From the NCBI RefSeq assembly GCF_000003815.2, contig NC_049989.1:6186255-6250254 (forward strand): DNA of 64,000 nucleotides. The letters run 5' to 3'. Below, in pieces: positions 1 through 64,000 of the stretch. A program made the translations under genes and the position numbers. The notes under the pieces were generated by a model. It was not told the DNA's origin. It did not search any database and saw only the letters and a list, made by a program, of their open reading frames with translations. This stretch comes from Branchiostoma floridae (taxonomy: Eukaryota; Chordata; Leptocardii; Amphioxiformes; Branchiostomatidae). Position 1 is the stretch's first letter; each line of letters starts with the position of its first letter.

Positions 1-366
1 ATTACAGAAAAAGTATGTGGTTGCAACTGCGACAGCTATCAACAATCTGCCACAAAAGGAGGGCAAAAAGTTGTAATCCTTTGGTCCTTTCTGTATACTG
101 AAGGTTTCATTTTTCCTCAGTGCGCATTGTTTAGCGACCAATATATCTTCACGGTACGAAACAGAGCATCAGCAATCACACCATGTTGGTCTGCATTCTA
201 ACAATCTAGTTCTCTGAAGGCGTTTCAGAACCCAGGAGAGGAATGGACACGTGCGTACGCCTGCTTTTTGTTGTTTTATTTGCCCCTTCATGTCAGGGTG
301 GATTTCTTATCGTATTCTAAAATAAACCAATAGATAAACAGACAGATAAACAAGAACAAGGCCTAC
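1..366. other. Intronic sequence of the protease gene
   Basis: This is the intron following the exon at 367-491, which ends in phase 1 at a GTAGGC donor. I looked for the GDSGGP exon on the minus strand and did not find it, so the gene continues beyond the left edge. Confidence 0.6.
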
Positions 367-9015
<8,649 letters not shown>

Positions 9016-10096
9016 TTTCCCTGTCTCTTTTAGTCGAGGCTGTGTGTCGCATATGTTTATATCCTGACCGGAAAAACCCAATAATAGAATATTGGCTTCG
9101 TGGGCAACTGTGACAAAATAAACATGTTTATGACCCCATATCCCAAATCAAAGGTCAAGCCGGTTCGTCTGGGTGTTTTTGTTTCAAAGTCCAAAAAAAA
9201 ACGACAGTTACTGAGAAATGGACAAGAAATCAGCTAAATTTTGTTTGTTTTGTTTTAAGCATTGTTCAATGGAGAGTTAGGTCTTGGAATCACTTTGTGA
9301 CCATATTGCAGTCAAACCAGAGTCAGCTGATCCACACTAAATGTGAGCATGGACCGAAGTCTACCTGGTGGTGAAAACACTGTCAAATTGTTCATTTTAC
9401 CAGTATTAAATATGAGTGCACTTTAAATCACTACGTCACCCCAACCCCATTCACTGCAATTTTGGACTCTCCTCAGTAATTGACCTAAGATAACTCGGCC
9501 GGACTTTGCTATTGGCATGTCTGAAGGGCCGCTGAGACAAAGACCGGATATTGCTGGGTCGGAGATCTTCGACAGTTCTGCAAACATACTGGTGAGTCGG
9601 CAGACCTTTGTTTATTTCTTTGGCTCGTCCTTTAATTCTACAAACATGAAGTCATCTTTATTTCAAAAGGCTAGCAATGTTACCTCATGTCATCAACATA
9701 ACAAAATTAACATGGTGCAGTTTTCAACATATAAGAGATCATGTACATTAAATACTGCAACCATATACAGGCATTTTAAAAGCTTTATTACACTCTCAGC
9801 CTCATCAATCTTTTCATTCATCGCTCCTTGGTGTACGTAGGTGTTTACGTCCAACAGCTTCTAGACATGATGTTTATCTTCATATCGTACATAATTTTAG
9901 GACACCTGAGTTACGATTGCATTTGTAAATTCAATTATATCGATATGCATCGCATGTACTATACTAAATTCGATGAAAACATATTGTTTGGTTTACCAAA
10001 TTTCCTTGAGGATTAAAAGACTTACAATTCTCAGCATTGTAAAGCTAAACAACAACGTTCAAATGTCCCCAAGCCATACCCCAGGTTGTGTACATA
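9016..10096. other. Intergenic region upstream of the protease gene
   Basis: This stretch holds the 5' flank of the protease gene and one isolated candidate exon on the plus strand (9517-9591). I see no other coding signal and no convincing promoter element. Confidence 0.5.
9517..9591 (+). CDS. Candidate orphan first coding exon, function unknown
   Basis: An ATG opens 25 codons (MSEGPLRQRPDIAGSEIFDS, then SANIL) followed immediately by a strong GTGAGT donor in phase 0. The composition looks coding, but I do not recognise the family and could not find a partner exon downstream on the plus strand before the rost gene. It could be the start of a gene spanning the XKR locus or a chance open frame. 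Confidence 0.25.
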
Positions 10097-10400
10097 AAAG
10101 TTTAAAAAAAGTTAAGGTTTGCCCATGCATCTACAGACGCGTAGGGTGGCGCCCATCCCCACTTCGAAGCCCTTGGGCCACACATGTGCAAGCCACTACA
10201 GCAGGGGGCTGGTCCGCTGGTAGTGATGTGTGTTTAACTCCCATACTCTTCCTCATTAGTGCTGAGCAGAGAAAGCAGCATGTGCCATTTTTAGAGTCTT
10301 TGGTATGACTCGTCCGGGGATCGAACTCACGACCTACCGAATGCAAGGCGAACACTCTACCCACTAGGCCATTGCACCGGTCACTAGGCCATTGCACCTT
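10097..10400 (-). mobile_element. tRNA-derived SINE with 11-bp target-site duplication
   Basis: On the minus strand the element starts GGTGCAATGGCCTAGTGG (A-box-like) and has a B box GTTCGATCCCC about 50 bp on, as in tRNA-promoted SINEs. The first 20 or so bases of the head are present twice. The tail is T/A-rich (AACTTTTTTTAAAC). TTGTGTACATA flanks both ends (10086-10096 and 10401-10411), a clean target duplication. The body holds open frames only by chance. Confidence 0.88.
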
Positions 10401-10485
10401 TTGTGTACATAGAACATAAAAAGTCATTACAAATAGACAGGACTAGTCTTCAATTGGGGTTTGGATTGCACCCATCGTAAATATT

Positions 10486-11643
10486 CTACACAGTGTCTTC
10501 TTCTTCTTCCGCGTCTGATGGATTCTCCCCGTCTTCTTGGTCCTTGTTAGCCGTTATCACATTGGCATTTTCGTAATCCTCGGTGTCGTCAGAGCAGCAC
10601 GTGATCTCCCCCCGTATCACCATCTCCACTACCCCGATCACTGCACCCATCACCGACCCGAACACCACGTACATCAGCGCCGGCATGTCGAACCAGTCCT
10701 TCCCGGCTCTCTGCGACACCCAGACGGACACCATGGCCACGTTCCCGACCAGCGTTAGCACGGTGTTCAGCCAGAACCTGCGCTTGTGATCCAGGGTTTT
10801 TATCGTCGTCGCCGTGTCTAAAGCCATGGCCAAACCGCTGAAGAACACCTCTACGCAACCTTGGTCCTCTTCATCCGTGCAGAACGTCACGAACATCATC
10901 GTCAGCCAGTGCACTCCGATGGGAACCACCACCCACTCTTTGAACGCGGACGCAAACAGCCCGATGGCAAGAGCGCGGGCACTGATTTCAATGAGTTTCC
11001 AGATGATGACCAACACCACTCTGGCTACAAGTCCACCTGTAAGCTTCTCCACCATCAGGGATGACGTGTAGTACAGCAGTACGACAGCTGCCTTGACAGC
11101 AGACAGCAGCGACAACGCCATAGTGATCTTCTTCAGGGCGCTTATCTTCTGACCAGTGGTGGCGAAGATGCAGATCTGCAGACACAGCTGGGGGATGCTC
11201 TGTAGCATGGCGCCCATCATGTGCAGGATGGGAAGATTGTACATGTTCTTTAACACGGATACTCCACGGACCCGGATAAACTCCCTCCTCCACAACTTCA
11301 CAAACAGGTCTCCGTACTCCAGGAATATGCCCATCTGTAGGAGGTATAACAAACACCAGCCACGCCTGATCGTGGGAGGTTTGGCTTTAGCCTCATTCCT
11401 GTTAAGCCAAGCGGAGGACACGTTCATGATTATGAAGGACGAGAAGACAACTCCTACTGTCCAGGAGGACCAGACGGTCTCCCCGCTGCTGTAGTACTGC
11501 ACCGCCAGTAGTACGTCACTGATGATGTCAGACAGGTACAGTGTGAGCGGCAGCGCCACCAGGCGGAGGATCTGCACCCACCTTCGGTCATAGAACGGGC
11601 AGGGGAACAGGTCCTCTTCTTTCAGTGGGACGACTTCTTCCAT
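10486..11643 (-). CDS. XK-related (XKR) family multi-pass membrane protein
   Basis: A single uninterrupted frame of 385 residues from an ATG at 11643. The N-terminal pattern LYLSDIISDVLLAVQYY and the central SIPQLCLQI match XKR family hallmarks, and about ten hydrophobic segments follow (for example FGSVMGAVIGVVEMVI near the C-terminus). Family members sit in the plasma membrane; several are phospholipid scramblases activated by caspase cleavage or other partners. The cytosolic tail is short and strongly acidic (ENPSDAEEEEDTV), with no obvious DxxD caspase site. Which XKR subtype this is cannot be told here. The lack of introns, beside intron-rich neighbours, may reflect retroposition or ancestral structure. 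Confidence 0.88.
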   Translation of the reverse strand: MEEVVPLKEEDLFPCPFYDRRWVQILRLVALPLTLYLSDIISDVLLAVQYYSSGETVWSSWTVGVVFSSFIIMNVSSAWLNRNEAKAKPPTIRRGWCLLYLLQMGIFLEYGDLFVKLWRREFIRVRGVSVLKNMYNLPILHMMGAMLQSIPQLCLQICIFATTGQKISALKKITMALSLLSAVKAAVVLLYYTSSLMVEKLTGGLVARVVLVIIWKLIEISARALAIGLFASAFKEWVVVPIGVHWLTMMFVTFCTDEEDQGCVEVFFSGLAMALDTATTIKTLDHKRRFWLNTVLTLVGNVAMVSVWVSQRAGKDWFDMPALMYVVFGSVMGAVIGVVEMVIRGEITCCSDDTEDYENANVITANKDQEDGENPSDAEEEEDTV

Positions 11644-13188
11644 GTTGTCGTCTCGCCTAATGTGTTACCAATCCGGAAAATCTCGTTCGGAAGAAGCGCC
11701 AAGAAGAATGGAACTGGACCTGTAATTTGGTGTTAAATATAAAGAAAATTAATTTCAAATATTGGCAGCCACCACGCACACAAATATTTAGAATAGTTAG
11801 TAGTTCAAAGAAGGTAGTCTTGTGACCCTTGCGGGCAAGATGAGAACTACAGTCTCTACACGCACACCGGTGTGCCACAATAGTTTAGTCACCCCCGTCC
11901 TGTATGTCCCCATCGTTCCTTTTCACCCACAGACCTCCCTGTATAACCTGTGACCTTACACAGCTCCTGACTGACTCAGACGAGCACCCCAGTCGATCCG
12001 GTTAAACCACTCTACTGACATATTATCCACGAAGGTATTCAGGCGCTACACCGGTATAACTTTATCGGATTTACACATACGATAGAAAAAAGATCTCGAG
12101 GCCAAACACGTTTTGCAAACGACGACACAAGCATAGAACACGTTTTCTTCTCAAGACATTTTGATCTTCTTAAGACTGTTGTCGTTGAAAGTATATACAA
12201 CTTAGCTGCAATAACCTGTGGCATACTATATAACTCATAGTATATAAGTCGACAACAGTATGTGTGTGCAGTACTTAGTCGTAGCCTGACTGATAAACCT
12301 CAAACGAGGGATTGCATGCGAGTAGAACAATATAATCTTAAACTTACTCAATGACCAAAATGACACAGAATGACACAAAAAATGAGCTAGAACCAAACAC
12401 AAAGTCAGTCGTTTTCGTCAACACAGCAAACAATTTGAACCTCAGCCTTGGAATGACAAATTGTGACAACTGTATTTCTTTCATAGTAATCGTATATCAT
12501 TCTACAGTACATAAATACCACAAGGCTGTAGTAGCTTATATACTAGGACAGCTAAACTATGTACTACTTGTCTATACTTTTGTTAACAGTAATGTACAAT
12601 AGAATTACCTCCTAGTCGTATTTGGCCTAAACAACGTCGGCCAACGAACCCTTCTGCTATATCATCTGATCATAAGTTGTTGACAACAGCAAGGAAATAT
12701 CCAAACGCCTTATAGATTGGTAATAAGCTAGGGACACGGACACGTTGTTGTCACGTGATCTGCTGCGCCACTGGAACTTCAACTGTCTGGACGTGATGAC
12801 GTCAGGGGAGGGGTCATAGGTAGACATACGTCATGGTGACAGGCTGATAACAAATGTTCTGTTAGAGAGCATTTCTGGTGTGTTAATTGATTTTGTCTCC
12901 GATTACATATTGTTATCAAAGAGACCGTGCACTATCTAGTGCTAGTACAAATGTTTAATTACAGCTTACACGTACAAATTGTTGAATCAGCAACGTATAT
13001 GCTGTCAACGTAAATGTTTGGGCTGGCTAGCCTTGTCCTTTTCCACGTAACGGCACTTATTCCCAGTATGAAATCCCCAAATATAGGGGACACCGACATC
13101 TGATGAAAATGAGAGCCAACACCCAATCCCCAGTTCATTTGAGGATTAGTGTATAGGTCTGGAGAGATTAACTTGTTAGCATTTGTGT
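11644..13188. other. Intergenic region between XKR and the rost gene
   Basis: No gene is supported here. It holds the XKR 5' flank, an AT-rich imperfect palindrome near 12220-12250 (CATACTATATAACTCATAGTATATAAG), and a CACGTG E-box with a nearby GACGTCA at about 12750-12810. Confidence 0.5.
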
Positions 13189-13700
13189 CAGCACAGGATG
13201 GATAAGTCACCATGAGAAATTGTATAGACAAAGGGATCATTTTGGCACAGGTATATGCAAACAATCCCAGTTCAGTGGAGTACGGGCATATATAGAAGCA
13301 CTACCTTTTGCGTCAGACAAAAAAGTTAGACATATGTTTGGACAATCGTATCTTACAATCAAACACAGGATCACAGGGATATGACGTCACCATAGAAATT
13401 GCCCTCAACAAATGGATCATTTGGGCACAGATACTTGCAAACAAACCGAGTTGAGTGGAGGATAGGTATATATAGAAGTGCTACTTTTTACATTAGACAT
13501 AAAAGTGAGGCATCTATTTGGACAATCGTATCGTTCTATCAAACATAGGATCACATAGGGATAGGTCACCATAGAAATCGCCCCCCAGTAAAGGGATCAT
13601 TTGGGCACAGATACTAATGCAAACAAACCCAGTTGGGTGGAGGATGTGTATATATAGAAGTGCTACCTTCTGGGTCAGATATAAGATTTAGAAACCTGTT
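13189..13700 (+). repeat. Three-copy tandem repeat, about 181 bp each, each with a TATA-like box
   Basis: Three head-to-tail copies share GGGATCATTT(T)GGGCACAG, AAACAAACC(C/G)AGTT and (C/T)ATATATAGAAGTGCTACC. The TATA-like cores start at about 13288, 13467 and 13649. The third copy ends about 30 bp before the rost ATG at 13721, so its box is about 70 bp upstream of the start codon. Confidence 0.85.
13649..13657 (+). promoter_or_regulatory. Putative TATA box of the plus-strand rost gene
   Basis: TATATATAG lies 64 bp before the proposed ATG at 13721, a plausible distance for a short 5' leader. It is the last of three such boxes in the repeat. Confidence 0.45.
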
Positions 13701-13720
13701 TGAACCTACCATCGACTGTG

Positions 13721-14853
13721 ATGGCTTTCAGTAAGGAACGCCTGCTCCAGTCTCTCCGTCTGCAGCAGACTTCTACACGTCACCGGTGGGTGGCTTCAAT
13801 TTTACATCCCCCGGTTTTAGTCTGTGGTAACTGTTCGAAGTTAAACAAATTGAAATTATTTACCAAAATCGCAAAGACATAGATTTAACGTTAGTCTAAT
13901 GTTTTGCTTAACATTTGCTGGGGTCTTGCTATAAGTCCACACCTTAATCGTCTCTTCTGTATTGTATTTTGTTACAGTGGTTCAAGAGTGACCTCCCGTT
14001 CCTGATCTACCGATGCCTCATCGCAGCCCTCTGGTTCACTTTCCTTCTACTTCAATGGGTTGTTTACTTTAACCCCAAAAGCCCTATCTACTTCACCCAA
14101 CGGGGCTTCCACACCCTGACGTTCCATTTCACATGGTTTTGTGGCGTCGCTCTCTATTCCTATTTTGCCAAGACAAGGGACAACGCTCAAGAAAGAGGCG
14201 AGGCGAATGCTGGGGTCTTGTCCCAGGCTATTCCGACGAACGACGACAACTCACGAAGACGGCCGACTATATCGAAAGTAAGCCAAAGTAGCCAAGAAAT
14301 GGAAACGCCCATCGGGAACTCACGAGACGATGGTGAGGACACCGGTACCGAAGTGACTGTAACAAATGACAATGAACAATACAAGTTGCCATGGTACTTC
14401 AAAGTAGAGTGGGTGTTTTTTAATGTAAGTATTTCGCAGGCGTTTGTAATCACTCTTATATATTACGCCTTCCTATTCGACGGCGAACAAGATTTCATGG
14501 GTGTTGCCAAACACGCTTTGAACTGTGTGTTTGCACTCATCGATATCCTCCTTTCTGGAATTCCTGTCCTCTTTCTACACTTCGTTCACCTCTCACTGGT
14601 GGCTTCAGTCTACTTTGTGTTCACGGCCATTTACTGGGCGGCTGGAGGGACAAATGACGATGGAGATCCATATGTGTATCCTTTCTTGGATTATGGCAAT
14701 TCCCCATATGTAGCGGTAGGATTTGTGGTTGGAAGCATACTTCTCCTAGCACCTTTATTCCAAGCACTCACCCATGGCCTTTACCGACTGAGGCTTGTCT
14801 TGTTAACCTGCAAACTGGGCAGACGTCAAGTGGTTGAAGTGACGCCTGTCTAA
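13721..14853 (+). CDS. Rolling stone (rost)-like multi-pass membrane protein, copy 1
   Basis: Exon 2 (13978-14853) is secure: it encodes about 291 residues with about six hydrophobic spans and the family signatures PWYFKVEWVFFNVS and YWAAGGTNDDGDPYVYPFLD. The protein ends soon after a basic stretch (TCKLGRRQ). Exon 1 is proposed as 13721-13789 (MAFSKERLLQSLRLQQ...), which joins in phase only with a weak GTGGCT donor; the better-looking GTGGGT four bases earlier would break the frame. The first exon is therefore uncertain. Drosophila Rost acts in myoblast fusion; the role in chordates is not established. It faces its paralogue at 16019-19473 tail to tail, and the shared phase-0 intron just before a Trp codon supports a common origin. 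Confidence 0.82.
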
Positions 14854-14874
14854 TTCTGGAAAAGTATTTATCGA

Positions 14875-14880
14875 ATAAAA
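14875..14880 (+). terminator. Polyadenylation signal AATAAA of rost copy 1
   Basis: AATAAA lies 22 bp after the stop codon at 14853, in the expected sense. Confidence 0.6.
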
Positions 14881-14967
14881 TTCAATCTCTACAACCGGTA
14901 AGAACGGAGATTTACTTACGGATACCGTGTGTAATGATACTCCGTCCAGGAGATAGATCTATTTGCT

Positions 14968-15134
14968 AATCTCCAAGCAGATCCTATACAGCATAAGATA
15001 GTATCAAAAGCTGTGAATCCGGCCTAGGAGCGAGTGTGTTTGGCTACCAGTGGCCGATGACTTCCGTTGGCCAACTATATTCCTTAGCCAGGTTTGATAC
15101 TATCTTATGCCACTGGTAAATCTGCCTGGAGATC
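14968..15134. mobile_element. Foldback MITE with AATCTCCAAGCAGATC ends
   Basis: The left end AATCTCCAAGCAGATC and inner GATAGTATCAAA pair with the right part TTTGATACTATCTTATGCC and GATCTCCAGGCAGA read in reverse. No coding capacity. Sister copies are at 28759-28896, 61229-61400 and a damaged one from 56467. Confidence 0.8.
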
Positions 15135-16018
15135 ACTATTTGCAGCTTGGTGGCTCATACCCTTAATCAGTTGCCATGGTGTTTGATCATAAAAAAAAAG
15201 AGAAAAAACTTAAGTTAAGAAAGAAATACATGTATGTGTTTAATTTTATTTACCCTTCACTATGGAGGCTAAAGCATAACAATACTGACACAACATATAC
15301 AATAAATGTATTTGAGATTATATCATCACTAAATCGATATAGTTGTCAACTCCTGGCAATATAACTCTTAATATAACTGATAACGTTAATGTCGAGGTAA
15401 ATGGTTCCATCGTTACTATTTGCTTCATTATTGATTGACATTTAAATTGGTTGTTGTGTACACTTATTTTATCTGTGTGTGTGTCTGAATGTGCATTTAT
15501 CATTCATACATCCTTCAAGTGTTGCTTTGATTTTCCTATATGTACACTGTATGGTCATCCATACATTAGTGCTAACTTTGTAAAAATATTGTTTTGTAAT
15601 GATGCATTATACGTATTACATAACCATTACAATTCAAACTGGCTCCGTATACAATGTTTTCATATTGCTATCATAAAACTGCTTAAACGGTAATTGTGAC
15701 ACATAACCTCTACGTGTATCACTCTACAGATTATCATAGATAAACTATCACTATGACGTACAGCTTTACATTGTCGAAAGAGTTAATGTTTGAGTATTAA
15801 CGTTAGAAGGTATGAAGTTAGCCGCCGCTGAAGACAAATGTCGTGAGTTTTTCAGCGCGTCGTCGTCAGTTCGTTCATCCTGTCAGGTGACACCCTTAAG
15901 AAATTTGTTAAACACCGTTATATTTACTGGTGAAATGGAGAGTTGCCTATTCCACTTGGTGAAGACAGGATGTCTGTATATTTTAATAGGGGGAGGTCCT
16001 TGTCCGTTATTTAGGATT
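15135..16018. other. Intergenic 3' region between the two convergent rost genes
   Basis: AT-rich sequence without supported genes between the 3' ends of the two rost paralogues. An ATTAAA variant on the minus strand near 15983 could serve the downstream gene. Confidence 0.45.
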
Positions 16019-19000
16019 CTAAGTGATACAGGGTTTTGTGGAGTCGGTGGAAATACTTCGCACCGCAGCGACCTTCCTGGCCTTGACTCCCGTCACGCAC
16101 GTTACCATAGCAACCCGAAGCCTGTAGAGTCCGTACACGAAGAGGTAGATGGCCGAGGTCCCCACGAGCGCGCTGCCGGCGATGAAACACGCTGCCCGGC
16201 CCGGGTGAGAGGAGTAGTCCACGAACCAGTAGACGTACGGTTCCCCCTCGGCGTTCGTTCCGCCTGCCGCCCAGTACACGATGGTGAAGCCCGCGTAAAT
16301 CCATCCGAAGATGAAGACGTGTAGGATATGGAGCAATCGCACGGGGATGCCGCAGATGAACAGGTCCAGTGTGGCCAGGACGGTGTTCATGATGTGTTCG
16401 AAAACGCTGATGACTTTAAAAGTGCCCGAGGAGAGGAAACCGCAGTAGGCCGTTGTCAAATAGAAAGCGAGGGGGATAGCGGTGTTGAAAAGTACCCACT
16501 CTACTTTATGATACCACTTCAGCGGGTCCTTCAGCTTGTTTACGTCATAGCTTTTGACCTCGGGCACTTCGACGTAGCCGTGGCTGAGTTCGGGCGGCGC
16601 TTCCACGTCGTCGTCGTCGCTCGTGGACGATCGGTCAGACTCGGAATCATTAGTGCTCCGCTCGGTTCTGTAGCCAATGACGCAGACGATGGCGGCCCAG
16701 ACGGCGTGACAGGTGAGCAGGGTGAAGCCCCAGTTGGTGTAGTAGATGTGCCACTTGTTGTACGGCCCGTCCAGAAAGTCCCACACCAAGATGGCCACCA
16801 GAATCACCGCCAAGGTCACGCGGTAGGCTACGAAAATCCTCTGGTTCACCAGCCACTGAAACGATGGAGAAATAAATAAATACACGGAATCATTTTGAAG
16901 TTCACAGCATACTATGACTCATCTATCTACATCTACACGATACTGGGCAAAGCCCCTCGCGGGACATTGTGCCTAGGGGAATGAGGCGCTCTAGCATGAC
17001 CGGTGGTGGTAAAACAAAATGTTGAAGCTTCAGTGAAAAAAGAAATAGTTCGACAACAAAAAGTGCAGTGCAATACATCTTATCTTGCTAGGGCATGGCT
17101 TGGTCTTACAGCTGGGCAGAGCTGGGGTAGCCGTTATGCCTGGCTACCCCATCAGCTTGAATTGCTCTTCAGAGGTGGCGTCTACTAAGTGTTTATGATA
17201 TTACATAAAACGATACACTGCATCGATAGTTGGTCCATGCAACACTATGAAACAAACGATAGATGAGATTAGTTCAAAGTTTGCATTTGGTGTGTAATAC
17301 ATGTATGCACAGGTTCATCAACTAAAAGAAAGAATATGAAGGACAGTAACGTATCATTTCTACTTTTGTCTCGCATTTTACCCGACCGGAACCGTTTTGG
17401 CTGGATCTTCTGATCTAGTGTTGGAACTGCTTTGAGTTTGGAGTGAGTCAACATTGCAGATTCGGCAGAATTGCATTCAACAACACGATACAATGTGTTC
17501 ATCATTCTGTGAAGAACTGTGAAGAATCGTCCAAAATCGCGAGGTTTAAGAAAGCTGAAAACCTCTTTGATCAGAAGCGGAGAAGCAGACACATCAATAT
17601 TACGACTCATTAGCATCGCTGAGTTCAACGTCTTTCTGTCCTAGCAACGTGTAATCGGGGGTAACGAGCATGTCGGGAAGCAAACCTGCGTGAACCGCCT
17701 GTCATTGTTAGCGACAAACATGCCTTTGAAGAAGGGTAACTACCGGCTGACACTTGATTTATGCCCGGGCCTAGGTAACAGCGGGAATTCTTCATAAAAG
17801 GAAGCCAAGGTCGGGGGAGAAGAATGGAACTGGGCGGGTCCTTCCGGGGAAGGTCGCCAGGGGTCCGCACTCCGAACTCCTGACATTTACCTTCCGTCAG
17901 GAAGACATCGCAGACTGTTGCAAATCAACAAGGTCTTAGGGAAACTTCTCTGAAGCGTTATCTCTGTCTCAAAACTCATCCAAACGTCGTTTCACAGCAC
18001 TTAATTCAAAAACATAAGAAGCCAGAAAGTAAACTTGTAAGTTTACTTTTATAGCTCACCGTATGTTGATAACAAAAGCGCTTGTCTCTTGAAATGAAAA
18101 AAAAATGTAGTTTTTCCACAGAGGATAGAAATTTTGATAAGAAAAGAGACCTGGCTTTTTTCATTCTAGTTGTTAGAGTCTTTAGACAGAGTCCAAAACC
18201 AGGGATGAAGCGTTCAAATCGCATTTCTAATATCTGATCCCAGGTAAGGTTTGTCGAAAGTAGGCCTAAGGTGGTGCGAGCGCTGGGGCACTTTTTTGTG
18301 GGCCACACACACTGCCAGCAAGGGTCACCTTCATGACGTCATGCAAGGGCAAACTACCTCGTAAACATGACTTACATAGCTAAGTTTTCTCTGAAACTAC
18401 GTTTGCAAAAGTTGGCTGTGGCATTTGCGTTCTCACGTTTAGCAAAGCGAAAAAACAACAACACTAGAACCTTAACTTTCAAATACTCAGCAAGACATGT
18501 CGCAATATCCACACCTTATGACGAAATGTTCGAGGTGAAATTGAACCATACATTTGGCTGTTGGCTGTATAAAAGCAGCAAAGGGGATTGTTTATCAGAT
18601 GATACTTTGGTGCAACAGAATGGAGGGGAGACATCCAAAAGTCGCCTTTACATTTTAACTTGTTCTCCTCGATGTTTAAGTTGATGACTTGTGCCAAGCT
18701 CTTTACCGCCTCAGACAAGAAACGGCAATGAAGAACCATCGAAAAACTAACCAGTACATTGCAATTTGCATTTGTTAACTATTCTAGTTTTTAATGAAAG
18801 AATGTCGATTCGAATGATGCAAGGAAAATATCCTAACAAGGTTGTCTTTGTGCTTGTAGTGATGATATTGGGGGCAAAACGGAAAAGACACAGTGGACAT
18901 CAAGCACACATTTTGTCTTACAGCGCGATCTTAGAAATAAGAGTCGCCAAATAGCAGTTACTCAAGTAACTGGATATGATTCTGGAAACGGTCAGACATT

Positions 19001-19473
19001 TCATATATTAAACATCCGTTATCTTTCGTCAGTGACACTGAGGATATCTTGTTGAAGAGTGGGTTTTATATCCTATGATTCGATTTGATATGCAAAAGAG
19101 TTGACGACGATTTTTTCTGACGAAAGATGACGGATGTTATCATAAACAGCATATTCAGTTTACTTGAGTAATTGCTATTTGGCGTATCTTACTACCTGTA
19201 TGCCTAACCTTCATCGACGTTTTTAAAGAGCCGTTTTGTTTGATTGTATTTTTTCATTACTGAGCGCACAAACATACATGTACATGTAGAATCCTTAGAA
19301 TAGTGACAACTTCCGTGCGCTATGCAAAGAATGCACTGCCACAATGTATTGCGCGTAAAGATATACCCAATAGCAGTTAAATCCATACCTACCGGGGACC
19401 TGTAGAATGCCCGCGGGTCCTCATCCCTGAGTAAGAAGGAGGACCAGCGGAACTCTCGAGAACAGCCCGCCAT
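16019..19473 (-). CDS. Rolling stone (rost)-like multi-pass membrane protein, copy 2
   Basis: Exon 1 is 19473-19393 (MAGCSREFRWSSFLLRDEDP..FYRSP) with a GTAGGT donor in phase 0, and exon 2 is 16855-16019 starting WLVNQRIFVAYR. Together they give 305 residues. The head pattern C-x2-EF...P..FY.S-W is typical of the family, as are KWYHKVEWVLFNTAIP and VYWAAGGTNAEGEPYVYWFVD. About six membrane spans are visible, with an acidic loop (DDDDVEAPPELS). A longer open frame upstream of 19473 begins only with GTG, so the ATG at 19473 is preferred. The 2.5 kb intron contains a 240-bp inverted-repeat element (18945-19184). Confidence 0.88.
18945..19184. mobile_element. MITE in the rost copy 2 intron
   Basis: The terminal sequences CGCCAAATAGCAGTTACTCA and TGAGTAATTGCTATTTGGCG are inverted repeats, with a further internal pair CATCCGTTATCTTTCGTCAG / CTGACGAAAGATGACGGATG. 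No open frame of interest. A partial relative (AGTTACTCAAGCAACTGGAT) lies near 47545. Confidence 0.85.
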
Positions 19474-21506
19474 CTTCAGGAACTCCGTCTCGGCGTGAGG
19501 AACACTTTTCTGGTGCTCCACATCGCAGCACCACCTCCCAACACGTCTTCAGCGTCGTTTCAAACCTTTAAGGAGCTTAATCAGTAGTGTTGATGCTCAT
19601 CACAGCAATTTTCAGTCAACCGCGTAATTGAGTTAGGAAAGAAGCTGTGATGTTTCGCGCAGGCAGCGGGACCATTTAGCCGCTTGGGTGACGAGCGAAC
19701 TGAAGTGAACTACACAAGAACATCTGGCGGAGCAGACGGGTTCCCCAAGGGACGTCTGAAACACGTACATCGTTTCACGTCGTAGCCGATGCTTACGTCA
19801 TAGCAAAAGGTATAAAATTGAAATGAAAAGTACTTCAGTACTACAACTAGTAATCATTCAAGCATTACAAAGTCAATGTTCGATGTGAAGTGATATAACA
19901 ACATTCTTTATGTAGAAATTTGTAAGAATATTTCATCTTTAGTTATCAACTTTTCTCGGTGGTAATGCATTACTTGTTTCTTGTAAAAACGAATGAATAA
20001 GCTTTTTTTTACTCTCGTTATACTTAAATATCGATTCTAAGAGATACGAAAGATCTGTATGGTTCCTGCTTGTCGAAAACTATTACTTTCTTTCACATAT
20101 CTGTTGTCATTGCCTTATAAATGAAGCTTAAATATGCCTAAAAGTTTTGATGACCTGACCATGCCGGAGCGTACGTGCCACCAACAAGTTATTGTCTTAT
20201 TGAAGCCGGTTCTACGACGGCATCTTTAAGAATGAATACGGTGAATGTCAATGGACTTGGCAGGGAGGGAGAGACAGAGGTACGGGATCTTTTATCACGT
20301 TCCCTTCGACCATCCTAAAGGTCAGCATTCCCGGACAAACAGAACTCGGTGTGTTCTTGGTCCAGGCGGCCAGAAGACAAACGTTATTCCACTGTCCTGG
20401 GTCTGCGTGGGAAAAGCACACCATATCTCTGTGTTTATAATTCTTCTTGTATTTGAACCACAGTGTGGCAACGTGCTTCACAGATCCACTAGCACTGTGA
20501 CCACTTAAAAAATGGCAACCTCGTTTCCTATACTAAGTGTAAAATCTACCCGGTCTCGCTTTCCTGTTTTAAACTACGACTCCCATCCTCACATGACGCC
20601 ATAGAACAGCCAACAGAAACGGTAACCACAAGCCATCACGACCTCGCGTTGTTATGTCAGCTCAGATCGTGTTATCGTTATTTGTCGAGCTGGTAGAGTC
20701 GTGATCGTTCTGAAAAGCTGGGTCAAGTCAGATAAACTGTTTGCTCTTCTCGGACTGTATTTGCTATTATGTCATTATCAACAACTTCACGACATTCTTA
20801 CAACGTCTGTTAGCAACGAGTTGTGTGCTCTCCTCCGGCAGAATTTGTTGATTTGGGAAGCACAGCACGATCCTGGCTTCAGTTGCGGCGCGGTATCTAA
20901 TGTGAAATATTTGCCCGGCAGATTGTCGTGCGATTTTGATGCAGTATAATTTCCAAGCAAGTTGTGACAGAGCAAACTACCGGCAAGGAACGAAGACAGC
21001 ATTTTGTGCAACAAGGAAGCTGGATTTTGTGTCAAATACATGACTGTCACCGGAGTACCTCAGTTTGACATTCAACGACGTTTGTGACCAGACCCAGAGG
21101 TCAATGACCTGGAGTCGGCTGCGTGATTTCAGATCTATCCGCACTCTGCTATACTCTGCTGGTGGATAAAATATCCTACGAGTCAAAATTCAACGTTGAC
21201 TTCATAGGAGGATTTTATTATTACCATAGTTTGTGCTCGAGTTTATCAAAATAAAGACCAAACGTTCTCTACATTGTCGTATTCATTTTATTCCTGAGTA
21301 TCTATGTCAGAATTATAATATCCTGATGGCTCAATTATAACACAAAATAAGACGTGATTCTATAACTCTATGATTCAATGTGTAAGTTATAGCACTATCT
21401 TTGATGACATTGGCAAAAAATGCCATATTCTATCTTTATATTCGTTAAAAGAAAGATGGGAAGGTGATATGATGAAAAAATAGATTGGCGTTTTCACTAG
21501 TCCAAT
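19474..21506. other. Intergenic region between rost copy 2 and the sialyltransferase
   Basis: No gene is supported. Open frames on both strands near 20245-20510 have no start context, splice partners or recognisable domain. A minus-strand AATAAA at 21288-21293 may be the poly(A) signal of the sialyltransferase. Confidence 0.4.
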
Positions 21507-24500
21507 TTAATCTTCACATGCTCCAATGTGTAATTTCAATAGTCCCCTTTTGTGAAATATTCGCAAAATGTCGAATTCTTCTTGAAGGTCATACTCAGAG
21601 TTCTCCCGCATCGTCTCCGAGTCGTGTCCGTAGAAGTACCGGTAAGGTACTTGTCGGCCTTCGTAGTCCATCGGGAAGGGCCAGGCACCATAAAGGTGGG
21701 TTTCTTCGCACAGTGCCATGGAAATGGCTGTCAACATCAGACCTGAGAATCAAACATATAAACTTATAACTATCTGACATCATGGAAAGATTTTGTAAAC
21801 GTAAAAAATGAGTGAAAAATGTAAAACGAGAAAATAGTTTTAGAATGCTGCAAATATCATTTAGCCCATGCCCAGTGTGTTTTTACACAGAAAATGATGA
21901 GAGAAAACGTTGTTCGAAAGTACTCACCATGTGACGCCCGGGGACTCTTAAGATTCAGCTCCCTCCAGAAGTCCTGCACACCTTGTAAGAACCTCTGGTG
22001 AGACGTTACCATGGTACCGACCACGCCCAGTCTTTGTAGAACGCCGCGGAAGATCATAATGCGTATCATCTGCTGAGCCTAGTGGATGGAAAGGGTACAC
22101 GTTGTGATTTGTTGATATTATGAAGTTCTCTTAATACTCAAGCGTTGGGAAAGGGTGAATGTTAAGTTTCATTGACACCCCAGTGCACTTTTCCATCCAC
22201 CATTCTGAATAGATACGATCAGTATGGCATTGGAATTCCAGTGTGTGGTTGAGGTGTGCGGGTGGAGTTGTAGACTTTTGTCTTTGTAGTATATCTGAAG
22301 CTCTTTTCAGGATTGAAGTAGGTCATTCGTGTGTTCATATGTTTCTTCGAAATTGATAGCTTACTATATGTACAATATAGGGCTAGAGATTTCGATCGGA
22401 GATACATGTAGGTCACCTTCTGCTCGGTTTCGAACATGTGAGTCCAGATGAGGCTTCCCGGTTCCTTGTACTGTTGCAGGCGCTTCAGGAAAACTGCGAG
22501 ATCGTTCTCTTCCAGCTGGCCGATGCTGTGTTTAGGAGACCACGAATGAAACAAACAAACAAACAAACATACTCAGAAATCTTAAGACGCTGGTCTTTAG
22601 GGATACCAACCGGTACAATATGTCGACACGTTTCTACACAGTTATAAGTCGCTTACAGATGTCATTCGTGTTTTGATACGACACATTGCAAACACACAGA
22701 ATAGCCATGATAATGATCATAAATTGCGTTTTCAACTGACGTAATGTGTGTATCTGTATCTGTATCTATATAGCCGGTATAACCGCCCTTCGGCGTAACA
22801 CACCAGCTTGTGCTTCAGTATATTTCAAATTTCTTGCTCGTCGCTACCGAGACAGAAAGGAAACTTGTTGCCCTTTGTGTCACAAGGCACTGGCAAATAG
22901 TTGCAACTTTATCGAATGAGAAATCAAAATCGCTATGACTTACTAATCCAAGAGTAGAGACGAGCTCGCTGTGACAAAGTTGGTCCTCTTGCCGACGTCA
23001 TTGTAATAAGTCACGTGGTGTTGAACATAGTCACCGTCTTTGCCACGGTTGGCCTGGTACGTCACCGGCGGGAGATTATCTCTGTAATCCGTACACAAAC
23101 AAACAAACAAATAGATAAGAATGGAAAAAAGGCAAAAAAGCAAATATACACCATCTTCAGAAAAACACTATCGTGAACAAATGAGGGGGTGGGGGGCAGT
23201 TGGCTGCACTGTCGAAGATACGTTATGTGGTAACCAGCTGAAATAGCAATTTTGCACTACGGTTTTTATATCATTCTTGAATAGCTCTCTGCACTATGAA
23301 AGCGAGGACCAAGTCCTGTAATAAGGACTATATCTAGGTGCGGCTGTCCCCGTGCGGACAAGTTTAAAACAATACTCCTCTAGTCTGCGCTGACAGGATA
23401 CTGTGCAAGATGCTTTTTACTGACCTGAAGACATAGTCTGCCGAGTCTATCTCCTTTCCACACCGACTTCCTCGCAAAATTCCACCATTTAGAACCACAC
23501 TGCACCTCCGCATAGTGGAATTCGGCAACTGCATATCCTATGGAAAAGAATTAGTTAGTTAATTTACTCAGTGTTAGTTAATTTGTTTGTTATACATCTT
23601 GCATCTATGATGTTAATCATAGCCATCTTGAAGCCATACCAATGTATTATGCTAGTCACCTTTGGTTATTCTGGTCACTGGGAAACCACAACGTCAAAAG
23701 CAAACGAAAGAAAATTCATACCCATGCAAGTTACCATACAGTACACAGCCTAAGTTCATTAGACGACAGAAGATTAGAGAATAAGTGAATAGAGGTCTAT
23801 AGAATATACCAGATACTGATGTAAGTAGGTCGAAATTGTTATATTTCACTAGGTTCGACTTTTAATGCGTACACTTAGACGTTTCGTAGTCGTACCTCTT
23901 GGAAGAAGGTGTGGTGAAGAGGTATAATTTGGTTCGCAGTGTTGTCTCTTTCCTCAAAGAAATGGATGGTGGCTCCAAGAGGGAGGTTCTTCTTGGTGGC
24001 GTACAAGTACTCCCTGACTGCGGTCGTCTGCAACAGCTCAGTCCTAAAATCAATAATGTATAAAATCGTCATGTCAAACAAAACGAGATTATGCCATTGT
24101 GGTAATGCAATGATCAGTTTCCCCAACATTCGTTCTTTAAAAAACCTACCCTACTGACACCTGGGAATATTCAACCCATGGTAACTTGTATGTCTGTAAG
24201 AAATTGTAAGCTCATGCTAAAACCAATTTAACGCCCCACCCCTATAAAAGCTGGTTCGTTAATCAGATCAGTAAAACTTGACCTATTTAGTGCTGTGCAG
24301 ATTTACTTCCCCAACTGCTGCGGTATGCCACATCTAAGTGAGAAATGCTACAACCTGTAAAGATACTGGACCCATATACAGGCATTATATACTCGTATGT
24401 GCATCCTGTATATATACGGGCTCAACATGACAAGGATTAAAACATGACTGTCTCCTCCTCACCTCATCTCTTCTACGGCTTGTTTATCAAATTCTCGATC

Positions 24501-25367
24501 AGGAAGCTTCTCCAGAAGACTGGGGTCCTCTTCCAGAACCACCTGAGCTTCCTCTTTGTCAGGAAAGTCTTCCATGTCTGGCACTTCAAAAATCCTTCTC
24601 ATGCCTTTGCCGTCCCAGCCATCTCCCTTGGTATTGATGCTTTTACTATACCTGAATATAGATGGGAAAATTATTGAAAGCTGAATATAAGAACTTATGA
24701 AAGTACTCAAAATACTAAAAAACATGAAGATACATAGTTTACTGTTATCTGAATACAGTATTGTTTAATGGTGTTCATTTTCTCAAACATAACCTTCAAA
24801 TTGTTCAGTAAAAACATTCTTATTTTAGCCAACGGTTTAACTTATTGACTGGGATAAGACGTAGTGATTTGATCGCACTGTGTCAGCCTCCCTCTGATCG
24901 AAAAAAAAGTACATAAGTAAAATGTCTCGATTTTCCCCACCAACCTCTGCTTGGATAGTATCTCGTTAGACTACATGAAGTAACAGAAGTGCATCAGTCA
25001 TTTTCTGCATGTCTATAATTGCTTCACCAGATTAGTAAATTACGAAGCTGAGCAGTTAATGTTACCGGAAAGTTGGTAGATACAAAAGTGATAGACAAAC
25101 TTTTAAGTTAAACTATGAAGAAGCACTAATGACAGTGGATCAGACAATTCAACATGGCAGACAGACAAGCTAAAAACACAATTGAAGTAAAAACACCTAC
25201 ATCATAGCTTTAAAATATACATGTTACCTGGTCCCTACGGCATCACAGTTACAGGATGTGTCCTCGGTAACCAGGCGGCCTGCCCAAAGCATCTGCCCCG
25301 CCAACATCAGCCACACGAACACGTTCAGGCAATGCCGACGCAGACTGTTCACTTTGGAGACAACCAT
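21507..25367 (-). CDS. ST8Sia-type sialyltransferase-like protein (probably divergent)
   Basis: Exons 25367-25228, 24651-24463, 24043-23896, 23537-23425, 23081-22944, 22525-22417, 22078-21928 and 21742-21507 join in phase to 407 residues, the usual family length. A short cytosolic head and a membrane anchor (LNVFVWLMLAGQMLWAG) indicate a type II Golgi protein. Sialylmotif L (RCSVVLNGGILRGSRCGKEI at about 170-189, then NDVGKRTNFVTASSSLL) and motif S (LMLTAISMALCEETHLYG at about 331-348) are clear; the ETHLYGAWPFP stretch points to the alpha-2,8 (ST8) group, which adds sialic acid to sialylated glycans using CMP-sialic acid. Oddities: the motif L FRCN Cys is Asp198, the motif III His is Arg364, and the motif VS His aligns with Tyr380 (Y-x4-E). 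Activity is doubtful. Confidence 0.9.
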
Positions 25368-26911
25368 CGTGCTGCCACTGTCTCGTTAGCGCCGTTGTTG
25401 TTATTTTATTATGTCACTTGTTCTCTGTGCTTTGAGTATAAGTAGGTCAACACTTAAATCATGGTCATCACAACAAGACGTTGTTTTTCACTGGACTTAC
25501 GTCAACTTTTGGAACTTTCTTAGTTCTCAGTGTTTAAAGGCTCCTTGCCGACGTCGTTGCAGAATTCTGGTAGAGTTCTACGTTAATTTTCACGCATAGC
25601 TAATCCCGGTTTAGTGTAACTCCATACTATTCCATACAGTGCACATGAAATGGCGTTAGAAACTTATAGTCCCATGCGCTAAGTTCAACCGATGTTGTGT
25701 CCAAATGTAGATCATCCGGCGTAGACGTCTTGTAAGTACAGCTCACGGTTATCCTATCATATCTTACCTCATGATGGACTGGTCTTCCTGTGTCTTGTTC
25801 GGAGTTGTTGTAACGCGAGCGATACTCCGCTACCCAGGCACTAGTTTCACACGCTGTACTTTTTCTTGAGCGGCACCTGCAGCTTCGGTTCTCGCTTATA
25901 TTTTCCCCTTTCTGTTGCTCCAAGTTGGCGACAAAAAAAAAACAGTTCTTGGTGGCGATGTTCTCAATGATCTGTCGATGCGTTTTGACAGCACTTTACA
26001 GGTTGTGTCCCTTTTTTTTACAGACATTGCCCCACTTATCAAGATATTTCATGCATGACCAGAAAAACCGGTTTTACCAATGAGTCCCCTTTACCTCATT
26101 AAAAGGGGATTGTTGTTAGCGAAATTACCACGGGAGAACCGCTATGGGTCATTTGCCATAATGCCATAATGGGTTTTCTATATGCTATCATCCTACACCA
26201 AACAACTCTTTCTCATAAATGACAAACCTTTTTAGACTTTTTTTCTAAAGTCGCGCACTTTTTTTTAAACGTGACCCATTTCTTGTTAATGTTAATGATA
26301 GGGTTAGAACGGACAGTGTTATATGCGCTTTATCAATAGGCTGAAAAGCAAACCATTTTTTATTAGGTAAATAACTAGCTCTGTTGCGCTAACAAAAAAA
26401 TGGGATAATGGTAACCTTTATCGTTTGTCCAAAAGACCCCGTTGTTATGTATGTAATCAGGATACTGTTGGGTCAGTATCGTTTGACCTTTGACCCGTAA
26501 GTCGTCTGCAAATGTTGCTGCAACGAAGTCGTATCTCAGTCAGTCAGTTTTTCCGTTACATTAGATGCATGCTGACTACAATGCGTATGTGATAAGCTGT
26601 AAGTAGAATTTTTCGATAGTTTAAAGTTTTGTTATACTTGGTGAGCGCTTTCACTTCCTAAGACGGCCGAGATCGTTCGCTCCAGAAAGGCTAGCGATCC
26701 GCCCCCCTCCCACACCTAGTTTACTCAAGGAGGTTTACTGTTGTTGTGCTCTACTCTATTTTCAAGCCTTTCAAACCTTACAAGGGCCGATACAGATGGC
26801 CTTTTCAGTTTTCTGATTCTACAAAGAGGGCGAATGACGATGATGGTCTTTGCTGATACATTTTCATATCCTACCATGTGTACAGATACTGCTACTGATG
26901 ACCTGTAAAGC
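25368..26911. other. Divergent intergenic region between sialyltransferase and COA1-like gene
   Basis: This is the shared upstream region of two genes pointing away from each other. The minus-strand frame at 25627-25923 lacks any recognisable domain and is not called. No clear TATA box was seen. Confidence 0.4.
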
Positions 26912-27798
26912 ATGGTGAGTACAGAGCTGCTGAAGAGGATCGCCCTGTACGGAGGAGCCCTGGCTCTCGGCAGCGCCTTCCTCATGCGGAACCGCATCCA
27001 GACCGGCCTGGCAGCAGGGGAGTACTACAAGAAGTCCCTGGAGGCATTAAGTCAGGACCCCACAGCCATGGCAGCACTGGGAGCTCCTCCTCTTAAAACA
27101 AGGTTAGAGTGCTGTAAACACTGAGATGGCTGAAGGAATAATCACAAAACAAAAAGGAATAGATGATCAATTCATGGACTGAAGTGAATTGGAAGGAGAA
27201 ATCAGAAATGAAAGATGAATTGTCTTCACCTGCAAAGTTGCATGAACTATATGTATGAAGCAGTATTGTCTTGTGATTACTTGAGTGGAAACTGTTGCTT
27301 AATTAATTTTTGCAATATCTATTCAAACCTTCAGCCTCCAGGCTCAAGCAGGTAGGCTCATCCTATATTAATGGAAAACTGTTTGCGGGGGTTTTAAGTT
27401 CGCAACGAAGTGGTCACTGCAAAAGCCACGACATGAATCCACCACGAACATTTCTGCATTTACAGTATGTTTGAGCATCTTAGCGCTAGACTAATATTTT
27501 CAGTAAGCACAGTGAAACATTCTGCCAATGTTCGTGTTCTCTTTTCAATCAACTAGTTTATGTTTTTCTCTACAGGCGCCTTGACCTTGGTGATACAGAA
27601 GCAAACAACGTGCAGCCGCATCTCGGATACGCCAAATTGGATATTCCCGTGGTTGGCGGTCGGGAGAAAGGAACGTTACGGACATACTGCACGAGAGACG
27701 CCACCACCGGAGCGTGGACTGTTGAGAAATTGCAACTTTTAATAGAAAAAACAGGACAGATGGTGACAATCGTTCCTCCTCATAGTGAGAGGAGGTAA
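26912..27798 (+). CDS. COA1: COA1-like mitochondrial complex IV assembly factor
   Basis: Two exons, 26912-27102 and 27576-27798, join in phase 2 to give 137 residues, close to the size of vertebrate COA1. A single membrane span (IALYGGALALGSAFLM, about residues 10-25) follows a short head, then a matrix/intermembrane-space domain with EYYKKSLEAL..DPTAMAALGAPP and AKLDIPVVGGREKGTLRTYC, the pattern of the COA1/TIM21-like fold. COA1 acts early in cytochrome c oxidase assembly in the inner membrane. The start ATG at 26912 is followed by GTGAGT, which could act as a cryptic donor, but the frame continues as coding. Identification rests on motif similarity by eye. Confidence 0.72.
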
Positions 27799-27844
27799 CT
27801 GTAGTGGCTGTATTAGATGTGAATGGAAAAACAGTTTGTAACTC

Positions 27845-27850
27845 AATAAA
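27845..27850 (+). terminator. Polyadenylation signal AATAAA of COA1-like gene
   Basis: AATAAA lies 47 bp after the stop codon in the coding sense. Confidence 0.55.
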
Positions 27851-28758
27851 AGTGATGGTAAGGGTATGTGGGTTTAATAAACTGATGAAAAAGGATGACT
27901 TTTGGCATCAATCAGTGTTACCATTCCTGTTGTATGTCAATCAAAGTTCTTACCAGTGTACAATTAACCTTTATTGGAATTGGAGTAAAATCTTATTCAG
28001 TTGTAGAGATTGAATTCCTTTGAATATGAATATGTATATGTGTTATCAGTCGCTGATACTGTGAATTCTATCGGCATTATTTAGAGATTGTTTATTGTTT
28101 ATTGTTCATTGACTCCTTTAGTTGTTGACATATCGTTGCAACAACGAGAGATCATAACTGAAACATTCCCATCAACATGACCAGGACAGATATTAATGTT
28201 TATCTTTTACCTTGAAAATGTACATCATATATGACATAGAATATGCAGCACGCGATGGCACCTCCTTGATTCCTCAAAAGCTTCGACTAGCGGCTCAAAA
28301 TATTATTGGAAGTGGGAAATGCCCAACGTGCTGCAGTAATTACAATAACCGCCAGTCGTCCCCGCTGACAGGTGGGGTAAAGTTGATCGACCCAGATGGG
28401 TAACTGTGAGTTGTATTAAAGGGACCGACAACGAAATGTTGCAAGGGGATGTCTGTCTTTCGCAAAATAACTTTAAAGGACTGCCTTGCATATCGATGTT
28501 TTTTTTTTAAGTTACAGATAAATCAATGGGTAGAAACGCTATTGCAAAGCCAAAAGGGAAAGTTTATAAATTATACGAACTTCGAAGTAAAAGTTCATAA
28601 TTGTTTGATATTAAATAAAACCAGCCAGTGGTATTATTGCAGAGCGCAAAGGACAGTTTTTATTGGTGTCGTTTTGATAACAACCAGTAAGCTTAGAGAA
28701 AGTCGATAGCTTTGAGGGAGAAAAAAAAAAACAGGTAAGTTCAACGATATAAAACGCT
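27851..28758. other. Intergenic region
   Basis: AT-rich sequence between the COA1-like gene and the MITE upstream of PIPOX; I see no supported gene or repeat. Confidence 0.4.
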
Positions 28759-28896
28759 AATCTCCAAGCAGATCCTACGGTGCCATAAGATAGTATCAAA
28801 GCTGGTCAGGGAGTATAGCCGGCTAAGGGAGTCAAACGGGCACCTACGGGAAGTTTGATACTATACGTAACGCACCGTGGATCTGGTTGGAGATTA
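28759..28896. mobile_element. Foldback MITE with AATCTCCAAGCAGATC end
   Basis: Same family as 14968-15134: it opens AATCTCCAAGCAGATCC, has GATAGTATCAAAGCTGG inside, and closes with TTTGATACTAT and GGATCTGGTTGGAGATTA in inverted sense. Confidence 0.78.
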
Positions 28897-28963
28897 ATAA
28901 GACGCCTACAACAGCTCGAAACAGGATCTGAATATATTTCAGCCACCTCCTATTTACAGTGGT

Positions 28964-29021
28964 AGGTTCCAAAGTTCAGGTAAAGATGGCGGAATTTTGT
29001 AGTGGTGGGGCGGGGATGTAA
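28964..29021 (+). pseudogene. Decayed partial duplicate of PIPOX exon 1
   Basis: GTAGGTTCCAAAGT followed by AAAGATGGCGGAA and a GTAGTGGT..GGGGCGGGGAT stretch repeats, with gaps, the 5' leader and first codons of PIPOX (29128-29200), about 165 bp upstream. It has lost codons and the frame, so it is a relic of a tandem duplication. Confidence 0.7.
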
Positions 29022-29154
29022 CGTTATTGGTTGTATCCTAAATACCTGCACTCAGTGACACCCAAGGACATGTCATGATTTATGCGTCACGCCAGTTTTC
29101 AAACCGGTGCGAACCAGATCGGACCAGTAGGTTCCAAAGTCCAGATCAACAAAG

Positions 29155-32100
29155 ATGGCGGAAGTTTGGGACGCAGTAGTGGTCGGTGCGGGGATAGAGG
29201 GATCCGCCACGGCGTTTCAACTGGCTAAGAACGGTTGTCAAACACTTCTCGTCGAACAGGTAAGGCAAGGAATTGTTCTGTAAGTATACAAGACAGATTG
29301 AGTTTTGTACCCGCATGATAAAGGCTTCGTTGATCGATAGGCGTACCAATGTTATACTGTGAAATCAATGTGATTGCGTCATCATAACAACTTTGTAGGT
29401 CAATGTCCGCTTGTCACAGCTCTTTCAACCTCCATGGTCACAGTAACGTTATACTTTTACTGTTGTTATGAGGTAGTAAACGTAAGGTGTAGTAACGGTG
29501 ATGGGTTCATTTGTGTTTTATGTGCGTTTGTCTGTCTGTGTGTTTGTATGTTAAACTTAACTGAAGTTGACGTGATTAGTATATTAACAACTAAGCTATG
29601 GTACTGATTTATTTTAATTTTATTTTATAGAAATTGCAGATATGTTATACTGAAAAATTGATATTTTTAATGTTAAGATTGCTGTTTTAAAGACATAATC
29701 ATCATCATCATCCGGACGTGCTGGTTGCACGGATGGACATGACCCTATTCCTCCATCCATCCCCATATAATCCTCCATAGCCTTTGGCAGTTCTTCAGCC
29801 GAGCAGCCAGAATCATCACAAATGAACATAAAAAAGACATAATTAATATTGAACTGAGACACATCTGAATGTGTTAACTAGAAGATGGGACAGCAGTGAC
29901 AGCGAGGTCATGCATAGGACTGTGCGTGAGCAGTGACAGCCAGCAGCGAGGTCATGCCCCAGGGCAGGGTTGTATTACAAAGGACAGACCAATCATCTTT
30001 TCACTGTATAGTGTATGATTACATTCTATTAGCAACTGGGTTACAGGCCACACAATTATGCCATGTTTTCAAGCCGCTGAATTTTTTTGCACCTTTCCGC
30101 TGCAGTTCCCCTTGCCACACAGTAGAGGGAGCTCCCACGGTGCCAGCCGCATCATCAGGAAGGCGTACGTCCAGCAGCACTATGCACAGATGATGAAGGA
30201 AGCGTACCCAATCTGGGAACAGGTGCAGCAGGAAACAGGCACACAGCTCTACATGTAAGGTGGACACAGATGGCTAGAGACCCATATTATTTATGGTTCC
30301 ATACCCACTTTGGGTAAAATATGGGAACATGTAGAAGACAGAAACACAAAACATTGAAATTCATGTATGTCATCAATGATCTATGTCACTGAATTATTTT
30401 TAATATCATAGAATAGACCCCTACTGAACTGAACATGGCGCTTCTAGTTGTAGCCATCAGTGGAGAAGTTGGTCAAATATAGTGGCCACTTCAGCCAATC
30501 AGTGTGCTCTATTTTCACCTAGCCCTAATGTAATGGACTGAAGTACATATATTGTTTTTGCTTGTCTGTGCATTGTGTAGTGCAGTTTGAGACTGTCCTG
30601 TCTGAGGGCAGTTTTGCTATCTGTGGGAATGATTTCTGCCATCTTTACAGATTATTTTATTGTCTTATGGATTAAGTTCTGTTTCTATTGACCTACATAC
30701 CAATACTGTTAGTATTTGATGATTCAATCTATATTTTGGAGTAAGCAAAGACATTTTGTTGTCCTCTGTCAGGAAGACCGGTGGCCTGATGGTGGCCCCG
30801 TCATCATCCCAGCAGCTGGACCAGACGGAGCGGAGCCTGGCAGGGGCGGGGAGTGAGTTTGAGAAACTCATCAGCGACGACCTGAAGCTGAGGTTCCCAA
30901 ACCTGAGCTTCCCTGCAGACTACCGAGCAATCCTGGACCCTGAGGCAGGGGTGCTGAAGGCTGACAAGGCACTCAGGTGCTTCCAGGTTGGAAATCAACT
31001 CAATAACTTATTAATACTACAGACTTTCACTGTCAAAATGTTTAGTGTCAGCACAAAATCTTGTAGCACTATGATAATTGACTCTCATATCAAAAAAAGA
31101 GAACTGCAACTAATTTTTAGCTGCACCTACAACCTAGTCTGTGTAACACAAACTCTGCTATCCGGGGCTGTAACTCGCTAGGCTGAGTACCTTCCTCCTT
31201 AGTGACTGCTGGCTCAATACTTTCACTAGTACCATCCTCCGTAGTGACCGCAGTCACTAATGAGGATGCTAAACAGGCTAGTAACTGGCCCCTCCCTATA
31301 GAGGCCGGCAGATGTTGGGTGGGCTGCTATAAGCATGATTTAATCAGGTTACCTACAACCTGCCAGGTTGGATTCAGTAAGTCTTGTTTTCTTTATTTTT
31401 CTGTGTCCATTCGAAGTGAAAGGCAATCCTTGTTAACATTTGGACCTATTTTCTCTTCTGCTCCAGGACCTGTTTGTGAAGTATGGTGGAAGGATACGTG
31501 ATGAGGAGAAGGTGGTGCGGATCGACCCAGGTGATGTGGTGACCGTCCACACGTCAAAGTCCACGTACAAGACACACAGACTACTCCTCCTACCAGGGCC
31601 CTGGGCTGGGAAACTGTTGGCCCCACTGGGGCTTCAGCCGCCCCTAGAGGTGGACTTACAGATTAAACATTTGTATATTCATAGTCTTTCCTACATGTAC
31701 ATATGAAATATTAAATAAAGAGACACTTTTTACACAACAATTGCTTTATTCTCACCAATTTCACGTTCTGCAGGGCAAATCTCATTGGTTCACATTGTAC
31801 TGCAGGACAGGCGTAATTCACAGTTTGGAACATTTCTTACTAACTGTGAGCAGGGACACATATCCTGCAGTACAATGTGAACCAGTCAGACTTGCCCTGA
31901 AGAAGGTGACAGATGGTCACTGTAACATTGATGAGAACAAAGTAATTTTGTGTAAAAAGTGTCTCTTTATTTAGTGACATACCAACCTGATGAAACTATT
32001 CACAGATATGAAATATTAGTTTCATATGTCACCAGGCAATACTGTATTGATCTTCAAAGTTACAAACTTTTATATTTGATGATTATACACGTAGCAATTT

Positions 32101-35100
32101 AATGCAATGGCTATTCACCGGTATCTGTCTTGTGTGTAATTGTGTCTTTGTATTCCCATTATATTTTCATAGCCCGTGCGCATCAGTGTACTGTACTGGC
32201 GAGAGAAGCAACCGGACACCTATGCCCTAAAGAAGGGTTTCCCTGTGTTTGTAGACCACACCATACCCCACAAGTATGGTCTTCCCAGCTTAGAGTATCC
32301 AGGAATATACAAGGTACCTAGAATCAGGGGCTGTGCTATGTTACCAACATGTCACTTTTAAGAAATCATTTTGTTACGGAAAGACCTCAACAGATAAAGT
32401 TTTATCCTAAAATTGTTGACAAATTCACAGTTTTACTGATGGCCAGAGGGCTCCATGAAATATGGAGGTATAGATTTTGGTGTGTCTGTCTGTGTGTCTG
32501 TCTGTGTGTCCGGATATTTGTGGTCACCATAGCTCTATAACCTCTGGATAGATTGTAATGATGTTTGGTGTGTGGATGGGGTTGGGAAGACGAAGGTCAA
32601 GGTTGATTTTGTGCTCTCTGGTGAGCGACCTGCAGCCAGAACTTTGATTTTTACCTTTGCCAGAATGGCTAAGGTTATGTTTTGGGCTTGTGAGTCTGTG
32701 TGTGTGTCTGTGTGTCTGTTAACAGCATAACTCAAGAAGTCTTGGATGGATCCCGATAATATTTGGTAGGTGGGTAGGGGTCGGGAAAACAAAGGTCAAG
32801 TTCAATAATGGGCCCCCTAGCGGCTTGCTAAGGTACTGCAGCAGAACCTCAAATTTTGATATCTCGTGTTCTGGACATGCTGTGATCATGATTTTTGAGT
32901 GGTAAATAGCCCTTGAGGCAGAGAGTAAGTGCTGTGAGTTTGGGCCCCCTAGCGGCTTTTTTGGAACTGCAGGCGCCGGTTTCCTTTCAAACTTTGGATG
33001 AGAATAACTCTACAACGTGTTGATGGATCGTCATGATTTTTGGTATGTAGATAGAATGAGTGATGACTTACATAATGGTATACTAATTATGCAAGTCAGC
33101 AGCTAATTTGCATAATTAATGAGGAAAAATTATAAATCCACTACATTCCATGATAGGACTTTCAAACTTGTCACATATGTAGCTGGGAAGGAGAGAAATG
33201 TCGACAGATATCAATTATGCAAATGATGACCTCATTTGCATAATTAATGAGAAAATATGAACATGTTGACGGATCATCATGTTTTTTTGTATGTAGGTAG
33301 CGTAAGTGAAGACCTACATAATGAGATAACAATTATGCAAATCAACAGCTAATTTGCATAATTAATGAGGATATTTGATAAATTCACTACATTCCATGAT
33401 GGGGCTTTAAAACTTGTCACATATGTAGCTGAGAAAGAGAGAAATGTCAATACATATTTATCATGCAAATGATGACCTCATTTGCATAATTAATGAGAAA
33501 ATATTAACGTGTTGACGGATCGTCATGATTTTCGGCATGTAGATAGCCTAAATGAAGACTTCTATAATGTGATACTTATTATGCAAGTTAACAGCTAATT
33601 TGCATAATTGATTAGGAAAAGTTCATAAATCCACTGCATTCCATTATAGTACTTTCATCAAAGTTGTCACATATGTAACTGAGAAAGAGGGAAGAGAGTA
33701 AGAGGTGTATTTAAAGACTTTGAAAGAGAATAAGTCAAGAATGGATCAAAGGATCATCATGATTTTTGGTATGCTGATAGCTTAAGTAATGCTTGATACA
33801 ATTTGATATCAATTAATTGTAAATTGGGATCTAATTTGCATAATAAATGCCAAAATTTTATAAACCAACTCCAAGCATTTAATTATAAAGAAAATGAAAT
33901 GAGTAATGCATTTGTCTACAGACATCATTCTACATAACAAACCTGGTTTATTTGGCAAAGGTATGTTTCATATCTATTTTCATATCTTTATTTTTGACCT
34001 TGACAATCTATTATCTTGATTTTTAGTGGCAGATAGCTTGTGATGTAAGGAAGAAGTGATGTATATTTTGGCCCCCTAGCAGCTTGCTGTGGAAGAGTAG
34101 GGGCATTCTGGTCAAAATCTTCCAAGGAGCATAATGGAACATAGCAACGACAGATTTCTATGATATTTAGCATGCATGTATCTTTGGCAGAGATGTACAT
34201 ATTGAAGTGCAAATTATCTTTCTCATTTGAGCAGATTTCTTTGGGTTAATGTTTTTATTCCAGATGTCTGAAATATATCTGTATGGAATGCCCAGTTGTG
34301 AATACCCTGGAAAATTTAAGGTTATTCTTTATTCTTGTTTATTGATATAACAACTATGCATGTGCAATAATGTGGTTTTATTCGGTGGTTATCCTGGGCT
34401 CGAAATACTGGGTGCATGTGCACCCAGGTGTACCCAAAATATTTTCTTGGGTTTATGTATGTAAAGATATCAAAGTGTAGTAGTATACATCATATTCTTG
34501 ACATCTAAGGGTTAGAAAGATAATAAAAATGTCTGTCAATAGTGTCATGGTACTTGTTTAAGAATTTGATAGCATATAACTATGTTTTGTTATTAGTTTT
34601 TTTCTGACATTCTACTTAAAGTGGTGCACCCAAAAAAGTTTTGGTGCACCCAATTTTTTAAGCTGGGTGCACCAGTGCACCTAATCCCAAAAATGAATTT
34701 TGAGCCCTGACATCTCATGGGGGCCAATGAAGCTACGGCCATTGTTTGGTTGCTGGAATTTTTCAGTTCTGTATTCCTTTTTCCCTTCCATTACTCACAT
34801 TCACACAGTCTGGATAGACTGACTGACACAGACACAGGACTCACACTCACTCATTCACTGGTTCATTGTTTGTTGTTCACATCGGGCGAGGGCTACACAT
34901 GCCTGCACACAGATGTGGGGACTTGATGGCAGCTCAACAGCAGCCTGTCTTTGAGGTTGTAGTTTTATCTAAAAAACAATAATTGTGTTTTATAAAAATC
35001 TTTCAGTGCTAACATGGCACGTGATGTTGGGATAGGGTAACATTTCAGTACCAAGGACAGGACTATATCAGGGGTGGTAGGGTAGTATCACATCTCAGTA

Positions 35101-36369
35101 CCATGGGCACAAAAGCTGTGGTGTTTGGTTGAATGGTTAGCCTACTCCTTATATATTCACCATACCTTTGTTCTGCTCCATACCTGCAGCTCTGCTTCCA
35201 CTCTGGTCCAGTGATTGATCCAGACAACAGAGATGGTGTGGCTGGTAGTCATGGCAACCAGGCGATTGTGAGGATGATGTGTGACTATGTCAGGAAACAC
35301 TTCCCTGGGTTAGAGAGTGTTCCAGCCATTCAGGAGTCCTGCATGTATACTGTAAGTTTTCTGTTTTATTTATTGATGTCCAATACATAGAATATATACA
35401 AATTTGATATAAAATGCTCATGTCAGATCACAGTGGTGTTTGAGTTTTGCTGACGGATTGTTTCTGAGATTCGCAATAGATTTCCTTTTTGCTTGAAGGA
35501 TTATTCCACTCCATATGTATGTGACACCTTTGTACATTGTTCAACCAGACATGTTCAGATAACCATCTGTATCAAAATTTGTATTCACACAGGAAAGACA
35601 ACCTCACTTTCTGATGTTTGATATGGAACTGTATTGAAAGCATTTGTCCCATGCATATTGAAAAAAATATATCTCTTTTCATCATTTACATTGTCATACA
35701 TTATTCTGACAGCTACAGTATATATTTATCCTGTGACTTTCGCTGTAGAACACCCCTGATGAAGACTTCATCCTGGATCGCCATCCACAGTACAGGAACA
35801 TCATCATAGGGGTTGGCTTCTCAGGTAATGCATCATGTCTTCACTTTGTACATTGCTCATCAAAAATCTTACACAGAATTGCAAACAGTTTTCATTGTCT
35901 GTAAATGTAACTTTTATAACAAGTCCAAATCCAGTCATGCTTGATGCTGGCAATCTTGAAATCTTTTGTCCACTCCTGCTGATTGCTACCCTGATGATGA
36001 ACTTCAAAAAGACAAGTCCATGCTTTCTAGTCTTAAGATTCCAAGCATTTTATGTGTGACGTTAGATAACACTGTGCAAAGCTTAGTGCATATGTCCTTC
36101 TACTTGACTCACTATTTGAAAGTTATAAAAACTGAAACACTGAACACCTGTTACGTTTATCCAACATTTTCTTACTGAAGTTACATAGAAAAGTCTGACG
36201 AGGGTTGTTAATTTGTTATGTTCACCTTACAGGCCATGGCTTTAAGCTGGCACCAGTGGTGGGGAAGTTACTGTGTGAGCTGGCTATGGACAAGCAGCCA
36301 TCTTACGACATGACACCGTTCTCTCTCAGCAGGTTTCACAACACCGCAACTCCTCAAGCCAAACTCTGA
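29155..36369 (+). CDS. PIPOX: Peroxisomal sarcosine oxidase / L-pipecolate oxidase
   Basis: Exons 29155-29259, 30106-30254, 30773-30986, 31467-31649, 32173-32313, 35190-35351, 35749-35824 and 36233-36369 join in phase to 388 residues, the usual length. The FAD-binding dinucleotide motif [10 protein letters not shown] is at residues 8-17, [16 protein letters not shown] follows, and Cys315 in QESCMYTNTPDE matches the family Cys that covalently holds FAD. The end of the protein, AKL, is a type 1 peroxisomal targeting signal. The enzyme oxidises sarcosine and L-pipecolate in the peroxisome, releasing hydrogen peroxide, and serves glycine and lysine breakdown. Intron 4 holds a MITE and intron 5 (2.9 kb) an octamer-rich repeat block and another element. 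The ATG at 29155 sits in AAAGATGGCGG, a good start context. Confidence 0.95.
31713..31973. mobile_element. MITE in PIPOX intron 4
   Basis: AAATAAAGAGACACTTTTTA plus CACAA at the left and the exact inverse at 31948-31972 make TIRs of about 25 bp; inner inverted blocks (GGTTCACATTGTACTGCAGG and its inverse) make most of the element foldback. Confidence 0.88.
32800..33720. repeat. Tandem, octamer-rich repeats in PIPOX intron 5
   Basis: About three copies of a 245-bp unit, itself made of two related halves, run from about 33010 to 33720. Each half carries ATTTGCATAATTAATGA (starts near 33106, 33234, 33352, 33480, 33598), and ATTATGCAAAT appears in between. The block follows GGGCCCCCTAGCGGCTTG modules at 32810 and 32942, which recur near 5436 and 34070. 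Confidence 0.8.
34395..34709. mobile_element. Inverted-repeat element with GGGCTCGAAAT / ATTTTGAGCCCT ends
   Basis: The ends are GGGCTCGAAAT and ATTTTGAGCCCT, and the inside carries several GGTGCACC-type palindromic words. It lies in PIPOX intron 5. A sister copy in the opposite orientation is at 37268-37630. Confidence 0.75.
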
Positions 36370-36501
36370 ACTATATTGTATAATGGGCAAAGTGCATTTA
36401 TCATTGTATATGTTACGTCAACTTCCTAACTAGTAAGTTTTGTGCACCTTTACTGTAAATTATTGATAAATCAACTCTTCTAGGATTGGTGAAAAATTAT
36501 G

Positions 36502-36507
36502 AATAAA
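36502..36507 (+). terminator. Polyadenylation signal AATAAA of PIPOX
   Basis: AATAAA lies about 133 bp after the PIPOX stop codon. Confidence 0.5.
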
Positions 36508-37267
36508 CCCATAACTGGATGCAAAAAAAAGAAGAAATCAGAGTGGGAAAAATGTTCCAAAGGGTATGTGGAGCAGTACTCTTTTACTGCGATAAATTCA
36601 AATGAAGTGAATTTTTTTTACATATATTTGATATGTGTACGTATCTTAGATGTATATTTATCCTCACTGACAATATCTGTGACAAATGCCAAATTCAGCC
36701 AGATAAATACTGTGTACAGTGTTGACTACCAACACAGATGAATTTTCATGCTTAACATTGTGTAAGAGTAACGTTATCTGTTTTATTGTATCAATAACTC
36801 AGGGAATACAAACTCTTGATTGGAACCAGGTTCCTGTGATCACAAGTTTTCTTCAGTTTTTTTTTTTTACTTCTGTTCTCACCAAACAGCTTTCAAAGTC
36901 TTTCAGAAAGAAACCTTATGTTGTATAATGTATGCTCTAATTTAAAACTAAGAATTCTTTGATTGGGCAATAATGAAGGCTCAATAAGATGTTTATGATG
37001 TTCTATAGCCATAGAACTGTTGATTAGAATGCAACAGAAAAGAGTCGTATATACAAACAGTATTTGACATTTTATACTTGTAATTATTGTTATTTCTATC
37101 AGTCATCATTTTGTTTAAAATTATCAGTCATATTTTTTTCCAATATTTGGATACAAAATTTGGATACAAAATACTCATATGACAACAAAATTTGGATACA
37201 AAAGGCTCATATGAGTTATGACAACGATAAGATTTCAGGGCATTTAATAGTTAGACATACAGTATCA
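36508..37267. other. PIPOX downstream flank
   Basis: AT-rich sequence without supported genes; a short direct repeat of AAATTTGGATACAAAA occurs near 37155-37205. Confidence 0.4.
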
Positions 37268-37630
37268 GGGCTCGAAATTCATTTTTGGGATTAGGTGCAC
37301 TGGTGCACCCAGCTTTAAAAATTGGGTGCACCAAAAAAATTTTGGGTGCACCACTTAAATTTTAGTACAAGCTGATGGCAAAACTTAGCTACAAGCTATC
37401 GAATTCTTAAACAAGTACCATGACAGACATTTTTATTATCTTTCTAACACTTTCTTTCTTTCACAAGAATATTATGTATACATGTGTACTAGTATACTTT
37501 GATATCTTTACATACATAAACATAAGAAAATATTTGGGTGCACCCTGTGCCCCCACAGAAAATAATTGGGTGCACAGCTTCAATTTTGGGTGCACCTGGG
37601 TGCACATGCACCCAGTATTTTGAGCCCTGA
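37268..37630. mobile_element. Second copy of the GGGCTCGAAAT element, opposite orientation
   Basis: It starts GGGCTCGAAATTCATTTTTG and ends CAGTATTTTGAGCCCT, the mirror order of the copy at 34395-34709, with the same GGTGCACC words inside. Confidence 0.75.
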
Positions 37631-37755
37631 GTATGATACACACACACGTGACAAGCGAGTGTACTTATAAAGACATAGTTTTTCTTCAGTTGCACCATAC
37701 AAGGTCAGTTGCTGTAACGTTAGTACAATGTATCTTTGACACCTGACATGTATTA

Positions 37756-38007
37756 GGCCACAGCAAGTAAATTTTATGAATGACATGTGTGCAAAAATAA
37801 TGAGACAGTGCCAAAAAAAAAAAAATGGGTAGAAAATCCAAGATGGCTTAATTTTCGAAAATAGGTATTCTCTACTATGTATGATTATTAGGCTACAACA
37901 CATGTTCCCGAAGAGGAATAAAAATTCTTGTTTTTTTTTTTCTTCTAAAATCAGGCAAAAATTAATGAGCGCGCTCATGTCATCCATAAGATTTACTTGC
38001 TGTGGCC
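37756..38007. mobile_element. 252-bp MITE with TTA target duplication
   Basis: GGCCACAGCAAGTAAATTTT at the left and AGATTTACTTGCTGTGGCC at the right are inverted ends; TTA flanks both sides. The GGCC start and TWA target match the 6868-7725 element, so the two probably use the same type of transposase. Confidence 0.85.
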
Positions 38008-38071
38008 TTATGTAGAGTGTAGGAGCTATAATACAGCCGGATACCAGGCTAGTTTCTAATAGAAAAGCACA

Positions 38072-38722
38072 TTATTGTAGGCCAGACTTGTCCCGTAGCT
38101 GCTTGACGAGAATGTCCACACATCTGTCCATCATGGTCGCAACCACTTCCTCCTCCTCTCGACTGAAACGACCGAGAACATAGGAGGTCACTTTTTCTCT
38201 CGCTGCCGGTCGCCCAATCCCGACTCGTACCCTTCTCATAGCCGTGGAATTTAGACAACTTATGGCCGAACGAACTCCGTTGTGTCCCCTAGCCGAGCCC
38301 CCTTCCTTCAGCACACACGACCCAAGGGGCTTGTCCAAGTCGTCGTGAACCAAAATGACGTCTTCTGGCTTTACCTGGAATCTTCTGACGGTCTTGGCAA
38401 CACTTTCGCCGTTCACATTCATGAACGCCCGTGGTTTCAGGACAACAACACTGTGTTTATCAAGGGTTGTAGTTGCGACGTCGCCACCACAGTCTCTTGC
38501 TCTTCTCCACTGCATGTTGTAGTATTCAGCCAGCTTGTCCACCACCCTCATCCCCACGCTGTGCCTTGTGTCAGGCATACTGTAGTTACCCAGGCCAACA
38601 ATGACCGTCCTTGTGGGATTCTGAAGCACCGCTGTGCTGACAGACTCAGGCATCGTCGGGGCGCCCAGTCTGAAACGAATATCGCTAAAAACTTGCCTGA
38701 GAGCGCGGTATAAAGTCACCAT
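38072..38722 (-). CDS. PTRH1: Peptidyl-tRNA hydrolase 1
   Basis: An intronless 216-residue frame of the bacterial-type Pth family. Family active-site positions are present: Asn46 in VGLGN, His54 in DTRHSVGM, Asn102 in AFMNVNGES, Asp127 in VHDDLD and Asn148 in ARGHNGVRS. The enzyme frees tRNA from peptidyl-tRNA that drops off ribosomes; an N-terminal basic, amphipathic stretch (MVTLYRALRQVFSDIRFRLG) suggests import into mitochondria. The frame stays open upstream to another ATG at 38971, which would add 83 residues; the ATG at 38722 is chosen because it gives the usual family length. His is followed by Ser where many members have Asn. Confidence 0.93.
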   Translation of the reverse strand: MVTLYRALRQVFSDIRFRLGAPTMPESVSTAVLQNPTRTVIVGLGNYSMPDTRHSVGMRVVDKLAEYYNMQWRRARDCGGDVATTTLDKHSVVVLKPRAFMNVNGESVAKTVRRFQVKPEDVILVHDDLDKPLGSCVLKEGGSARGHNGVRSAISCLNSTAMRRVRVGIGRPAAREKVTSYVLGRFSREEEEVVATMMDRCVDILVKQLRDKSGLQ

Positions 38723-39118
38723 CGCCGAGAATCCTCGAATGTTGACCAGTGATGACGAAAGAAACAACGAAGGTTCATGTTCAGGGGTCTGTCTTACTGG
38801 TACTGACGCAATGTTAGCCACACGTGCGAAGGAATCACTTCCGGGGCAGCAGAACACAGTATTTATGCGCGACCCCCGGGTACATAAAGTAGTACGGATA
38901 AATAAACCTTGGATAAAACTTGTTGAAGGGAAGGTAGAAAACCTTATTTGAGAGGCAGCCAGATATGACATGTGCTGCGTGTTCAAGGAAGGTGTCGACT
39001 TTGAGACTGTATGATTTGGATTGTGAAAGTTTTCTATTTCGCGTATAAATGCGCCCCATGACCCGACCCAACTGCCTTTCTAGTGTGAGCCGGCTGCAGT
39101 TATTTGACCTCCGCAGAG
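38723..39118. other. PTRH1 5' flank and left border of the tandem array
   Basis: An open frame continuing upstream from PTRH1 may be an extended N-terminus or leader. The sequence up to CTCCGCAGAG at 39118 is unique; the array begins at the next base. Confidence 0.5.
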
Positions 39119-42100
39119 AAATTTGTCAATTCTCAAGTTCAGGGGGGTGACAGGGCAAATTTCAGTATTTCCGGACTTGCGCAGATGACCCAGTTTTAGT
39201 GCCCTCAGAATGCTTAGGTAGGCTTGGCAAAAGTGGCTGTAAAATTGTTTTTCTTGGGATATGTTTGGATTTTGGAGGTGCATATTATAGGTAAGGGTTG
39301 TAGCTTCTATATCATGTTGAAAAAACAGATTTTTAGTGATATTTGTGGCTGCAGTAGGCCTTAGAAGTTAGGTGTTTTGGTGTTGTTTACATGCAGTGAA
39401 AGGGGGTGAAAAGGTCTCCCACCGATGTTTTGACGGCATATAATATAATTCCGCCGTAAATTTTTTCCTTTTTTTGTCGCTAAATTACTCTTCAGAGGTC
39501 GGACAACCATGCCAATGTGAGTTTTTCATGTTCTAAAAGTCAGATAGGTGATTTTTGACAGCCTCTTTCTCCCATGATTCCCATTGTTAAGAATATGTAT
39601 ATGAAATACCGAAATGCAGCCTGCATGCGTTAGTCAGGGTATTCAAGTTCAATATTGGCAGGTGTCAAGACACTTCAAGTGATGCGGGAAGGGTTGTCAA
39701 GCATCGTCACAAGTTTAAAAGACTTCACGGAGACCCTACCCCTAGGATTGGTCCCCAGGGAGCACAGGTGTCAGGAGGCCTGTGGTAAGGTTTGTGGCTT
39801 TGATTAGACTTCATATCGCTTGGCAAAAAGTGACACAAACAGAGGAAAATGGTAAAATCTGCTCACCCTGTCACAAGGAGACTACTCTCCATCAATTTAG
39901 ACACCAAAATTTGTATCTAAATGCTGTTGAACCACACTTTGGAGCAGATACTGGGAGTGCACAGAATGGGGGGGGGGGGTGTAGGTGTGCCCTTGGGGGC
40001 TTATATGTCCTCGGGGGCTAATGTGTTCCCCCCAATTGGTTATGTGGGCAATAGAAAGGATTTACCTTACTCAACTAAATGAAATTTATTAAGAAATTCT
40101 GCCATTTTAGTGTTTTGGGGGCTGATTTCGTACTTTCTGTACCTTTTATTGACAATGCAATATGTACTATCATAAAATGCTTCAAAGTCTAACCTGAGCG
40201 CTTTTCAATACAACTTTTAGTTGTGCAAATGGTTAGAGACTACTCTCCTTATGCTAGAAAGATCAATTTTTAACTTTTTCTTCAGTTTGTGTCACTTTTT
40301 GGTGAATGCTATGGCGCCTATCAAATGCATCAGACCACTGCCAAAGCCTTGAGGAAAGTCCTCTGACACCTGCCATGAGATCTACTCCCCTGGGACCATT
40401 CTTGGTCAGAAAGCTTTGAAAGTTGGGATATTGTTTGACAACTCTTACCCGCATCATGCGAAATGATTGAAATTTGTCAATTCTCAAGTTCAGGGGGGTG
40501 ACAGGGCAAATTTCAGTATTTCCGGACTTGCGCAGATGACCCAGTTTTAGTGCCCTCAGAATGCTTAGGTAGGCTTGGCAAAAGTGGCTGTAAAATTGTT
40601 TTTCTTGGGATATGTTTGGATTTTGGAGGTGCATATTATAGGTAAGGGTTGTAGCTTCTATATCATGTTGAAAAAACAGATTTTTAGTGATATTTGTGGC
40701 TGCAGTAGGCCTTAGAAGTTAGGTGTTTTGGTGTTGTTTACATGCAGTGAAAGGGGGTGAAAAGGTCTCCCACCGATGTTTTGACGGCATATAATATAAT
40801 TCCGCCGTAAATTTTTTCCTTTTTTTGTCGCTAAATTACTCTTCAGAGGTCGGACAACCATGCCAATGTGAGTTTTTCATGTTCTAAAAGTCAGATAGGT
40901 GATTTTTGACAGCCTCTTTCTCCCATGATTCCCATTGTTAAGAATATGTATATGAAATACCGAAATGCAGCCTGCATGCGTTAGGCAGGGTATTCAAGTT
41001 CAATATTGGCAGGTGTCAAGACACTTCAAGTGATGCGGGAAGGGTTGTCAAGCATCGTCACAAGTTTAAAAGACTTCACGGAGACCCTACCCCTAGGATT
41101 GGTCCCCAGGGAGCACAGGTGTCAGGAGGCCTGTGGTAAGGTTTGTGGCTTTGATTAGACTTCATATCGCTTGGCAAAAAGTGACACAAACAGAGGAAAA
41201 TGGTAAAATCTGCTCACCCTGTCACAAGGAGACTACTCTCCATCAATTTAGACACCAAAATTTGTATCTAAATGCTGTTGAACCACACTTTGGAGCAGAT
41301 ACTGGGAGTGCACAGAATGGGGGGGGGGGGTGTAGGTGTGCCCTTGGGGGCTTATATGTCCTCGGGGGCTAATGTGTTCCCCCCAATTGGTTATGTGGGC
41401 AATAGAAAGGATTTACCTTACTCAACTAAATGAAATTTATTAAGAAATTCTGCCATTTTAGTGTTTTGGGGGCTGATTTCGTACTTTCTGTACCTTTTAT
41501 TGACAATGCAATATGTACTATCATAAAATGCTTCAAAGTCTAACCTGAGCGCTTTTCAATACAACTTTTAGTTGTGCAAATGGTTAGAGACTACTCTCCT
41601 TATGCTAGAAAGATCAATTTTTAACTTTTTCTTCAGTTTGTGTCACTTTTTGGTGAATGCTATGGCGCCTATCAAATGCATCAGACCACTGCCAAAGCCT
41701 TGAGGAAAGTCCTCTGACACCTGCCATGAGATCTACTCCCCTGGGACCATTCTTGGTCAGAAAGCTTTGAAAGTTGGGATATTGTTTGACAACTCTTACC
41801 CGCATCATGCGAAATGATTGAAATTTGTCAATTCTCAAGTTCAGGGGGGTGACAGGGCAAATTTCAGTATTTCCGGACTTGCGCAGATGACCCAGTTTTA
41901 GTGCCCTCAGAATCCTTTTGGCCATTTTTAAGGGTTTTTGGGGGGCGGGATTTTCGTACCTTTTCTGTACCTTTTTATTGGACAATGCAATATGTACTAT
42001 CCATAAAATGCTTCAAAGTCTAACCTGAGCGCTTTTCAATACAACTTTTAGTTTGTGATTTTTAGTGATATTTGTGGCCGCCAGTAGGCTTAGAATTAGG

Positions 42101-45048
42101 TGTTTGGTGTTGTTACATGCAGTGAAAGGGGGTGAAAAGGTCTCCCACCGATGTTTTGACGGCATATAATATAATTCCGCCGTAAATTTTTTCCTTTTTT
42201 TGTCGCTAAATTACTCTTCAGAGGTCGGACAACCATGCCAATGTGAGTTTTTCATGTTCTAAAAGTCAGATAGGTGATTTTTGACAGCCTCTTTCTCCCA
42301 TGATTCCCATTGTTAAGAATATGTATATGAAATACCGAAATGCAGCCTGCATGCGTTAGGCAGGGTATTCAAGTTCAATATTGGCAGGTGTCAAGACACT
42401 TCAAGTGATGCGGGAAGGGTTGTCAAGCATCGTCACAAGTTTAAAAGACTTCACGGAGACCCTACCCCTAGGATTGGTCCCCAGGGAGCACAGGTGTCAG
42501 GAGGCCTGTGGTAAGGTTTGTGGCTTTGATTAGACTTCATATCGCTTGGCAAAAAGTGACACAAACAGAGGAAAATGGTAAAATCTGCTCACCCTGTCAC
42601 AAGGAGACTACTCTCCATCAATTTAGACACCAAAATTTGTATCTAAATGCTGTTGAACCACACTTTGGAGCAGATACTGGGAGTGCACAGAATGGGGGGG
42701 GGGGGTGTAGGTGTGCCCTTGGGGGCTTATATGTCCTCGGGGGCTAATGTGTTCCCCCCAATTGGTTATGTGGGCAATAGAAAGGATTTACCTTACTCAA
42801 CTAAATGAAATTTATTAAGAAATTCTGCCATTTTAGTGTTTTGGGGGCTGATTTCGTACTTTCTGTACCTTTTATTGACAATGCAATATGTACTATCATA
42901 AAATGCTTCAAAGTCTAACCTGAGCGCTTTTCAATACAACTTTTAGTTGTGTAAATGGTTAGAGACTACTCTCCTTATGCTAGAAAGATCAATTTTTAAC
43001 TTTTTCTTCAGTTTGTGTCACCTTTTGGTGAATGCTATGGCGCCTATCAAATGCATCAGACCACTGCCAAAGCCTTGAGGAAAGTCCTCTGACACCTGCC
43101 ATGAGATCTACTCCCCTGGGACCATTCTTGGTCAGAAAGCTTTGAAAGTTGGGATATTGTTTGACAACTCTTACCCGCATCATGCGAAATGATTGAAATT
43201 TGTCAATTCTCAAGTTCAGGGGGGTGACAGGGCAAATTTCAGTATTTCCGGACTTGCGCAGATGACCCAGTTTTAGTGCCCTCAGAATGCTTAGGTAGGC
43301 TTGGCAAAAGTGGCTGTAAAATTGTTTTTCTTGGGATATGTTTGGATTTTGGAGGTGCATATTATAGTTAAGGGTTGTAGCTTCTATATCATGTTGAAAA
43401 AACAGATTTTTAGTGATATTTGTGGCTGCAGTAGGCCTTAGAAGTTAGGTGTTTTGGTGTTGTTTACATGCAGTGAAAGGGGGTGAAAAGGTCTCCCACC
43501 GATGTTTTGACGGCATATAATATAATTCCGCCGTAAATTTTTTCCTTTTTTTGTCGTTAAATTACTCTTCAGAGGTCGGACAACCATGCCAATGTGAGTT
43601 TTTCATGTTCTAAAAGTCAGATAGGTGATTTTTGACAGCCTCTTTCTCCCATGATTCCCATTGTTAAGAATATGTATATGAAATACCGAAATGCAGCCTG
43701 CATGCGTTAGGCAGGGTATTCAAGTTCAATATTGGCAGGTGTCAAGACACTTCAAGTGATGCGGGAAGGGTTGTCAAGCATCGTCACAAGTTTAAAAGAC
43801 TTCACGGAGACCCTACCCCTAGGATTGGTCCCCAGGGAGCACAGGTGTCAGGAGGCCTGTGGTAAGGTTTGTGGCTTTGATTAGACTTCATATCGCTTGG
43901 CAAAAAGTGACACAAACAGAGGAAAATGGTAAAATCTGCTCACCCTGTCACAAGGAGACTACTCTCCATCAATTTAGACACCAAAATTTGTATCTAAATG
44001 CTGTTGAACCACACTTTGGAGCAGATACTGGGAGTGCACAGAATGGGGGGGGGGGTGTAGGTGTGCCCTTGGGGGCTTATATGTCCTCGGGGGCTAATGT
44101 GTTCCCCCCAATTGGTTATGTGGGCAATAGAAAGGATTTACCTTACTCAACTAAATGAAATTTATTAAGAAATTCTGCCATTTTAGTGTTTTGGGGGCTG
44201 ATTTCGTACTTTCTGTACCTTTTATTGACAATGCAATATGTACTATCATAAAATGCTTCAAAGTCTAACCTGAGCGCTTTTCAATACAACTTTTAGTTGT
44301 GCAAATGGTTAGAGACTACTCTCCTTATGCTAGAAAGATCAATTTTTAACTTTTTCTTCAGTTTGTGTCACTTTTTGGTGAATGCTATGGCGCCTATCAA
44401 ATGCATCAGACCACTGCCAAAGCCTTGAGGAAAGTCCTCTGACACCTGCCATGAGATCTACTCCCCTGGGACCATTCTTGGTCAGAAAGCTTTGAAAGTT
44501 GGGATATTGTTTGACAACTCTTACCCGCATCATGCGAAATGATTGAAATTTGTCAATTCTCAAGTTCAGGGGGGTGACAGGGCAAATTTCAGTATTTCCG
44601 GACTTGCGCAGATGACCCAGTTTTAGTGCCCTCAGAATGCTTAGGTAGGCTTGGCAAAAGTGGCTGTAAAATTGTTTTTCTTGGGATATGTTTGGATTTT
44701 GGAGGTGCATATTATAGGTAAGGGTTGTAGCTTCTATATCATGTTGAAAAAACAGATTTTTAGTGATATTTGTGGCTGCAGTAGGCCTTAGAAGTTAGGT
44801 GTTTTGGTGTTGTTTACATGCAGTGAAAGGGGGTGAAAAGGTCTCCCACCGATGTTTTGACGGCATATAATATAATTCCGCCGTAAATTTTTTCCTTTTT
44901 TTGTCGCTAAATTACTCTTCAGAGGTCGGACAACCATGCCAATGTGAGTTTTTCATGTTCTAAAAGTCAGATAGGTGATTTTTGACAGCCTCTTTCTCCC
45001 ATGATTCCCATTGTTAAGAATATGTATATGAAATACCGAAATGCAGCC
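39119..45048. repeat. Tandem array of about 1.35 kb units, four full copies plus a third of a fifth
   Basis: The marker AAATTTGTCAATTCTCAAG recurs at 39119, 40470, 41821, 43196 and 44546, giving periods of 1351, 1351, 1375 and 1350. Copies are almost identical; only a few single-base differences and a G-run of 11 or 12 separate them. Each unit has a plus-strand frame of 79 codons and a minus-strand frame of up to 123 codons, neither with a recognisable domain. Within each unit the stretch at about 39690-39890 is a diverged inverted copy of about 40240-40462 (shared words GATGCGGG, GTTGTCAA, CAAAAAGTGACACAAAC). The longer period is due to a scrambled patch at 41913-42115. It could be a young satellite, a tandemly amplified foldback element, or partly an assembly product. 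Confidence 0.92.
41913..42115. other. Scrambled patch inside the tandem array
   Basis: After CCCTCAGAAT the sequence leaves the unit order, repeats a segment that belongs elsewhere in the unit (compare 41445-41575) with many extra single bases (for example GTACCTTTTTATTGGACAAT against GTACCTTTTATTGACAATGC), and rejoins at TTTTTAGTGATATTTGTGG. The next bases also lack several homopolymer letters. The error style resembles uncorrected long-read consensus rather than evolution. Confidence 0.75.
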
Positions 45049-45204
45049 TACTGCAGCCGTGACTGTCAGATACAACACTGGTCTGTCGGACACAAGAAGT
45101 GCTGTGGGCATGACGTGTACTCTGACGACCTACCAGACCCCTTCCAATCGATGCAAAAAATGCTAATGTACATTGATGAACATACTAGTAAACAACAAAC
45201 ATAA
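45049..45204 (+). pseudogene. Beheaded MYND zinc-finger exon joined to the array
   Basis: From 45049 the sequence matches the last exon of the two downstream ankyrin-MYND genes from YCSRDCQIQHWSVGHKKCCG onward, and ends with its own tail (SDDLPDPFQSMQKMLMYIDE...) and a TAA at 45204. The first part of the MYND finger (KTLKLC..CKLTR) and all earlier exons are missing; array sequence takes their place. A frame starting in the array at 45001 runs straight through the joint, so a chimaeric short protein is formally possible. An AATAAA at 45612 lies downstream. Confidence 0.85.
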
Positions 45205-46710
45205 CTCTTGTATAAAACATCTATATGAAGTATTGTTGACCAGATCGTACTGCTACAGCCGTATCAAATGTTTCACAAAGTAGCAAGTTGCATGGTACCG
45301 ACCCTGAACCATATATGTACTAGTCTTTTTGTCTAAGCATATGCTGATGGTGTCCTGGTGTTTTGTAAGAAAATAACGTCCAAATTAAAGTTCATGTCAG
45401 CTATGACATTGCTGGTTGCACTGTGTAGCCAAGAAGTCAGGCTTATGAAGAAGTCATTATCCCTGTGTTAAGAAGATCACTTATAATATTTTTAGTTGGC
45501 TTTTTTGCCATAAATTAACTAACATAATTTCATGTCTCATACTAAGTTGTCTACTTTTGCTTAGATTCTACCTCTTTTCTTCAATGAAACTGTCAGTTTT
45601 ACAAGCAGCCAAATAAACTTTCATTTCATGCAATGTCCGAAAGTCTTCAATGAATAGATATCTAATATATATATCTTTTAAAAAAAGTATATCGAGAGAG
45701 GGGGAGGGAGATAGAGAAAGAACATGGCTAAACATGAAATCCTATTGTGAAGGAAATCGACGGTGTAAATCTGCTACATTTCATCCCACAATTTTATGGA
45801 CCCAACATGTGGAATTTGTTGTGTAGGGTTATGTTGTTTAAACTAGAATAAAACAATGAAAACATGATTTGGGAAGAAAGTAAAGGAGCACACCCGGCAT
45901 GACATTCCCATAGAGCGTAGTTTGCAGAACGGATCTTGGCATCAATAAATCATCAGAACAACTGCCAAATGTCTTCTAAATTTCTACCCGCAAAGATGTC
46001 ATCCCCATATTTTGTGTATTTGTAGGGTTTAATCCCAATAGTAAACCTACTATATCACAGTTACCAATACAAAGCACTCATGGATGATATAAACACTGAC
46101 ACTAATTGTTCTCAGGTCACCCATAAAAAATGTGAAAAATTGATTAAAAAATATCACCAAAATCAAATTCAAATGTCCCAAACAATATTTTCTATATATA
46201 ACAGGCATATATTGTGCAGTTGTTAACCTTAGAGGGGTGAAATGCACTCCCGAAGATGGCATACTTATGTCTGCAATACAGCCTATATAGTAGAATGCCC
46301 AGCTGGTACCACCTGCAGTCTCGTTCTGGTGCTATGACCCCGGATGACCCCGGAAATCCAACATGGCCGCCACAACTGGAATTAACTCTATTACACATTT
46401 CTTCAGAATTATGACAAGTTATAACTGTTGGAATGTGAAGGGAAAGAAAAACCAAGGAAAAACACAGCCATACAAACATTGTGCGCACCCTAGCTTTGGT
46501 GGTTAGATTAAAATTGATTCTAACCTCCTTGCAATAACCAATTCACCGCTCGCATAGCTAGAGAGCTCATCGTTCGCACCCATGGCCCAGAGCAAGCAAA
46601 AGAAAGCTAGCGATCTGCCCGTCCAACCTCTGCTTGAACAAAATGTAACGGTCCAAAGCCAGCCAAACGCAAGGGGAACACCCACCCACGCACAGATTAT
46701 AGCACTTCTT
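45205..46710. other. Intergenic region after the MYND fragment
   Basis: AT-rich sequence. A minus-strand frame from an ATG at 46479 begins with a signal-peptide-like stretch (MFVWLCFSLVFLSLHIPTVI) but has no recognisable domain and is not called as a gene. Confidence 0.4.
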
Positions 46711-47745
46711 GTGAATCAACCATGAATGGGTTTACGGAAAAGGCTGGCCTGTCTACCTGGGCTGTCAACATGGGCTGTCTACCTGGGCTGGCTATCACGT
46801 CAGGCTACTTGGACCTACGAAAGCCCATTGGGACAAAAGCTGTTTTAGCAGTAGGGGTTGTTTGTGCGCAATGAAGAAGCTATGTGTGAAGCTATTGTGT
46901 GTGTTACATAACCCAGAGGTTCTGGGTTCAAATCAGTTGATATGCCAACGATCTTGTGCCCTTGGGAAGGGCTGTTAACACAACTTATCGGGCTGATTGG
47001 ATTAGTCTTAAGACTGGTGGCTAGTTGGTCAAAGGCGTCCAGGAGCCTTTCTTTAGTGGCTGTCATGGTCCAGGCTTCTGCGCCATACATCAAGGATCGA
47101 CAATTGAATTGTGAGGAGCTTAAAATAAGCGTTGCTAGAGGGTCTGGAACTGCTGCCATTCGGTGCTAACTCAGGTGACCTCAATACGACAGCAATTACC
47201 CCAGGTGTGGCCATAGGACTTAAGGTTTTGAACCACTTACACTGGGAAGGAAGGACCCCTAGTCTTTCCGTAAGTGTGGTGGGGTCTTTGCCCTATCTGA
47301 GGGAGGGCCCTAACCGAAGCTAGGTACTCATTTCTCTACCCTAGTGAAGGGAGGAAAGTCGTGTTAAGAGCCCTTCCCAAGCGCACAAGATCAGTGGCAT
47401 ATCAACAGATTCGAACCCAGAACCTCTGTGTTATGTAACATACACAGTTCCTTCAAACACAGCTACTTCACAAACAGCTCCTTCACACACTACCACTTCA
47501 CATAGCTCAATCACATAATAACACACAGATCCACCAAAAAGTAGTTACTCAAGCAACTGGATATGGTTCACCGTGACAGATCCTTCAGACACAGCTTCTT
47601 CGCTGAGCACAAACAACCCCTACTGCTAAAATAGCTTTTGCCCCAATAGGCTTTCGTAGGTCCAAGTAGCCTGACGTGATAGCCAGCCCAGGTAGATAGC
47701 CCAGGTAGACAGCCCAGCCTTTTCCGTAAACCCACCATGAATCAC
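46711..47745. mobile_element. Long inverted-repeat element of about 1 kb
   Basis: The left arm (about 46711-47000) and right arm (about 47360-47745) are inverted copies: GGGTTTACGGAAAAGGCTGG pairs with its inverse near 47730, GTCAGGCTACTTGGACCTAC with its inverse near 47670, and GGTTCTGGGTTCAAATC with GATTCGAACCCAGAACC near 47413. The middle holds a minus-strand fragment of LINE reverse transcriptase (SLMYGAEAWTMTATKERLLD). The B-box-like GGTTCTGGGTTCAAATC in the arms resembles a tRNA-type promoter. Confidence 0.8.
47040..47159 (-). pseudogene. LINE reverse-transcriptase C-terminal fragment
   Basis: The minus-strand frame FNCRSLMYGAEAWTMTATKE then RLLDAFDQ matches the thumb-region pattern (LLYG.E.W..T......LDAF) seen also in the LINE at 58236. 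It is a fragment only. Confidence 0.65.
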
Positions 47746-47779
47746 TAAAATCATGAATAGGGAAATAAATTTATCCTTA

Positions 47780-48535
47780 GGCCACGTTGTTTTGATTATA
47801 TGGATGACATCCGCGCTCGCACCAATTTTCGGCCATTTCCAAAAAAAAAAAAAGTTTTCGATCACACAATAAATTGTAAAGCAGCTGTAAAATGAGCACA
47901 AATATTCCGTAGATTGAAAAAAAAAGTATCAGAAAACAAATAACTAATGCCATAGAATGCCAAAATGAATCTAAAGTCAAAGAATAAGATGTGAAAGGAC
48001 AGAAAAATCTATTGTTGGTTGGGGGAGATACCAGTACAGAAAATTCAGGTCCAGAGGATCATTTCCAGGTCCGGACATGAAACTGGACCTAATTGTCTGT
48101 GGAAACTTGAGAACTGGCGATACTCAAAACAATGGTAATTGGTCAATTTTGCTACAAAGGAATCCGTTTGGTGGATTATTGGACTCCCACTGCATTTTAA
48201 AATCCCATCTCCATGTAATAAAGGCTAACTGTCTCTGTACCTTTGACTGTAGAAACTTGGTGCAATTGACTATAAAGTACTCTACTTGACTTCATGGTCC
48301 ATGAAGAAAAAATGTTTTGCACCCGTATGATGTACTGGTCCCTACACCTAACGGTTGGTATACGATACTGTGTGTGTTTAGTCCTATGTTAAACCTTCCT
48401 GGCCACTTTGATTTCATACTGAAGGCAACTTTTTTTTTTGGCCAAACTTTTTTTTTATTCGCTCGCTCCCTGCTCGCTCGCATCAGTTTTGGAGTTCCCG
48501 GGGGATGTCATCCATATAATCAAATCAACATGGCC
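47780..48535. mobile_element. Second copy of the 33-bp-TIR element, TTA target duplication
   Basis: It begins GGCCACGTTGTTTTGATTAT and ends ATAATCAAATCAACATGGCC; TTA flanks both sides. The interior is close to the copy at 6868-7725, with an internal deletion of roughly 100 bp. Confidence 0.85.
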
Positions 48536-48611
48536 TTATCAAGAAGAAAAAACAACTACTGATGGAAAGCCAGCTTTTCAAGTCTCCTAGGTACCATTAT
48601 GCTCATATGGT

Positions 48612-48637
48612 CACGTGGCTAAACAACGGCTCACGTG
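48612..48637. promoter_or_regulatory. Paired CACGTG E-boxes upstream of ankyrin-MYND gene A
   Basis: GTCACGTGGC and CTCACGTGACC place two CACGTG cores at 48612 and 48632, 50-75 bp before the ATG. The paralogous gene at 54703 has two such cores at 54557 and 54598. E-boxes of this type bind USF/MITF-class bHLH-ZIP factors. Confidence 0.5.
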
Positions 48638-48686
48638 ACCAAACAACTTCCCCACATGTGTCAGTGGCGAACACACAGCTGAAAAG

Positions 48687-51600
48687 ATGTCCGAAAACGG
48701 TGATCCTAACGAAATGGCGGAAGATGTGAATGAACTTCTGCTGTCTGCGGCTATGGATGGATCAGTTGAAGGCGTCAACGCAGCATTGGAAGCTGGTAGG
48801 TCGAACCAAGACACAGTTTCCCCGACATCTGTGGAGATGTTTGTATTAAAGCGCTTGGATTGCAGTCATAACGCATCGCGCGGTTTTCAAAATGGCGGGA
48901 GAACTGACAGCATTTTTGATCATGACATTTCAGACTATGTTCTCTCTGTATCTCACTAGCGTGTTTTTAAACATGAGAATATCAGGAATGACGACACTGG
49001 CCAACTTTGTCAACTATGATCAACTCTACTTTCGTCCTCGCTGCACTGCCCTCATCGTGACGCTCGATCTCGCATCATGCAAGGGGTCCCGCGTACTCTC
49101 CAAGCAGATTTTTTAGTCGTTTTTATCGGGCTTTCTATTTTGCATTCTATCTTGCCGTGTCAAAACCTAACCTTTGGCTGGCGTACTTAAAGAAAATGAC
49201 AAAATAGAAAGCCCGATATAAACGACTAAAAAAAAACGTTAAAAAAACAGCTGGAGCCTAACCTCTGCTTGGACAGTAGGTCCCGCATCCGTTTTGGAGC
49301 AACACAACTCATTACGAGAAATGCAAAAAGGCCATGAAGGACACTGGCCAATTGGCAACTTCCGAAACGACTTTATAGACCAGGAGCAAGGAGGTTACTG
49401 TAAACGTTAAATCCTTACCTGGACCCCAGGAGCTCTTTCAAGGTTAATTCAACCTCCTTGTTGGACCCCAGCGCACGGGAACTGTCAAACTCACAACATC
49501 TGTGTACAGTAGCCTCCATAACAGGCTTTCTGGGGCCTTTTTGGCTCACTCACTGGCCAGTATTGTAATCAGCGACCCAGTACAAAAAGAAATGGCCAGC
49601 AAAAGTGTATTATGAGCCAGAAAAGGACCTGCTATAGAGGCTATAAGTATAGGACGTGTCCAGGTGCTGGCGCATAACTGGTTATGCTAAAAATGTAACA
49701 TTCCCTATGAATGCCGGGAAAGGGAGTTTGTCGTGGAAGGAGTTTCTCCCAAACTACCTTTCTAGGCAAACTTCTTTCCACAGCAAACTCCCTTTCCCGT
49801 CTAATGGAGATCAAAATAAACAAACAAACAACCTTAGCCAACTTTGAAACTAGCCAACCAGCGCCCCCTCCCCCCAATAAGATTAGATAAAAGCCAGCCC
49901 CATTCGAAGTCTGCGAAGGAGGCTAGCCGAAAACTTACATGGAGTCTTATTCGCAATTGACTAGCCTGGTATCCAGCCGTAATATAGCTCCCGAGTCTCT
50001 TCTCTCCTTTTCGCAATTAGTATGAATTACGAAGAGGAGAGAAGAGACTCGGGAGCTATATTATGGCTGGATACCAGGCTACAAATTGACTGCTAGGATA
50101 CATGTAGTGTCAACCTTTGAAAGCCCTGTGTCTATTCGTGAGGACATCTTATTTTGAGCATTGAAGTCCTTGATCTTGGAACCTCAGGCTCCATATCTTA
50201 TTTCATCCAAGAAGCTCTTATCTTGCTTGGATGGATCAAACAATTTGCGTTGATCTCAGAGCTAACGTAAGTAACTTATTTCATTTTCCAAGCAAATCTT
50301 ATGGTCTACAGCGGCCTGGCCATTCGTGACTTTGTTTTTAAAAAAAATTGCGATTATTGCTAGTCCCGACCATAACATCTGCTTCCATAATTAAAAGTAC
50401 TTCTCTCCAAGCAGAGGTTCGGTTTGCTGGCCAGCGGACATGAAGGATTCATGAATGAAGTGAACATCAGTGAACGAAAATGTAAAGCCCGCAGAAAAAA
50501 AAGCATAAAACACATCAAACACAGCCGAGGGCAACAATCTGGAGAGTAGATAATTCCCTCCCTTGGGTTGATAGTTATATACTGATCACTTTCTTCATCT
50601 TATACCAAGTCCTTGAAACTTTCAAATACGATTGGCAGTTTTCATCAGCTGTTTGTTTTGACTAAGGTAAGGAGATGGGTTTGACTTCCTTACAAATGAT
50701 ATCAACGTAATGAAATCTCGCATGTGCAATTCATTTTCAACGCAGGTGCAGACATTGACTTTGACCAGTTGGATGACTGGAACCCGGGCGATGACACAAC
50801 CTTACCTCCAAGCACGGCATTGCTCATTGCTTGTCAAAAGGGGCATGTGGACGTAGTGAAACTGCTTCTCCACAAGGGGGCGTCGTTAGTGAAGAGATCT
50901 ATGGGGGCATCGGCTCCCCTTCATGCTGCAGCGTCCAATGGTAGGTTAATCGCAATGCTATTCTCCAAGCAGAGGTTGGGTCGTGGAGATAGTAGTGGTC
51001 GGGATTTTTAAAGCAAAAGTAAAAATCCTGACCACTATATCATCAAACTATCTTTGTGACCCAAACTCTGCTTGGGGAAAACAAATGCTTGTCTGCTAAC
51101 GTTAAGCGCCATATTTCCAAATGTACACGGTAAAATGTAAGTGTAAGGCAGGTCTAGTGTTGGGCCAGAGTGTACTTTCCTGGTAAAACAAATATAGTTA
51201 CTGTTATTATAATTATTATCATCATTATCGTGAAAGTGACTAGTCTTGGATCATAGGAATCCAAAAACTAATAGGTAACGTTATGGCAGAGTTGCAGATC
51301 AGACATCTGACGAAGGTCGGTGAGATCAACTAAAAATCATGATTTATAGTATTTTCTTGTGTTGGAACAAAGTTTATACTTTGGATTCTACCAACGCAGA
51401 TGACTCTTTATTTGTGTGTTCACATTCACATATCATACTCCGTGGAAGTCAACATTTCTTTATACAAACTTGTATGCATTTCTTGTGTTGCAAACCAAAT
51501 CTCAGGGTGGACAGAGATAGTGGACTTACTTGTGCAGCATGGTGCAACAGTAGACATACAGGACGGCTTCTACGATACACCAATCATTGGGGCATGTCGC

Positions 51601-52611
51601 TACAAACATGTCGACACAGTTCGGCGACTGATTGAGCTTGGAGCGAGACCTGATTTGACCAACGGTCACGTAGGCCAGAAGTAAGTGTCAAACATTTTCA
51701 TCAGAATATAGAATGAACGATTGTTACCTCCATCAAAATGGTGGTATTGCTTTGCTTTAGCCTGTATGTATGTATGTGCCTGTATAATTATTGATACGAT
51801 ACATATGAATTGGTTATGTTTTTTTTGGTGCAGTCTGGAATCCAGTCAGTTAAGAGAAATCATGAGAGCCTGTACTACAATTGTTACACATTTCATATAT
51901 ATTACAATAGAATAGAATAGAATAATAGATTGTAACCTCCATGAAAAACTGAGGTATTGTGTGTGTGTGTCTGTGTGTGTGTGTGTGTGTGTCTGCGCTA
52001 ATTAAAAGCCAGTAAAACTTGTGAGACCATATAAGTGCACTCAAGGAGTTTATAAATAGAAAATGTATCAATATGTCGTTCCCTAACTGAGTCATACATT
52101 TTACTAGGTGGTGGAGAGAAGTTGAAAACTATGATTCTGTGGAAGAGAGTGTAAAGCTGTTACAAGAGGCAAGGAAGACCAAGCTGTTGAGATGCTGCAA
52201 CCCTAAGTGTGGTAAACCAGGCTACAGGTAGGTATTGCTGATGATGGTTCCGTGGTTGATGAATTATTTTTGGCACAATACTTTTCTCATCCTCAGTGCA
52301 AATGTTGCAATTGACCCAAAAAAGTATGTACGTGTTTCAAAAAAGATCGAAAGATTTTCTGTGCATTTGACCCAGTTCCTGATCAGCATTTGTCCCTTTA
52401 ATACATCTTCTGCAGGAAAACCCTGAAGCTGTGTGCCGGGTGCAAGCTGACCCGCTACTGCAGCCGTGACTGTCAGATACAACACTGGTCTGTTGGACAC
52501 AAGAAGTGCTGTGGGCATGACGCATACACTGAAGAACGACCAGACTTGGAGAAGAAATTTCTTTTGTACATAGGACAACATCTACAAATAGAAAGGGTGG
52601 TATTTGCTTAG
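48687..52611 (+). CDS. Ankyrin-repeat and MYND zinc-finger protein, gene A
   Basis: Exons 48687-48795, 50746-50940, 51506-51680, 52108-52227 and 52416-52611 join in phase to 264 residues. The N-terminus (DVNELLLSAAMDGSVEGVNA) and the next two exons form ankyrin repeats (TALLIACQKGHVDVVKLLLH and WTEIVDLLVQHGATVDIQDG). The last two exons build a MYND finger: CCNPKCGKPG, then LCAGCKLTRYCSRDCQIQHW and GHKKCC, with the zinc-binding Cys/His set. Such proteins act as intracellular adaptors; partners are unknown here. Intron 2 contains a foldback MITE. It is the middle member of a tandem family with 45049-45204 and 54703-62065. Confidence 0.9.
49094..49279. mobile_element. Foldback MITE with TCTCCAAGCAGA ends (gene A intron 1)
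   Basis: Left end TACTCTCCAAGCAGATTTTT, right end CCTCTGCTTGGACAGTA; inner arms TAGTCGTTTTTATCGGGCTT and AGCCCGATATAAACGACTA are inverted copies. Confidence 0.8.
49962..50081. repeat. Near-perfect 120-bp palindrome
   Basis: TAGCCTGGTATCCAGCCGTA... to 50014 is matched in inverse at 50030-50081 with a spacer of about 15 bp; GCTCCCGAGTCTCTTCTCTC is perfectly mirrored. A single related arm (GGAGCTATAATACAGCCGGA) lies at 38022-38052. Confidence 0.85.
50959..51079. mobile_element. Foldback MITE with TTCTCCAAGCAGAGGTTGGG end (gene A intron 2)
   Basis: The left end pairs with CCCAAACTCTGCTTGGGGAA at the right; the inner arms GTGGTCGGGATTTTTA and AAAAATCCTGACCAC are inverted. Confidence 0.8.
51958..51992. 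repeat. (TG)n microsatellite in gene A intron 3
   Basis: A short run of TG dinucleotides with a few interruptions. Confidence 0.9.
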
Positions 52612-54556
52612 GAGCAAATTCAGCTATGCATATACCGAGTATCAGCAACATATATACCCGGCATATATTCCTTTCCCGGCATTCCGTTACCTACGGTACG
52701 AAGAGTGAAAATAACAAACATGACTCTTGTATAATACATTCTATATGAAGCGATAGAACTACAGCCATAATCAGTAAACAAAGTACATTTAACAAGCTAC
52801 ATCATGAACTAACAATGCCCCACAAACCTAATCAAGCATGTAACGCTAGTTCACCTTAATTCGCGGGGTAACCATTATTCGTTGTATGTAAAGCGGAGCA
52901 TTTAGAGATATCAAGTCGACACGAGTATTTTAGACTGGAATGCTATGAAAATATTGCAATTTGAAACCAACGTCCGTCAACTACATATCACTAAATATCT
53001 CGTTTTTATAAACAACGGATAAAGGTTGCCATGTGGATAAAGGTGAACTAGCGTTAGCTCTTTCTTGCTATGGACATGATTCAGTTGTCTCATTCTACGT
53101 TTTACTGATTTAGTAAGATAAATCCACTTAAGTTGAAGGATTCTGTATGATGTATTAACGTAAGAAGATATAACAGACAGTAAAAGGGTTTGTTGGGTCG
53201 TTGATACCATCTACTTGTTCACCAATTTGAAAAGGAGAAATAGTCGTTAATAATTGTGTAAGGACTTTGACAAGTGTACTTCTAGGAAAGGATACAAGGA
53301 CGCCTATTTATGTCTGCTTGCAAGTCGCTACTATTGGTCATACATTGTTGATTGTTCATTGCGATATCCGTACGTTTACAAAAAGGATGGCGGCCGAGAC
53401 TTGAGTGTTCGCGCTCCCGTTAGTGACGTCATTTCCGGTTTGATGTCCTAGCAAAGCCGGACCCGCGTTTTCGGTGACAGGGTGTTCAAAACTTGTTTTT
53501 AATAGGAGAACCGTGTGCTTTTTTAGTAAATGTCATCTCCACTAGATAAAGCTACGTTTGTTGCAGCTTGTTTGCATATATTCTGAAATTATGGTTTTTA
53601 TGTGTCACAAGCTGTTTGATATGTAGATGGTCAGCTTAATACTTCAACATAATTGTTCTATTGCAGTGATCTCTTGACGTCTGATCATTATGTTTGAATG
53701 TCTACCCTATATGAAACACACACACACAATTGACCATTCCTATAAATCAATCCTCACCTTTATGCCAAGGATATCATTTTTACATTCTGATGGACATTTT
53801 ATCACAAATTGTACTATGTACTTTTTGCTCATAAATAAACAAATATTTGCCCATCTCCTGGCGTCCTTATTTTCTTTCCTAAACAGTGCCATAATCAGTC
53901 AAATAGAATTATTTCGTGAAAGGTTCCGACTCCCACTGACGTTTTAAAATCCAACCTTCTCTTGAACAATGCTAACGTTAACTCAAATGTACTTTTGACT
54001 GTAAAACCTGGTAGAAATGACTGTACTCCGTTCTTGTTATTTTCTTTGACCAGGGTAAGCCCTACAACGTTTTGAACCGGTCCAGGAATCTATGTTGAAA
54101 CTATGTAAAACCTCCTTGATTGATAATAAGCTACTAGTGGGACAAAGAAAAAACAAGGAGAGAAAGCCAACATTTATGTAATGCTTTGGAATAGTCCATA
54201 CCAGACTGTTTCCAGGGCCTGCACAAACAAACTCCTCGGCTCTAGGGCCAACATGCCCCGAAGGAACATTCTTCTATCCAGGCTAATATTCCGCACTGTT
54301 TAGGTGGTTACATAGGGAGATCGTTACCTTCTTTTGACTATCCCCGCTTACTGTCATCAAAGAGGTTATCCTTGCTGTTATCTATTACATAAGGGGCAAG
54401 TTCAACAGTCCGTAAAAGATGGCAACCAAACGCAAGAGTCACATATCACAAGTGGTACCAAAGTCCTTCTAATCTTCTAATCAGGCTGACTATAAAATCA
54501 GCGTACCTATAAATACCTTTTCTAAAACTTTTGCTTTCTCATTCTACCCGTGAGAT
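52612..54556. other. Intergenic region between the two ankyrin-MYND genes
   Basis: No gene is supported. The block near 53155-53260 (GTAAGAAGATATAACAG..CACCAATTT..AATAATTGT) matches the flank of gene B at 62400-62480, showing that downstream flanks were copied with the genes. Confidence 0.5.
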
Positions 54557-54603
54557 CACGTGACACGCATTAGTAGTGACGTGGCAAAACAATAGGTCAC
54601 GTG
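54557..54603. promoter_or_regulatory. Paired CACGTG E-boxes upstream of ankyrin-MYND gene B
   Basis: ATCACGTGAC at 54556 and GTCACGTGAC at 54597 lie 100-145 bp before the ATG at 54703, like the pair before gene A. Confidence 0.5.
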
Positions 54604-54702
54604 ACATACCCCTTTTATCATCTCAAGCTTCTGCGTTCTTGACCCAGACAGTTGGCGTGAAAGGTGGACGACAGCTAGGGTTCTAACGAAGTCGGAACGA
54701 CG

Positions 54703-57700
54703 ATGGCGGAAAATGTGAATGAAGCGATGTTGTATCTTACTAGGAAAGGTTCAGTTGTAGGCGTTAAAACGGCTTTGGAAGCTGGTAAGTTGAACCAAGT
54801 TGACTATGTAGGAGTTTTGGTTTCAACAAGGAGTTTTTTGCGTTTCGTCGCCCTCTGGCTACTAGATTTTACTTCAAGAAAAAGACAGTTCACACTCATA
54901 AATGTAGACGAAACGCCAGCTTTTTTTAAAAGCACTTGTTTATCAAGTTGATGAAAGCTCATTGGTTCCGATGGTAGTTTGTTAGTTGGTGGGAAGGCCG
55001 GTCGAAAAAAAATATGATAGGAATAGGTCACGATTTTTCCCACCAACCTCTGCTTGGAGAGTAGTTTGTTAGAGCTGTGTGTTTCATAGCCTGGTGACGG
55101 TGACCATACCATCGGGCGTTCGCTGGCTGTTGTCTCTTCGGTGCCGTGAGGGTAAGCGGCCCTTCCAGTTAATTAGCGCAAACTGTAATCTCTTCTCCCC
55201 ATTCGGAAGTACCCTCGTTGCCCGAGAACAGCGCTCAGCGGCTACGGCTTCAGTTCTCGGGCCCCTAGCAACACATGCCCCGTAAAATCGTAATTTAGCC
55301 GGCCCGGGGAGTTATGCCGCCGGAAAACTGCGGGGTCGTAGCATAACTTCCTTGTAGGCCCGCCAGCGCTGTTCTCTGACAACCAGGGTACCCAAAAAAA
55401 AGTTATCCTTTCGCTGTTTTTGGACGACTTTTATTCGTTTTCGTATTTTGCTATAGTCCGTTTTTGTTTTGGCCTGCGTTTTTTGTTGGTTTTCTAGTTT
55501 GGTTGGTATCGTCTGTTTTTCTTTCGGCTGGCCTGGACACTGGAACTGTGAATAGGGTAGCACCTGTGCATAGTATAGACAAAATGTCATTTTCTCTAGG
55601 CCTAATTTTCTCCTATGGCCTACTATATGCAATTTAGCGTATACTGCGTACTGTTGTTTTATTTTAGACATCCAGTTTACAGCAGAAATGCAGTTGGATT
55701 TAAACTTCTCTCCCGAGTAGATTTTTTAAAAAGAGCCCGACCGAGGGCTTTGGACCAGTAGATGATTATTCAAATGTAAGATAAGATTTGCACACAAGTG
55801 TGAAGTACAGTAGCCTGGGTACAATGCACTAGCACATTCTGATCTTTTCCGTTGTGAGCTCGGACAAAGGAAAGTCGAACATGACTGTTGTGGGCCTTTT
55901 ATCTTTTGTTGTAGCTATTAGTGCAACACACACAAACACACAAAACAACAACAACATTCCCCCCAATCAACAGCTTCAAACGTATCTCATCTATTTTTTG
56001 CAACTTCCTAACCAACAATCACAATGAATTGAATGATAATAAAGGCTCAGGTGCGAAAAACAAACTCCGAACGTACAGACTAGTCCACATACAATGAAGA
56101 GCAGTATTTGAAAATTACAAACATTCGACACAGAACTACCATTGCTATACTCTCCAAACAGAGGTTAGGCTCCGGCTGTTTTTTGACGTTTTTTTAGTAG
56201 TTTTTATGGGGCTTGCTATTTTGTCATGTTTCTTGAAGTCCGCCAGCCAGTATAGCCTAACCTCTGCTTGGAAGTTGGAGAGTACAATTGCTAAACTAAG
56301 ACCAATTGCCACAAACTGCGAATTGAATCGGAAAGGCACAACTGCACTCCTTTAGAACAAAGTCTGCCGATTTTGTACTTCAAACAATGAAACATGGTAG
56401 AAGATGAAGTACACTTCATTGTTGATTGTAATATGTATGTCAATGATAGAAATACTGTAGTTAGGTAATCTCCAAGCAGATCTTGCGTGGCAAAAGACAG
56501 TACTACTACTAGTATCATAAGCTGGGGAAAAAGTTTAGCCGGCAGAGGAGTGATCAGGAGTAACTTGGCAAATTTAATCCCCTGCTAGCTAAACTTCTTC
56601 CCCCTCCTTGCGATCGTTGCCCAAGCTAACAAATTCCCTGCTATTAAGTCTTGTACGTGTGTCTCTTCACAAGTGTACACTGTATTATAGAAATCCTTTC
56701 TGATCTCAAGTCTCAGCATAGATGAATGGGGCAGTTTTGATTATCATAAGAAGTCATAACTGCCTTGTGTTGATAAAACTTTTGAGCTACATTATACAAT
56801 GACAATGATCTTTATTGCTCATTCTTGCCCAACATGGGCTAAATGCATTGTGTTGTATAGCTAAAGTATGGCTATAAAGTGATTACATTTTATATCATCT
56901 ACAGAGTCAAAACAAACTTACAGATGACAAAAAAGGGAAACATGTTCTTGTCATGTAATATTTTAACCTCCTTTTTAATACTACTACATGCCGGTATTTG
57001 TTTGACTTCCTTGCAAAATCATGTCAACGTCATAACATCTCTTAATCGATTCTTTTAATTGAATCATGGATCACCAAATGCAGGTGCAGACATTAACTAC
57101 AAACCAGGCTTCAAACAGCCGGGAAACCGCATCACAAGCACCGGCACAGCACTCTTCAACGCTACCAGAGATGGGCATGTAGATGTAGTGAGGCTGCTGC
57201 TCCGCGAGGGGGCGTCTGTGGTGCAAAGATTTGGTTCACTTGCACCCCTTCATGTAGCAGCGCTCAAAGGTAGGTAAACAGAAGACGAAGCCCTAATATT
57301 ACTAAGATCTACTAACAGCTTACGCTAAGGGCACAACCCACCGTACGTGCAAATACGTGTTGTCTACGTGCCAAAACGTGTGCAATCTTTTGGGATCCGT
57401 AAGTGGTAAGTACCGCCTCCGTACACGTGACTGACGTGGCCTCCCAAAAACGCACGGACAAACTGCACGTACGGCGGGTTGTGCTTTTAGCTTTAAAAGT
57501 ATGCACCCCACCCCGCACAAAAGAACGACGCCGGTCCAGAAGTCTTTACATTTCACACGTGTGATTATAGATACATTGTACATAACTTACATTACGCTGT
57601 ATTATGTGCATTCTTATTCGTAGAAGGCATTATCTTTGCTTGATATGAATCTATCTACTAGTATTGTGTGCCAATCCTATGTAAGGTGGACAGCAGTGGT

Positions 57701-60700
57701 GGATTTGCTGGCTCACAATAAAAGGATATTCACAATGATTTTAAAAATTTCAGGTCATACAGGAAGGACGTGAAATATACATCATTTATAACTTTATACA
57801 AGAACATGTGTTTACATTGCATATTACTTCATGTAAGGCAAAATTTGATTGACGTGTATTTCTTGTCTCGCAAATGTAACCTAGGATACACAGAGATAGT
57901 AGACTTACTGGTGCAGCATGGTGCAACAGTAGACATACGGGACAACTGGGACTACACTCCACTCATGTTTTCATTTGAATACCAAGAGGTTGACACTGCT
58001 CGGCGACTGATTGAGCTTGGAGCAAGGCCTGATTTTCTCAAAGACCATGGGCAAGTCTTCAATGTTTTATACCAGGAATGTTTAGATCCACACGCAAGAA
58101 CCATGATGTCATAAAAACATGAGAATTTGAAATCATTTAACTCTACTCTACTCTACTCTACTCTACTCTACTCTACTCTACTCTACTCTACTCTACTCTA
58201 CTCTACTCTACTCTACTCTACTCTACTCTACTTACTTACTTATCCTCTTCGTCCCTGGTGAGACATAAGGCTATGACCTTCTTCCTCCAACTGGGTCGGT
58301 CCTGTGCTGCTGTCTGTACTGACTTCCAGGAGAGACCCATGGACACCAGGTCATCTGACACTGTTCTCCTCCACGTGGTTTTGGGTCTTCCTCTTTTTCT
58401 TTTACCGTCAGGTCTCCAAGTTAGTGCAACTTTTGGAATTCTGTTGTCAGTCATTCTCAGAATGTGGCCAAGCCATTTTAACCGCCTGTGTGTAATTTCT
58501 GTAGTTATTCTTCCACATTCGGTTATTCGGTGCAGCTCTTCGTTTGTTATCTTGTTAGGCCAGAAGATGTTGCATATTTTCCTAAGACAGTTGTTGTGGA
58601 ATGCGTCTAACTTCCTCATATCTGTCTTGGTGGCCCTCCAACTCTCAGCACCGTAGAGAAGGACTGATTTGACATTACTATTGTATAGCCTGATTTTGGT
58701 TTTGCGGCTGTATTGTTTGGACTTCCAAATGGTTTGCAGACGGCTGAAGGACGCCCTGGCTTTGTCGAGTCGGCTTTTAATGTCTTTCCGTGCACCATCC
58801 TGCGTACTCATCACACTTCCAAGGTAAGTGAAGACCCCTACGCTCTCCAGGACCTCTCCGTCTAAACTGATGGGAGGGGTTGTAGGAGTGTTTATGTACA
58901 TAACTTGAGTCTTCTTTTTGTTAATGTACAGTCCAGTTTGTTTACCCCTTTCGCTTAACCGGTCAGTCTTTTCCTGAAGAAGGGTACGCTTGGATGCTAA
59001 GACAGCCAAATCATCGGCAAAGTCAAGGTCCTCGAGGTACTTAGAAGGAGTCCATCTGATACCCCGTGGTCGGTCAGAAGTTGTTTCTTTCATTACCCAG
59101 TCAATAGTGATTAGGAACAGTATTGGCGAAAGAATGCACCCCTGCCTGACACCAGACCTGACAGGGAACGATTCGGACAGACTGTTCTCTGTGATGACAC
59201 TGCATTCAAAATGTTTGTAAAAGGTTTCTATTAAGGTAACTATCTTGTGTGGAATACCATAAGCCCTCAGAATCTTCCAGAGGCTTTCCCTATGCACACT
59301 GTCAAATGCTTTCTGGAAGTCGATGAAGTTTATTAGCAGTGGGGAGTTCCATTCAATGCACTGTTCGATGATGTTCCTCAGTGCAAAGATTTGGTCCGAG
59401 CAGCCGCGGCCTTTTCGGAATCCTGCTTGTTCTTCCCTTAGTCTGGAGTCTATGGCACTGTCAATCCTTTTCAGGAGGATTCTGCAGAACACTTTACTGG
59501 GGATGGACAAAAGTGTTATACCCCTCCAGTTGTCGCAGTTACTAAGAACTCCCTTCTTAGGAATCTTGACGATTAGCCCTTTACTCCAGTCTTGCGGTAT
59601 GACTTCGTGTTTCCAGATTTTAGCAAACAGGTCAGTGAGGAGAAGGGTAGCTGTCGCACAATCAGCCTTCAGAAGTTCTGCTTGAATGGAGTCTATGCCT
59701 GGGGCCTTACCATTCTTTAGTGCCTTTATTGTAATTTCTGTTTGGCTACTTTCCGCTCTTCAATTTTCCTCCAAGTCTCTTGTGTCAGCCATTCTTTGTC
59801 CTTCCTCTTTCTATGGCCTAGGACTTTCTTGGCAGTTTCACTGTACACTTTCGTTATGGTATCCCAGGATGTTTCTACAACGTTAGGTTCTTCTTCGTCT
59901 ACTAGGTTTTCAAGGGCTTTAAAGCGGTTTCTTAGTTCTAGAGCAAATTCACGTCTGATTTCAGGTTTACGCAGTTTGGCAGTGTCAAACACCTTGCATC
60001 GTTGCTTGGTGGGAGGGCTTGCTCTCAGCTTCAGCCTGACCTTGGTAACTACCAGATGGTGGTCGCTGCCAACATCTGCTCCGCGGTAGGCTCTCACGTC
60101 CAGCACAGACCTCTGCCACTTCTTGTTCACCATTACATGGTCTATTTGGTTGATGGTGTGTCCATCCGGAGAGTTCCAAGTTAACTTGTGAATAGTTTTG
60201 TGAGGAAAGATAGTCCCACCTATCACCAGCCTGTTACTCAGACAGAGGTCCACAAGTCTCTCACCATTGTCGTTGATGCTGCCGCATCCATGACGACCCA
60301 TGGCATCTTCTCTCCCACTGTTATCACTGCCAACTTTGGCGTTAAGATCTCCCATTATGATTAACATGTCATGCTGTGGGGTTTTGCTGATTTCACGTTG
60401 TACTTGTTCGTACCACTCATCTTTGATGTCGTCTTCGGCATCATTGGTGGGTGCATAGCACTGTAAAACAGTGAGTCTGCAGTATTTGGAGTCAAATCTG
60501 GCTTTGATAAGTCTGTCACTGATGGGTTCCCATTCAAGGAGTGCTTTGGTTGCTTGTTTGTTCATTAGAAGCGCTACTCCATTTGCGTGTTGGCTGTCCT
60601 TACCCGAGTATACAATGGTTAGGCCGTCAGAAGTAGTTGTACGTCCTGAACCAGTCCATCTGCATTCACTCACACCAAGAACATCTAGGTTGTAGTTCAT

Positions 60701-62065
60701 CATTTCTCTGCTTACTTGTGCTGTCTTGGATAGTTCAAACATGGTGCGAACATTCCATGTTCCAATCTTGATAGTGTTTTTAGGGCCAAGGAGGCTCCGC
60801 TTCGAGCTTCTGACTTCCTGTGGTAGGCTTTCATCAGGAGCTGTCATGGTGCCTGCTGCTAGGCTGGAGCTTCCTGTCAGGCCCTGGGGTCTCGTGGGTA
60901 CAAAAGTCATAGTTTCAGTAACTCGGAACTTTTTGTGGTGTGGGGTAGTTGACCCCACGCCCAACCCCCAACCTGGAGGGCCAGGTGCCGCCTTTCGTCT
61001 GACCTCTCGCCTGTAACCTGCCCGGCATGGTTGAACCTGCCGGGGGCCTATATTGGACCCCCACCGGTATAGCTCACAGGTTCCTTGAGATACTCAAGCC
61101 TCCCCACCACGACAAGGTAGCAGCTCTACTCTACTCTACTCTAATCTACTCTAATCTACTCTAATCTACTCTACGGTCGCTAGGAGTGCGATTTTAGTCA
61201 GGATAGTGGCCTCGTGTTAGCCTCCAACTAATCTCCAGGCAGATTTACCAGTGGCATAAGATAGTATCAAAGCTGGCCAAGTAGTATAGCCGGCCAAAGG
61301 GAGTCATCAGCCACTCTCGTTGCAAACTCCTAGGTCGGCTTCACTCCTCTGGTAGCTTTTTATACTCCCTTATGCTACAGTTGGATCTGCCGGGAGATTA
61401 GCCTCTACTAGGCTAGACAGGGTGCTGAAAAAGTACATGAATTAGAAATCGACCAAATAGACAATATCAGTGGTTAGCGTACTTGCCTAAAGAGTTATAT
61501 CTTCCACTAGGTTGGAAAATCCTGACTGCAGCTGTGACAAGGAGGGTTTGAAGCTCTTAGAAGAGGCGACGAAGTCCAAGCTGTTGAGATGCTGCAACCC
61601 CAAGTGTGGCAAACCAGGCAAAAGGTAGGTTTTGCTACTGACGAGCTCTTACTGACGGCTCTACTTTGCCTGAGAAGACCACACTTTTGTCACCCGTCCT
61701 ATGTTCATCAAATGTTGTTATTGACCAAAGGAATTTACGTTTCTAACTGACTTATAAGTCTTATAGCCTGCAAAAGAAAATTTTGAAAAAGTCCAGAACT
61801 GCAGTCTTTAACCGGTATCTGTTTCTTCTGCAGGAAAACCCTGAAGCTGTGTGGCCGGTGCAAGCTGACCCGCTACTGCAGCCGTGACTGTCAGATACAA
61901 CACTGGTCTGTCGGACACAAGAAGTGCTGTGGGCATGACGTGTACTGTTACGATGAAGATGACCGCTTCGAAAATATGGCTTTGTCAATGACAGATCACG
62001 TCCGAAAATATGGACCCGAGTCACTCTTACGTTCATTGGCTTCGTTGGCTGCTCATTCCGTATGA
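54703..62065 (+). CDS. Ankyrin-repeat and MYND zinc-finger protein, gene B
   Basis: Exons 54703-54784, 57084-57269, 57885-58050, 61511-61624 and 61834-62065 join in phase to 259 residues. Each exon has a clear counterpart in gene A: MAENVNEAMLYLTRKGSVVG; TALFNATRDGHVDVVRLLLR; YTEIVDLLVQHGATVDIRDN; SKLLRCCNPKCGKPGK; KTLKLCGRCKLTRYCSRDCQ. Exon 3 can only end in the required phase at GG|GCAAGT, a GC-AG intron; otherwise translation runs to a stop at 58114 and the MYND part is lost. That 3.5 kb intron holds a decayed LINE. The C-terminal tail (AL..MTDHVRKYGPESLL...) differs from gene A. Intracellular adaptor role inferred from the domains only. Confidence 0.82.
56148..56285. mobile_element. Foldback MITE with ACTCTCCAAACAGAGGTTAG end (gene B intron 1)
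   Basis: The left end and TAACCTCTGCTTGGAAGTTG at the right are inverted relatives, flanked by TACTCTCC and GGAGAGTA. Half-copies with CACCAACCTCTGCTTGGA occur at about 24935 and 55040. Confidence 0.78.
57327..57487. mobile_element. MITE with AAGGGCACAACCCACCGTAC ends (gene B intron 2)
   Basis: The left end AAGGGCACAACCCACCGTAC and the right end GTACGGCGGGTTGTGCTTTT are inverted repeats; the inside is rich in ACGTG words. Confidence 0.8.
58136..58232. repeat. (CTCTA)n microsatellite at the LINE 3' end
   Basis: About 18 units of CTCTA. On the LINE's coding strand this is a (TAGAG)n tail. Confidence 0.9.
58236..59787 (-). pseudogene. LINE reverse transcriptase (frame-shifted from the endonuclease)
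   Basis: The frame continues upstream of the first ATG at 59510 to about 59787 and contains ALKNGKAPGIDSIQAELL, WRGITLLSIPSKVF, EQAGFRKGRGCSDQIF, FIDFQKAFDSVHR, GVRQGCILSP and the catalytic DFADDLAVL box, followed by the thumb (SVLLYGAESW) and KRGRPKTTWRR. The polymerase Asp residues are intact, but the frame is offset from the endonuclease frame. Confidence 0.88.
59726..60964 (-). pseudogene. LINE apurinic/apyrimidinic-type endonuclease
   Basis: A frame of about 410 codons with IKIGTWNVRTM, GVSECRWTGSGR, LQCYAPTNDA, IIMGDLNAKVGSD and VGSDHHLV, the steps of the EEP endonuclease fold used to nick target DNA. It stops at 59726 while the reverse-transcriptase frame overlaps in another phase; the linker normally found between the two domains looks shortened. 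Confidence 0.85.
61123..61171. repeat. (CTCTA/CTAAT)n microsatellite at the LINE 5' border
   Basis: CTCTACTCTACTCTAATCTA repeats matching the tail on the other side of the LINE. Confidence 0.85.
61229..61400. mobile_element. Foldback MITE with AATCTCCAGGCAGATT end (gene B intron 3)
   Basis: The left end AATCTCCAGGCAGATTTACC and right end GGATCTGCCGGGAGATTA are inverted; GATAGTATCAAAGCTGGCC inside is shared with 14968-15134. Confidence 0.8.
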
Positions 62066-62285
62066 AGCATAGTTGATTACACGATGCTATTACAACCATA
62101 TCAAAAATAGCAGTGAAAAATCAGTGGCATGTTTTTCTCACTATAGATACTATTGTGCTGGCGTCTCTATGTAGAAAATATCATGCCATGTATGCCATGT
62201 TTTCTTGGTTTTTTTCTTCACACTCGCATTCTGTCCAAAAGGTCATAAGATTTCTATTCATCTGTTGTTAGATCAAAGATCGTAG

Positions 62286-62291
62286 AATAAA
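62286..62291 (+). terminator. Polyadenylation signal AATAAA of gene B
   Basis: AATAAA lies about 220 bp after the stop codon at 62065. Confidence 0.5.
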
Positions 62292-62740
62292 GCCATGTGT
62301 TAGGTTTCACATTCTCGCCGAATCGTGTTTCATTTAATAAATTCAACCTACTATTTCAACCTGCTATTGAACCAATGACTTGAAGGACAAAGTATGAATG
62401 TAAGAAGATATAACAGTTATCGGAAAGGCTTGCGATATTGCACACCAATTTTAAAGAGAAACACTAGTCAATAATTGTTGATTTCGAAGACTTTTTTCAC
62501 AGATGTAACGGTAAAAAACAACCAACAAACCAAATTCGACAAGACCTTAACCCGACGTTTCGACACTATTTTCTCTGTTATGAAAAACGCATACCTGTTT
62601 CTGGTTGGTCACCAAGGACGGACTGTACCACCTAAATCACGTTTGAAAGCTCAGAGACGTAATCTATTACATCCAGGATTCATCCCATCTTTAATTTGTT
62701 TTGCAATCAATCTTGTAGTCATTGATGAGATTGTTTCATA

Positions 62741-62898
62741 GGGATTGTACATTATACATATGGGATACACAATGTGGAAGAATGTTACATCATTTTTGTA
62801 GCAATCAACAAGTAGCCAATGTTGGCTTGTATTGTCGAGGTCGCACACCATGTTGGCTTGTAAACATGTACAGCCCATCATGTATAATGTACAATCCC
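62741..62898. mobile_element. 158-bp MITE
   Basis: GGGATTGTACATTATACATA at the left and TGTATAATGTACAATCCC at the right are inverted ends; an inner GTTGGCTTGTA is repeated. No frame of interest. Confidence 0.82.
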
Positions 62899-63323
62899 TG
62901 TAAAATATAGCAACGTTTGGACAGTAAGTTCTGGTATATAATTTGCTCTTAGTCTTACCTGAGTATATTTTCTGCAATTGACGAATTATCTGTTGTTGTC
63001 AGTAAATAGTTCATATTCGGCAAGACAAATGATTCTAAATAATAGCAAGCCGGGCGTGCGATTCAATCCGGGGCACTTCATATGGAAATATCCCATAGAA
63101 TGACGCGACTTTTTTTAACCAATCAACTTTGATTTGGGATACCAATGACTAATTTTAAACGCGCTATCTAATTGGATGACAGAGGAAAGGACCTTAATCG
63201 GTGAACAATGGCAGACGTCGTTAATATTCAACATGGCTAAGCTACTGAGCGTTCCTCTTCTCTGATTGGCTGCAGTTTAATAATCAAATCATCAAACTTC
63301 ACGTGCAGGAAGACACATTGTCA
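62899..63323. other. Upstream region of the right-edge candidate exon
   Basis: Several CCAAT/ATTGG words (about 63119, 63171 and 63265) cluster within 200 bp of the ATG at 63324, as in many TATA-less housekeeping promoters. No other feature is seen. Confidence 0.35.
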
Positions 63324-63461
63324 ATGAACCGGTGCTTGTCAAGGATTTGGGTCGCGTTGTTAGTTTGTCGCCATATTTTTCGTCGTTTGGGATTGATTCC
63401 GCGCAGGACATTCTACGGAAGATTGTGGGACTGGTCGCCTGGTGCTACACAAATGTTTGAG
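63324..63461 (+). CDS. Candidate first exon of a gene running off the right edge
   Basis: An ATG opens 46 codons (MNRCLSRIWVALLVCRHIFR, then RLGLIPRRTFYGRLWDWSPG) ending at a GAG|GTGGGT donor in phase 0. The Arg-rich, acid-poor start would suit a mitochondrial presequence or a signal anchor. I do not recognise the family and the next exon would lie beyond the window, so this rests on composition and the splice site alone. Confidence 0.35.
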
Positions 63462-63638
63462 GTGGGTGGCTTCCTCGTTACAATTTGCTAAATACCAATT
63501 GTAGCGCCCCTGCCCTTGAGGAGCTAGGCTCCCACCCCCCTCCCCCCACACAAACATAACAAAAGCAGAAGCGACCACTGCGTCTTAAACCAAATTGATA
63601 ATAACACATTCGTTCCAGGCGTTAGCTACCTTACCTTA

Positions 63639-63690
63639 GGTCATGTTGATTTCATTATATGGATGACATCAACGAGAGCAAACATGAATT
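63639..63690. mobile_element. Isolated left end of the 33-bp-TIR element family
   Basis: GGTCATGTTGATTTCATTAT and ATGGATGACATC match the end at 6868, preceded by TTA; no matching right end lies within the window. Confidence 0.6.
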
Positions 63691-63816
63691 TAAAATGTTT
63701 TCAGCCATACATCGTAAATCGCACAAAGCAGCTTCAAAATAAGCAAATAGATGCTGTGGAATGAATGTAGGACGATACTACAATGTACTACACTACAGTA
63801 TGTTAACGTTATGTGT

Positions 63817-63895
63817 ATTTGTGTGTGTGTGTGTGTGTGTGTATGTGTGTGTATCTGTGTGCGCGCGTGCGTGTGTGTGCGTGTGTTGCTTATTT
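63817..63895. repeat. (GT)n microsatellite
   Basis: Long GT run with TATGTGTG and GCGCGC interruptions. Confidence 0.9.
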
Positions 63896-64000
63896 CACAG
63901 CGCCATAACCCCGACACAAAAATGTCTGACCTGAAGATGTTTTACGTGTATATCCTGTCTCTGTCTATATTCTATTTTTTCAATACAAGTCTATTACAGT

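Follow-up and report, generated by a model that had tools for sequence, protein, structure and literature searches.

The 64,000-nucleotide stretch of Branchiostoma floridae DNA analysed here (the window) carries a direct tandem array with a period of 1,351 bp, which is best read (probability of about 0.7) as a non-coding tandem repeat that was recently amplified at, or into, this place and that holds an old fold-back remnant of 832 bp in each unit. Read in this way, the array would provide a modest example of an old fold-back transposon that was turned, together with its surroundings, into a young tandem repeat. It also serves as a caution, as a 'homogeneous' array in a draft assembly may hide a garbled join. 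A function of the array in its own right is unlikely.

The array (positions 39120-45049 of the window, Table 1) is delimited by a sensitive self-search of the unit and a multiple alignment of the five copies; at the left edge, the unit match can be extended to 39118. A direct array of about 1.35 kb had been proposed in an earlier note made from the letters of this DNA, and the measured period bears this out. The note had further described four full units differing by a few single bases, which fails, as unit 3 holds an aberrant segment of 199 bp. Near-homogeneity thus stands for 5,731 of the 5,930 bp and is lost over this segment; likewise, a recent expansion is upheld for most of the array, where the copies differ by five substitutions and one indel in a homopolymer (G-run), and not for the aberrant stretch. 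All six of these differences are private to one unit each, a pattern as expected after a single burst. With the aberrant segment excepted, the array shows some traits of a satellite: it is tandem, apparently non-coding and built of homogeneous monomers, with 4.39 units in the window. Its absence from the list of Tandem Repeats Finder is explained by the longest period of that run (500).

Table 1. Features of the tandem array and its immediate flanks (positions in the window)
Feature	Position	Strand	Length	Remarks
Peptidyl-tRNA hydrolase open frame	38072..39079	-		left neighbour; Pept_tRNA_hydro, E 9.7e-49
Unit 1	39120..40470	+	1,351 bp	private substitution at 39634
Direct repeat TCAAGTTCA, left copy of putative target-site duplication	39643..39651	+	9 bp	
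Fold-back element	39652..40483	.	832 bp	example of unit 1, with the last 13 bp in unit 2; one per full period
Left inverted arm	39654..39946	+	293 bp	
Right inverted arm	40178..40481	-	304 bp	
Unit 2	40471..41821	+	1,351 bp	
Direct repeat TCAAGTTCA, right copy of putative target-site duplication	40484..40492	+	9 bp	
Unit 3	41822..43196	+	1,375 bp	aberrant segment inside; private substitutions at 42952 and 43022
Aberrant segment	41914..42112	+	199 bp	noisy copy of unit positions 982-1106, then noisy return to 208
Unit 4	43197..44546	+	1,350 bp	private substitutions at 43368 and 43557; G-run shorter by one base
Unit 5 (partial)	44547..45049	+	503 bp	
Array right edge	45048..45049	+	2 bp	CT, common to unit and MYND exon
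MYND exon remnant	45050..45204	+		with stop, 5' part missing; zf-MYND, E 3e-4, 21.2 bits (cut-off 22.7)

The two inverted arms, which had been noted before over a shorter extent than is found here, form most of the 832 bp element. They are identical at 209 of 273 ungapped columns (77%), with 64 mismatches and 17 gaps, and the longest exact duplex between them is 17 bp. Their local alignment score is 139; when the left arm region was shuffled 300 times with its dinucleotides preserved, no score exceeded 36.5. A lenient self-alignment spans the whole of unit stretch 535-1362, including the middle (58% over 849 columns), and the single strand is predicted to pair along its full length, outdoing each of 20 shuffles both as RNA (z -9.7) and as DNA (z -6.5). 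The termini of the element pair imperfectly, with a difference at the two outermost positions. Two bases beyond the end of each arm lies the nonamer TCAAGTTCA, which is exact and symmetric. A symmetric flanking repeat as good as this one occurs in 21 of 50,000 shuffles and, for positions taken 828 bp apart in the window, in 20 of 54,873 cases (~4e-4 by either control; the test is post hoc and uncorrected, and the window positions overlap). With arms that have diverged by 23%, a 9 bp repeat free of mismatches is a little surprising. The CpG value is 0.26 in the element, compared to 0.50 for the remainder of the unit and 0.67 for the window; such depletion would fit decay of the element, but TpG+CpA is not clearly raised (1.26 vs 1.14 and 1.21). 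A loose G-quadruplex motif is observed in the loop of the element.

This anatomy fits a decayed, non-autonomous fold-back DNA transposon, in which the exact 9 bp direct repeat that flanks the arms would probably represent the target-site duplication (TSD), and the element is perhaps Mutator-like. Mutator-like elements are described as typically having a TSD of 8-10 bp and inverted repeats of >100 bp (PMC5225508), and the element here has a direct repeat of 9 bp and inverted repeats of ~300 bp. On such grounds, Tetris (TSD of 8-10 bp) is placed in Mutator by its authors, to whom most fold-back elements seem to belong to this superfamily (PMC4079207). A MULE transposase has no Pfam match among the frames scanned, as expected for a non-autonomous element; with no transposase found, the Mutator superfamily is only a suggestion. 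Array-like sequence is not detected elsewhere in the window (best match of 30 bp, E 0.53), in agreement with the prior statement that the repeat matches none of the MITE families there. Since neither the element nor the rest of the unit has a second copy in the window outside the array, the 'transposon' label rests on anatomy. The earlier term 'undescribed element' is too strong, as long imperfect inverted repeats with a symmetric 9 bp repeat are of a known kind. Among the papers listed by searches of the open-licence PMC literature, none has a title on such an array in amphioxus. An exact 22-mer of the unit is absent from viral contigs and from contigs of prokaryote genomes, which says little for an animal sequence.

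Precedents for a fold-back element that yields satellite-like arrays include Tetris/TIR-220 of Drosophila virilis, which is similarly a non-autonomous fold-back element with no conserved frame, a TSD of similar length (8-10 bp, compared to 9 bp here) and tandem arrays on the kilobase scale (PMC4079207). The amplified unit of Tetris is a repeat of ~220 bp within the inverted repeats; by contrast, the whole element and ~510 bp of flank form the unit of the amphioxus array, which is short. Muta1 and its Mutator-like relatives share the inverted repeats of >100 bp and the TSD of 8-10 bp (PMC5225508), whereas the element here is without transposase, has degenerate terminal bases and has no relative in the window outside the array. 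The Bari1 clusters of Drosophila are also tandem arrays of a DNA transposon and are ascribed to rolling circle replication and reintegration; they number ~80 heterochromatic copies, compared to the ~4 copies with co-amplified flank found here (PMC9659126). The array would be like other young satellites derived from transposons, the mechanisms of which are reviewed (PMC12628747, PMC9659126).

The order of events is suggested by the divergence within and between units. Between the arms, 23% of ungapped columns are mismatched, whereas the copies differ by ~0.09% per unit from their common ancestor; thus, the palindrome predates the amplification by a long time. Judged from the diverged arms and the symmetric direct repeat, the element would have been inserted long ago and, much later, multiplied along with its surroundings, so that each 1,351 bp unit would be composed of the 832 bp remnant with its 9 bp TSD and ~510 bp of other sequence. 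Given the 4.39 units and the edge inside an exon, the multiplication may have come about through unequal recombination or through a circular or rolling-circle concatemer that became integrated, and breakage or template switching may have been encouraged by the imperfect hairpin. Had the units simply been duplicated in place, their number should be whole; the non-integer number instead points to an inserted concatemer, to subsequent loss at an edge, or to misassembly. If the mutation rate of B. floridae given in PMC12862219 holds (5.89e-9 per base per generation), the copies are ~148,000 generations old (48,000-346,000), compared to a depth of ~3.4 million generations for a typical pair of alleles. 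The copies are far younger than this depth, and the array should therefore still vary between individuals.

Unit 3 departs from the other copies within a single segment. After unit position 93 the sequence jumps, such that positions ~94-208 are replaced by a garbled form of 982-1106, and identity to the other copies resumes only past 42112. The aberrant segment has 14 short indel events and three mismatches in two aligned pieces (41914-41920 are unaligned), whereas the array's other 5,731 bp hold one indel (Fisher p 2e-20). The first half has short insertions and the second half deletions, mostly adjoining runs of the same base. This pattern appears like that of raw long-read errors, and the segment is probably an unpolished join of a long-read assembly. 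An old, divergent unit is thought to be less likely, because 14 of the 17 events are short indels, compared to the 64 mismatches and 17 gaps of the old arms. Template switching with mutation would seem too error-rich a source. With a faulty join likely in unit 3, the assembled copy number, internal order and junctions are unreliable.

The right edge of the array falls within an exon. From 45048 on, the sequence matches two downstream MYND paralogs (at 61873-61953, with 98% of 81 bp, and at 52455-52545, with 92% of 91 bp), of which the former is recognised by Pfam (61787-62062, E 4e-8). At the edge, ~39 nt of exon and the acceptor, which are present at both paralogs, are swapped for array sequence, and a BLAST search of 37000-39119 against the MYND paralogs finds no match on the left flank save 32 bp at 49960-49991. 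These observations leave two options: either a third MYND paralog lost its head when the array was inserted with a deletion, or the join is false. Both paralogs have ankyrin repeats upstream, and the two downstream gene copies (48639-62065), which carry these repeats and have MYND as the closing exon, are longer than the remnant. The MYND exons of these two copies are nearly identical for ~80 bp and then diverge sharply, a pattern that may point to gene conversion or to strong constraint. On the other side of the array, a TATAAA-like stretch (39040-39050, plus strand) lies ~70 bp ahead of the first unit; it may be fortuitous or may be a promoter directed towards the array.

The foremost alternative to a recently amplified repeat is that the array is largely an assembly artefact, in which the genome has one or two units, the rest arose from repeat resolution and haplotype merging, and flanks that do not belong together were joined. 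The garbled join in unit 3, the non-integer count of 4.39 units and a right edge that lies within an exon and shares only 2 bp with it are all consistent with such an artefact, and amphioxus assemblies are reported to be hampered by heterozygosity of 3.2-4.2% (PMC12500494). However, an assembler that invents copies would repeat one consensus, while the five private substitutions are spread over units 1, 3 and 4 and suggest that the assembly draws on three or more distinct copies. An artefact on this scale is considered unlikely, albeit with a real chance of being correct.

Two further readings give the unit a product and are far less probable. The first is a repeated gene, in which the long frames encode short proteins under selection. 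The open frames on both strands, which had been pointed out in the earlier note, are not supported as evidence for a gene: each unit has eight stop-free stretches of at least 50 codons, at the level of shuffled sequence (mean of 8.7 in 1,000 shuffles, p 0.71), and the frames recur in every copy because the copies are near-identical. In favour of a gene, the longest frame (151 codons) crosses the unit junction with a p of 0.027 over six frames; this is at most mildly long, and the frame is altered in unit 3 by the aberrant segment. The Pfam scan covered ten proteins, seven of them wholly within the array (4 of the ~11 frame classes with 50 codons or more were represented by a single copy), and none of these seven has a match at E 1. 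A frame over the left array edge has a weak, sub-threshold match (SID, E 0.056). Codon scores of the array frames are ordinary among the 136 stop-free stretches of the window, by a crude codon table trained on four frames of the window. The open frames look like chance, and on frame counts, Pfam and codon scores a repeated gene is rejected as the leading reading and is regarded as very improbable. A tandem array of RNA genes is likewise rejected, as a search of 39000-41900 against Rfam returns nothing above the gathering score (only sR17 below threshold, 14.6 bits vs 36, with two matches at the equivalent place in units 1 and 2), and ARAGORN with the bacterial code finds nothing in 38000-46000.

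The second, equally improbable, is a young tandem hairpin locus of variable copy number in a chordate, which would be transcribed and processed to endogenous siRNAs and of which the amplification would be favoured since more hairpins give more silencing. The hairpins are in tandem and the fold is strong (RNA z -9.7), and hairpin RNA (hpRNA) clusters of Drosophila, e.g., hp-CG4068, are described with 9-20 tandem copies (PMC10317233). Unlike hp-CG4068 (PMC10317233), the arms here are much diverged, at only 77% identity with a longest exact duplex of 17 bp, and the array is known from DNA sequence alone; moreover, a target was sought in the window and none was found. An LTR-like arrangement, considered because both ends of the array consist of unit sequence outside the palindrome, lacks TG...CA ends by eye.

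Other repeats are observed in the window. Two overlapping long frames on the minus strand (58236-61093), with an endonuclease domain (59729-61093) and a reverse transcriptase (58239-59759), may represent a nearly intact LINE-type retrotransposon, which sits between an ankyrin exon and the MYND exon of one downstream gene copy. An inverted pair of ~280 bp sequences (34427-34710 and 37265-37544) that are 79% identical is likely an unrelated MITE family, and a 246 bp tandem repeat is present at 33014-33693 in 2.7 copies with 83% matches.
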